The position numbers and the translations under genes are program-made. From assembly GCF_964204865.1 (NCBI RefSeq), contig NC_135263.1, forward strand, positions 18,211,426 through 18,275,425: 64,000 nucleotides of DNA, written 5' to 3'. The notes under the pieces are model-generated. The model was not told the DNA's origin. It was given only the letters and a program-made list of their open reading frames with translations, and searched no databases. The first letter of the stretch is position 1; every line of letters begins with the position of its first letter. Origin of the DNA: Styela clava (lineage: Eukaryota > Chordata > Ascidiacea > Stolidobranchia > Styelidae). Of the stretch, positions 1 through 64,000 are shown one piece after another.

Positions 1-1222
1 AAGCTTTATATATCTTCCTTCAACTGATTAGAACGTTAAACACTCATTTCTGAATATATTTAAAGCGAGTAAACTCGCGATGTTTTGATCATATTTGGGT
101 TCTTCTCCCCGACTGTGGCCCGCGAGACACCCTCAAAAGTTTTGCGGTCTGACAACCCCGCAACCTTGGCCCACCCTGATCTACATGATATTTTTTGAAA
201 AAAGTTCTCATGCCTACATATATTTATATTGAGGTTTAAGGCGATATTTGAAATAGAAAAATAAGCAAAAATTTATTTCAACCGGGCCAATATTGAGGTC
301 TGAAGCGTCTGACCAATTACATTACCATTGGATTAAACACTGAAGCTAAACACTAAAATACGTCTATAGATATTTTTGGTGCACTTTTCCTAGGTGCCCC
401 AAGCACGTGCTCTTGATTATCTAGTCGGATTTTTTTGTAGAAAGCCCTCTTCACTAATGCGAACTGTGAGCTTTGAGAAAAACGCTGTGTTTCAAAACTT
501 ACCGTACTCACGGTCAAAGCTGACGGGAATTAAACTTAATCTGGGTCGGTTTTGTGGTTGAAAATGAACGTGAGTGTGAATGCCCGCGGATGTGAATGTA
601 CGTGGCCGAGAATGTCCATAAGTGATAATATCCATTTGTGCCGACTGTAATCGACTCACTGTTAGAAAATAATGGGAAGTTGCCATGCTTAACAATAATT
701 ATAGATTTTTTTGCATTACATCTGACTCTGTTAAATTGTAGTAGCCACGGCCTGGAGTTACAGGGTCCAGGGTCCGCGTTATTTGGGTTTGTATGAGTTA
801 GTATTTGTGATCAAGTAACTTTAATGTAGCTGTTCAATATTTTTGAATTTTCCATACGACTTTAATATAGTTATTTCCTATTGTATTACGTGTTCTTTAT
901 TTGTTCCACTGTTATATGAAGCTTTAGATGACTAGATCTTACATTCTGTTTTTCACTCGCTGTCATTGAGCTCAAATATTACGCCTTAACTTTTATATGT
1001 TATTTATCAATGTGCATCGACATACCACTGTGGTTATAACCCCGTTTTCGATGATCCCTTTTTTCGCGTGAAGAAATTTACGTTTTCCACAATCTAAACC
1101 CGACACGTATAAAAAATTGAATATATAATTCTGAAATTTTGGTACTGAAACGTATAGAGATAATTTTAATTCTGCATAAGAATCCTCATGAAATGAGACG
1201 TGTTACAGCATCATGTTGTTAT
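1..1222. other. Intergenic, no gene seen
   Basis: AT-rich sequence with only short random open frames. Around 541-600 there are a few degenerate units resembling the 16 bp minisatellite of the MULE ends, too diverged to call. Nothing else is supported. Confidence 0.5.
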
Positions 1223-1405
1223 GGTTCCATTACATTTGAACCCACGACAATTGCACCTGCATATTATTGCACTTATGGAGAAATTTCTTTGTTTTACGGA
1301 TATTTAAACCCACACTGACCCTAAACCATGGGTTTTAGCACCCGCATATGGATTGAACCCGCGGATATACACATCGGTTCAAATGTACGGTCATTAACTC
1401 ACATT
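1223..1405. mobile_element. Solo end / deleted copy of the foldback MULE family
   Basis: Starts with GGTTCCATTACATTTGAACC, the same terminal sequence as the elements at 17062 and 52702. It continues with the same order of motifs (TTGCACCTG, a TTTTAGCACCCGCATAT block, then TTCAAATGTACGGTCA). I find no 9 bp duplication around it: the right end reads GGTCATTAA where the intact copy reads GGTCACC. It is therefore an eroded or truncated copy. Confidence 0.7.
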
Positions 1406-2502
1406 ATTAACCAACATCCCAATTCGAATTTTCAAAAACATCTAATTCATTCAATTCTAAGGCACACAAATATATTTTTTTATTCAATACACTATTCCTT
1501 CTACGACTCACATACGGCAATAAGTCTTGCATACCTAATTTTTTAAAACATGCCCTGATTTAAAATAACAATGGGATTTTATTTGTGCTTGAAAACAATG
1601 ATTTCAATCTGTACTAATCAGTGTATTTCACATGTTTATTTATATTCATTCTGAAAAATTTTCTGGTCGGTCTATTTAAAAAATTAGGCTTGACTTTACT
1701 ATAAAGTGGGTTTACAACCACAAAAGTATAAACGTAATTAAAATATGATTGGTGCATCTGACCACGATTTTCAGCGTCAACTGTTTCGACAGTCATTGTG
1801 TATCGCCATTTCCTTTTCACAAGTTGACATATGAGACGTCGGAGAAGTTAAGAGGGATAGTTTCAAATTGGCATAATCGATACAGGTTCGATGAAATATG
1901 CGTATCGGACAACGAAATTAAAATTGATTACCTAATTTCGTTATCGGTCAGGTTTTATATTATACATCAAATACAAACTTTCCTAATATGGATTGATTGT
2001 CCTGTACAAGCATTTATCTCTCCTAACATAAATATAAAAAAAAAAGCAATTAATCATATTTATTTTTGTTTGAATATGATATATAATTGTAACCTAATAA
2101 TTTACTGTACTCAGTTATGGATTACCTGTACGCACGGAGGTTATAATCGTGGAAGGTCACGATTTAATTTAGCTGAAACGGAAATGTCATATTTTTATCT
2201 ATATTTATGATATATATATCATCTGGCAAGCTACTATAGCATGATTACGGAATGACTTTGTGAGAATGTTTGTATGCGCTGATATAGTTAACGGCAGGTT
2301 ATTTCACATTGCAAATGTTATAGAATTGAGATTATCATATTATTCAGCATTGTTACTATTTCGTTCCTATATTAGTTTTATGCATAAAGTTCTTTCAAAA
2401 TAATTTGTTCTCGTCGATTTCACAGATAATTAAATACGTTTAGATGCGGTTTACATATACCAATTTTAATGTAATTCCTTTGTGAAATATAGATAGCGTA
2501 AG

Positions 2503-5500
2503 ATGAATTTTGATAATGGAAACGATTCTAACGTTTTACCTGTTGAAAACGAATATGAGACCAACATCATGGACACTGATGATACATCAAATTATCAACA
2601 AGAAACAATGAACCAAAGTGAGCTGGAATATATCGTCGTTAAGTCTGTAAAAAACGTATTTTAGTTTCTCTATCTTGCATGCTGTTATCGAATGTGGAAA
2701 ATGCCGGAGATAAAGTCCCAATCAGCTTATCATTCCACCTCGGTGTAATAATCTGAATATTCCGAGCACATCTTGAAGAATGACTATTCCAAATTCATCA
2801 AACCCACACATGTAAACAGCTTATCTCGTACGTACTTGGTTTCAGGCAAAAGTGTAACATACAAATACTATTGTCAACTTACAAAACCAGACTGTCTAAC
2901 TACCACACCAAGGCCAATACGTAATACCTATTATAACTACTATCTACTATTAACTATTATAACTATTATCATCTTTTGCAGATCGTACAAAACCTCTATC
3001 GCCTCTCGGATGCGAAGTGAAAAAGAAGAAAAGATTCATCTGCGTCTTCACAATTTTCTTGCTGGTCGATATTCTCATCACTGCAATTTGCTTAGTATTT
3101 GTGATGCAGGTAGGATAAAAATCAAACATCGCTTACAAATCAATGTTGATTACAAAATTGTCTTTGGCTATATTTAATATAACGGAACGGATACAACCGA
3201 GGAGTTGACTATTAAATTGAACTCATCGAGTTTCGCATCGTTTATTAAATTTCTTACGTCCGTGACGCTACGGCCCCCATTTTCGTAGCTTTCACGATAC
3301 ACCAGCCCTTCAAACCTTCACTTTTAAAAGGCCCTATATTTCACTTTCATGTGATTGTGCTTTTGGCTGTGATCAAAAGTTTTCGAAACATAATAATATG
3401 TTGAATAAGCAATCGAGTTTACGTCTGTTCCGTTCCTGTTTATGATCAATATAATTATGCTATCGTAAACGTTATTGAGTAATATAATATTTATGTGCTT
3501 TTAGATTAGATATATATCCCTTATTGCACTTTTATACGTCTTCAGTAAACTGGGCTCAGAATAAAAGGAAAGCTATGATTCTCCAACTGAAACTCGAAAG
3601 TTTTCAAATTCCACTTTTTTGTATTTTTGTTAAGGCATGTGGCTTGTACCAAGTAAGTTGTTAAAAAAATATAGGATCAACTCACCAGCTATAGGATTTA
3701 TCATATTACACGAAAAAAGTCCAATAAAACGACTCGAAAACGTTTTGTTTATCGATCTGTCTGTTGCTAAAATTATATTATATATGTTATTAGAACCAGA
3801 AAACAATTGACCGAAACTAATCGAAAATCAATAAATATCAGTGAATTTCGATCAAATACCGGTATCAGTCAACTTGCACCAGATTTTCCACAATGTGTGA
3901 ACATGGTGGACTTGAAGGTGAATGTCTCGTCATATTTTGAAATAACTGTACTCTAAAAACACGAGTTCTTCCATAGATAGGCATCACCACCATATATGAT
4001 TGTAAAAAACTCAACGGAAACAATTCAGTATGATTCCCGTAATATTTTATATGTATACCAAAATATCCAATCTCTAGCAGGTTGATCTTCGATATCATGT
4101 GTTTTGTTTATCACAGCAGGTGACCTGTAAAACATTTTTCAAGTATTTTTGGACACGCATACACCACTGATCATTGATTATTGGCGCCATTAATATAAAT
4201 ACATTATACCGTTTCCAATGGTTCAAGTGCTTTTCCACTTCGAAGTAAATGTGGTCAAGTCCATGATACTTGTCAATTATGTTGTATGATATGCGTTTCG
4301 ATTCATTAGATTGATTGTACACCAAAATAGGTCATGTTAGATACTAATCGTCAATATATAATGTCAGCAAACAGTTATCCTCCAGACTTGTACCGCGGGT
4401 ACACACATGAAAATATCCGAATGAGCCCAGTTATATATTTACTTAATTATTCTGAAACTAATTTTATATTCGTAATCAAAACTCACCCTCGATAGAAGGT
4501 ATATTATCACATGGCCACCTCAACATGTATGGGATTATTACTAAGCATCGAATCCGTTTGTAAAGTTTGTAGTGACCTTCAGATCTTCTTGGTTCGGGGA
4601 CTGTTTCCATTATTCAAGGGCGATGAAACATAATTTGATTTCTGTCTCTCATTTCTTCTACATAAACAATCATTCTCGTGATATTGCATAGTTGAAGAAA
4701 TAATTAATATTATATATTTCAGGGGAAAGCGGGGGAAATTAATGAAGTTCGAGGTAATTATGGTTTTTGTGTATATAGGAAATAAACTAGACGAATCAAA
4801 TTTTATTTTGAACTCCGCCCTGGTACACAGTGACAACAGGCAACTTCAAATGAGATTTAAACATGCAACAAAAAAGTACATACCTGACCAATCTCACCAT
4901 AGAACATAGAATATAAGTGAAAACATACGATGGGATACTTCCTACTTGTGCGTAAATTTTACAAGAATAAACACCAGAACTGTTATTATAAAGTTCCTTC
5001 AAGGTCTTACATTGTCCTCCAAACGTAAAAATATAACACACGGGTGGTGTATGCATTTTATACTAAACCTAAACAGACATAATTAATCACAGAATGCAAA
5101 ACAAGCCGATGAGAAATACTCCTTTCACACAAACTTAATTGACCAAAAATGTTTCCAGCGCTGAAACTTACCAATAAATGTAATGATTATTCAAATATTG
5201 TTTTATTCTTTCATGTTATTTAGATATTCTAAGGCTAAGCTGTTCATGCGAATAAAATACTAAACCTGCGAATTTTCATTTCCTATTTTTAATATTTTAT
5301 TTTCGAATTGATTTATTTGTTTTTGCTTTCAAAAGGCACCTCATTGCTGTTATTAGAAACTATTCGCTCTACTTTTGCTTGGATTTCAATATAACATTAG
5401 CTATTCTGTTATCAGCAGATTACGCAGCCTATACAAACATATCAGAATTAAGAAGTGAACTTCCATCAGAATGGGGAAATATTTCTGATACGAAATTGCT

Positions 5501-6376
5501 CAACAAATTCGAAAGAATTTCTCATAAAATTGGTGGGTAGTCATTAATTTAAAAAATAAGTTTAGCTTGTGATATGTTTGCAAAGTGAAAATTGAGTCAG
5601 AATATATCTTTGATTGGTTTTTACAACTAGTGATGGCTTGTAGCTAATAAAAAGATTGTTTATATAATTTGATATTTAAATTTTGTTGATTGGATATAAT
5701 ATTGAAAATTGTAATCCATATGACTCCACTCACGGTTTTCAATTATTGCACACGCGCTAACAGAAAGTTACTATTTTACGCTTTTGCAACAGCTTTGGAC
5801 AAATTGAGCAATTGCCTAGTTACCTGATTATAAATAGAGCACAACACCACCTCGAAAGAACAGAACTTGGTCTCTGCATTGTAGAGTTTGCACATCAAAT
5901 ATATGACTGAGTAGACTTGTACACGATAAATATCGACTGCTTTTGACATAAACTTATCACATAAAACACGGCCAGCGAAGGTGATTTGTGTGCGATGATA
6001 TATAAATTATACGTGTTCAAAATGTAGTCGCTAAACAGCCTTATTCAATATTTTAGATCATAAGAGGAAAGTTCGTCTCGCCGGCGGAACAACAGAAAAA
6101 GAAGGGCGTGTGGAAATTTTGTACATGGGTGAATGGGGAACCGTTTGCGACGATACTTGGGGTACAAAAGAAGCTCAGGTTATCTGTGAAATGTTGGATT
6201 TCTCTGAGGCATTAGAGGCTCCGACAAACGCACGTTTTGGACCCGGAAGGGGTCGCATTTGGCTTGATCAAGTTAATTGCGGTGGAATAGAGACCAGTAT
6301 TGGTGACTGTCTACACGAAAGTTGGGGACATCACAACTGTAGGCATGACGAGGACGCATCGGTCATTTGTGAATAA
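2503..6376 (+). CDS. Type II membrane protein with one SRCR domain (5 exons)
   Basis: Exons 2503-2617, 2982-3109, 4723-4753, 5419-5532 and 6057-6376 join in phase to give 235 residues. Residues 1-51 are an acidic, polar cytoplasmic tail. KKKKR at 52-56 precedes a single hydrophobic segment (57-80) with no cleavage site, so a signal anchor with the C-terminus outside is expected. A short stalk leads into one scavenger-receptor cysteine-rich domain (about residues 131-235) with the classic GRVEILY, GTVCDD.W and CGG...DC motifs. Six cysteines are present, the group A pattern; group B has eight. The third exon is only 31 nt (GKAGEINEVR) and was chosen because it alone repairs the phase between exons 2 and 4. 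The domain suggests extracellular ligand binding, but I cannot assign a named orthologue. The SRCR exon and transmembrane exon are secure; the micro-exon is an inference. Confidence 0.82.
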
Positions 6377-8068
6377 AAACTAACTCTTGATGAACCAAGT
6401 ATTCTGTTTTCGATTTCGAAAAGACTGCCAGATTAAAAATAATTCTATCATATTTATTGCATGAAATCTTGTATTGCTGTTTCAGTTTCGGAATATCAGA
6501 ACCCATATGCTCGTAGTGCCCAGAAATTTTGCGTTTCTGTGAAATAGGTTCTTGACACTGAGCATAACATTTCACGAAAAGTTCAACACAGAAAAACTCA
6601 GAACTATAAGACTACCAGTCTCAAAGGATGTGAATCAAGATGACGGACACCGGAACGTACGGTAGTATGTGAACCAGGTTAGGCTATATTTTCAGGTACA
6701 AATACTGCAGAAGTCACTTGGCTGGTTCCCGAACTCGTAATATAACTAAAATAAGAAGTATTGGAATAAAATTATGGCCTAACCCTAACCTTGTACACAT
6801 ACTACGTTCCGGTGTCCGGCATCTTGGTTCACGCACTTCGGGAGGATCGAAGCTCCAACTTCTGTAAGTGTTGAATTATCCTCCGATACATTAACGCAGC
6901 TAAACTCCACTGCGAATGCCAGCTTAATGTTCCATTGCGGTCCAAGAACATGTACACGACGTAAAAAAAGGTATTGCCCGATTTTGCATCGTGTCTCTAT
7001 TTTATTGTGTTCTTTTGGCGGTTTTTGTTGGACGGGCACACTAGTACGTTTTTACCTTATTTATTAAATTATGCCAGTCCTCCAGGTCCTCTGCATTTTG
7101 TTTGTCCGTTTGTTGTTTTGTTTCTTTCAGAGTGACCAAAATAAATCGATTGATTGATTTACACACAACTACCCGCGTACCCGGTAGGAAATTCATTCTC
7201 GTTCGAAGCACTGTTCACCTATTCAGCCCACATTCAATATGCTTCCAATCATGAAACGCAAACATGCACTCAATAATTTATTCAAATTTTGCAAAACAAG
7301 GCAAATATAATCATGCAGACAGATGGCATAACACATATATGTAATATTCAAATGCTGCTAGCTAACATGGTGACAATGTTCAATAAAACCAAGTCAGGCA
7401 GACGCCGATCACAGCAAACAATTCGAGAGAAGAAATTCATAAAACTATAAGTTGCAATAATTCAATCTGAACAATAGGGTATCAGTTTGAAAGAAAATAT
7501 GTCGAAATACATTACATAGAAACTAGTAATGATTTACTTTTATCAGTTTCAAGGTGAAATCTAAACATCCAAAAATAACTTTCCGTTACATTCCCTGGTG
7601 GGTTAAGGAGATCAGGGTTTTGACTTCTTTCTGCATTTAAAAAGTACATTAATTGGAGCAGATGGTTGAATAAAAATACTGTTCTATTCTACTGCGAATG
7701 TATTTAAGTTAAGAGTCAAACACACAACATTTGCAAGCCGGTAAACATTGATGCAAAATGAACGTTGTTCCAAAATGAAATTAGCCTCGCCCTTCATATA
7801 AAATTATATTGTTATGGGACGTGTTCGCTTGCTCGTTCGTTCAAAACCATTATCACAATTATGGCTTATAACCACAAATAATTTTGACCTCTTAAAAAAA
7901 TTCGTGTAATGTACTTTTTCCAATACGTTGAGAATATGAAATCAAAACATTTGATGGCATAAGACAATAAGACAACAGTGCATTTAAAATCGGAGCCATT
8001 CAGTTAGAACTCAATAAATATGAAGAGAAATAATTGCCTAGTTAATATAATAATGCCAGAGTCTATTT
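6377..8068. other. Intergenic between SRCR gene and DNAJA3
   Basis: Holds the short foldback element at 6629-6833 and otherwise unremarkable AT-rich sequence. The two flanking genes end towards each other, so both 3' untranslated regions lie here. Confidence 0.5.
6629..6833. repeat. Short foldback (inverted-repeat) element
   Basis: The arm at 6629-6690 (around GACACCGGAACGTACGGTAG, then AACCAGGTTAGGC) reappears inverted at 6773-6833 (around TACGTTCCGGTGTCCGGCAT) with only a few mismatches and roughly 80-90 bp between the arms. It could fold into a hairpin and is probably a MITE remnant just downstream of the SRCR gene. Confidence 0.6.
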
Positions 8069-11000
8069 TTAACCAAAAACAAAGTTTTTTATTCTGCTCC
8101 ACCAACTGCCGCCTCCCCCCTTCAAGTTAGAGTTCGAATCAGATTTTTTATACTCTGTATCCTTTTCTTTTATAGTTTGATTTGAATCTTCTGGATCAGT
8201 TTCATCTTGAATTCTGGTTTGATAAGTTTCTGCATGAAACATAAAATTCATAAGAACCGTTTTTTTGTTTACACTAAAATATCCGAGGGATATCATATAG
8301 GCGAGCAATTTGGTGCAGCAGATATAATCATCTTATTCTACGTGAAAATGATTGGATGGAAGAGTCTGTCTCACAGAACTCATATATTGTGATTTACTGA
8401 CTGATGTCATGTTAAAAAAAAAGAAATTTATTATCAGAAAAGAAAATCTGATACTGAAGTATGCCTAAGAAGTATTGCAGACGAATCAGGAGAGCCATTT
8501 TTTATCACGTAAGGAATTTGATCACATATACATTGAAATGCTAAATAGATTTAATCTTTACTGATTGTATATGCACGGGGACAATTTTTCTTTGGACTAA
8601 ACTTCTATTAACATCACTAAATTTTTAAATTGATTGGATTTTTCTGTGAAAGCAATGGTTTTGTGTTACTACTACCTGAGGTACCATGTTTCCACAAAAA
8701 TAAGACATACCCTGAAAATAAGACCTAGTGAATAACGCGACCTATTCATTTTTTTTGACCTAGTCAATAGCAAGAAATCTCTCCTACACGTTTTGAATGA
8801 TTAATAATCTATGTTTTGCAGTTATTTTGAATAAAAACGTGTTATTTATAAGTAAATGGATATCGGCTCTCATCTTTTGTATGTTTGAAAATCTCGTAAT
8901 TCTCTACTTTGTAATTTTATTTTAGTTAAATGAAATTTTAAGACATCCCCCGGAAATAGGCCCTGGTGCTATTTTTAGGAAACGCAGTATCTATGCTGGC
9001 ATCACAAAAAAAGATTTCCAATTCGAAGCCAATTCTCATCCGCACCAGAGCTAAAATAAATTGGGTAGAAATGCAAGCTGGAAAATTCTGTTCTTCAAAA
9101 CATAATAGTTTTTCTAGAAGTGACATTACTATATTACCGTACTAACTTTTTTTCCTCTTCTTTGTTCGTTCATCAGAACCTTCTTCGTAATCAATAGATT
9201 TGCTACCTCCATTTTTCTCTCCCGCAAATTCTCTAATTAATTCTTTTTGTCTTTCTGTCAATGTTCTAAAAAGTAAATTATTCATAGTTGAATAGGACTT
9301 ATACAAACTCAAATAAAATTATGATAAAACAAGCATATCTGTGTTTTTTCAACAAGCTGTTTTCTTCCAAACAGACAAAGACAAGTTTATATTTTTGTTT
9401 TAAATATGTGTATTAAGTATTCAGCCGACAGACAAGTCAAAAAATACCAAATGAAACATGAATAAAATGTAGTGCTTATCATAAGATCTCAATTTGAGCT
9501 TCGAAAAATTTGGCATTACTGATACAAATTATTGTTTCAGGTTTTGGATAAATAAAAACCAATTTTGAAATATCAAGATGAAGCCAATATTGAATATTAC
9601 AGGAAACTTCTAAATACTAAAGTTGTATGAAACAGACCCTATAACTCTTACTTTGGTGCCTCAATTTTGGCATGAACAAAATGATCCCCGAAACCGTAAC
9701 TGTTTATCTTCTTTATGCCTTTTCCAGGATATTTAAAAGTATGATGAGAAGATGTTAACTCAGGAATCTTTAAAATATATAATAAAGTATTGGAACAAGT
9801 ATTTGATAAAAAAATTCAGTGGGCCAATGCATCATATATAACAATCTCGTCAATCTGTACTATGAATTGAATTGATCCCTATATTATTTTATTCCATTCA
9901 CTTAAATATTACTGAAAGAAGCACATGCTATTTTTTCAAGGGCCTGTCAAATACAAAATTGCAACATACTTTAACATTTATTTCACTGTGAATTCCTGGC
10001 ACACAAACTGAGTCCCCAAGAATTGCTTGAGAAATTGAAATTTTAACATCTGAATGAACATCTGCTCCTTGACGACGAAATATAGGACTTGGGGCAACCT
10101 AAAAACAAATGAAACAATATCATTATGATTCAAACAAATGAAAATATCAATAATGCGGTATGTATATATATGACTGAAATTTACCGGCGCTGTGCACAAT
10201 GATTCAACTATATTTACACCACAGGTTAAATATTTCTAGTTTAAACACACTGCTGTAGGCATTTATGTATGTCTGTGAGCCGAACTGTATATTCAGTCTT
10301 GTTTGGAACAACACCTCATGGAAAAACAACAGTTAACTTATAGATGAATATGACGATAAAAAAAATCTATAAAAACATTCAAACATACCCGAAATGTTAT
10401 AAAAACTTCTCTTGTGCCAACCTGCATACGAACAGTTTGATTATTTTCAACTCCTAAAAAAAGATGTTAGTTACTGAGTTAGACTTAGAAAATTTGATTC
10501 TAATGCTGTGAATGCACTTGGAAAAATATAACCTCTGAAAACTATGCAAAATTTTTTAGCGCTCAAATATAATGTAATTCCTTATAATTCATTAACATCA
10601 TTATACTCGCTTCAGACATATTTTGGTCAATAAAAAAATTTCTTCAACGATGGATGCTAAATCATGAAAGGTTTCAATAATCTAAAGCAGGATGTGCAAC
10701 CTGCGGCCCACAAGGAAAACTTGTGTGGCCCGCGAAGAAGCGCCATTTTTTTAATGGCGTGCAGCCCGCGAGTTTTTAAAATAATCTAGTAGGCCTATGC
10801 GTGAGTAATTTTGATTCCTTTTGAGTTGCAATGCCTATACCTGAGCTTGTGCAAAGCGAACAACAAGATCAATAACCAAAATTTGATGTGCGTACTAGAG
10901 AGCAGCCGGCGGTTTTTATACAGTTTTTTGTATCTGGCTCTTGTGTATTAGAGGCTGCACACCAATGATCTACAGGATCAGCGTACTGCCAGGTAATGTT

Positions 11001-14000
11001 CATAATTTACTTTTATATTTAAGCGAATTTATAATGTTAATAATGATACTGTAGTTTTAAAAAAATAACCTGATTTCATAGTTTTGCCTATATTTTTATT
11101 TGTCTTCTACTAGTGAAATTAAATGACAAGCAATGGAAGAAAACAAAGAATGCGACATATATGCATTTCACAAAATATTATTTTACCAATCAATGTATGG
11201 AAATCTCTATTTACTTTATCAAAAGTAAAAACACAGCAGATTATACCTGCAGGAACAGGAACAGTGACTGTTTTAGTCTGCATTACTTGACCTTTGCTTT
11301 CACACATTCCACATGGGAAAGTGATTAGCTTTCCCGTTCCTCCACATTTTCGACAGGTAGACCGCATGACAAAAGGACCAGATACTACTTGTTCCTGGCA
11401 AATAAAATAAAATTATGTAGTGTAGTACAATTTTAATCCAATGACAATATTCGGTACTCCCGTAGTGTGTGTACCAGGTTAGGGTCAGACCATAATTTTG
11501 TTCCAATTTTCCTTATTTTAGTTCTATTATGAGTTTGGGGACTGTCTGTGTTAGCCAAGTGAATATACCCCCTGCCCATAGGCTTCCGTCCCTTTACACA
11601 ACTTGATGTAATGTGGGCCAACAAAATTAGTTACCTTCATATTGGTACACACACTGGAGCACCCAATATTCAAATCACCAAGATATGGTTAACTATTGCA
11701 AATAAGTAGTCGCAAATAATTACTATCAAAAAATGTCTTATACCATGCCGGATCCACCACAATATCCGCATCTTGAAACTTTACTGCCTGGTTCATTTCC
11801 TTCTCCCTTACATCTTGGGCATGTATCCATTAATTTCAATGATATTGTTTTATTTGCACCACGAGCAGCTTCTGTGAACTTCAGATCCAATGTGACCTAA
11901 ATTAAAATATTCTTATTAAAGCAGGCAGCAATACTTTAAAACTCTTTTCAAACAATCAACTTTTCAGCAGAATGCTAAAGTCTGTGAAGGCAATGCCATC
12001 AACACACAACAAAGAACTATAATTTGTATTATGAATGTATTCATGTTGCATTAAAGTCTAATTACGATTAAAGTTTTTTTGCTGAAAAAAAGAAAAGTTA
12101 TATCTAAATATTTTGATAATATTAATATGCTCCAAATTTTTCGTTGAAGAAGCGAGCAAGAATAATTCACATAGAAAGTGACAATTCTTGAGACTTGTAT
12201 TCCAATTATGTAGCCTATACCCGCTTTTCTGTATCGCAATATTACCTCAGTGGGAGCATATTCTCGAAACTCCTGAAACCCTGAACCTCCCTGCCCTCGA
12301 CCAGTAAAATCACCAAATATTTTGCGGAAGAGTTCTTCTGGGTCGACATGCTGGCCACCGAATCCGCCACCTGGCCAACCCTGTTGCTGTCCTCCAAAAC
12401 CAGTTGTACCTAATGTATCATATTGCCTCCTTTTGTTGTCATCACTGAGAATCTAAAATAAATAAAAACGAAATGGATAAGTTATCATTTTTTTGTAACA
12501 TAATATTTGTATAGGCAACTGCTACTAGTATATTTGTAACATCACAAAAGTGGACCTAAAACATTCTCCACTATATAATGTGGTCAAATACATTTTTTTT
12601 CCAACATATTATCATTAGAAAATATATGCAGTACATCATTTCACAGTATCTTTTATATATCGAATTAAAGAAAGGAGCCAATGGTTCACACTTTCTTTCA
12701 AAGCAGATGTTACAGAATGGTATACAGCACATATATATTATGTGTTACCTCATATGCTTCTGCAACTTCTGCAAATTTTTGTTGGGTTTCCTTGTCTCCT
12801 TTGTTTGTGTCAGGATGATATTTTTTTGCTAACTGAAATATAGAAATATATGAGCATATTATCCATATTCATAAAACAAGAACAGTTACTTTGTCAGTGG
12901 TTCCCAACCAGGGACCCATTGCCCCAAAGGAGCTACAACACTATAAGTGCTAAAAACCTCTGAAAAAGGGCCACAAGGGATAGGTTGGGAACCCCCATAT
13001 GCATTTAGAGCAGCGGTTCCCAAACTATGGGTCACAAAAGGAATCTTAGTGGGTCGTGAAAAGATGTAGAAAGCTTTGATTAATTATACTGGTTATTAGG
13101 ATCGGTGGCGACTCGAATACGTGAATCTTCGAAAAAACAAAAGAAATTATATTGAATTTAAATTCTAATCTGTCAAAGTTTCCTTTTTTTACGATCTTCT
13201 CAAAAGAACAAAAATTTGCCACACAAAGAATGACCATGTGGCTTTTTTCTGCATAGCAGTTTTGTACTCTGTACAACACTTCTTACCGTGTTTCCCCGAA
13301 ATTCAGACAGGATTTAGATTTATTTCCTTTTGAAGAATAACACTATGTTTTTTTTTGGAAGAGGTCTTTTGAGTTCATTTATCAAAAATAAAATTACATT
13401 GTAGAAAATCACGAGATTTTTTAATAAACATTATACAAAAACCGACATTCATTGTTTTTATTTGTATTTCCTATTTAAAAATCAAGTGACAAATATCATA
13501 ATTGTGATTGTGACATCACACAATCTTGAATAGTGGTGCAATCTTCAACTTACCTTAGGTCATTGTACCTTTCCTCTCCCACACATTTTAAATTCATTTT
13601 AAGGGTTAAGTTTATTTAAAATCACTTTTAAAATTCAAATTAGGTCTTATTTTCAGGCCAGGTCTTATTTTCGAGGAAAACACGGCAGTTTTACGATGAT
13701 TAGCCATTGCTGTGTTCTGTGTTATGTCATAAAAAAATTTAAATGGGTCGCCATAAGCTGTGGTAATAAATAGTGGGTCGCAACTCTGAAAAGTTTGGGA
13801 ACCACTGATTTAGAGCATAAGTGGGTGAGGTTTTCGAACCTGGGACCAAAAATGTGACTATAAATTTACACTTTATAAACAATATTTACAGTGTTACAAA
13901 AGCAGAAGTGGAAAATAATAAGCCTCGTACCAAAACTAAATTTAATTGCAATTCAAACAAACTCATTGAGCTATTTTTTGGCTAAAACGTTAAAATTTTG

Positions 14001-15877
14001 TTTTAGTTTGGCTGTGGCAGCATCAGTTGGACCAGATTGAATTATCCAGCGAAGTTTGCCAATGTCAGATTTAGAGAAAATTACGGTATATGTTGGTTAT
14101 ACCTATTGCTGTTGCACAAAATTAAATATATTTCATATAATCCCATGCCTATCTCGTTGAATAAGGGTCTGTGCAAGTAGCCACTGATATGTGAGCGTTT
14201 TTGGAAAAAATCACCTACACACTTTATCACACCCTGGGTAAAGTTTGAATTCCATTCAATTCAGATATGCCAAAAATATGTTAATACAAACCTCATAATA
14301 AGCTTTCTTTATTTCTTTATGTGATGCATTTCGTGGTATATTTAATATTTTATAATAATCTTTTTGTGCGAGAATAGGAGAAGAAGTGTGGAAAGAACTT
14401 GAGTTTGGATTCACAACCATAAAACATGATTTTGTAGCACCTGAAAAAAATTCCAACATCTGACTTAATATACTAAAATAACCTTAATATACAGCTAGAG
14501 CAGGCCTGCACAACTCAAATTACCACGAGGGCCACAAGCATAAATCTGAAGTCCCGGCGGGCCGCAAACTTTGCCACATACATATTTCACAAGATGAACT
14601 ACAAATCAAAATAATTTTGTAAAACACTTAAATTAAATGAACACTTTCATTACTGGGGAGCTTAAAAATATGAAGAATCTTATTTTCTTCATCTACCTTG
14701 AAAACCCACCCTTCATTTTCAATACTTCTTTTGTATTAGAATTAGGTATTGTGTGTTGCAGTATAAACTGACAGCAGAAAAATATTTTACTCGGGTTCAG
14801 TTTTGTAAAATCGTCCCAAATATATGTATGACAATTTATTTAGTCATATGTATCATTATTGGATATTTCCATTGTATGCTAGACTAGACAAACAATCCGT
14901 TTAGTAGCAATAGATTCTCCTGTGTTGTACTTTTTGACTGTTAAATTACAGATTTCTACAAAATCTGTTTTAATCCAATTTATTTGAAATTTTACAGTAA
15001 ATAGCATTATGTTTTGTGCGAGAATTTCTGCACCATTCATAAAAAAGGTATTGTTTTTTAAGTTCAAAATTCGAATCAAAAGAAAACTTCAGTTTTATAA
15101 ACTGCTAGTAAAAAATAATGGGGTTAATAATAGGTTGCTAATATGCACTAATGGGTGTGAGATTGTATACCGATATTGTTTTAATAAGCGTGATCCAGTC
15201 TGAATACTGAGATATCTAAATCAGGGTTTCCCAAACTGGGAAGCGAGGGATCGAGCGACGAATTTTAGGGGTCACGAAGGGCTCACCAATTTCACACAAA
15301 GTTCGATATTCATCGAAACTAGTGCAAAACATAAATCTCACGATTTTGAAATATGATCGGAGTAGCGGCGGGCTTGCATAACAATGCCGGCTTGAAGTGG
15401 CGTGTTTCCAAATCACCCGCGGGCCGCACAGAAGTATCAAGCGAGCCGCATGCGGCCCGCGGGCCGTATGTTGTGGAGGCCTGAGCTAGAGTCACAAGTA
15501 AATTTGTGATAGGAATGATTTTTTATTTAGCTGCCCAGATTTTAGGTTTATACAATTAACAAATGGTGAAGTTTCACATTTCAACACAGCATTGTCACTC
15601 AATTCATAATACTTCCTTTACAGATTTATCATAATACTTTTCGAAAGAAAACAGTCAAAAGTATGGCTACTACAGTCTGACAGTACGGTACTAAAATAAA
15701 ATTGAAACAATCAATACAACCATTAATACAGTATTATGTGAAAAATATAATGAATGTAAAACAAAACTGACCAAGAATTTGTCTATTTATTGGTATGACT
15801 TTCATTGCTGTTCCAAATCCAGCTCCACTGGCAGTGCAAAGGCGAAATATCATTTTGCTTGATCTGAAGAATGACAT
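8069..15877 (-). CDS. DNAJA3: DnaJ homolog A3, mitochondrial (TID1), 11 exons
   Basis: Minus-strand exons are 15877-15772, 14440-14292, 12832-12749, 12452-12246, 11896-11744, 11394-11247, 10453-10389, 10098-9970, 9767-9652, 9265-9147 and 8229-8069. All junctions are in phase and give 478 residues, against 480 for human TID1-L. The N-terminus ([14 protein letters not shown]) is basic and hydroxylated, fitting a mitochondrial presequence. The J domain (about 63-126) has the HPD triad at 91-93, which stimulates Hsp70 ATPase. A Gly/Phe-rich linker follows, then the four-repeat zinc region from C208 (CPRC, CGYC, CRKC, CGMC) and the C-terminal substrate-binding domain. The last exon ends [16 protein letters not shown], an amphipathic tail like that of TID1-L. 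The 5' splice site of the last intron overlaps an in-frame stop (see findings). Introns carry several hAT insertions. Confidence 0.95.
8680..8970. repeat. Decayed copy of the ATAAGAC-terminus transposon
   Basis: The left side has GTACCATGTTTCCACAAAAA followed by repeated AATAAGAC motifs and resembles the terminus of the TA-flanked element at 23579. No clear right end is left. It lies in the last intron of DNAJA3. Confidence 0.4.
10692..10985. repeat. hAT-like fragment rich in GGCCCGCG
   Basis: TGCAACCTGCGGCCCACAAG and GTGGCCCGCGAAG resemble the ends of hAT-like elements such as 14501-15483. No matching right terminus or target duplication was found. Intron 6 of DNAJA3. Confidence 0.4.
11454..11663. 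mobile_element. hAT-like MITE with 8 bp duplication CAATATTC
   Basis: The 210 bp element starts GGTACTCCCGTAGTGTGTGTAC and ends with the inverted counterpart (GTACACACACTGGAGCACC). It is flanked on both sides by CAATATTC (11446-11453 and 11664-11671), the 8 bp target duplication typical of the hAT superfamily. It has no coding capacity. It lies in DNAJA3 intron 5, and related copies occur at 27773, 32819 and 35797. Confidence 0.88.
13011..13807. mobile_element. hAT-like non-autonomous element, duplication ATTTAGAG
   Basis: The ends CAGCGGTTCCCAAACT and AAGTTTGGGAACCACTG are inverted repeats. Both flanks are ATTTAGAG (13003-13010 and 13808-13815), an 8 bp duplication. Sub-terminal GGGTCGC motifs follow. 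It is interrupted by a second element at 13286-13685. It lies in DNAJA3 intron 2. Confidence 0.9.
13286..13685. mobile_element. Nested ATAAGAC-family element
   Basis: The left end CCGTGTTTCCCCGAAATTC follows a TA dinucleotide. The right end GGTCTTATTTTCGAGGAAAA CACGG is the degenerate inverse, followed by CA rather than TA. It sits wholly inside the hAT element at 13011-13807, so it inserted later. Confidence 0.7.
14501..15483. mobile_element. hAT-like non-autonomous element, duplication AGCTAGAG
   Basis: Terminal inverted repeats CAGGCCTGCACAAC and GTTGTGGAGGCCTG are flanked on both sides by AGCTAGAG (14493-14500 and 15484-15491). The sub-terminal regions are rich in GGGCCGC/GGCCCGC. No transposase frame remains. 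It lies in DNAJA3 intron 1. A CCCAAACTGGGAAGCG motif at about 15229 hints at a further hAT fragment inside. Confidence 0.9.
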
Positions 15878-16143
15878 TCTGAACTTGAACACAGACTATC
15901 TCTATAATGATTAGTATATAATATTCTGAAAAACATTCAAATATAGTTTTACATTAGATGTGTAGCATTAAAAATAGCAATGATTATACATAAACCGTTT
16001 TTTCATCATTATACTCTCCACATGCACACATGATCCAAACCTACGTCTATGTCCATGTGCGTACTACACAGCACGACAACGGTTGTGCGCAGTGGATTAT
16101 GAGAGTGACGTCAGAAGTCTATAAATGCGCCTGCTGCGTTCCA

Positions 16144-16643
16144 TGGACCTTTCCCCGAGCATCGACTTCCTTGTTTACTCCGTGACATTGGCCAATCAGC
16201 AAGATGCAAAAAGTGACGTAACAATGTTCCCTATTCGCATTCGCTCAGACACTTTTCTCACTCAGACAGATTTTCAAGCGTGGTCGTAAACATTACTTCG
16301 TTTCCGTGTTTTTGAACTCTATTCGTTAGTTTCAAGTTGTGTTTTTGATACTTAAATATAAATCAGATAATTCAATGATCACTTTGTCTTACTAGGAGTT
16401 TTAATTTATTTACAGTAATAAAACATTAGTGTAGAAATAGCTGTGATAGACTAGGCTAAAATTCTTTACCGGTACTTTCAAAAAACAGATCGTTGTATGC
16501 GACGAATCATAATGATGATTTGAAACACATTCTTCTTTTTACAGGCGCCAACTCGCAAAAGCACTCTTAAAATAGCCCCGAAAATTTTCAATGATAATGT
16601 ATAGGAAAAAATTTTAGTGGTTCAAAGGTCGGGGAAAGATCCA
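16144..16643. mobile_element. Roughly 500 bp MITE with TGGACCTTTCCCC ends, copy 1
   Basis: Begins TGGACCTTTCCCCGAGCATC and ends GGTCGGGGAAAGATCCA, so the termini are inverted repeats. Copies 2 (22211-22711) and 3 (59284-59776, inverted) are highly similar over the whole length. No duplication of flanking bases is clear. It lies a few hundred bases upstream of DNAJA3 and could affect its promoter. Confidence 0.8.
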
Positions 16644-16644
16644 T

Positions 16645-17061
16645 TCAGTCACTTTGACAGTATTCAACCACGGAACCAAATGTCTTACATAATCGCCCTC
16701 CCTCAGCACTGATTCTTTCGGATTGTCTCCACGCTCTTAGAAGTATGGAATGTTTCATTAATTCATCTCACCATCTGGTTGCGCGAATAATTTATACACT
16801 TAATAATTTGAGAAAAGAAGGTAATAATGTCAAATACGTTTGGATGTACCGGGTACCCCGGTCAGGCGAAATGTTACAGAAATACATTTGTGTTAGTGTG
16901 CAGCAATGCTCTTGAATCAAATAGTACAGTCATCTTTATTCTTACCAGAGCATCCTTGCCTTACGTACACGCATACGGATCCACTTCCACATACCCCTAA
17001 TGATAGTTGCGAAAATTATGTTTTAGTTTTGCCGCGGGACTCACATTAAATAGCATGTGAC
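16645..17061. other. Intergenic stretch before the MULE
   Basis: Nothing supported except the left copy of the target duplication (17053-17061, GCATGTGAC). Confidence 0.5.
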
Positions 17062-17630
17062 GGTTCCATTATCTTTGAACCCGCGTACATTTGAACCCGT
17101 ACATCTGAACCCGTAATTTGAACCCAGAACAATTGCACCTGTATACTATTGCACCTATGGACATTTGCACCTACGGACATTTGAACCCATACATTTCCAC
17201 CCATGGATTTTAGCACCCGCATATAGATTGAACCCGCGTACATTTGAACCCGTGTACGTTTGCACCCGCGTACATTTGAACCCATGTACATTTGCACCCG
17301 CGGACATTTGAACCCGTGTACGTTTGCACCCGCGGACATTTGAACCCATGTACATTTGCACCTGCGGACATTTGAACCCATGTACATTTGAACCCACGAA
17401 CATTTGCACCCGCGGACATTTGAACCCATGTACATTTGAACCCACGAACATTTGCACCCGCGGACATTTGAACCCATGTATATTTCCACCCACAGACATT
17501 TGAACCCACGTATATTTGAACCCGCGTACATTTGAACCCACGGACATTTGAACCCGCGTATATTTGAACCAACGTATATTATATTTGAACTCGCGTACAT
17601 TTGAACCCACGCACATTTTCACAAAAAATG
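17062..17630. repeat. Left inverted end with 16 bp minisatellite
   Basis: The unit is about ACATTTGAACCCGCGT, alternating with ACATTTGCACCCGCGG, in roughly twenty tandem copies. A unique terminal segment (17062-17225) carries a TTTTAGCACCCGCATAT landmark. Because 16 is one more than a multiple of three and the unit has no stop codon on the minus strand, all three minus frames stay open. Those long frames are not genes. Confidence 0.92.
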
Positions 17631-18882
17631 TTTGCCCCAACAGCAATTTCCAGTCGCAAATAATTTTCATGTTACAGGCGCAAGCTCAATATATATTCTA
17701 AATTTCAACACTATTTCATTTGTAGTTAGTTTTGGTGTATATGCATTTACCCGCTTCTACGAAGCAAGCATTTTTGAGTGTCATTGTAGTCCCTAGTCCG
17801 AGGGATAAACGTCTCTTAACGATATAAACAACATTGTTCTGCCAAGGTCTTTTTTCTTTTGCTGTTTTTTTTACATTGACATTTGTAAATCCTTATCTCC
17901 TTCGTTAGCCGCGATCTCCAAAACAGACGATGACCTAGAAAGCGGTATTTCGTTGAAATACCTGAAACAAGGGCTAATACGGAACAAATATCTCACAGAC
18001 CAATGAAGTCTTAAATGCGGGTCTTACTAAAACTAGCTTTACAGTAATATTTTTAGTGGTCAACTCCTATAAATTTGTTCTGAAATTATTGCACCGAAAA
18101 CGCCTACTATGATATCCCGCCCAGCATGAGATTTGGGAGCTCTGTGGCCACTTCATGTTTTCTTGCTAGCATGTTTACAAAATTGTTATATGTATGCATA
18201 CACGACCACGCTTTACTGTTGAAAATGAGTGTTGTCTCAAATCAGGTTTTGCCATTTTTCCTAAAATCAATCTATAAATTGAATACTATTGTCTGTATAT
18301 AAATAAATAAACGCACAGATTCTTCGTTTCTAAGAAAATATGAAATTAAGATAATGAAACTATGTCATTTTTGTAACAACATGTTCATAGCCAAATGCCA
18401 GTTTTATTGAAGTATTGTTTCATTAGAATGTCAGAACAAAACTATACATAGAAATCGTAAGTCATGTAAATATGTTGAATATTCGAAAGTGAAGAAGTTT
18501 TAAAATCATTATCGTGGCCAAAAATGGTTTTTGCTGTTTACACTATTTAGAGTAAATCGAACATATTCAGCATATAGGGTCTGTTAAATATGATATTGCA
18601 ATTTACAAACGACGTCATAGGTTACGGATTACATTTATTTTAATATCTCAATAAAGTTATCACTCACAAATTTGTGTCGAATGGGCGATCAATTTTGAGA
18701 TAGAGTAGCTATGGACGTTTTACAAAATAGGAATTTATCAATTATGATACAATAGTTAAACAACAAATCAAAATAATGACGATAAACGAAATTTTACGAT
18801 ATCACGATCAAAGTTAAAATCAAATAGACTGCATTTGAGCTATTGAGTGGAGATACCTCAGCTTGTCGGTTTCAGTTCCATA

Positions 18883-20212
18883 TCAAAAAACTTTAACTGA
18901 CAACCTAACAGCAAGTTGTACATACTTTGATCTATGGTGGGCCGTAACTCCTACATGAGCATTTGCCGCAGTCAGTTTGTGGACCGCAATGTCTTTTCGT
19001 AGGCCATTCAGCAAACGCCATATACTCGGATGTTTGCATCGGAACATTCCTTGTAAGGCGTTGTGAAATCCTTCTACAGCGTTTGTTGTTCTTGGGGCCG
19101 AAGGCATCATTTCAATCTCTTTGGCATAGTTCCACAACCGAGGGGGAAATCTTGCTTCTCTTGGACGTGAACCCATTTGAGGTCCACGAATGTAGGTAGA
19201 TTCAAATATTGCAAAAGTTGATTGCATTCGAGCGAATCTTCGAAGGTGTCGCAAAGCAAGGTGAAGACTTCGGCAACCTCGTTAATGGGAACAAAAGCCA
19301 GAGCTGCCAAACTTCTAATTTTCAGATTGAAAGAGGGTAAACATTCAAACTTCTCTTTTAATCCGATAGAACCAACTTTTCGAATTATAGCTTGTGACAG
19401 GTGAAAATAACATCCTTTAATATCGGCCAGAGGAAATTGTGCATGGAATGCATTGATAGCTGCTATTTCAAAATCAACAATGATTTTGGTGGGGTTAGCA
19501 TTTGGGAAAATGATTTTCAACACTTCCCACATCTGAACGTATGTTTCATGTCGCTTGTCTCGTAATAGGAAATATACGCATGGTGGATAGAATGCGCCCA
19601 CTTTACAGTGAATTGTATACAACAGGAAGAAAATACCGGGCACCACATCAAATGTACCGTCGCCAAGATATGTGTCACTATCTAGATGTGCAAGTAGTGA
19701 TCGATCTCCAATGGCCATTATCCGATGACGATCCTCCGGGCCAGTGTCATGCAAAATGATATCTAAATATTCGCTCGGAATATCAAAGCTTGCACTTGTA
19801 GGATTCGTACGTGAAATTCGTAATTTTTCTGTCGCCTTACTCTGCGTATATTGACCTCCAGAGTCGACTTGCCTGGCAAGCGCATTAGTACATCTGTTGA
19901 TCTATTATTCAATACTTCACCTAAAATATATCTTGTCGATGTATTTGATGGTGTTGATGCTGCTTCTTTTAATGTTGCACGGATGATCCCAACTTCAGTC
20001 TTAATGCTGTCGCCAGAATGACTGTGATATCCTAGTTCTTTTATTACATTTTCACCGATCGTAACAACAGTCGATTTACATCGAAATTTCCTAAACTGAC
20101 GGCAGCGCCAATGAGTAGCATCTGAAACCCGATCATTTCGCTTACAATATTCGTGGCCTTTGTAAATCAGTAAGTCGTTTCCTCTTGTGGTCTTGGAAAA
20201 TGTAGGCGCCAT
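18883..20212 (-). pseudogene. FLYWCH-MULE transposase, disrupted by two frame changes
   Basis: Three adjacent minus-strand frames make up one transposase. The first (20212-19763) starts with a FLYWCH-type zinc finger: FSKTTRGND, THWRCRQF..FRCKST and ELGYHSHS. The second (upstream bound near 19860, ending 19107) holds the MULE core: DGTFDVVP with the first catalytic Asp, IIVDFEIAAINAF with the second, and GCYFHLSQ, the C-x2-H motif of MULEs. The third (19254-18883) has FPPRLWNYA and PRTTNAVEGFHNALQG, which supplies the catalytic Glu. The frame changes near 19822-19860 (by an A run) and near 19190-19205 break the gene. Small introns are a less likely alternative, since no GT-AG pair fits obviously. 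The family cuts and pastes DNA, making 9 bp duplications. Confidence 0.88.
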
Positions 20213-20283
20213 GTTTCCAACTTATTTTCGCAAAGGGACTTGTCATCTTCGCTGCTGCAACGTCCTGAAGAAACAGTTTGGAA

Positions 20284-20397
20284 TTGTCTGCGAGGGAAAA
20301 AGGGCATTGATGCGAGGAAAAACTTTGCGCGGGATCGAACTATCTGCGAGGGAAAAAGGGCATTGATGCGAAGAAAAACTTTGCGCGGGATCGAACT
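20284..20397. repeat. 57 bp tandem duplication
   Basis: Two nearly identical 57 bp units (TCTGCGAGGGAAAAAGGGCA ... GCGCGGGATCGAACTA) at 20284-20340 and 20341-20397 differ at about one position. They lie just upstream of the transposase start inside the MULE. Confidence 0.85.
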
Positions 20398-20642
20398 AAC
20401 ACATCAATTAAAATCCTTGCTCGCGCTCTTCAAGAGTCGTCGACCGTTCAAAGCACAAAAAAAGCACAGGTGCAATTGTCATGGGTTCAAATGTACGTGG
20501 GTTCAAATGTAATGGAACCGTAGAAAATAGTTGTAATAAAGCCTTCGAGTATATAGTCGAGAATTCCATGGTAATATTGATTGTTTTCGCAACGTATGCA
20601 TTTGGAGAAAGAATCCTAAGTGTACCTTCCAATCCTATATAC

Positions 20643-20980
20643 CAGGGCTACTCAACTATTTTCACCAAAGGTCCGTTTACGAAACTTCAAAATTACTGGG
20701 GTCCGGACATTACAGAAAATTTATTTCATCAAATAAACGAAACTTCAAATTCAATATTGAATTAAATACAAGAGCAATGAATGGCTCGCAAATATGGACA
20801 CAAATGTCGCACATCGGTACCAGTACGACAAACTGTACAGCTGTGTATTTAAATTGTATCAAAATCATTTAAAACTATAAAACGATGCTTATGCTGCTAA
20901 AATAAACAAGCAAACGCGGTCCAAATTTTATGGTCAAAAGGTCCGGATTCGGACCGCGGTCCGCCAGTTGAGTAGCCCTG
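20643..20980. mobile_element. hAT-like MITE inside the MULE, duplication CTATATAC
   Basis: The ends CAGGGCTACTCAACTA and AGTTGAGTAGCCCTG are inverted. Both flanks are CTATATAC (20635-20642 and 20981-20988). The 338 bp insertion is later than the MULE. Confidence 0.9.
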
Positions 20981-21039
20981 CTATATACTATAGTATATAG
21001 CATGGAAGGATAAGGGTGTATATGTAAAGACGCTGATAT

Positions 21040-21521
21040 CCGTAAATGCAAATGCCCATGGGTGTAGATGTTCATGGGTGCAAATGTCTGTGGGTACAAT
21101 TGTACGCGGGTGTAAATGTATGTAGGTTCAAATGTCCGCGGGTGCAAATGTACATGGGTTCAAATGTCCGCGGGTGCAAATGTTCGTGGGTTCAAATGTA
21201 CATGGGTTCAAATGTCCGCGGGTGCAAATGTACATGGGTTCAAATGTACGCGGGTGCAAACGTACACGGGTTCAAATGTCCGCGGGTGAAAATGTACATG
21301 GGTTCAAATGTACGCGGGTGCAAACGTACACGGGTTCAAATGTACGCGGGTTCAATCTGTATGCGGGTGCTAAAATCCATGGATGGAAATGTATGGTTTC
21401 AAATGTCCGTAGGTGCAAATGTCCATAGGTGCAATAGTATACAGGTGCAATTGTCCGGGGTTCAAATTACGGGTTCAGATGTACGGGTTCAAATGTACGT
21501 AGGTTCAAATGTGCTGTCACC
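21040..21521. repeat. Right inverted end with 16 bp minisatellite
   Basis: This is the inverse of the left end: about nineteen units of the form CGGGTTCAAATGTACG, then the GGGTGCTAAAATCCATGG landmark, then the terminus. Homology to the left arm continues outside the array to the tip, showing that it is a true terminal inverted repeat and not only shared satellite. Confidence 0.92.
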
Positions 21522-22127
21522 GCATGTGACATATCTCGAATTATGTTTTTTGTGTGAAATATGGCGAATGTAAAGAATTCTTATGCTTTTATGAATACCG
21601 GTAGTACGATGTGGACATAAGGTATTTATAACATATTGACATAAAAATGACTGTTATTTCCTAACTTTTTAATATCGACTTGTACCTTTGATACTGCACA
21701 CGGTAATTGGTGAGTCATATTATTGTTCCTAAGCCAACACCTATTTTCACTTTTGAGAGGAAAGGTTCACATAAATGAGTTATTCCTATTGTCACCGCAA
21801 CATACATTGCCATTTGCCCTAGACTTATCTCCAACAACATAATTTTGAAAAAAAAAAATTAGCTTTCCAGAACGAGTAACTCAAATCCGTTAATGCCTGG
21901 GGATCAATGACTTCAAGTTGTATACATTTCACCTCTTCCATCGGAATGTTGAATGAACACATGAAAATTTTATATATATATCATGTGTGGACTGCTTGTA
22001 TTCAATCAAATTGACAACCCGGGCGTAAATTCCTACTACCGATTAAATTATGCCCCAAACTCGTAACGGAGCGTAATACTACGTCAAAATTGCACGACAA
22101 ACGAGAATGATATTTTTCCAAGCCAAA

Positions 22128-22129
<2 letters not shown>

Positions 22130-22166
<37 letters not shown>
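22130..22166. repeat. (TA)n microsatellite
   Basis: An uninterrupted run of alternating T and A, about 37 bp. A shorter one lies near 22905-22919. Confidence 0.95.
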
Positions 22167-22167
<1 letters not shown>

Positions 22168-22210
22168 TATGCGAGGCAACGCTTGGAGAAAGGACGGGAC
22201 TTTGAAGCAA

Positions 22211-22711
22211 TGGACCTTTCCCCGAGCATCGACTTCCTTGTTTACTCCGTGACATTGGCCAATCAGCAAGGTGCAAAAAGTGACGTAACAATGCTCCCCT
22301 CTCGCATCAGCTCAGACACTTTTCTCACTCAGACAGATTTTCAAGCGTGGTCGTAAACATTGCCTCGTTTCCGCCATTTTGAACTATATTCATTAGTTTT
22401 CAGTTGTGTTTCGGAAACTTAAATATAAATCAGATAATTCAATGATTAATCTGTCTTCCTAGGAGTTTTAATTTAATTGCAGTAATAAAAAATTATTGTA
22501 TAAATAGCTGTGATAGACTAGGCTAAAATTCTTTATCGGTACTTTTAAAAAACAGATTGTTGTATGCGATGAATCATAATGATGGTTTGAAACACATACC
22601 CCATTTTACAAGCGCCAACTCGCAAAAGCACTCTTAAAATAGCCCCGAAAATTTGGCAATGGTAAAGTATAGGAAGAATTGTTCGGGGGTCAAAGGTCGG
22701 GGAAAGTTCCA
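22211..22711. mobile_element. Roughly 500 bp MITE with TGGACCTTTCCCC ends, copy 2
   Basis: Same orientation as the copy at 16144 and alignable over its whole length. The ends TGGACCTTTCCCCGAG and GGTCGGGGAAAGTTCCA are inverted repeats. Confidence 0.82.
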
Positions 22712-23578
22712 TTGTTCTCGGTCTTTCATCACAGCGCGATATAATATGTGTCATTTGAACAAACACTTAAAAAAAGTTACGGGTTTTATTATAAATAGCT
22801 TGTTAGAGATCAGCGGGAAATATTTCCCGTGGGCCGCAAAAAAATCGTCCGGCGGCTCACATTATGCCATTTAAAGTTTGACATATGGAGAAATAATAAC
22901 TGCTTATATATATATATATTGTTACAATTTTCATCTTGAAAAGCATAGTGTCTGATTAGATATTTTTATAAAGGTAACAAGCTTCTTGTATCTAATTGAG
23001 CATATATGCTATAGTATTCTGACACCAAATTGTCTTCGCGCACAGTAGGCCTACTACAAAGTGTGAACTTCCTCATTTTTTCAAATTTTTCAAACGCTTC
23101 ATGTGATCCAGCACCATGTTAACGGGTATGAGGTCGAAAAGAAATATTATTATGCGATTGGGGGGGGGGGGAAATCAATTATATGGACTTCTATTTAAAA
23201 GCCGCAAAGGTGGAGATATTACGCGTCTTAAGGTGGTATAATCGCTATACCCCCTTTCTCCAATATATTATTCCTACGCTTCCAACTCGTCCTTCAAAAA
23301 TTTGCATCCTCGTTACCGCATCTAAATAAATCTTCCATCCAGGCTTGATTGAAGCAAGAAACGATTGCATATAGGTATAGTAGATTCGTTGATTTTAAAA
23401 AAACTTTTAAATATATGAATTTGCAAATTTTGGATATAAATTGGGCATCAATCCCACAGGTTTTTTTTCAAATGCAGTGTTTCCAGTTTAGAAAATATTC
23501 CATATTCAAAAATATCATTTCAGAGCGTATTCTAAATAGTTAATTTTATATTCATCCGATCTCCATATTTTTGTAGTA

Positions 23579-24608
23579 CCGTGTTTCCCCGAAAATAAGA
23601 CTGGGTCTTATTATAATTTTTTTCTAAAAATTAACACTAGGGCTCATTTTCGGGGAATGTCTTATTGGACACGTTTAGTGGCCATAACGATAGTTTCAAA
23701 ATTTTGTTGTTATTGTTATTTTCTTTCGTCATTATCATCAAAAAATCGCTTTTCTCTTCGAATACTGGACCAATTGCTTTGAAATTTTCAGTGGTTAAAG
23801 ATAAAATTTTTCTCCAGAAGGCTATTACTTTTTTTTTCTCGCTATGACGTCATCAAAATTATTGCCATTGGGTGGCGCTATGTGTCCATATTTTTGAGCA
23901 TAGCTCTCTTGTATTTTCATTTGTCAAAAACAAAATTACAAAGTAGAATAGCACGAGATTTTCAAATTTACAAAATATGAATCCATACTTATACATAACA
24001 CGTTTTTATTCTAAACAAGAGAGCTACGCACAAATATATGGACACGTCAGACCAGAGCGAATCAGTCCTTACCGGTACCTTTGACGCTACCGGTACCCTC
24101 AAAAAAGTTCCAGTAGCAAGAATTTTGCAGAATCAAAACGTACAGCCAGTCATGACACTGACTAAAATCCGTGTTCCCATGGATAAAAAATAATACAGCA
24201 AAATTTTAGACGAAATATCAAATTTCATAGAATTCACGCAAAATTTTGAAATAAATAAAAGTAATAGCCTTCTAGCGAAAAAATTAATCTTTAACCACTG
24301 AAAATTTCAAAGCAATTGGTCCAGTATTCGAAGAGAAAAGCGACTTTTTAAAAACGTGTCAAAGAACAAGAACAAGAACAACAACATAATATTGAAACGA
24401 TCGTTATGTCCACTACGTGTCCAATAACGGCAAAAGATTGTTATCAATCATTTAAAACGTGTAGAAGAGATTTCTTGCTATTGACCAGGTAAAAAAATTG
24501 CGTCGTTCATTAGGTCTTATTTTCAAGAGAGGGTTTTTATTAAAATCATTCTTAAAATTCAGCCTAGGTCTTATTCTCAGGGCAGGTCTTATTTTCGGGG
24601 AAACACGG
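23579..24608. mobile_element. TA-flanked element with long inverted arms
   Basis: It starts CCGTGTTTCCCCGAAAATAA and ends TTATTTTCGGGGAAACACGG, flanked by TA on each side. The inverted similarity extends deep inside: the stretch around CCAATTGCTTTGAAATTTTC near 23770 returns inverted near 24300. The 1030 bp element is thus largely two arms around a short centre. There is no transposase frame. TA target choice would fit the Tc1/mariner group, but the superfamily is not proven. A fragment of the same family lies near 60235-60365. Confidence 0.8.
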
Positions 24609-24994
24609 TAGCAATGAGTGGCGATGCTACTTTTTATTCTAATTTTTGAAGTGGAAGTATTTATTTTTGAGAAAAAGTTTTTTGTTTTTCCTGTGGTTTT
24701 TACCTGGGTGCATCCTATTTTGCGGGAAGAGAACCCAAAGGTTGGTACCGCGACAAGGTTTCAGTCTCTGAGCTGCTATTTCTTATCGCATATCTGTAAG
24801 CTGCTGCTTTCACGGCATGAAGACTCTTCCTTGCACGAACCTTAATTACAAGCTGCATTAAATCTATTTCCCCTGAATCTGTATTGTTTTGAAAAATAAT
24901 AACTAGTGTATTTATATACAACTACGTTATACACTTGCCAAAAAGTCTCAAACACAACATCGAACACAGTGTTTATCAAATTGCTGGACTAGAG

Positions 24995-25020
24995 CAATGA
25001 GCATGTATATATGCTCATTG
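24995..25020. other. 26 bp near-perfect palindrome
   Basis: CAATGAGCAT, then GTATAT, then ATGCTCATTG, within a slightly larger ACTAGAG direct repeat. It lies about 290 bp upstream of the NFXL1 start and could extrude as a cruciform or bind a dimeric factor. No function is shown. Confidence 0.7.
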
Positions 25021-25306
25021 ACTAGAGTGATTACTACCGGAAAATATGACCTTTTGACTCGAAATGCGTTGGCGCACCGCGGTGTGAACAAGTTCAACAC
25101 ACTGCGTTTGCGTCTGCGTAGAAATCCTACGAAACGCATTGCGTTGGTGTGAATGGGCCTACGACGGGCAGCGTCGAACGGGAAATAGCCTATTGCGTAC
25201 CGGTAGGGGTGATCAGTCGTTCTTCAGTTTTGGTGTTGATATTTTCAAAGGTATATTCAGGTAGTAGAGTTTAAGTGTCGGATTCCGTTGTTACCTGAAA
25301 GTTTCC

Positions 25307-28300
25307 ATGGATGCCAGACAGTTGATTGGCCCTGGCAAGGGTCGTGGAAAGGGAAGAGGTCGATCCAATAGTGGTCAAATGGGAGGTTATGATGGAAGAC
25401 GTGAGTACTGATAGACCTCTACCGGTATATATAAATATTATATACCCATATTTCTGGGGTCTCCTGAAGTACGCGCCGCAGGTACTTCAGTACTTATAGT
25501 TGGCCTGTCTCGACAATTTTTGCATATCTAATATTTAACCCCCACATGACTACGGCATCCGGAAATTACATCACTGCATCACCATCGCGTCATAGAGCTT
25601 TCTAAAGTCAGAAAGTATAGTTACGATCGTCCGAAATGGCATCTGTGTAGCGATCTCTCTTTTATCGCTGTATCGATATCGTTTCGATGAGAAATACGGT
25701 AGTCTAGCTTGCTCAACTTCGGATGATTGTCTGTGCAACCATCCGTATACTTTTGAGGGCCGTATTACGTCATTGCGACTTCGCAGTGATGTAATTTTTA
25801 GATGACGTAGTCATGTCTGCATGTGGGGGTTAGAAATTACACATGTAAATATTGTTGAGCCAGGCCAACTAGAAGTACCTGCGGCGCATACTTCAGGAGA
25901 CCCTATTTCTGTATTTTGACTACCCCAAACTGCCAAAGTACTAGACCAGAAGAAGAATAGGTATGACATGAGCTATTGGTGTTGAATTTTTAAATGGATA
26001 AAAAAAATCAAAGAAGTTACCACATTCAGACATTCCAGCATTTTGATACGCACAGACGCTTGACTTTCTGACTGTGTTCTGATGTTATAGACAAAAGATT
26101 GATATAAAATTGTAATGTATATTAAGAGAATTTCATATTGCTGTATTGCTCTACATGCTGACATGCAAACATGTCACACAAGCGCAGAGACTCTGAAACA
26201 TGTTGGCCTCACATAGTATGATAGTAGTTGATGAATTCAGGAATTTTTCTATTGATAATGAGTTAATGTATAACAGTATAAATTAACATACAAAATATTT
26301 TAACTTGGAAACTTATTTTTACAGATACTTCTTCTTCAATGTCCACTAATGCTAAAGCATCGGCGATCTTCGAAAACACAAGAATCCTACATGCACAGGT
26401 AGCCCATACAACATAAATGAATAAGTGATAATGATTAGAGAAATAGAGTTTGAATGTAAATAAATCCAGGGCTTGTTTACGTATTTTGCATATTGACTTT
26501 GATAAACTTTTATGAAGTTAAAATTATGTTAATTAATGCTTATGTTGATATTTCAGTTCTATATCCAGTGTTCAAAAAAATAGTCATATTTCTACTGCAA
26601 TGTGGAGACATGTTAAAGTATCGCTTGTCTAGATCATCTTGAAACTTTTTGGATTTTTTTTATGTTTGTTTACTGAAATAATTCTCAATATGTTTATACT
26701 TCATGAATCATTTTGAGTGTTCTTTTTACTTTTTCAATTGCATTTGTTACTCCTAAAATTAATTTTGCTTCCAGGCATCTCAGCAGGCAATGAAAAATCA
26801 AGATATGTATGAATCTTCATCGGAAGAAGATGATTTAGACGAAGATCAGATTTTGTCACAATTGATGAAAAATTATAAAGGCATCAAATTAAATTACTTT
26901 AATATTATACTTAGAGCTGTAGCCAGTATTATGGTATTTAGTGAATGGTTTACCCCTTTTTACTGATCATTAATTTACATATAAGAATGAGCTGTTGTAT
27001 GTCTATCATTTTTAATTTATGTTAATAAGAGTAAGAATATAACATAATTGTTTATCTTAATAAGGCTTTTCCTCAAATCATCAAAATCGCTAACTTTAAT
27101 ATTTATGTAAGAATAATTCTTTAAAAAAACTTAATTTTTATCTGTTACATGACTTGTGGCAAACTGTAAAAACTTGACAACCATTGATTTATCTGCTTTT
27201 GTTTTAGGTACATTGAATGGATCTGATGCAGATGATAATAATTCCATAAGTACCAGACAATACTTGTACGAAAGTTGTCAGTCTGGAGCAATAACATGTC
27301 TTGTTTGTATTTCAAGTGTAAAACGACAAGAAGCAGTAAGTAGCAGGGAACTTGAAGATTGTGATGATCTAATATTTTCAGATAAAATTAAAATTTGTAT
27401 TGACTTAGTCAAGCATAGGTGGATGGGGATCTGATCAAAAAACTTTTTCTTTCATTTAGATTTGGAATTGCTATGGCTGTTTTGCAACATTTCACCTGAG
27501 TTGTATACAGAGGTGGATAAGAGAAGGTATAGCTAGGAAGAGTGTTTTATCTGATGAACATTTTCCTAATAAGGAGCATCCTTGGTATTGCCCCAAATGC
27601 AGGTAATGCTAATTACAATCGGTATATTTTTTAATGAAACATTTCCATATTTACTTCTAGTGAGGTTTTTACTGTTTGTGAGTCAACAAGGAATTTTTTG
27701 GGTTCAGCATTGCCGTTTCAAGTCATCACATTGTGGGTTTCAATGAGGTTTGAGCCCGATATATGGAACTTGCAGTACTCCCATAGTGTGTGTACCTGGT
27801 TAGGGTCAGGCAATAATTTTATTCCGATTTTCCTTATTCAAGTTCGGGGACTGTCTATGTTAGACAAGTGAATATACCCCCTGCCCATAGGTTTCAGTCC
27901 CCTCAAACAACTTGGTACAAAATAGACGAGCAAAATTAGTTACCTCCATAAAATTTGGTATTATTTGAAGTCTTACGAAAGGGACTGCCTGGCTGGATTA
28001 TGCCTGACTCTGAGCAAGATTCAAAACAATTGATTGTTCAAATGCATTATTAATTCAGTTGTCACTTGTCAAGCACAAAACTGACTGCTATTTTATAGTT
28101 TTCCTATCTTGAATTTCCGTTTATCTAACATAATATTCTTATATCAAATGTAGGTTCGAGTACAAACAACATGAATGTCCGACTCGTTATATTTGTTATT
28201 GTGGAAAAGTTGAAGATCCACAATTCGATCCATGGTTGGTACCTCATTCATGTGGTGCAACATGTGAAAGGCTATTAAGGCCGACTTGTGGTCACAAATG

Positions 28301-31300
28301 TCTATTGCTTTGCCATCCAGGTAACTACTCAAAAGCTTGTGATGATCTGTTTTGAAAATAAAATTGTGATAATATGCTCCTTGCTCATACTATAGTGGGT
28401 GGCCGACCTACTTTCGACCACGGTCGATTAAAATCTTCAAAATAGCTCACGATCTACTGATCGGTAATACGTTCATAAAGAAAAAACAAATGGGTACTGA
28501 ATATGTGAATCACTGCACAGTGCACACACACATATAAAAATTCCACCGTTTCCAATAAGCTCTGTGTGTGCATTCTTAATGGAATCGACACAAAATTAGT
28601 ATTTTATATACTGTATGTTTATATTGTATTTTGCGCATGTACACAACGGCTTCAAGGCAATTTTTTTGGGTTATGTTATTAAATCCACTCAATAGACGCG
28701 ATCGACATCATAATTTTTTTTATACTACTGATAATCACAAATCCAAGTTCCAACTTATTTCATTGTGATTCATTATGTGCATATATGTGATGAGCATGCA
28801 TCAAAAGTATATAGACCACTGAGAATAATTATAAAAGGTGTTTTTCAGAATAAAATAAAATTCAAATTATTTGAGACTAAAATTTCAGTTCATTTCTATA
28901 ATGTATTTACTTTTAATTGATTTATTATGTAAATACATGGCTTAGTGCAAAAATAATAGTGTTATTTAAACATTCGTGTAATCTATCCAAGGTCCGTGTC
29001 CTCCTTGCCCCAAAATGGTCAAGACAAGTTGCTATTGTGGGAAGAAACCTCAAACTGTAAGAAGGTGCGGAGCTGCTTCATGGTCTTGTGGGCAACAATG
29101 TACCAAACTGCTGAGCTGTGGAAAACATAATTGCAAGGTGTGTTTTGGAAGAAATATTCCTAAATGCTGCAAGTAGACCTTGATGTAAATCTGAAATCTC
29201 TGCTCGTTTGGAGCCTTGTTCATAGTAATTATGAGAAATTTCTTCTTCGTTTTAATAAAAAAAGTTGTATAGTTTGTTATATACAGAAGAAAATTTATTC
29301 AATGCAGATTCATGTACCCTTACTCTAAAGATAGATCTGATCTTTAAGGAGACGACTGAAGTGCCTGAAATTAATGAAACTATAAGAAATTATACCGTTA
29401 GATAGCGCACTAGTAAATAGGCTACCGTTTGATGCGTTAAGTTGAAGAAGTTCAGGTTCAGGTCACCATTTGCAAACCAATGTGTGGTATAGTTATAAAT
29501 AAGTGTACAGTTGAATCTTAAATCCGAGCATTTTTCTTGATAAGGATAATTGCCATGAAGGCATTTGCGCAACTTGTCCACACACAAGTCTTCAATCTTG
29601 TACTTGCGGGAAACACAAAGAGGAAAGACCTTGCTCTGATCCTAGGTGGAAATGCTCTGATGAATGCAATAAACTACTTTCATGTGGAATTCACAAATGT
29701 GATAAGGTTTGTATGCGAGTTTATTATTTCAGGCTTTTTAATTCATTAACTGTATATGAATTGCATCCAGATGATTACATCGTATTTCGGTATTTTTTTT
29801 TCAATGTTCAGTGAATTCGAACTGGTAATCGATCTAGATTCAAACAGTTATTCTATTAAAATTTTTCTTCATTTTGATTAATCCATTGATTGACTTTACA
29901 AATTACAATCATGTTAATTCTTTGTAGTTATTTCTGTTGTTACTTCTTGTAGCATTCCTGTTTCTATATTGTCGGTAAAACATCATTATTTTTTTTCTAG
30001 GTCTGCCATACTGGAAATTGTGGGAATTGCCCTAGGTCAGGCTGGAGGACATGTCCCTGTGGTAAAAGCAATACCAACGATCTTCCATGTTCAGAGGATG
30101 TTCCTACATGCAATGATACATGTGGCAAAAGTCGTGGATGCTACGGAGGACACAAATGTACACGAAGATGCCATTATGGCAGTTGCGGACCTGTAATTAT
30201 TTTTCTCAACTAATTGAATCATTGTGTTCGCTTTGTAAACAGTCTCTCAAATCTCTTTAGTGTTCGGTTGTCATTGAAAAGCAATGCAGATGTGGGAAGA
30301 GAAAAAAAGAAATGCCTTGTCATAAAGAATTCACATGTGACATGAAATGTCAAAAAATGAGAGATTGTGGAAATCATCAATGCAAAAGAAAGGTACAAAT
30401 TTCTAGAACGTGTTTGCAAATGTAGTTTAATGAAAATAACAATCCTATTAGACCCAGATGTTCTAGAATTTGTTTTCATTGAATATCATTCATGATTGGA
30501 CAATGTTCAATTGATGACCTTCATTTCTCTCAGATATACTCTTAATACACCCCAAGTTTAAACTTCTCTATTATATTATAAAATGATTTAATAACCTTTT
30601 TTCTCTCTCAACCTCAAATTTAAACTGAATTTCAATTATATGGGACTTCTACTAGAAATCAGCATAGAAGCAGTTATCCATAATGGTATGTTAAAGTATA
30701 TCACTTCAATAATTTTATATATACCATTTATACCAAACTGGGCACATCACTCGTGACGCCATGCTGTATGTTTTCAATTGGAATAAACTTCAAACATAAG
30801 AACAATATCCCGGAAATATTTTTCAGTGTTGTGAGGGTGATTGTCCAAGATGTGAACAAGTTTGTGGACGTATGTTACAATGCAAACGACACAAGTGTCA
30901 GTCAAATTGTCACCGAGGTCCTTGCTATCCATGCATTTTAACATCTCGTGTCACGTGCAATTGTGGCAGTACAGGGATTACTGTTGTATGTGGCAAGGAA
31001 AAAACAACAAAACCGCCAAGGTACTACTACTACTCATATAAAATAATATGCAGTAATATGCAAACTTAACATAAATAATGTGCCAGAATAGACCTGGGCT
31101 TCATAAGCAGCGTCTGCCTCCTTATCATACAATAGCCTATAAGGTTACCAATATAAACAATGAATAATTGTGAATTCGTCCTACTGGCACTGATATTTAC
31201 ATGCCTCTTTATCATACAATATAACGGTTACCAATATAATTAATGAATAATTGTGAATTCGTCATACTGGCACTGATAAATTTTTAGTGTTTTCATTGTG

Positions 31301-34300
31301 TTTCCCGGTAACGTATTATTCTTTATGTGTTGTATAGTTATGTTTCATACTTTTTAAAGCCTTTTATAAAATATCACAAAAATAATTATTGTATATTGTG
31401 GAAAATTCTGTGATATAAAGCCTTCGGGGTGGGGAGGGAACCTTGTTAAATTTATAAGATCATCATAGGCCATTTTACGCAGATATATCGTCTGACAATT
31501 CTATTTTTCATTGCACTAATCAATTCTCTTACTTATTTTTAGGTGTAAGAAACCGTGTAAGATTCCATCATCTTGCCATCACCCCACAAGACGACCACAT
31601 AACTGTCATTTTGGTCCGTGCAAAAGATGTACGCAGGTAATTGCATTTGCATGTTTGATCTAAATAAAGCAGTGGACATGCAGAATTAAAGGTATATTTT
31701 TGCATTAGTTTGAAAAATATTTGCATATACCGGTATATATATTTATATTGCACATAATTCAATTGCAATATTTTGAGACTTTAGTTATAATTGCATTATA
31801 CATTTTCCTGACAATGATTAGATCACATATATATATTTATTATTTTCATTCTGTCTCTTTTTTCCATCTACTCCTCCATACATTCGATTATTTTGATCTT
31901 TTTTCGAAATACTGGTAATTGTTGGAATTGTTCTTGGAATGATTTGAAATATCTTACCAGTTGATCTTCACTATCAACATGTGAAAAAATCTACTTGCAT
32001 TTCTAGGTTTGCAGTATTGTGATGAAATGTGGACATTCCTGCCCTGCTGATTGCCACGATGAAGTTTTAGTGAAAAATGAGGTAATTTCGGCATTTCAAA
32101 GGTCATTTTAGAGAGTGAATTGTTGATAGTAATATAATTTCATGGTCTGTTTTTTTAAGCAGGTCAAAGCAGCCGGACCGTGGGAATTGCCTTATCAATC
32201 TGAAACAACTATTAAGTGCATACCTTGTCCTCCTTGTAAGTCTCCTGTTCCCAAAGTTTGTCTCGGAGATCATGAAAGGTCTAATTTGCCATGTTTCGAA
32301 GCAAGGAGGTATTGCTGTGGCCGGAAATGTGGTCGTCTCTTAAAATGTGGAAATCATACATGTTCTCTCTTATGTCACACAGTGGAGGGTTCCTTAGATC
32401 AGAAAATGGTAAGATGTTATTCTCAAAATCAATTATAATAACTATCAGCAACAATCATACTTACATTGTCATTCAGACGTTATACATATCCAATTTTTTT
32501 TATCATTTTTCAATTTTCCAGTTGGAACTTTTATAAAAACATTTTTACATTTTTTGCAGGCTGGTAAGAATTGTGCTGCATGTGAAGAGCCATGTACAAA
32601 ACCTCGGCCAGAAGGCTGCATTCACTCGTGTTCACAGCCTTGTCATTCTAACCCCTGTGAACCTTGTAAAAAACGTATCAGAAAAAGATGTCACTGTGGC
32701 CTTGTTATATTACATCACCTTTGCAGGTTTATTTTTGTTAATAAGTTAACATGATAAAATTCTGTCATTCACTTACTTTTATGGAGTGTGGAAAGTGTTT
32801 GGCAAACATTGTTTTTTGGGTACTCCTGTAGTATGTGTACCAGGTGAGGGTTAAGCTATAATTCTATTATGATTTTTCCTAATTTAGTTCTACTAGGAGT
32901 CTGGGACAGTCTGTGTTAGCCAAGTGAATATACCCCCTGCCCATAGGCTTCGGTCCCTTTCACAACCTCATATAATGTAGGCGAACTAAATTACTTACCC
33001 CATATAGGTATACATACTTCTGGAGCACCGTTTTTTGTTTGAATCATGATCACAACTAAAGATTTCCACTCAGTGGCCTGGTTTTCAACTTTGTAGCAAA
33101 GAAATATGATTGCACTCAAAATGTTGAACAAAACTTCAGCGTAACTGAAAGGGGATTCTATCCAGAAATATAGGAATCACCTGTCAAAGCTTTCAATACA
33201 ATAAACAAGTTATTCTAACGAAGCAAAAACGATTATTTTAAAATCAGTGGTGAACAATTTAATTCGTCTATTTTATATCACTATTTTATCATATGGTATA
33301 GGAAACAACTTTCATTTTTCAAGGAGTACCTATTTGCCCGAGTTAGCTGAACTAAAATATGTTATTGTAATTTTCTCATTGCATTTTTAATATATCTTTT
33401 TTCTTTGCAGTGAATGGACAGCTGCCGATGACCTTACGAAACTTGAGATTGAGTCTTGTGGCAATAACTGTCCCAAACCATTATCATGCGATCATTATTG
33501 CACAAAGCTCTGCCACCCAGGACCTTGCCCTGGTCCAGAAACATGTACCAAGAAAATGATTATCAAATGTCCGTGCAAACGAAGAAAAAAGGTTTATTTT
33601 TAGATTCACATTACGATAAATCAAAATTTTTGTGAAGAAAGATTTTTTAACCTGAAGCCATCTTAAAACTGACAATCTTTCTTTTTTGTTCCTTTTCTTT
33701 TTCATTTGTAAATAATTCACAGCAACGCAGTGCACAACTTTCTTCCACTTCTAACAAAAGTGCTGCATTGACAAATGTTTTGTGTTATGGTCGTATGGTT
33801 GGGAAGCGATTGTTCATTCTGGCTATAAAAGATGATGATGTGACAGCATCGTAAACATTTATATCGCTTATTGTACTTCAATGGAGCTTGACAATATTAA
33901 CAATTTAATTCCTTATGATTTGGTTTCTGCGAGACTAACTACTTATGCTTCTTCTATGTTTTTGTGCCGGTGGATCCGTATGCATATAATACAAAGATGC
34001 TGTAGCAAGAGTAAGGATAACTATCCTAATAACAATAATATGTTGTGTTTTGGTGTTATAGTTGCAAAATTTTGCTGAGTTTCATATTTTTAAAAATGTG
34101 GAAGAAATAACAACTCGTAAAAAAATGTGACTATCATTGATGAAATAATTGCAATGATCTTTACAAAAAAAGTTGCTGTATAATAACCATATAGTTTTCA
34201 TACTGAATTAAGCTCAATTGTTGAGGTATATGTTATAATACCACTCAGAACATGATCGACTTTTTCATTTGATTATAAAATCTATTGACTGGTCTTCTTG

Positions 34301-35147
34301 ATATTTTGGTGACAGATGTTTTCTTTTTCAGGATTTTGTTTGTCCAGAAGTTCGAAATGGAGCAAAAGTGGAATGTGATTCAGTGTGTGAAGAAATAAAA
34401 GCAAAGTCAAATGCGGTATTTTTAACTAAAGATTTTGTTTAAGCATTTATTTGTAAATAAATGAGGAATCTGGATCGAAACAACTGAGGTCGAGGTGCAG
34501 AGCTTCTGTTTTAATCAAACCTGGGGTTGTGTGTCTAGCATTATATTTGAGTTGTGGTAGTATATACCCCCATTTATTCATTGTTGTTTGTTGATCTAGG
34601 TCGGTGTTGCTAGTATCTTCTATCTCAATTTTATCATTTTCAATTACATAGGTACCCGCTATGTTTTTGAAAACTCCAGCTGAATTTGTCACTTGCATGC
34701 GTCACTAGAAACGACGTCGTTTTAGGTCAATATTTTAAATCTTCGTTTTCGGGTCAGCGTATAGTCTACCCAATTATGAAAAGTATGATATAATCAATCT
34801 CCCATATCTTATTTGTCTGCTTACATTTCTGTGGTGTTTGGGACATTTTTTATTTATAATACTTGCGCGTTAAGTACAATTTTGAATAATTTTTGTAGGA
34901 AAAGGAGGAGAAATTGAGACAAAAAAAAGATGAAGAGGCCAGAATTCGGCAAATAGAATTAGAGAAATTCGATCGAAGAATGCAAAAAACCTCAAAATCT
35001 CGCAGACGAAGAAAGTTGTCTGATCAAGTCGATGATGATAGCAACTCATCTATCATTAGAAACAAATATTTTCAAATACCGATGTTCCTCATTGTGATAT
35101 CTGTTTTAGTTGCTTTTGCATATAATCTAGTTTTGCAATCCAAATGA
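25307..35147 (+). CDS. NFXL1: NFX1-type zinc finger-containing protein 1-like (NFXL1), 18 coding exons
   Basis: Exons: 25307-25400, 26325-26398, 26775-26880, 27208-27335, 27460-27602, 28154-28320, 28992-29137, 29545-29706, 30001-30192, 30261-30392, 30827-31020, 31543-31636, 32007-32081, 32163-32408, 32560-32726, 33411-33591, 34332-34415 and 34899-35147. All are in phase, giving 877 residues against about 911 in human. The basic Gly/Arg N-terminus and acidic [11 protein letters not shown] precede a RING-type finger (about 122-181: CLVC, CYGC, FHLSC, CPKC). A long run of NFX1 fingers follows ([17 protein letters not shown] and variants, about 200-780), then a charged coiled coil ([18 protein letters not shown]) and one hydrophobic segment (about 855-872) as a tail anchor. 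The anchor and the absence of an R3H domain point to NFXL1 rather than NFX1. A ubiquitin-ligase role is inferred from the RING finger. Intron 3 appears to use a GC donor. Confidence 0.96.
25457..25903. mobile_element. hAT-like MITE, duplication TATTTCTG
   Basis: The termini GGGTCTCCTGAAGTACGC and GCATACTTCAGGAGACCC belong to inverted arms of about 55-60 bp (both contain GCGCCGCAGGTACTTC and AGTTGGCCTG). The flanks are TATTTCTG (25449-25456 and 25904-25911). It lies in NFXL1 intron 1, 56 bp after the first splice donor. Confidence 0.92.
27773..27970. mobile_element. Truncated copy of the GGTACTCC MITE
   Basis: AGTACTCCCATAGTGTGTGT and the GTGAATATACCCCCTGCCCA core match the intact copies at 11454 and 32819. 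The right terminus is missing. NFXL1 intron 5. Confidence 0.8.
31110..31280. repeat. About 88 bp tandem duplication
   Basis: Two diverged units contain CTTTATCATACAAT, GGTTACCAATATAA, GAATAATTGTGAATTCGTC and ACTGGCACTGATA in the same order, in NFXL1 intron 11. Confidence 0.8.
32819..33029. mobile_element. hAT-like MITE with 8 bp duplication GTTTTTTG
   Basis: The termini GGTACTCCTGTAGTATGTGT and ATACATACTTCTGGAGCACC are inverted. The flanks are GTTTTTTG (32811-32818 and 33030-33037). The 211 bp element belongs to the same family as 11454-11663. NFXL1 intron 15. Confidence 0.9.
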
Positions 35148-35796
35148 TTTTCATTGTGTATTACTCAAATCGCTAACTTGCATAGCGCAAACTTCTAAAT
35201 TCTTTCAATCAATCAAACCTAACATAGGGTCAATCTACATAAAGTACATCAGCAGATGATGTCTGGTGACAAAGTAACAAGAAATATGTTTTATTTAGTG
35301 TTGTATTTTCTTTTCTCTGAAGTCAATTTATGTGTTATTTGAAGTTTAGTTCGTTGTATTGTTAATATATGGTGTTCACTATTTATCATAAAAGTGTAGT
35401 GTATTTCACGTGTGAATGGGGTGGCAATATAAATGCCCAAGGCTTAGCTGCCTCTGTATTTCATCTGGGAGAACTGAAACTGGCCAATTTTATACGCATT
35501 TGTATTTCTTGAATACCATCTAACTACCCTATAGAAGACGCATTTGCTTGAGCAGTTAGGAAGGCTATAACCTGTCCTTCGCATCATATCAACAAACATT
35601 TCAGTTTTCTTTCTGGAATGGTATGGAAATATGAGATAGATTTTGTATCCATCCCAGGTATGATTAAACTTATTCGTTACAGAAGCAGACCAACGGTCTA
35701 TTTGGACCACCCTAGAAGATACCAGGGAGTCGAGGAATCCTCTGGTAGACGAGGTTCCCCCATAGCACGATGCTTTATGTAGAGCAAAATTTGGTT

Positions 35797-36045
35797 ATTC
35801 TCATAGACAGTATTATTTATCACTTTGTATGTGTACCAAGTTAGGCCATAATGTTATTCCCGTTTTTTTTTATTTTAGTTCTATTACGAGTTCGGGAACT
35901 GTCTGTTTTAGCCAAGTGAATATACCCCTGCCCATAGGTTTCATTCCTATTACGCAACTTGATGTAAAGTAGGCGAACCATTGGAACAAAATTAGTTACC
36001 TCAGAATGGCACATTGGTACCCATACTTCTGGAGCGCCCATTTTT
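35797..36045. mobile_element. GGTACTCC MITE, eroded left end
   Basis: GTATGTGTACCAAGTTAGG, the GTGAATATACCCCTGCCCAT core and the right end TACTTCTGGAGCGCC match the family, but the left tip is lost. A CCATTTTTTCATGAAGACCT unit is tandemly repeated just beyond (36038-36085). It lies downstream of NFXL1. Confidence 0.75.
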
Positions 36046-36085
36046 TCATGAAGACCTGAGCGGCCATTTTTTCATGAAGACCTAA

Positions 36086-38208
36086 GGATTGCAGTAGTGT
36101 TGCCATTCTGACGCCAATACCATAAAATTACTGTGATCTCTCAAAAAGAACCTATGACAGACCGCATGTTAAAAAAATTGTAGGTTTCACGGCAACTAGA
36201 AAAACAATTGCTGTCGATCAGGTGCAAACTAGGTATGTTTAAACTTATTGTTTTCTCTGTGTACAGATCGAATAACCTTTTCGGCTGCCTCATATTTGTA
36301 TACACGCCCACAAACTCTCCCAATTACGACTGACCAAATATAAAATCTATGTAGGACCTACAAACCGGTTTTTCAGATTCAAAAAGCTTCCCCTACAATA
36401 AAAAGTGAATCAATCAGAACCAATTATCTCATTTTATCAACGAATAAAAACAACCAGAAAGTAACTGCTTGAATGACGAATGGGGTATAATAGTCCATTA
36501 GCCAATTATGAATGCAGTACACTCCCTGATATTGAAAACAAAAAATGAAAATATTGTTACAATATGTACATAAAAATATTATAATGGTCAGATGACGATA
36601 TTAAAATATTGTTTAGAGAAAACAAAAGAAACTTTAGTAATAAAAACAAGGAACATGAGCTTTTGTTATTCTTACATTGACAACTGAATGTTTTCATTTA
36701 TTTTTCACCAAAGAAATATGGAGGGGGGGAGGGTCATTTTTAAACAAAATGGCAGTAGTAATTAATTGCAATAAAATATACCCAACTGATGGTGTATATG
36801 GTACTTAACGATTCAAATTGATTGCGAAACTTCAGTTAGCAAACAAATAGGTTTGATAAGATGTCATCACTTCCGGAAATTAACTGCAGTAAAATGACTG
36901 GGACTGGTCGGTTTTTCTTCATCAGGAACAAACAGAACCAACAACAATTCAAAATACAGAGTGTTCATCAATTTAGCTACAATTTCAAATTTTTTATAAA
37001 GCCAATTCTCAATATATGTTAACCAGGGTTGTTTTAAATTTAATCATTGCTCATTTATGTATTTTTAACTGCATTTAATGCTCCGGTAATGCCTGGCGGT
37101 GTCGATAAATTTCCTTCGCAATTTAAAGGTTTCATGAACACTCTGTATATTGGTATTGCTAAACACAAGAATGGATATTATACCTAGAATCTTTCACTTG
37201 TCAGAAAATTTTCTGTACAGTATATTTTGCAGAGAAAGTAGTTTTGTTTTTCACATTTTTCATTCACGAAATGGATAGAGGGATAGCAATTATATGTATT
37301 AAGAGATGCGCTATACCCTAATTTGAAAAATATGTTTACATATATATGTATATAAATAAAAAAAAACATGGTATATCGGGGTAAAAAATTAATGAAATGG
37401 AAATACACTGTACATACTTTTATGTACATCAAAAATGATACACAGTACATTTAACAAAAAAAGAAATTAACATTTCAACCATGTAATGAAATTGTGTTTT
37501 AAAAATAAATGACAAAAAAATTTCTAACACATTGTATTCCAGGGAAAATGTGTAAATTTACATGTATTCCAAAGATTTAGACCAAGTATGACCTGTTGAT
37601 ACTTCTTGAAATTTGAGAGTCCATCATAACAAACAAGAAAAACTAAATGTTGCATTTAAATTTATGATAGGATGATGGAATCATTTTCATATTATGGTTC
37701 AAAACAACTTGAATAATAAATTCTTGTAAATATTTCGCCTTGAATTTTTTGCAAATTGAAATCAATGGATAAGTAATCATATTTTTTTAAAGATTGGTAA
37801 GGTGTAAATTGTTGAAATAAGTTATCCTTATTTCAAATATGCCAACAGAATTGAAGGAATAACACAAATAAAATACATGTCACATTATATCCATTTGGTT
37901 TCGGTTGAAAAAACCCTAGGCAATCATCATCAAAAATTGGTCAATGACCACAAACAAATGTTTAATAATAACAGTGTCATGAATGTCACAGTGAGAAATT
38001 CATCATCTGATCATCCCTGGTCAATAAAGTGGCAAAAAAGAGCCTCGAAACCAATGCTCTGCCAAGCATGATCAGATGGCGAAGTCCTGGCTGATATATT
38101 TGACATTCTGAAACTTTTATCGATTGATTGCATTCACCATTTTTCTTCTGCTCATGGTTTACAATCATAAACCGATGTGTAAAAGTAACCTGCATTGAAA
38201 TGCCGATT
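36086..38208. other. Intergenic / KDM5 3' flank
   Basis: NFXL1 and KDM5 converge here. The sequence is AT-rich with no supported gene. It should hold the 3' untranslated region of KDM5. No long T run marking a retrogene poly(A) tail (in plus orientation) is visible next to the stop codon. Confidence 0.5.
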
Positions 38209-41200
38209 TCAAACAGGTGCAGAAACCACAGGTGCAGGTGACATGGATGGTGTACTATTTGTAACATCAACCTCCATCCCACTACTGCAGTCAGAGTTCT
38301 GCCTTTCGATTTGTGAGGGCATATCTTCACAAAGGTTCAACTCGAAATTTGCAAGTTTCGCTGCAGCACATTTTTCACAGACATAATCCAACTCTCTTGC
38401 TTCTTCAGGAGATACTGAAACACAGACACAGTGGAACCATCCCTCACATCCTCCATCACATTGTAACCAATCGACTTCTTCCCCGGTTGGTTGTTGGCAA
38501 AACACTGAGCCACCAGTAGCTTCTTTAACGGCACAAAATGCATATTCATCGTCATCAAAAGCAACAAAAGTATCAAGAACGCTTTGCTTTCCTTCACTTT
38601 TTCTCTTCTTCTTCTTTTCATGTTTTTTATTGTCTTTTCCGGAGAATGGAGTCCCATCGGTGGAATTACGCTGTTTCTTTTTCCTTTTCTCAGCAAAGTT
38701 AGTTATGGCTACTTCCTCTTTCTTTTTCCGTTTTCTGTCGGCTTCTTTGTCAAGACCGTTAGATTTGAGTATTGTTTGGCTAGCTTCTGATTCACACAAT
38801 TCTAAAAATTTTTCATCATTAATAGGTTGACTTGCCTGCAATATTTTCCATATCTGCTGAGTTTCATCCAAAGAAACTTCCAGCAAATCTCCTTCCATCA
38901 TCAACTCTTCCAGTATCGTTTTCATCTCATCTGGGAGATCAATAAGAGGACCTTTTAAAATTTCCTCAGTTTCCTTTCTGAGTTCTTTTACTTCTAAAGA
39001 AGGTTCATCAACTACTTCAGCTGAAGCAACATCCTCTTTGGTGGAAGTAATATCTTCAGAATGAACTGGATGAGGTGGTGTTTGTTCAGACTTTTCTTCT
39101 TTTGAAGTTTGTTCGTAATCAGAAACTGCAATTGGTTGTTCAATAGCATTATCTTTTTTGTGATTATCATCAACCTTATCCATGTCTTTTATGGATGGCT
39201 CATCAGTAGTGCTGGTAATAACCGCTTTCACTTCAGTATCCGGTTGATGCGACGGATTGTTTTCTATTTTTGAAGCTGGATTAGTGCTCTCTACTTCAGC
39301 ATTGACTTGAGATTGGTGATGATTTGAAGCACATGCTATCATTGCCAAAACTTCTGCTGCCTCCATTACATCTTCTTGTTCAGTATCTGTCTTTGATGCA
39401 GCAGATAGAAGAGCATCAACACCTGAGGAATCTACAGTCCTTGTCTCTTCCTGTGGACATGATTTTCGAAGAACACTATCAATTGTATCATTAATTGATT
39501 CAATTGAAGACATTCTTCTAGCAGTGGCAGATAAAGCTATTTCCGAGTTGTGTCCGTTTGTGAGGGAAATTTTAGGGACATCGGTTGAAATCTTTTTTTC
39601 TTGTTCCTGCCATAATTTTTCATTTTCTTTCATCTTCTTGTTTAGTTTTTTTATTATTGCTGCATACTCAGGGGCTTTTAAAATATCCCTTGCACGATCC
39701 TGCCAACTCATTGCACGTTCTGTCAAACACTGTAAAGCCTCACCTTCACGAATCCGAACAGGCAATTTCTGGAGTTGAAGCAAAAGAGATAAAATAACCT
39801 CTAACCGTGGTCTCCTTGAGCGATGACATAAAGGACATAAAAATTTTAGCTCATAGACCTGTTGTACTTTGCTTTTTTCTTTATTGAATTTAATCGGTGG
39901 CACACAAGAAGTATGAAACCAGTCATGACAGAGTTCACATTGAAGCATGAACCCGGATGATGGACGTTTGCAAACACAGTACGAGTCGTTTTCAGATTTG
40001 ACTTCAATATTTGTAGGTGTTATTGTGCTCTTTCTATTGTTCCGCGATCTCATATCTTTCATGACTTCTAGTTCTTTTTCTTCCATGTCCTTGAACTTTG
40101 CTACTACCTCAGCTGGGTCAATAGGATTTTTTATATCAAAATTATCCGTTTTGGCCCATTTTTCAATCATTTGTTGCTGCTCTGTCTGTGCATCTTTGAT
40201 TTTTCTTCGCATTGCTTTCAAGTTAGTCTGACCCCTATTTTCTGCAGAACGAGGACTCAATACTTCAAACAAAGAGAATATTGTGTTTTTCTTTAGGAAA
40301 GCTCGACAAGTTCTCTCTTTCCATTCTTGTGCTGCTTCAACTTGTGTGTTTAAAATTGGTAACTGAGACAGTTTGACTTCCATAGAATTTGCTTGTAGAA
40401 GGAGAGCTTCCAAAACCTCAAGATATGGATAGTAATCCTGATTATGAATGGTATGCAACTTTTTCTCCCAAATGTTTGCTTTTTCAACCACTTCCTGTAG
40501 CTCAGCACAATGTATAAGTTGCACTGGAACATTTTGGGACTCGGATGTGATAACTTCTGCTGTTTTTAGACTGCCTTTTTCCTTCATTTCGAGAAAGCTT
40601 TTAGCCTTATCCTCCCATGCTTCTGAAAGATTGAGAAGTTCCTGCAACTCAGCCATTGCACGTTCAACAGCAGGCCTAGGTGACACAGACACTCCAGAAT
40701 CTATCAACTTCCTTAATTGCTCCAATGTTATCAATGATGGTGGAGGATCACAATCATTTATTTCATCGTCCAAAAGGAGACAAGATCTGACTTCTTCTAA
40801 CCACTTTGCTTGTTGTAGTGCGTGGTGTAGTAACGTCACCTGTGGAAGTTCCAGATCAAAATCTAGTGAATCCTCTATCAAAACAGCAATGTTATGACTG
40901 CAAGGTTCTTCCTCTTGCAGAATAATTTCAGTTTGAGTAACAAATTTTTCAATTCGCTTTATATAATCAGAAACCTGATCCAAGTTTGGAATTGTGCATG
41001 GTAAACCTAATAGTTGTAGATAAAAAGCCCTTATTTCTTCCAGCGTCAATAAACAAGTATTTGGATGAGTTATAATACCAGCTGTGGAATGAATTTCTTT
41101 TTGCCTAGTCCTGTGCTTTCTAACCACAACAAGCTGTTGGGCAACTCGTGAACACTTTTCGGCTTCCCGTACAGCTGACTGCAATTGATGCAGCAAATCA

Positions 41201-43659
41201 TTTTCTGGAAATTTCCCTTGCACAGCTTCTTCAAGCAATTCTTTCAATTCGTGTAATGTATACTTGTTTTCAAATCTTGAAAACGCATCGCCTAATTTTG
41301 TAGTCCATGTATCAAAAGACTCCGCTCGCAATTTCATCTTATGAAGCAATGGAGGTAATTCATCCAATGTGTATCTATATCGAAGTATAAATTTACTTGG
41401 ATCACAAGTGCTGCAGAGCCTGTTGACATGGAACGTACAGACAAGGTGATCTGGTCTACATGGGCATGTAATTGCGGACAAAAAGCATGCTGTTTTGCAG
41501 ATGAAACACTGACGTTCATCATCGGGTACAACCTCAAAAGCTTCCCTTTCAGCTTGACATACACCAAGCTCATGAAGTTTCTTTCTTGCTTCTCTTTCCT
41601 CTTGCAGCATAGCAAGCATATCTCTGTAAACAGCAGCTGCAAGTTGAACATCTAAAACGTCAGGATTATTGGCGACTTTACATAAAATTTCTTCGTGTGA
41701 AAACACACATGCTCTTTTTACTGCGCGATAGTGAGCAACAGATTGTCTGCCAATAGGTATCCAATCAGCTGGACAAAAGTTCACGGCTTCTGCAAAGTTA
41801 TATCCCTGATTAAAACCTGCATGATATGCCCTGGGGAAGGTAACAATGAATTCACCCGCACATTGGTTAGTTCGGACAACTCGCACACCATTGTTCATCA
41901 GAGTTGAAGGATTGATAGTGGTTACAAGATGATGCATAACATCAGGGTGGTTCTTGAATAGGTCAGGTGCGGTATTTTGCATTACTTCTTCCAGTTTGAT
42001 TGCATCTTCTCTTGGAACACCATACCAAGTCTTTGGTTCTCCCCAGTGAAGATAATTGATAGAATATGTCCAATGATCTTCAATGTGCCAACAAAAAGCA
42101 GAGAAGCACATACCGACATAAACCCATGGTATTTTCATTCCTGACATGTCACCAGTCATATAACTTAGTAATGATTGTTTCGCAACTGGTAGATTGTTTA
42201 AATTCCATCCACTTTTTGCATAATCCTCTTCTTCAGCAGAAAGTGGATGTTTCTCTTTGTCGCACATTCTAGGAAATCCACTTCCGTGATTAAGAACATG
42301 AATATCGGCGCCATACTCCACTGCAACATCCTCTTCTATTGATCCAATTAATCTCCAGAATTCTCTTTCAACCAACTCAGTGGGGATCATGTGAACAGGT
42401 TTTGTAAAATATTCTGACTTAAAAGCATCAGCCATTTCTCCAAAACTTTGTAGTGTGTATTGCTTTCTTGCTTGTTCAAAACCATAAGCGTCTATGACTT
42501 TGTTGCATTCTTTAGACAAGCATTTTGGACATCGCCAATCCCCTTTGGGAACTTGGTTCAATGGTGGAATCAGACAGTAGGTATGGTAACTGTCATCACA
42601 TCCATCACAGAGTAAAAGTTGAGTGTCATTGTGATCCTTCAGACAAACTTTACAATTACCCATTGTATCAAGAATGGAGTATGGGAGCTGTTCTGAACCC
42701 TTCTTTCGTGTGTTTATTGAGGTTGTGTCAACTGTTGCGGTAGGAATTGCAGTTTCTGGCTTTATCTTAGTTTCTATTTCCCCGTTGTAATCCATCAAAT
42801 CAAATATATTTTTGCAATCCTCATTCTTCGGTTCTATTTTGATAGTAGCGGGTGCAGGTTCACTTTTAATTTCTTTTTTATTTGCCTCTTCTGATTTTAT
42901 TCGATTTCTTCTCTTAGCAATTAATCCCAGGCCTACCATTTTTGGGCCTGCACCAAAAAGCTGCAATTTGGCAAGTTCTTTGTTATTTGATACGTCTACA
43001 ACAAGAGATGGATCATCTATAGTTCTTCTTTTATTTTTCTGGCGGGCAGCTTCACTTTCATCTTCTTGCTCTCTCTGTGGTTTTACCTTGCTATTCCCTC
43101 CATATCTTCCTGAAAAACTTGGAAGTGGTTTCCCAGAGCCATCAAGGCTCTCAAGAAGAACGCCAGAAACCATTATGTCATATGGATACAGCAATCTTTC
43201 ATAATGTTGTTTTATTGTTGCAGAAAAATTTTTTGCAACTCCTAACTTTACACATGCGGCATTCCATTGGCGGTTCTTGCAGACTTCTTCAAATCCCCCC
43301 AATTTCCTTACGGTCTCATGGAGACCATACAAATCTAAAGGAGAGCCGGCAATGTGTGGCAGTCTGAATGTAGTACCCTGTAATTCCCAAAACTTAGCTA
43401 CTTTCTGAATGAATTGAAGTCGAATCCGAGTTTGAATACCTAATTCATTAAGTCTCTGTATTCTCGGTGTAAATTTGAAATTTTCTACGTCAATAGCAAA
43501 TGGGGGTTGCCAATAAGGTGGAGGCCGTATTTTACAAATGCCTGCTTTTTCTGCTATAGGTCTGATCTTAGCAATGTATCCAAGTGGATGAGCAAATTCT
43601 TCTTCGTTTGGCTCAAAAACTGGAGCCTCTGGAGGAGGAAAGAATTCATCATCAAACAT
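38209..43659 (-). CDS. KDM5: Lysine-specific demethylase 5 (KDM5), single exon, 1816 residues
   Basis: One unbroken frame starts at MFDDEFFPPPEAPVFEP and encodes the full family architecture. JmjN is at about 10-55, ARID at 75-160 (KFWELQG, HYERLLYPY) and PHD1 at 336-382 (CKVC..CDGCDDSYHTYC..CPKC). JmjC follows at about 490-640, with Fe(II) ligands H525 and E527 (WHIED) and H613 (YHAGFNQGYNF). Next come a C5HC2 zinc finger (about 718-752), the PLU-1 helical region, PHD2 from C1228 and PHD3 at about 1709-1754. It is a 2-oxoglutarate/Fe(II) dioxygenase removing methyl groups from trimethyl and dimethyl H3K4. PHD1 in this family reads unmodified H3 tails and PHD3 reads H3K4me3. Vertebrate orthologues have more than twenty introns and this gene has none in its coding sequence. 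All catalytic and zinc residues I can check are kept, so it looks functional. It is head-to-head with POLR2C, about 1.95 kb apart. Confidence 0.98.
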   Translation of the reverse strand: MFDDEFFPPPEAPVFEPNEEEFAHPLGYIAKIRPIAEKAGICKIRPPPYWQPPFAIDVENFKFTPRIQRLNELGIQTRIRLQFIQKVAKFWELQGTTFRLPHIAGSPLDLYGLHETVRKLGGFEEVCKNRQWNAACVKLGVAKNFSATIKQHYERLLYPYDIMVSGVLLESLDGSGKPLPSFSGRYGGNSKVKPQREQEDESEAARQKNKRRTIDDPSLVVDVSNNKELAKLQLFGAGPKMVGLGLIAKRRNRIKSEEANKKEIKSEPAPATIKIEPKNEDCKNIFDLMDYNGEIETKIKPETAIPTATVDTTSINTRKKGSEQLPYSILDTMGNCKVCLKDHNDTQLLLCDGCDDSYHTYCLIPPLNQVPKGDWRCPKCLSKECNKVIDAYGFEQARKQYTLQSFGEMADAFKSEYFTKPVHMIPTELVEREFWRLIGSIEEDVAVEYGADIHVLNHGSGFPRMCDKEKHPLSAEEEDYAKSGWNLNNLPVAKQSLLSYMTGDMSGMKIPWVYVGMCFSAFCWHIEDHWTYSINYLHWGEPKTWYGVPREDAIKLEEVMQNTAPDLFKNHPDVMHHLVTTINPSTLMNNGVRVVRTNQCAGEFIVTFPRAYHAGFNQGYNFAEAVNFCPADWIPIGRQSVAHYRAVKRACVFSHEEILCKVANNPDVLDVQLAAAVYRDMLAMLQEEREARKKLHELGVCQAEREAFEVVPDDERQCFICKTACFLSAITCPCRPDHLVCTFHVNRLCSTCDPSKFILRYRYTLDELPPLLHKMKLRAESFDTWTTKLGDAFSRFENKYTLHELKELLEEAVQGKFPENDLLHQLQSAVREAEKCSRVAQQLVVVRKHRTRQKEIHSTAGIITHPNTCLLTLEEIRAFYLQLLGLPCTIPNLDQVSDYIKRIEKFVTQTEIILQEEEPCSHNIAVLIEDSLDFDLELPQVTLLHHALQQAKWLEEVRSCLLLDDEINDCDPPPSLITLEQLRKLIDSGVSVSPRPAVERAMAELQELLNLSEAWEDKAKSFLEMKEKGSLKTAEVITSESQNVPVQLIHCAELQEVVEKANIWEKKLHTIHNQDYYPYLEVLEALLLQANSMEVKLSQLPILNTQVEAAQEWKERTCRAFLKKNTIFSLFEVLSPRSAENRGQTNLKAMRRKIKDAQTEQQQMIEKWAKTDNFDIKNPIDPAEVVAKFKDMEEKELEVMKDMRSRNNRKSTITPTNIEVKSENDSYCVCKRPSSGFMLQCELCHDWFHTSCVPPIKFNKEKSKVQQVYELKFLCPLCHRSRRPRLEVILSLLLQLQKLPVRIREGEALQCLTERAMSWQDRARDILKAPEYAAIIKKLNKKMKENEKLWQEQEKKISTDVPKISLTNGHNSEIALSATARRMSSIESINDTIDSVLRKSCPQEETRTVDSSGVDALLSAASKTDTEQEDVMEAAEVLAMIACASNHHQSQVNAEVESTNPASKIENNPSHQPDTEVKAVITSTTDEPSIKDMDKVDDNHKKDNAIEQPIAVSDYEQTSKEEKSEQTPPHPVHSEDITSTKEDVASAEVVDEPSLEVKELRKETEEILKGPLIDLPDEMKTILEELMMEGDLLEVSLDETQQIWKILQASQPINDEKFLELCESEASQTILKSNGLDKEADRKRKKKEEVAITNFAEKRKKKQRNSTDGTPFSGKDNKKHEKKKKRKSEGKQSVLDTFVAFDDDEYAFCAVKEATGGSVFCQQPTGEEVDWLQCDGGCEGWFHCVCVSVSPEEARELDYVCEKCAAAKLANFELNLCEDMPSQIERQNSDCSSGMEVDVTNSTPSMSPAPVVSAPV

Positions 43660-45609
43660 ATTGAATTTTTACATACAGCAGCTTATTAAGATCTTTAAAT
43701 ATGAAAACAAAATTCAGAAAAATTAATATGGATCTAATTAGATAGAATATACATATTCATCCCGGGGGAGAGGAAAGTACAGCCTAATCATATGGCGAAG
43801 CATGGCCTCTCATTAAGTTACCAGTCCATGTCGGGATGGGATTAGTTAGCCAGTTATTAGTTTTCGGAAGCAAGGACTTGATGGTGGAGGAGGCAGTAAC
43901 CGACCAGCGGTTATATGAACACCCTATGGCGGCGAGGAGTCCGGAAACCGTTTGCACATAACTAACCCTGCATGAGATCGGAACCCACGAACAGTAATCA
44001 GAGGTGCGGTGACAAGCATATTCCTAACACTTAGCATGATGCGCCACACCGCCGAGCCGGGAAGAGATATTTCAATTTCCTTAGCATGTCAATTGAAAAA
44101 CAAAATCATTTGGTTGAGTTGTAATTCTGTTGTGTATTTGCACAATCTTGTACATAAATTAAGAATTTGATCACATTGAGAAGATATCAAAATGCTTTAC
44201 TAAAAATTTAAATTGTCAATACATCATTTGCATTGAATATCATGTACCGGTAGGCTTACCGGTAAATAGTTTTATGTTTTTGTATATTTCCATGAGACAA
44301 CTTCGCTTTGAATAAAGCCGGAAAAATATTCAACCATCACTGTCATCAAATATTCTTACAACTTCAATTTATTGGAACAAAGATTATTCAATTTAGTGAT
44401 ATTTAAAAATGATCATTCATCCTGATATGTTGATTTGGCTAACTAGCAGAAGCCTAAATAAGGAGCTTACAAAGTGGGACAAGGTATCTGATCCAATCAC
44501 AGAAATACTTTTTTCATCTGTAGTTTATTAATTTTTATGTGTTGACATGATTCGGGTTGTAAACATTCCATTTTACACCAAATTTTAGTAAATTTGACAA
44601 GAATTACCAAGATGGAATTGGTACACCAGTCATGAGGAAAGCAAATTTTTATTAAAATCAACGAACTCCTGAATTTGTTTGATTAAGATTATAATTGACT
44701 AATATTACGAATGATTATGCCTAAACTCAACCCAATTCTAAACTCAAAATTTCAAAGTACTGAAGTATAAGGGTGGTCTGTGTTTATCATCCTTCATGCT
44801 GGTTAATATTATAAAAATGTTTTACTTTTGCACTGCTGAGGCAGGTATTTAAGAGCAAATTTCATACTAGATAATAAGGAAGCAACAATTTCAGTATATA
44901 CAGCTAAACGAAGGCGATAAATTCAGAAATCTCAGTACCCCGTATAGCATTTTTACGCTTCCTTAACGACTGACTGAACGGCGTCGGAAAATCGTAGATG
45001 AATTTAAATACACATCACACAGTCACAACATCGCCGTATATAAAGGATCTCACGAGAGAACGCGCACAATCAGATTGCATACCTTTTAAACTTAAACATT
45101 CCAAAAACTTTATTTAATTCAACACAAAATTGTTGCGCGAAATGCAAAAAATCCAAACAGTTTTTAGATTCTCGCACACACAGACATATCGCCAAAATTG
45201 GATCTACTACATTATTATTTCTACGCTGATTTTCATACCAGGAAAAATCTGCCGAACGGTTATTTAATCCATGGCAAAAATATAACTTAAAATTATTCTA
45301 ACTAAAATAAATTACCACACAGAAAGGAAAAATATTAGACGCACAAGACCCTGAGCACAATCCGTCGCCATTTTCGCTACGTGACCACTTGGTGTCCGTA
45401 AACACAAAGAAGAAAAAGGGCAATGACGCATTAAGATGAGAAAAAAGTTATTTCAGCAGAAAATAGAAAAAATGCAACCCGGCAAATTGTAATTATGTAC
45501 GAATTTTGCATTTGCTCTGTTCTTTCCAGGGGCGTATATTGAGGGGTTCGATTGTGTGCTTTTTTATTATTCTGGGTTTAGCGCTGACAAATCGAAGACA
45601 AACAATACA
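43660..45609. promoter_or_regulatory. Divergent KDM5 / POLR2C intergenic region
   Basis: The only space between the two divergent start codons. A SINE occupies 43750-44063. On the minus strand AAAATGGCGAC at about 45370-45380 matches a YY1-type site. On the same strand a TTTAAAG acceptor-like site near 43691 allows a 5' untranslated intron for KDM5, which would put its start of transcription near the YY1 motif. No direct evidence of either. Confidence 0.35.
43750..44063 (-). mobile_element. tRNA-derived SINE, full-length-like copy
   Basis: Read on the minus strand it begins near the GGCGGTGTGGCGCATCATGC block (A box region), has GGGTTCCGATC as B box, a body with ACTCCTCGCCG and ACCGCTGGTCGGTTAC, and ends near CTCTCCCCCGGGATGAAT. 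The same body recurs at 45780-46070, 46130-46180, 46300-46430 (inverted) and 58023-58165, and a head fragment lies at 61280-61350 and 61838-61995. A pol III promoter followed by a shared body and TCCTATCC-like tail fits a SINE. Confidence 0.8.
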
Positions 45610-48153
45610 ATGCCTTACGCCAATCAGCCTACAATCGCAATCACGGAACTTACGAAAGACAATGTGAAATTTGTTATTGAAGATACAGATCTCAGTGTTG
45701 CAAATTCACTCCGCCGGGTATTTATTGCAGAGGTGAGAATTTCTGATACCGGTAACCGAGAGGAACAGGATGGAGAACCCGGAGAGTTGGCTAAACCAAA
45801 GTTGGGTTCGCAGGTTCGAATCCCATGCAGGGATGGTTATGTGCGAGAGGATTGCTGGACTCCTCGCCGTCGTTGGGTGGTTCACGTAACCGCTGGTCGG
45901 TTACGACTTCCTCCACCACCAAGTCCATGCTTCCGAAAACAAACAATATAACTAATCCCATACCCGACTTGGAATGGTAACCGGACGAGAGGCCGTGGTT
46001 CGCCATATGGATAAGCCGTCTTTTCGGTTTTCCTCTCCCCCGGGATAAATATGTAAATCCTATCCTATCCTAAACTTGATATGAGTTTTGAACATGCCAC
46101 ATAAATGCACTAACGTGATGTAGGCAATTCAATATGAAAAAGCTGTCTTATCGACTATCCTCTCCCCCTGGATAAATTTTGAAGTCCTATCTTGTTGTAA
46201 CATAGAACGACTTAGAGATACCGTACTCCGACACAGTCTTTAAGGGTATACCGGTACCCTAGCTGCTGAATTACCTTATTTTTTTATTGCCCATATCGGA
46301 AGCCGTGGAGCCACCCTTTTCTGGCGAGGAGTCTAGAAATCCTCTTGCACATAATTATCTCCCACAGGATAATCAGAGGTGCGGTGGCGAGCGAATTTCT
46401 AATACTTAGCACAATAAATCACATTGTCTAGTCATACCCGACACTCGCTTTCTATTTGCTTCCATGGCCATTACAGTCGTCAACTCCTAAGCTATCCCAG
46501 AGTCATCCTCAACTTTTAACCTTTGCACATTTTAATAACTCATTCATTAATAACTTCATTCTTCTACCTGTACGCATGCATGAAATACAAATGTCTATAA
46601 GCATGGCATAGACTCAACAATAAAGATTACTAGAGTTCATGTTTCAATCTTATGAACTGGACTATCGGTGAATTAAAAAGTAGTGAAGTGTTATCCATTC
46701 TAATATTCTATATGAGACATGTTTCTTTGAAAAATTGTTTGTTTGTTGTGACTGCCCGCCTCACATTACTCTATTTAAATATATTTTAAGGTTCCCACAC
46801 TTGCGATTGACTGGATTCAAATTGAGGAAAATTCTTCAGTATTGAATGATGAGTTTTTATCACATAGGATTGGATTGATTCCATTAACATCCGATGAGAT
46901 AGTGGACAAAATTCAGGTAAATAGCAATAAGTAAAATTCAACCAAGCATATTTGAACGGGACCTATAGCCAGCCCATGCGATTAGGTCATTTTGTCTGTT
47001 CTCTATCTCTCATTGTTCCTCATTCTATGTATCATACCTGGTTAGTTGATGTACTACGGTAATTAATACATAAGATTATTCAAACCAAAGTGATCATTTT
47101 TTATTTTACTGAAGAACGTATTTATCCTGATTTCAGTACTCAAGAGATTGTATGTGCGATGAATTCTGCCCAGAATGTTCAGTGGAATTTTATCTCGATG
47201 TCAAATGTACAAGTGAAAGCACGCGACAAGTTACTACTCGTGATTTAATATCCATGAATCCAAAGGTAAAATGGTATTCTTGAAATCAAAATTATCCATT
47301 AGATGCTATTTTTTTATTTTATTTATTCTGCAGTTTCATGAGAAATACACATTTATTTATTATGGAATGAACAAACACTATCTGACTTTTCTACCCAATG
47401 TCTCGGTCATAATCATATCCAAATATTTTTTTCCAGTTTAAAACATTCCCATTATTTTGCTGGCTAATAGTGATTGCATAAAACATAAACATTTTGTGTA
47501 ACAAATGAATTGAATGCCGTTTGCATGTTAAACTAAGGTTGTTCCAGTTACATCGAGAAGTAGAGGAGACGAGGTTGAAAATTATGGAGAACAAGATGAC
47601 ATACTGATTGTTAAATTAAGAAAAGGACAATGCCTAAAATTCAAAGCTTATGCTAAAAAGGGATTTGGTAAGCGGGTTTCTTAATGTCTGTCTACTGTAT
47701 AATGCTTTCGATGAGAAACATTCGTTGGATAAATGAAACTTCAATATAAATATAGGAAAGGAACATGCTAAATGGCAAACAGTTTGTGCATGTGCTTTCG
47801 AATATGACCCAGATAACGCACTTCGTCACACAACTTATCCAAAACCCGAAGAATGGCCTAGGAGCGAACACAGTGATCTCACAGATGATGATGATAGACA
47901 TCAAGCAGAGTAAGTTGTCGTGGCTTGGTTTTATTAAAACCACAATGAGCTACAGTAGCCATTAAATTTATTTTTGTTCAGATTTGATCCGAATGGCAAA
48001 GCAAACAAATTTTTCGTCAATGTGGAATCTACAGGAGCCATAAAACCAGAGAACATCATTCTGTCAGGGCTCTCTGTTCTTAAGAAAAAGCTCAGTGACC
48101 TCCAAACACAGCTAAGCCATGAACTGCAGCAAGATGGACTAACTATCGCATGA
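45610..48153 (+). CDS. POLR2C: RNA polymerase II subunit RPB3, 6 exons
   Basis: Exons 45610-45732, 46791-46916, 47137-47265, 47538-47667, 47756-47909 and 47982-48153 join in phase to 277 residues, against 275 in human. Near-identity to the family is visible throughout: MPYANQPT at the start, [15 protein letters not shown], and the zinc loop [10 protein letters not shown] with four Cys. [46 protein letters not shown] and [16 protein letters not shown] follow. RPB3 pairs with RPB11 through its alpha-like domains to nucleate pol II assembly in the nucleus. An upstream in-frame ATG exists at 45556, but the conserved N-terminus fixes the start at 45610. The stop lies 24 bp from the stop of convergent MRPL30. 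Intron 1 carries a SINE 40-50 bp after the donor. Confidence 0.98.
45780..46070 (+). mobile_element. tRNA-derived SINE in POLR2C intron 1
   Basis: B box GGTTCGAATCC at 45813-45823, then the family body (ACTCCTCGCCGTCG, ACCGCTGGTCGGTTACG, AGTCCATGCTTCCGAAAAC, TAATCCCATACCCGAC) and a tail of TCCTATCC repeats near 46060. It has the same family structure as 43750-44063, in the opposite orientation. Confidence 0.85.
46300..46430 (-). mobile_element. SINE fragment (inverted head)
   Basis: On the minus strand CTAAGTATTAGAAATTCGC, CCACCGCACCTCTGATTA and CTAGACTCCTCGCC match the head of the SINE at 43750. The tail is missing. It lies in POLR2C intron 1. A tail-only fragment lies at 46130-46180. Confidence 0.7.
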
Positions 48154-48177
48154 TGATGCTGAGAAACGATCTTTTGG

Positions 48178-49279
48178 TCATAAAGTACCACCACCTTCTG
48201 CATCACTAGTTTGTCTGGCTTCAGGTGGATCTACATAGTTGAACATTTTAGGACCAATTTTTTCCAGATGATTTCTGCCACGTTGTCGCCAGAGTTTTTG
48301 ACACATTTGTAATTTGATACATCGTCTGGCTGAACAGTTGTTGCACATCCTGTACCCATCTACAACTTTCCACTGCTCTTGTTTTAATTCTGGTGCAAGG
48401 ACATTTTCGTTCTCGGGATTTTCCAATCGTTTGAAGATGATGAGTTCACCATTACTTTTTAAATGTGTCCCACCTATGTCCTCTTTAGTTGGGAGGCCAT
48501 TTGGAAATTGAATTGGATGAATTCTGAAAATTTGATGGTACTTAGCAAGTTAGCATACGACAATAGTCTGTATTATTTGGCCTTCCTAATTGAATTTACC
48601 ACCACGAGAACTGAGCAAAATCATAATACCTGATTAAATGTTTGACCTGCCAAAGTTTCTCATTATTATTTGCTGTGTTCATCTGCACTGAAATGTCATT
48701 TACCTGTGAAGAAAGAATAATAAAATATTAGGAATACTATTTATCTTATTGTAGTTGTTCAGGATTTTATGGATTTAAATACCAAATAAATTCAGACCAA
48801 AGTTAATTTGTAGCAATTGCAATACACCACTTATTGATGTCGGTTAAGGACTTTATTTTAATACCTTGTACAAACCCATATCCTTCATTGCTTCTTTCTC
48901 CCAGTATGGGCGAAACTTCAGCTTGTGTATCTGTGTAACCATCCACAACTTTGGTGGTTCATCGAGTGGGTAGTCTGGATACATGTCAGTCCCTTTTTCA
49001 AACCTATGTATGGGTGGATATGTGAATCATCCATAGTTTTTTTTTAACTTAATCATGATCAGTATTTCTACAGAATAAAAAGCTTCCTCTAAACACCTTG
49101 TTACACGCTATCATAGTTTGCATATGCTAGTTCACTCACCCCAATCTTTGCGCAGTTTCATCAATAGATGGTAGCCGTTCAGGATAATGATTCCTTCCCA
49201 TCCTTGGCACTTTATTTAGACAACTTGACTTCTGGATCAAGCGCCTGCATGTCACCAATAACGAGTGGGCACTTAGCAT
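48178..49279 (-). CDS. MRPL30: Mitochondrial large ribosomal subunit protein uL30m (MRPL30), 4 exons
   Basis: Minus-strand exons 49279-49140, 49003-48865, 48703-48630 and 48523-48178 are in phase and give 232 residues. The Arg/Ser-rich N-terminus (MLSAHSLLVTCRRLIQKSS) fits a mitochondrial presequence. The L30 core is recognisable: KLWMVTQIHKLKFRPYWEKE, MKDMGLYK, LWQVKHLIRIHPIQFPNGLP and LKSNGELI. Human MRPL30 is about 161 residues and stops shortly after this point. Here about 60 further residues follow, with a cysteine cluster (MCNNCSARRCIKLQMC, spacing x2-x4-x5) and a basic stretch (KLWRQRGRNH). It acts in mitochondrial translation. The gene is convergent with POLR2C. Confidence 0.93.
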
Positions 49280-50076
49280 AATGTAAAAGAATACTGACTA
49301 TGACAACTTGATGAAAATGATATATGAAGCAAAATAGGTAAGTTTGGCAGTGTAACATATAATGCAGAAAATGAAAAAAATACGGAACACATTATGTGAT
49401 AATATGCATTTATTCACAATTATAATTTAAGCGTTATCGAGACCTTGAATGGATGAAAACAGGTTTTCCCTAACTAACACTATCAGGATGAATTTTCTGG
49501 AAACATGGAAGTAGCATCTGTATTAAATAAAGTGAATGCGATATAGAATTTGTAGTTGTGTGCAAAATTAGAACAATTGACAACGAATAAGGTAGAAAAA
49601 AGTTGTTTTACAGCAGCAGGGTATTATTCTACATCGTCCAACACTTTGCTGATACAAAAGCGAGTGAACAATGATTTTTAGAAAAGATAAGCAGTGGTTT
49701 AAAACATTTGATAAAGAAAAATCGCCTGTATAAAATACTGTTGCGAATTGTACATACAACAATGAAAGTAACAAATGGCACAATGAATAATAATGCTGAA
49801 GGTAAGTTCCCAATATACAGAACAGAAAAATTACAAGATCTGTGCAAGAATATAAAATATCTCATGTTAGCAAATACATGCAGCACCAACAGCTGTTATC
49901 AAAAAAAAGTTATTTTCAGTAATAATATCTCACATGGGAGATATTTTTACGCCTGAGCAGTCTAATTTTATTAGTTTGGAATGATAATTTGTCAGATTTA
50001 TTTTCAATATCTTCTTTAATAAGACCATGTTTCAGGGATGCATTGTAAAGTAATACTATCAAATTTCAGCACAGGG
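49280..50076. other. Between MRPL30 and the WLS 3' region
   Basis: No gene supported; AT-rich. It should contain the MRPL30 promoter and the end of the WLS transcript. Confidence 0.5.
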
Positions 50077-50237
50077 TAAGAAGATTGAAAATAAAGTTTA
50101 GGACTCCAGAAATGTGTCTCTAAGAACATCCATGCCAATAATATTCACATTAGGTCTAAGAAGATTGAAAATAAAGTTTAGGACTCCAGAAATGTGTCTC
50201 TAAGAACATCCATGCCAATAATATTCACATTAGGTCT
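50077..50237. repeat. 80 bp perfect tandem duplication at the WLS stop codon
   Basis: The 80 bp unit beginning TAAGAAGATTGAAAATAAAG and ending TCACATTAGGTCT is present twice in tandem (50077-50156 and 50157-50236) with no difference that I can see. On the minus strand it is the first part of the WLS 3' untranslated region, touching the TGA. Confidence 0.95.
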
Positions 50238-51874
50238 CAGTCCTCAGCACTTTTTTGATGTGTTAATTCCAGTATACGAATCTGATCTGTGATTTGACTT
50301 TGGGCCCCATCTCCTCCCGGAGTCTGGTGCAATTCTATCAGTTCTTGACGACTGTCCATTTCGTCAGTATCATCTACATCAAACTGCTTGTGTGATGGAG
50401 CATACACTGAGAGTACCAGGAAAACATAAATATTCCATAACCCATAAACTCCTGTGAAAAAGGCAGAGTTAACCTCAACACGATGATCTCCAAAATCCAA
50501 CATTCCATCATATTTTTGTGAAAGTATGTAAAACACAATTGTAAGGGCAGCAGTAGATATTGAAAGTATCATAAGGAGTCTAAACCTGAAGACGACTGTC
50601 TTGAAATTGTTCGCTTGTATAGAAGTAATGAATCTCTGCTTGTATGACATTATGCGAAAAACTTTAACAACCATGTAGCACAGCAGTAGAAAATAAATGC
50701 AACCAGCTACACTGGCAACCACAATGAGAATCATTGCAAAGTTGTGGTGCGTCCAAACTGTGGAACAAGGATTCACCAACTGCATCCCACGTTCAGCAAT
50801 ATCAAAAGCTAACAGAGCAAACAGAGAAATAAAAATAGCACTCAAATGAAAACGATATGTTGAAAGCTTGTTGCGTTGTGAAGGATTCACCATATGTTCT
50901 CCCGTAAATATAATCCAAAAACCAAGCAGGATACCATAAAAGAAGCCCTGGCGAATATCTGTGAAGAATAGCATCCAGGGAGCTTCTATAAATATCGAAA
51001 TCAATTCAATAGGTATATTCAAGAATAGGATTGAAATTCCCAAAGAGAATATGGCTTTTTCAATCAGTAGAGGTTTTCTTTCAAGAAGTTTGATTCTTCT
51101 CCAGAACCAGATTACTGGGAATATCATTAAGACCGTCATAACTGACTTGAGACTTGTCCACACCTGAGTAAAGCCACCATTTTGATGTATTGCAATCACA
51201 GACATTTCTTTTGCATTGCCGAACTGATTGTACATACCACCATCTTCAGTAACGTCAACCGGCAAACGAAGGTTGATCAGATAACGTTTATGTGGAATTG
51301 AGCCCAACTGAAACAGGTGCAGCAACTCACAATCATACTCATAATCTTCATGTTCTTCATCAAAATCATGATTGAAATTACATTCAAGTATGCGATCTTC
51401 TTCACATCTTGCCAAGGTTTTCCACGCCAATTTATCTCTTCTAACCGCAGAACTGTCCTCATTACTGTACAATATATGAATATCCAAACGCATCGGTGCA
51501 TGTGAAACATAAGGATTATTAGTTTTATATGTTATTTTCACTTGAAGTAGGGCAAGTAGGTATTGAAACCATGGTGTCATTGTCATAATTCCAAGATTCC
51601 TCGGAATATGTGCTATAAGAACAAGATCGCTAGGATCTAATCCTGTAACTTTGACGCCTTGAAGATCTGTAACTGGGTCACAATTCTGCCTAGTGACAAC
51701 ACCAGACTTGTTTCCTTCGGGTATACAATTTGTCATAATGTGTTCTTGAGCACGAGCTGGAGGAGGAGCAATTAAACCACCAATCAGAAAAAATATGATT
51801 TGCACAACCAGAAGGAACATAAATAACATCACAAGCTTTCGGGTTGAAAGAATTTCAATAACTTTTCCCGCCAT
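50237..51874 (-). CDS. WLS: Wntless (WLS/Evi), single exon, 545 residues
   Basis: A complete one-exon frame with the family's usual length. A first membrane segment (about 14-35, LVMLFMFLLVVQIIFFLIGG) is followed by a lumenal domain (about 40-235) with paired cysteines and the HNFDEEHEDYEY-type acidic stretch. Seven further membrane segments lie between about 243 and 490 (for example SVMTVLMIFPVIWFW and AIFISLFALLAFDIAERG). The last ends in VYAPSHK, conserved in animals, and a polar cytosolic tail follows. WLS binds lipidated Wnt in the ER/Golgi and carries it to the cell surface. The start ATG lies in AATATGGCGG, which also resembles a YY1 site. Vertebrate WLS has about a dozen exons, so the absence of introns is unusual. 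Confidence 0.98.
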   Translation of the reverse strand: MAGKVIEILSTRKLVMLFMFLLVVQIIFFLIGGLIAPPPARAQEHIMTNCIPEGNKSGVVTRQNCDPVTDLQGVKVTGLDPSDLVLIAHIPRNLGIMTMTPWFQYLLALLQVKITYKTNNPYVSHAPMRLDIHILYSNEDSSAVRRDKLAWKTLARCEEDRILECNFNHDFDEEHEDYEYDCELLHLFQLGSIPHKRYLINLRLPVDVTEDGGMYNQFGNAKEMSVIAIHQNGGFTQVWTSLKSVMTVLMIFPVIWFWRRIKLLERKPLLIEKAIFSLGISILFLNIPIELISIFIEAPWMLFFTDIRQGFFYGILLGFWIIFTGEHMVNPSQRNKLSTYRFHLSAIFISLFALLAFDIAERGMQLVNPCSTVWTHHNFAMILIVVASVAGCIYFLLLCYMVVKVFRIMSYKQRFITSIQANNFKTVVFRFRLLMILSISTAALTIVFYILSQKYDGMLDFGDHRVEVNSAFFTGVYGLWNIYVFLVLSVYAPSHKQFDVDDTDEMDSRQELIELHQTPGGDGAQSQITDQIRILELTHQKSAED

Positions 51875-52701
51875 ATTCAGTGTGTCTTTTGGAAACTGGT
51901 TTCAAAACTGGTTTTAAAAATCTTAACTAATTATTTGCTGTGTAATTGAAATTGTTCAAAAACGCAAGGTCAAACAATAAACCTGCAATCTATTTAAGGT
52001 TAAAAATCACTATTGCCAGTACAATGCCAGATTGCTGTATTGTACATAAGTATAAGTTTATTTCGATTCCATAATCAGCATAACAATAAAATGATTGGTA
52101 AAAATGTAAAATAAAAACTGATTACAAAATCAGGAGAGCAAACAAAACCTTAGATAAGGTTCAAAACGTACACAATGTATATAAGATGGAGGGTTTTGCC
52201 AAGAAGAAGCGGTACGTGTTCACTCACCTAAAATAATTGAAATATTTCACGCACGCTCCCACACACACAACCATACAGAAGTTATAAAGTAAGAAGACAA
52301 GATAAATTACATACTGCAGTACTGGTAGTCAAAAAAATAATAATATATAAAAATTACCTGCCACACCATATTAATAAATTCATAATGTTGGCCACTGCCG
52401 AATTGATAGATTTTATAAATGGGAGTGAACAGTAAAGATAAACTTTTCTGAAAAATATATTGCCAAGCTGATCAGAGTCAATTGCCAAAAATTCCCAACC
52501 AAAGTTGTCAGAATTGCAAGTGCAGTTTTAAGTATTCTGTGGCGTCTGCAGCTGCCGCAAAACCATAGCGGTATTTCCATACCGTGGCTGCCATGGGGGG
52601 AGCTGACTTGGATGACCGTATGGTCGTATCGCTCCCTCCAGTCTTTACCATAAACAGTGTTTATTTATTTGTATTTATGCTTTCATATTTATATTTGTTT
52701 T
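51875..52701. other. WLS upstream region
   Basis: No gene. It includes a diverged repeat (about 52124-52520) that matches 56590-57010, with shared GCAAACAAAACCTTA.., GGTTTTGCCAA.., GTGAACAGTA.. and GCCAAGCTGAT..CAATTGCCA blocks in the same order. Confidence 0.55.
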
Positions 52702-52888
52702 GGTTCCATTACATTTGAACCCATGACAATTGCACCTGTATGCTATTGCACCTATGGAATTTTTTTTGTTTCACGGATAGTTAAACCCATACTAACCCTA
52801 ACCCATGGGTTTTAGCACCCGCATATAGATTGAACCCGTGGATATACGCATGGGTTCAAATGTACATGGGTTCAAATGTACGGTCACC
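52702..52888. mobile_element. 187 bp internally deleted foldback MULE, duplication ATTTGTTTT
   Basis: The left end GGTTCCATTACATTTGAACC and right end GGTTCAAATGTACGGTCACC are flanked by a perfect 9 bp duplication ATTTGTTTT (52693-52701 and 52889-52897). It retains the TTTTAGCACCCGCATATAGA landmark but has no array and no transposase. Short copies can therefore move, or could when a transposase was active. Confidence 0.92.
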
Positions 52889-53099
52889 ATTTGTTTTAGT
52901 TGACGAATCAATAAATCTCTCAATCTCTCTCTGCTACGGCCAAACCTATGGCGACCAATGATGGCAACCATTGAGGTTATATACACCTCAATGATGGCGA
53001 CTGACTTTTTAGCTGCCACGAACCAATGACGAGCTGCCATTACCGCGGCAGCAAATTAAAACCAATGGCAGGTAAACTTTTGCTGCCGTAACCACGACA

Positions 53100-53235
53100 G
53101 GCGGACCGTGAAGCCAGGGCTGTCCCATATCCCAGATAGCACAACTACGTTGGGCCAACGTTATAATCCGCCGGCAACCGTTGTACGCGGTTTTACAACC
53201 ATTTACCATGGTAAGGCCATGATTGGCATTCAACG
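53100..53235. repeat. Repeat with CCCAGATAGCACAACTACG
   Basis: CCCAGATAGCACAACTACGT, GGGCCAACG and AACCGTTGTACGCGGTTTTA recur in inverted, multiplied form at 57640-57965. One end of a dispersed element; its full extent is unclear. Confidence 0.6.
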
Positions 53236-53429
53236 AAACACGCTATTACGCGATGAAATGGGCGCGCGATTCGAATATAGCACATGAGGTCGCCATTCAT
53301 TTTGGCGGTACTGTATTTCGTAATCGATATCCTGTTGCGAGGTTTTTGCCGTGGATGGGACAGTGAAATTGAACTTTTAATGCTGTCATAGTATGAATGG
53401 CGAAAGTAGAGATAGTTGTAACGTGTAAG

Positions 53430-53700
53430 TTAATCTCATGGTACCGGTACAGTACCCTAAGTGCGTTGTCAGATCACGGTTCATAAGGGTGATACGGTAC
53501 CGGTACCATACCGGTAAAAGTTACATAGTTATCCCTGGACACCGTAGGTACCGGTAACGACAGAACGAGATGAGGTACCGGTACGGTAGGTACCGTACTT
53601 GGTCTTTTGGCATTTTTTGTTAAACTTTCTGAGGTTGCCATCTCTTATTTACCAGTATTCGTTATCGAGTACCGGTAGTCTACCGGTAGGCTATTGGTCC
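53430..53700. repeat. Cluster of GGTACCGGTAC palindromes
   Basis: Many overlapping self-complementary GGTACC and ACCGGT motifs occur in about 270 bp. Smaller groups lie at 24070-24105, 44245-44270 and 46240-46260. No gene here. Confidence 0.7.
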
Positions 53701-53989
53701 TTCATCCCTAGATATGATTTTTTATATTTACTTTATTTGTCTAAGTGCAAACATTTCCGCAGCCCAATTTAATCCAGTAATCTGAATAGTTGCACATTTG
53801 TGAACCTTCTGTCTGATGATTTCAACAAATCTAAATACAGATCTCAATTGGCTGAAATTTAAAATATGTTTTAACAATTGCCACAATCAAACTGAAACTA
53901 AAATTTGATGTTTTTTGGGTGAAGAATAGCTCAAGGATTATTGTTTTCCCTTTTTGTTTTTATAACACTTTAAATAAAATTTTTTTTTT

Positions 53990-54105
53990 AAAGTATAACT
54001 TTTTACGCCACACATGCGAGATGCGACATGGCCCGCCAGTCTAGGTGCGCAAAATTTTTGCGCGCGGTCCGAGAACTTTGCCCAACCCTGCTCTAGTTCA
54101 TATTT
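53990..54105. repeat. hAT-like terminus fragment
   Basis: ATGGCCCGCCAG, GCGCGCGGTCCGAGAACTTT and GCCCAACCCTGCTCTAG resemble right ends of hAT-type elements. No matching left end was found. Confidence 0.4.
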
Positions 54106-54782
54106 TCAGCTTTGTTGAGAAATAAATTACTGATTTCTGAATAATATCTATTTTGTTTTAAAATTCAATAGAATTATATTGGGTATATATTAATATGATT
54201 TATTTCCAGTATATAGGCCTATGCTATGTAAGCTTACCCAACCAACCTTAATTAAGTGTTATTATATTTTAAAGTGAATTGGAAAGTAGACCGCTAGCAA
54301 AAAAGATTCGGGCGACTGGGCGAAGCCCATCTCTGTACAATGACTGCCAAGTGTGCATGCAACTGTGCAATGCCCAGCGACTCTAAAAGCATGAAGTATT
54401 GTACGACACATCCTTTACAAATATTTGGACATATTTTGTGTAATATCCATTTTTTTCCGTTCATTCTAAATAATTATTACCGATTAGATATTCTGTCAAG
54501 TGTCAATATTACCATTGTAAGTTTAATGATATATACCAATTTTATAATAGGCCCTATGACAATGGACTGGAAAATTCACCTGCTTCAATTCCCTCTTTCA
54601 CGCAATCATACACTGTGTCATTTCAAGCATCTCAATGTTTCAATGCGGACAATGCCCAAAACAGGTGTTTTTGTTTTATAGTTTGATAGTAGCTCCTTGC
54701 ATATCTGTGCCATAAAATATTGCACAATACTGCTAGATATATCGGTTGAATAATTACCTAGTACAACATCATGTGGTTAATA

Positions 54783-55243
54783 CAGTATTTTCCGGCGAAT
54801 AAGTCGCCTTTCTAGACCCAAATTTTTGGCCTGATTTTGGGGGGGGGTCGTCTTATTAGGCGAGTATGATCATTTTCATTTTTTTTGTCGCCTTATTATT
54901 GAATCCGGGAAATAAAATATCTTCGGCGATAGCATCCCCCACGTCCTCATCTGGTTAGTTTAAATAAATCGACATTCTCGTGCTGCGAATCTGGAATTTC
55001 AATGCTGTGATTATCATATATGCATTATCATATATGGATTGAATATTACGCTACAAGAAAAAGTCATTGAAGGCTATTTTAACCAATGCGCAAACGCGGC
55101 GACCGCTCGAAAGGCATTGCATGGTAATTTAAGATTCCCGACGCTGATGCGATTTTACTACCCCGACTTATTAACCGGTTATATGCAAAAACCCATTTTT
55201 CAGGCTTAAAAACAGGCCTCGTCTTATTCGCCGGAAAATACGG
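54783..55243. mobile_element. TA-flanked MITE with CCGGCGAATAAG ends
   Basis: The ends CAGTATTTTCCGGCGAATAA and TTATTCGCCGGAAAATACGG are inverted repeats, with TA on both sides (54781-54782 and 55244-55245). The 461 bp element contains a G run. Its tip resembles that of 23579-24608 (both read about CCGTGTTTTCC..CGAAAATAAGAC). Confidence 0.85.
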
Positions 55244-55569
55244 TAATTAATATTAATGAAAAATTTATATTCTGGTAATTAGTATAGGCCATTCGTTCAC
55301 GTTTATCATCTGAAAGACAATCACGTACTATACATTGGGTAACACTAACTTGATTTTCAGAGATCAAGCCATGCTCCAATCCAGTCCATGGCAAAATTGT
55401 TGGGACAGGCGGTAGAAACTCTTATGCTACAAGCTACGGCATCTGCAACTTTCCACTGATTATAGTGTGGACTCGGACATTTGTCTGATTACATTTTGAT
55501 CCAGAATACATTCAAGGATGAAAAAATGGCTCGTAAGTTAAATATTTTTATAGGCTGATTACGGACACT

Positions 55570-55860
55570 TTATGGCGGTGGTTCCCAAACTTTTTTTTCC
55601 GCGACCCCAATTTTTGTAAAATCACAGACTACAGATACTTGCGACCCTACAACGAGAAAACATTAAAAATCAATTTATTCTATTCTGAATATTCTATTTA
55701 ATCATTCTGATGAAAATCGACTGTAAGTTTGCGGGGCGTTGGTGTAACATGGTTGTACTTAACTGTTTAGTTCAGTGGTTCCCAACCTTTTTACCCCAGC
55801 GGCCAGCGGGCAAGCAAAATTAATTTAAAAGAGTTCGCTGACCGGTAACACATGCCATCG
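55570..55860. repeat. Two hAT-like left-end fragments
   Basis: GGTGGTTCCCAAACTTTTTT at about 55576 and CAGTGGTTCCCAACCTTTTT at about 55773 match the left end of the hAT element at 13011. No right ends were found. Confidence 0.45.
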
Positions 55861-56589
55861 TATGAAGACCACGATGTAAAAATCTCTGAGATTCAGAATA
55901 TTTGTTTAGTTTTAGTACAATGTTAAAATATTGCAGATTACTCCATAATTAATTCGAAAGCTAAACAGAACATGAAAGTAAAATAGGTGAAAATACCTTT
56001 GGTGGGTCTCATCTTATTGAGTGCCTTTTATTTTTTGTCGTTTTGTTTTTCGCTTCGAAATTATGTATGAAATACAATATGCCCCATATTTTCGCTTTGA
56101 AGATTATTTAAATGTCTAAATACGATCCGATTGCAATATTAAAATTGTTCACTTTTATACGAATGCAATGTGGACAAAACACATATGTGTATATTTTAGA
56201 GTAGATACTCGCGATAATTAACATAGAGCTTTTGCAACGGATGGAAACCTTTTCATTAAATGTATTCTCATAATTGTGCTTATTTACTCATTCCAGATAG
56301 GATATTTGTCAAGTCTCGGAGGTTGCTCCAAGAAAGACTGGATTGGAGAATCATGAGCTCAGTTATAACAAATTTACTCGCCCGCTCTTTCAACTGTGCA
56401 GGACGCGGTGGATAAGAAGGAGTGAGTGGGACGCCCTTAGTTTCTGCTATTAAAGGTATGTAATATGTTTATCATATTGTACCACCATCTTTCTCTGCTC
56501 TGCTACCCTCTTCTATTTTATAAGTACAAGATTATTTTGACTCCAAATCAGCTTAAGATAATTCATAAGGGAAATGAACAAAAATTGAT

Positions 56590-57010
56590 TAAATAGAATC
56601 TGACAATCTGGAGTGAAAACAAAACCTTAATTGAGATTAAAGCGTAAAGAATATAAGGTTTTGCCAAAAAGATGCCTATCGTGTTCATGAATTAAATTAA
56701 GTTACACACACACAACAACAACAACAGAGATATAATAAAATAAAAACAGGCGAGAAAATTTAGATAAGTTGGGTAGTAAACAAAATGTACTTGCCAGTTG
56801 CCACACCATTCATTTTTATCATTATGATTGTCAAATTGAATAATGATTTTGTAAACAACTGTGAACAGTAAAGAAATTGAATGTAGATTTTGTATACAAA
56901 AGTGAACAGTATAGAAAAATATTTATTAAGGAGATATCGCCAAGCTGATTATGGTTAGTCAATTGCCAAATTGCCAATCCAATGTTGCCAGAGTTTGGTG
57001 CATAATGGGG
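56590..57010. repeat. Diverged repeat, second copy of 52124-52520
   Basis: Blocks AAAACAAAACCTTAATTG, AAGGTTTTGCCAA, CACACCATTCA, GTGAACAGTA and GCCAAGCTGATTATGG follow in the same order as at 52124-52520. Family unknown. Confidence 0.55.
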
Positions 57011-57069
57011 AACAGTGGTTTTCGAACTTATTTGTATCATCGCTCCCTTACGGTACTTTTTACATTATC

Positions 57070-57088
57070 ATCCCCCCCCCCCCCCCCT
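57070..57088. repeat. Poly(C) tract
   Basis: A run of about 18 C. The exact length may be unreliable. Confidence 0.8.
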
Positions 57089-57644
57089 AGCACAACAGCA
57101 AATGATGAAGTTACAATTAAATTTATTGTAAATCAATTAAACAAATAGACTAATCATGGTGCATGATGTTTCTAATAAGATAGATGAATTTCAACAAGGA
57201 ATATTCCAAGACATTTTAGTCAGATAAAATCTCAAATCATCATTATTCCCTCCAACAAATATTCCCCTCAAAACATTGTCTACGCCCCCCTTGCGGAATC
57301 AAGAATTTCTGTATTTCTTAATTATTATCGTCTTGTCAATGTAAGCTTCACTCACACATTTGCGACTGCAGAATCTTGGCTTAAGATTCCTACTCTGAAA
57401 ATTTGTTGGGATGCAGTCATTCAGACTAGGCTTTGAACTCTGGTGCTGTAATTTGCTAATACTGCAATTTAACACAGAATTTTTATATTTTTCAGCTCTG
57501 GATGATCTGGCAACGAATTCTGATTAATTTTATTACATGTATACATATTTGTAAAATAAAGACATTTTGTTATCTTTTGTATTTTATTATATAAATAATG
57601 TTAGATTAGTGGGAAATTTCTATGTAGTATAGATCCATACCCTG

Positions 57645-57965
57645 TCTGTACAACACATCGCCTAACTTGGCCCGACCATATACTACGATTGTATTACAAC
57701 GTGTCGCCTACGTAGGCCCGGCCATATGTCACAATTGTGTTACAACGTATCGCCCACATTGGACCGGCCATATTTCATGATTGTGTTACAACGTATCGCC
57801 TACGTTGGCCCGACCGTTTGCCACGGTTGCATTACAGCGAAAGGACCGACGTTGGCCCAGCGGCCAAATCTTCGCTGGAACATGGTTGTTCGCCATTATT
57901 GGGCCGGTGGTTCGAACAACGTTCGGCCATGGTTGTTCCGACGTAGTTGTGCTATCTGGGATGGT
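57645..57965. repeat. 46 bp tandem repeat, about four units
   Basis: The unit reads about ACAACGTATCGCCTACGTTG followed by GCCCGGCCATATGTCACAAT and TGTGTT, with units starting near 57650, 57696, 57742 and 57788. It ends in GACGTAGTTGTGCTATCTGG, the inverse of the motif at 53129. Open frames here come from the repeat and are not taken as genes. Confidence 0.75.
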
Positions 57966-58022
57966 GATAAATATTGGGTAAGTTGGAACGTTTTTCTCAT
58001 GGATAAAGCTTTGATACAAACA

Positions 58023-58165
58023 AATAACTAACTAATCCCATACCCGACATGGAATGGTAATGTAACCGGACGAGGGGCCATGGTTCGCCATATGATTAAG
58101 CTGTCTTATCGACTTTCCTCTCCCTCGTGATCAATATGTAAATTCTTATCCTCTTATCCCTTTTT
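58023..58165 (+). mobile_element. SINE 3' part
   Basis: TAATCCCATACCCGACATGG, GGTTCGCCATATGATTAAGC and CTTTCCTCTCCCTCGTGATC match the body and tail of the tRNA-derived SINE. The head is absent. Confidence 0.8.
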
Positions 58166-58402
58166 TTAAGACAGAGAAAATCCACGCTTTCATATTGGGT
58201 TTTTCCCATTCGCCATCTATGTTTCATAGTCGATACATCATCCTCTTATGAAAATGATGTACAAATAACATACTTTCAATAATTTTCAGAGTATGGTATT
58301 GCATATAAACTTACATCATGATTGACCCATATAAAAGATCATCCATGTGCTCATATAACAATAATTCATTTCTTTCGGTTGCTTTTAGTAAATTTAAAAT
58401 CC

Positions 58403-59192
58403 CTAACAGGCTACACTTGAAAATTGAACGCATACTCCTTTAATTTTATCTATCATCATATTCCAAATTGTTGATTTTACGCATATTATTGTGATTAATT
58501 TTGATTTGCATCCCGAATCGTTTGCTATAATGGTATTTTGATTAATATCTATGCAACACCATTGCCAAAAATCAATAGACCAGTCACATTCTAAAAATAA
58601 TGACACACAGTTTCTTCAACATTATTTTCGCATAAGACACACATTCCTGGTTCATCAATGAACCAGTGTTTTATTTTGTCTCCAGTGGGCAACCCATTAT
58701 GAATTAACTTCCAACATAACTCTTTATATTTGTTTCCAATATTTGTTTTCCATATTTTATTCCAATTAATCGCCTTAGTTTTAGATGAAATTTATTAAAG
58801 ATGTATTCCTTATGGTTTTTCAAAAATGTATCATTTTTCTTACTTTGTAAAATCCTGTAAATTTGATTAGTGGTTAAGTCTTTCGACCCATTGTACCTAT
58901 CAATTAATATTCTTGTTTGACCAAATTCCCTATTCCTTGATAAAATCTCTCTCCATTCTGTTGGAAGTGCTTCCCATATTTGCCGTAATTCATTTTCGCA
59001 CTTATTTATCAAGCAGTTTTTTCTTGAAGTACTTATTGCAGAGATTTCTAGTTGGGGGTACACTCTTTTGGAAATATCATATATTGTTTTGCCAAAGATA
59101 TCACTAACAGTAATTATTTTTGCCTGAATCCAATTTGATTTAGCAGTTATTTCAATGTTATTTCTATCTAATATTAGAGGATATTGTGCCAA
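58403..59192 (-). pseudogene. LINE reverse-transcriptase C-terminus with zf-RVT finger
   Basis: Minus-strand frame 59192-58704 (with further upstream homology unclear) reads ELRQIWEALPTEWREIL and later ..KELCWKLIHNGLPTGDKIKHW, then CVLCENNVEETVCHYF. This is the C-terminal zinc-binding segment that follows the reverse transcriptase in L1/Tx1-like retrotransposons. Near 58605 a one-base change moves the frame, and FLECDWSIDFW continues in the frame 58606-58403. The polymerase catalytic domain is absent, so this is a 5'-truncated dead copy. Confidence 0.75.
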
Positions 59193-59283
59193 ATTACTTC
59201 CTGTGATATTTCTGCTATATTTTGTGTTCCTCCTATTCTTATGTTCAAAACTAATTCTTATACAAGCAGTGTGGTCGCGGTGT

Positions 59284-59776
59284 ATGGATCTTTCTCCGAC
59301 CTTTGACCCCCTTTACCATTGCAAATTTTCGGGGCTCATTTTAAAAAGAGGTTTCGCGAGTTGGTGCCTGTAAAATGGAATATTTCGTATTTGTTTCAAA
59401 CCATCATTATGATTCATTGCATACAACAATCTGTTTTTTAAAAGTACGGTAAAGAATTTTTGCCTAGTCTATCACAGCTATTTCTGCACTAATTTTTTAT
59501 TACTGCAATTACATGAAAACTCCTAAGAAGACAGATTGATCATTGAATTACCTGATTTATATTTAAATTTCCGAAACACAACTGAAAACTAACGAATAGA
59601 GTTCAAAAACGCGAAAACGAGGTAATGTTTACGACCACGCCTGAAAATCTGTCTGAGTGGGAAAAGTGTCTGAGCGGATGCGAAAAAGGAACATTGTTAC
59701 GCCGCATTTTGCATCTTGCTGATTGGTCAATGTCACGAAGTAAACAAGGAAGTCGATGCTTGGGGGAAAGGTCCAT
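59284..59776. mobile_element. Roughly 500 bp MITE with TGGACCTTTCCCC ends, copy 3 (inverted)
   Basis: Starts TGGATCTTTCTCCGACC and ends GGGGGAAAGGTCCA. Its right half (GATTGGTCAATGTCACGAAG, AAACAAGGAAGTCGATGCTT) is the inverse of the left half of copies 1 and 2. Confidence 0.82.
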
Positions 59777-60234
59777 TACAACTGAAAGATATCTATCTTT
59801 CTGAAATTGCCAAATTTAGGTATCGCTTCGAAAATCATATGCTTCTCCCATCTCTTTTACTGAAGTTTCAACCATCCATAGCCATGCCACAAGGAGTGTT
59901 ACAGTAAAGACTTATTTCATCCCTCGATGCTCATTTTTATTAACAATAAATCAGAGGACATTCTAATTTGGGAAAAATTCCGTCTAATATTAAAGAAAAC
60001 TCATTTGCAACATTCAGTGAGAGAATAAAAATTCATCTACTTGATGGCTATGGATAAATGAGAAAAAGACTAGGTTTATTTCCTTACGTATTCAAGTTAT
60101 ATTATAATTGTATTGCTGCTATGCCCATTTATAACATATGCTATATACTCTATAATAATAATTTCCCATTATTTTGTCACTAGTGCCCAATCAAAAATGT
60201 ATTTGTTTTTGGTGTTCATCTTATTGAACACGTC

Positions 60235-60365
60235 AGTGTACATAATGATCGTTTCAATATTATGTTGTTGTTCTTGTTAGTATTCTTCTCTTTCGTCATG
60301 ATGAAATCGCATTTCTTTTTGAATACTGTACCAATCGCTTTGAAATTTTCAGAAAATATTAAAAA
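60235..60365. repeat. Fragment of the 23579 transposon family
   Basis: GATCGTTTCAATATTATGTTG and ACTGTACCAATCGCTTTGAAATTTTC resemble the arms of 23579-24608. The ends are missing. Confidence 0.55.
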
Positions 60366-60809
60366 AGGTACTTTGGGTGTCGTTGCTCGATAACCAGCTT
60401 TGGTTCCCCACGACTTCCCTTCTCCAGTAAAACTGTGTAGGCATACATTATCACTTTTACGTAATTTGTGCTTGTGATATATTTTTTTGAGTTTTTACGG
60501 GTTGGAAAAAATAAACTTGGCTTGCGTGTAATTTGTCAGTTTTCAGTTGTGTTTCTAAAAATTAGTTGTAAATGAAATTTGGCTAAAAATAGCTATAAGT
60601 AAGTGTGAACGGACGCGGTTGCATATTTTATTAAAAAAAATGGTTTTGAGCATGTAATTCGGCTTGTAAGTGTTAACTCTGTCATCACGTGACTTTGTTA
60701 CTGGACGGCAATAAATCAAAAACGTCCATTTGGCTCCAGTCAGTTGCAAGTCGGATTATACGTTTCCATTTTGTTTGGCTGTTGAAAATGGTTATTTCGT
60801 ATTGTTCCG

Positions 60810-61924
60810 TTGGCTGTACGTATAGTATAGACAACGAAATGGATCTTCAGTTATATTCCACTGATTTCAAAAGATCCGGAACATCGCGCAGTGTGGATAT
60901 CATCTATCGCCTATCGGCAGAACTACTTGGTGTCAAGTCCAGAAGCCATCTTACTTGTGTTTCACTGTTTGCGGACAGCACTTCGTTGATGGTGAGTGAT
61001 AATGTGGTGATAGTGTGCCGTTATCAATTTCTTTAAATATTCACAAGCTCCCTCATTTCAATGGAAAGCAGATGACAAACTACTGTTTTTAGTAGGCCTT
61101 GGCGTGCGCCTACTTGCAGTTGCAGACTTGACTTGTGTAAGACAGTAAGGAATTAATAATCAATTGCTATAAGGTATTGTTTCCCTAATTAGCAGGTAAT
61201 CTATTAGTAAGTGTGAAAGGTTGAATGGATAACTAAAGTTTAACACCAGTGGTCATGCAAAAAATAACCAAATTCAATTGAATTCGCCATCTAGGAATAC
61301 GCTCGCCACCGCATCTCTGATCGCCCTGGTAGTTTCACAGGTTTCAATCTCTACTTCCAACGAGGGTTGGCTGTACATATAGTATAGACAACGAAATGGA
61401 TCTTCAGTTATATTCCACTGATTTCAAAAGATCCGGAACATCGCGCAATGTGGATATCATCTATCGCCTATCGGCAGAACTACTTGGTGTCAAGTCCAGA
61501 AGCCATCTTACTAGTGTTTCACTGTTTGCGGACAGCACTTCGTTGATGGTGAGTGATAATGTGGTGATAGTGTGCCGTTATCAATTTCTTTAAATATTCA
61601 CAAGCTCCCTCATTTCAATGGAAAGCAGATGACAAACTACTGTTATTAGTAGGCATTGGCGTGGGCCTACTTGCGGTTGCAGACTTGACTTGTGTAAGAC
61701 AGTAAGGAATTAATAATCAATTGCTATAAGGTATTGTTTCCCTAATTAGCAGGTAATCTATTAGTAAGTGTGAAAGGTTGAATAGATAACTAAAGTTTAA
61801 CGCCAGTGCTCATGCAAAAAATAACCAGAATTCAATTGCATTCGCCATCTAGGAATACGCTTGCCACCGCATCCCTGATCACCCTGGTCGTTTCACAGGT
61901 TTCAATCTCTACTCCCAATGAGGG
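60810..61924. repeat. 557 bp direct tandem duplication
   Basis: Unit 1 is 60810-61366 and unit 2 is 61367-about 61924, with only scattered substitutions. Both units contain the exon-like frame (MDLQLYSTDFKRSG at 60839 and 61396) and the donor site, and the breakpoint falls within an inverted SINE head. Unit 2 is followed by more of that SINE. Confidence 0.93.
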
Positions 61925-61995
61925 TGTTTCACATGACCGCTGATCGGTTATGACCATTCCCCACCATCCAAGTCCATGCTTCTGAAAACAAATAA
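61838..61995 (-). mobile_element. SINE head and body
   Basis: On one strand AGGAATACGCTTGCCACCGCAT, then CATGACCGCTGATCGGTTATGACC and AAGTCCATGCTTCTGAAAAC match the tRNA-derived SINE. The truncated twin at 61280-61366 is cut where the tandem duplication starts. Confidence 0.65.
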
Positions 61996-62371
61996 CTGCC
62001 ACCCCCCCCAAAATGCTTTTTATTGTGATTGGTAAAAAAGATATGCTACCCGGAATCAAATTTCACACTCCTTGATCGTTAGATTTTAAGAAAACTCTTA
62101 TCTGTATCCATTATCTTACAGATATGGGTGCGACCATGGAATAGATGGATGGCAAAGTATAAGTTGCAAAAAGACCACAGTGGCACAAGACCTCAGCTTG
62201 CGTGACTTCATAATACATCCTCAGTATCCATTTATTGATGCTTATCGTAATGACAAAGTAACTTGTGATTACTGTGGATTGGTGGAGATAATGTGTCCAT
62301 TGTGCTTTAACGAAAGCAACATCAAGACGATCCTATCAAGAAAAAAAAAATTGTTTCGGTGGGTCTGGTAG

Positions 62372-64000
62372 TGAAGGTTTCAGTCTAACGTTGGATACCG
62401 ATACTACAGCCAGATACAGTTGCCAATGGAACTTAGCGAGGCGTAATATTGCGACTTTGTGATCTGAAAGGAAATTTTGATGTGTAGCCGGCTGGCCGTA
62501 ACATTTTGTTTAAAGAATATTATGAGATATGACTTAAGAGTCTAAACTTTCATTCGAGAGGGGTGTAACCCAAGCTATTTTGCAAATGGTATTCATGGTA
62601 CCAAATGTATCACACACTTTACAGTAATTATAAATTATATTTGAAAAATAAAGCACATTAGAAATGTATTTTTAAAAAACAATTGGTTTTATCTGCAGAT
62701 ACTAGGTTGATATTGAGCTAACTTTTCTTTAGTCAAAAGGCACACTTGATTCGCAAAGATTTGTGAATGCGCACAGTACACCAATTTGTCTAATGTTTTG
62801 ATTCAATAGGCAGGAGGTTGTGAATCGGTGCTGCTCAGGACGGGATATTTTTGCCACTAAATGCATATTACGTGTTTCACATGAATCCATCGTGCTCAAA
62901 TTCGACTGTTTTCAAGGTCTGAAGGCTCCAACAGCCTTGTTTTATGGGTACACAAGAGAATTTTCAGTGTGGCATGCATGGGTCAGTTGGAGTCACTAAC
63001 CTCAAGATATCTATAAGCAAGGATAAGATAACCTGGAAGTATCATTTCATAATTTAGAGCAAAAAATGTATCTGCCTCCACAGCCCTTTCAAATGGAAGA
63101 TATGATGCCTCGGGGGTAATTTTTATCAAATATTTTACAGTATTATGGTTCTAGTGAAAAGGGGTGTAGGCGGCTTTTTTAAAGTGTGGTAGGTCTAGTC
63201 GAAAGACACATTAAATGTTTATGCTAACAACTGCAAACTAATATTGCAACGCATACAAGTTAACAGAATTTGTTGAAATGGTCCTGCCTTTTGCCTTTCT
63301 TTAAAATCCCCCTTTTTCTAACTATTCTCTTCCTCTCTGGGGATAGCGAAAATTCAAATATCGATGGGACATATGGGCAGCTGATAATGGGTTATCTTCC
63401 CTTTTTCCTGAAAATAAATTAAACACTAATCATCATTTGACAGTGCCAAGTTTGTGTATCAGATCAGTAATAAATTACCTGCTAACTAACAAAACGAGAA
63501 TATCGGTTGGAAACCGAAGACTTATCGATCGATAGTTAGGGGATCCCCCAAAACAGAAACTGCAGTTTCGATTCATCCGCTCTTGTAACTTGCGCACTGC
63601 GCATCGCACACACACACTCGGCGGGTTTCAAAATTCTCTCGCTTTACAAAAATCTAGATCACTATATCAATAATTGATTGATAACTCGCTAATTATACGA
63701 CATAATTCGCCCAAAATCAATAGGCCTCTGGTCCGAGATAAGATGAATGCACATGCAAAATCTGGAGCAGATTCAATCTCGCTTTCGTGAGATATCGCGT
63801 GCATCTAACAGACACACACACAGACACACAGACAGACATACAGACAAATACCTATCAATATACTTACCGATCTTAAGATCGATAAGTAACAATCAGACAA
63901 CACCTTCTGACCATTAATGAAGATTTCTTTTAATTTAAAGCGCAACTATGCATACCAATGTGGGTAGTTATTAGGATGGAATTTATCTGTGGTTGGGGAC
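62372..64000. other. Intergenic, no gene seen
   Basis: Only short random frames. Notable bits are an imperfect (AC/AG)n tract at 63811-63850 and the ATCGATCGAT / AAGATCGATAAG self-complementary motifs near 63528 and 63877, which might be the ends of an unrecognised repeat. Confidence 0.5.

Follow-up and report, generated by a model that had tools for sequence, protein, structure and literature searches.

A probable Phantom/Muta-type Mutator-like transposon with long tandem-repeat foldback ends in the tunicate Styela clava

A complete insertion within the 64,000-nucleotide stretch of the Styela clava genome analysed here (the window) is very probably a Mutator-like transposon of the Phantom/Muta type whose ends are type-2 foldbacks. 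The architecture is already known, and the S. clava family is a young additional member of the group that shares it. The family would be placed in Phantom by the domains of its protein, by the length of its duplications and by the range of its hosts. The insertion is bounded on both sides by a perfect 9 bp target site duplication (Table 1), an agreement expected by chance at about 4e-6, and its outer letters read GGTTCCATTATC at the start and TGTGCTGTCACC at the finish. A preliminary description had proposed such an insertion, with a 16 bp unit arrayed in opposite orientation at the two ends and a FLYWCH-MULE transposase inside, in an animal of a phylum other than that of Drosophila, and had named further copies with like termini and duplications as a check; all of these points were borne out by the results below, the host being a tunicate. 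A cellulose synthase-GH6 pair also fits a tunicate host: on contig C9, a GT2 and a GH6 match occupy the same strand at a distance of 2.1 kb, and a fused gene of this kind is generally regarded as a tunicate marker among animals. Mitochondrial COX1 gave no match in the assembly.

The 16 bp unit reads TTTG(A/C)ACCC.., and Tandem Repeats Finder placed 34.2 copies at 17074-17618 and 29.6 copies at 21047-21512. The two arrays are inverted relative to each other and 91% identical across 474 bp, and the inverted ends of another copy, L024, match over 439 bp at 92.7%, so that long terminal inverted repeats of the MULE type are present in both. Relative to L024, the left array of the window copy is longer by 64 bp (four units) at one place and shorter by 15 bp at another. 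An alternative right end at 20519, the site of an inverted left tip within a patch replaced in L024 by about 120 bp of other sequence, was considered and rejected: the 9 bp that follow it mismatch the left flank, the duplication is found at the outer right tip, and other copies run through this site without the patch.

Table 1. Features of the window copy and of related miniature elements (positions in the window)
Feature	Position	Strand	Remarks
Left target site duplication	17053..17061	.	GCATGTGAC
Whole element	17062..21521	-	Transposase on minus strand; non-autonomous through frame breaks
Left tip, 22 bp	17062..17083	+	7 fixed (8 near-fixed) differences from right tip among 21 copies
Left head, GAACC/GCACC motifs	17074..17251	+	Irregular spacing 16,14,13,15,16,16,16,14,15,18; in 23/24 left arms
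Left array, complete (16 bp units)	17074..17618	+	34 motifs in window copy; inner part is the variable part
Transposase, C-terminal piece	18883..19254	-	Own frame; compared with L028
Transposase, piece with MULE domain PF10551	19107..19754	-	Uninterrupted in L028
Transposase, N-terminal piece with FLYWCH zinc finger PF04500	19763..20212	-	
Patch of about 60 bp ending in inverted left tip	20460..20520	-	Miniature-element type
Nested 338 bp element, ends presumably hAT-like	20643..20980	.	8 bp duplication CTATATAC at 20635-20642 and 20981-20988
Right array of 16 bp units	21036..21512	-	Inverted relative to left array
Right tip, 22 bp	21500..21521	-	Reverse complement GGTGACAGCACATTTGAACCTA
Right target site duplication	21522..21530	.	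GCATGTGAC
Second miniature, more diverged	1223..1397	+	Left tip intact; right boundary approximate; no duplication recognised
Complete 187 bp miniature	52702..52888	+	9 bp duplication ATTTGTTTT at 52693-52701 and 52889-52897

A single transposase gene sits between the arms. In the window copy it is split over several frames, and Pfam matches to FLYWCH (7.8e-12) and MULE (8.2e-9) were found on the minus strand. An uninterrupted frame of 462 amino acids was found in L028, one of the copies examined, with FLYWCH at residues 5-65 (5.4e-11) and MULE at residues 183-272 (3.5e-8); both matches lie above the Pfam cut-offs, as does PF10551 in the window frame. L028 thus combines an N-terminal FLYWCH finger and a MULE domain in one protein, a trait of Phantom group 20. 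A PDB search returned a weak match to FLYWCH1 (E 0.014) and one unrelated match (E 1.2), and a scan of viral contigs revealed no relatives. Variable coding sites in the sampled copies are spread evenly over the three codon positions (25/23/22), and variation per base is similar in coding (0.050) and non-coding (0.044) sequence; therefore, no sign of protein-level selection was seen among these copies.

The genome holds 174 transposase matches and at least 40 long copies; from 84 body candidates 40 were scored, and all 40 were 96-100% identical. Body divergence has a median of 2.4% and a minimum of 0.07%, the latter between copies on different chromosomes. Most examined copies are frame-broken, and some of the broken ones are nearly identical at different sites, indicating recent spread. 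Counts of the tips gave 258 right and 3039 left ends, together with 510 complete miniatures, 172-202 bp long and exact at their tips; the pattern controls gave 0. Among 31 copies examined, the left and right tips were both within reach in 23; 17 of these have an exact 9 bp duplication, three an exact 8 bp duplication, one agrees at 8 of 9 positions and two have none. Exact duplications of 9 or 8 bp, within the 8-10 bp typical of MULEs, thus flank 20 of the 23. The target preference is symmetric and weak, with G at position 1 in 8 and C at position 9 in 10 of the 17 exact sites. L047, a distantly related MULE found in this genome, was taken as a candidate outgroup.

Three parts make up each arm: a 22 bp tip peculiar to that arm, a head whose irregular spacing is almost fixed, and an inner array. 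A terminal motif is thus followed by subterminal tandem repeats inside the inverted ends, as in type-2 foldback elements. The tips read GGTTCCATTA and GGTGACAGCA; they are unlike each other and, by eye, non-palindromic. Their first 12 bp are identical in 17 of 19 left and all 19 right tips, and 9 of 10 additional left tips agree. The head comprises about ten GAACC/GCACC motifs. In the 24 right heads, the spacing is exact in 13, changed by motif losses only in six, and changed by a 1 bp indel in two; the three others deviate, L010 lacking one unit, L009 being shortened, and L038 carrying another tip type. The inner array varies in length mostly by 16 bp steps, between subfamilies. In the 24 long copies, the left arms span 346-554 bp and the right arms 437-685 bp (22 measurable on each side). 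Exactly on one 16 bp ladder lie 17 of the 22 right arms (477, 493, 509, 525, 573, 621, 685) and 8 of the 22 left arms (346, 410, 490, 506, 538, 554), with six further left arms within 1 bp; the five right and eight left arms off the ladder miss it by more than 1 bp, except for two right arms that miss it by exactly 1 bp.

Sequence variation follows the same division, with variable columns at 9 of 168 head positions against 35 of 116 inner positions on the left, and at 22 of 168 against 34 of 116 on the right (p=0.0013, or p=0.063 when variants are required in at least two copies). The copies were chosen by similarity to the left end of the window copy, which inflates conservation in the left arm; the right-arm contrast is freer of this bias. 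The suggestion that the ends form a fast-evolving satellite was rejected within subfamilies, where a whole-unit change of array length was found in one of 26 arms (13 copies in three near-identical groups) and the left head spacing was kept in 23 of 24 copies, and it survives between groups, whose array lengths do differ.

The closest precedents come from Aedes aegypti (Muta1 and Muta5, PMC5225508) and from Meloidogyne (Tm1, PMC3169594); in these elements a FLYWCH-MULE transposase occurs together with foldback ends of tandem repeats and duplications of 8-9 bp. These elements displace Drosophila FB/NOF as the main precedent, and the idea of an undescribed system was abandoned, also because the Phantom group as tabulated in PMC6446971 already includes Tunicata hosts. 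According to PMC5225508, Muta1 and Muta5 have type-2 foldback ends, duplications of 8 or 9 bp, and many non-autonomous derivatives with varying repeat number, as in S. clava. Their subterminal repeats are a 12 bp unit present nine times, with 3-4 bp between units (Muta1), or a 15 bp unit present nine times (Muta5), and their ends span 145-151 bp, compared with 346-685 bp and 19-35 motifs per measured arm here. Their coding regions contain introns, in contrast to the one open frame found here; the terminal motif of Muta1 is a 10 bp palindrome, in contrast to two different tips; and Muta1 reinsertions are reported there to lack a target preference, in contrast to the weak symmetric one seen here. 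Tm1 shares variable-number end repeats of about 14 bp, 9 bp duplications, unlike outer motifs at the two ends, and miniature derivatives. Its unit is CGATTCAGTATC-like, mostly 14 bp, with 1-9 units per arm, and the 16 bp S. clava unit differs from it; Tm1 is also reported to be inactive and senescent, its transposase being present in one copy, whereas S. clava has at least 40 long copies, some of them nearly identical. The family further matches the description of the Phantom clade (group 20) in PMC6446971, with invertebrate and tunicate hosts, FLYWCH in some members and 8-10 bp duplications; ends there span 18-613 bp, and in aphids a minisatellite follows the transposase. Further likenesses are found in Drosophila. 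Galileo (PMC3573991, PMC3688188) has long, internally repeated foldback ends whose inner repeats vary in number and hold extra transposase-binding sites, but it encodes a P-superfamily transposase with a THAP domain and makes 7 bp duplications. In Tetris of D. virilis (PMC4079207), the foldback ends likewise contain tandem repeats and the duplications measure 8-10 bp. The repeats were later amplified into a satellite, but they are 220 bp long, and no transposase is reported to have been found.

Membership in the FB/NOF (Rehavkus-like) foldback lineage of Drosophila, instead of Phantom/Muta, is highly improbable. Both share 9 bp duplications and long inverted ends built from short tandem repeats, and the table in PMC6446971 lists for Rehavkus a duplication of 9 bp, a minisatellite at the C-terminal side and ends spanning 26-400 bp. 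The same table, however, assigns Rehavkus a PHD finger, whereas the S. clava transposase carries an N-terminal FLYWCH, and a search of its L028 version for PHD gave no match at E values up to 1; the measured arms, moreover, span 346-685 bp. Within the Phantom/Muta reading, it is quite possible, though on balance doubted, that the long arrays are a by-product of slippage with no role in transposition, the tips and a few units being sufficient. The abundant complete miniatures point in this direction, as does the one read fully in the window, whose right end has only about two units and yet is flanked by a perfect duplication; so does the head, which is nearly constant while the inner length varies. 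Against a by-product stand the arms of the long copies, which are all long, and array lengths that are nearly constant inside subfamilies. The miniature tips also differ slightly from those of the long copies, and a sister family that has a transposase of its own may be the source of the miniatures.

The likeness of the two arms raised the question of homogenisation, hinted at by L024. Its two arms show no differences between about positions 23 and 306, and both carry the variant GTGGACG; in L023, a near relative, the left arm lacks this variant. Fixed left/right differences are also confined to the first 22 bp, as would be expected if foldback-driven gene conversion within copies kept the arms alike. 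This explanation appears unlikely and was demoted to a rival after a shuffle test, in which 135 of 2000 shuffled pairings reached the observed left/right concordance (21 copies; L009, L018 and L038 omitted). Position 67, in addition, is partly sorted by arm (A on the left in 14 of 21 copies, G on the right in 20 of 21), and the L024 left arm may have acquired GTGGACG once, since the right arms of the entire L024 group carry it.

For the Phantom/Muta-type element, a transposition pathway can be proposed. The FLYWCH finger is predicted to bind the repeated GAACC/GCACC motifs, head plus tip would nucleate the synaptic complex, and the MULE DDE domain would cut at the tips and insert the element into a staggered 9 bp target; broken copies would be mobilised in trans. 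By analogy with the THAP sites of Galileo, the inner array may provide extra binding sites, its length being altered by slippage or unequal exchange. An extension of this scheme, thought rather unlikely to be right as it stands, is that the ends have two zones, a near-invariant irregular head that builds the complex and an inner array that serves as a tunable reservoir of sites and feeds new structures; if so, array length would set the transposition rate of each subfamily in a living chordate transposon. The binding-site role of Foldback and Phantom tandem repeats was described as untested in PMC3688188 (2013). Being young and numerous, the S. clava family offers a natural test set of nearly identical copies, subfamilies of differing array length, nearly fixed heads, hundreds of short-ended miniatures and at least one uninterrupted transposase frame. 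With at least 40 long copies, it also adds to the chordate MULE record, which PMC6446971 presents as limited, save one Ciona savignyi sequence.

Two further arrangements of the ends were named as examples of such new structures: right-right foldback pairs occur in the genome, and a tandem run of right ends lies on contig C5 (2811783-2832996).

The foldback MULE in the window was found to be a complete insertion, as the preliminary description had held, with GCATGTGAC on either side, inverted arrays of a 16 bp unit at its ends (a 474 bp inverted match between left and right, 91% identity), and FLYWCH and MULE domains between them, which in this copy are split between different reading frames. 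The relatives that the same description had proposed to seek were also found. A search of the Styela clava assembly (376.6 Mb; window at G000:C18:18211426-18275425) with the left 164 bp returned at least 178 matches (best 40 of 1644 candidates scored), and of the 39 strong ones other than the window's own left end, 30 were fetched, bringing the set to 31 copies with the window copy included; this choice biases the sample towards young copies whose left end is intact. The right tip was present in the retrieved stretch of 23 of the 31, and the same termini were flanked by exact 9 bp duplications in 17 of these 23, by exact 8 bp duplications in three (copies L011, L020, and L028), by a duplication matching at 8/9 positions in one (L016), and by none in two (L017 and L018), though both tips are present. 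In seven copies (L014, L021, L029, L032, L033, L036, and L037) the right tip was not found within the retrieved stretch; a genome-wide tip scan placed it 4.5 to 13 kb off, oriented as expected, in L014, L029, L033, L036, and L037. L038 has left-type tips at both ends, without a duplication. The length was 3,991-4,133 bp in 12 of 19 measured copies, and 458, 2,825, and 4,460-5,677 bp in the remainder.

Features of the window and of other Styela clava contigs (C4, C5, C8, C10) and stretches (L047)
Feature	Position	Strand	Details
Foldback MULE, whole insertion	17062-21521	minus (transposase)	GCATGTGAC duplicated at both flanks
Left array, 16 bp unit	17074-17618		orientation opposed to right array
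Right array, 16 bp unit	21047-21512		inverted copy of left array
MULE domain	frame 19107-19754	minus	E 8.2e-9
FLYWCH finger	frame 19763-20212	minus	E 7.8e-12
Tandem duplication, 56 bp	20287-20398		immediately upstream of transposase start
Patch, ~60 bp	20460-20520		terminates in inverted left tip of related miniature element
Inserted non-autonomous element, 338 bp, in MULE body	20643-20980		ends CAGGGCTACTCAACT; 8 bp duplication CTATATAC
More diverged miniature	1223 onward		no duplication
Complete miniature	52702-52888		perfect 9 bp duplication
KDM5	38209-43668		single uninterrupted frame, 1819 aa
Wntless	50237-51901		single uninterrupted frame, 554 aa
Tandem repeat, 46 bp	57649-57858		4.5 copies; dissimilar to 16 bp unit
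Distant MULE-like protein	L047 918-2099		SWIM-like CxC..CxH pattern (by eye)
Run of six like-oriented right tips	C5:2811783-2832996		period ~4.48 kb, final step 3.3 kb
Right-tip pairs	C4:7083716, C5:6412154, C5:6431614, C8:15526284, C8:15555160, C10:1863885		outward-facing

Among the 17 exact 9 bp duplications, position 1 was G in 8 and position 9 was C in 10 (p=0.006 and p=0.0002, respectively, at an assumed base frequency of 0.18, uncorrected for the number of positions examined), while position 2 was T in 12 and position 8 was A in 9. This symmetric target preference is compatible with a dimer that would cut both strands.

The family is numerous and partly recent. A transposase search revealed at least 174 matches, many fragmentary (145 of 239 candidates scored), and MULE domains of any kind gave 82. 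The body segment 17640-18640 had 84 candidates, and the best 40, all that were scored, were 96-100% identical over the whole or nearly the whole query; there are therefore at least 40 long copies, and perhaps about 80. Median body divergence (positions 600-3500, 22 copies, L018 and L038 excluded) was 2.4%; the lowest value, 0.07%, was that between L020 and L030, which lie on separate chromosomes within different duplications. Frames starting MAPTFSK numbered 19 among the 31 stretches. The L028 frame (462 aa) contains all four searched motif strings, among which certain residues were taken by us to be catalytic; that of L024 (448 aa) lacks two of the four, and the remaining frames are shorter. 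An identical 286-aa truncated frame is common to L020, L022, L023, L027, and L030, which differ by 0.07-0.73%, and broken copies have therefore spread, for which transposase was presumably provided in trans. Across the three codon positions, polymorphic coding sites were evenly distributed (25/23/22). In the window copy, the 338 bp element has ends that we take to be hAT-like. At the site of the patch, L024 carries ~120 bp of different sequence instead, and the sequence flanking the patch on either side matches the body of L010, L011, and L012 (among the matches listed). The 56 bp duplication is also seen in L045.

Each arm consists, from the outside inward, of a tip, a head, and an inner array. 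In 21 copies, left and right tips were separated at seven fixed and one near-fixed positions, all in the outer 22 bp, and no fixed or near-fixed difference was found from there to position 306; position 67 showed partial sorting. In the head, GAACC/GCACC motifs are spaced 16,14,13,15,16,16,16,14,15,18. This spacing was present in 23 of 24 left heads (exception L038) and exact in 13 of 24 right heads, with motif losses only in six (L016, L018, L025, L031, L035, and the window copy), a 1 bp indel in two (L015 and L017), and departures in three (L009 shortened, L010 lacking one unit, and L038 with a different tip type). The inner array is built of a regular 16 bp unit, TTTG(A/C)ACCC(G/A)(C/T)G(T/G)ACA. 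Mapping of the units in 24 copies, another proposal of the preliminary description, revealed that the head is nearly constant and that the inner array differs in length. When arm length was measured as the distance to an inner anchor (22 left and 22 right arms), 17 of 22 right arms fitted a single 16 bp ladder (477, 493, 509, 525, 573, 621, 685), the others being 437, 465, 476, 540, and 659; eight of 22 left arms were on a ladder (346, 410, 490, 506, 538, 554), six deviated by one bp (473, 505), and the rest were 520 (five copies, one group), 489, 494, and 533. In aligned left arms, the window copy has 64 bp (four units) extra relative to L024 but misses 15 bp of it, and 32 bp of L024 are missing from L023.

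Variable columns were fewer in the head than in the inner array, both in left arms (9/168 versus 35/116; Fisher p=2e-8) and in right arms (22/168 versus 34/116; p=0.0013); with variants in at least two copies only, the counts were 3 versus 16 (p=0.0001) and 8 versus 13 (p=0.063). Within three near-identical groups (L020, L022, L023, L024, L027, L030; L011, L012, L013, L015, L016; L025, L035), a whole-unit length change was seen in one of 26 arms (L023 left, 32 bp). The C5 stretch is a tandem run incorporating a right end of this family, with no transposase there among the matches listed. Right-tip pairs 277-431 bp apart, six among 100 places listed, look as if they were miniature foldbacks built from two right arms.

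Duplication-flanked insertion, recent spread of broken copies, a near-fixed head, and a variable array are thus established for the family. In the mechanism that we propose, transposase would act in trans on broken copies, its FLYWCH finger binding the repeated arm motif; head and tip would carry out synapsis, the DDE domain would cut at the tip, and array length would change through slippage or unequal exchange. The closest experimental support comes from the relatives Muta1 and Galileo. In yeast, Muta1 is excised and reinserts with flanking duplications of 8 or 9 bp, and mutating its DDE motif abolished this activity (PMC5225508); the inner repeats of Drosophila Galileo contain additional transposase sites (PMC3688188).

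The element had been put forward as an undescribed system, a claim that did not survive comparison. The same combination is found in Tm1 of Meloidogyne (PMC3169594) and in Muta1/Muta5 of Aedes aegypti, and tunicate hosts and ends reaching 613 bp are listed for a Phantom group (PMC6446971); the Styela clava element therefore joins a known type. The shared features include repeats separated by short spacers in Muta1 (PMC5225508), two ends with different outer motifs in Tm1 (PMC3169594), and derivatives differing in repeat number in Tm1 and Muta1/Muta5. The arrays are longer here, with 19-35 motifs per measured arm versus 1-9 in these relatives, and the separate head and recent abundance are further distinguishing points. 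No description of this particular family was found among the matches listed, most subscription papers and repeat databases being outside the scope.

Genome-wide scans found the right tip 258 times (≤1 mismatch), the left tip 3039 times (≤2 mismatches; miniature and long types included), and 510 complete miniatures (172-202 bp, exact tips), with 0 in each reversed-pattern control. The lengths of 100 listed miniatures peaked at 187 (45), 188 (11), and 202 (14), with a minor group at 172-173 (6). Judging by the complete miniature in the window, about two units at the right end sufficed for at least one insertion, and the L028 stretch holds a further miniature flanked on each side by TGATGATCT. 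Miniatures may use the long-copy transposase.

The KDM5 and Wntless frames of the window look unusual for animal genes in being free of introns. No COX1 match was found in the assembly. A tunicate host is probable, since the fusion of cellulose synthase with GH6 is a tunicate feature and, on contig C9, matches to GH6 (35.4 bits) and GT2 (60.8 bits) share a strand, with 2.1 kb between them.
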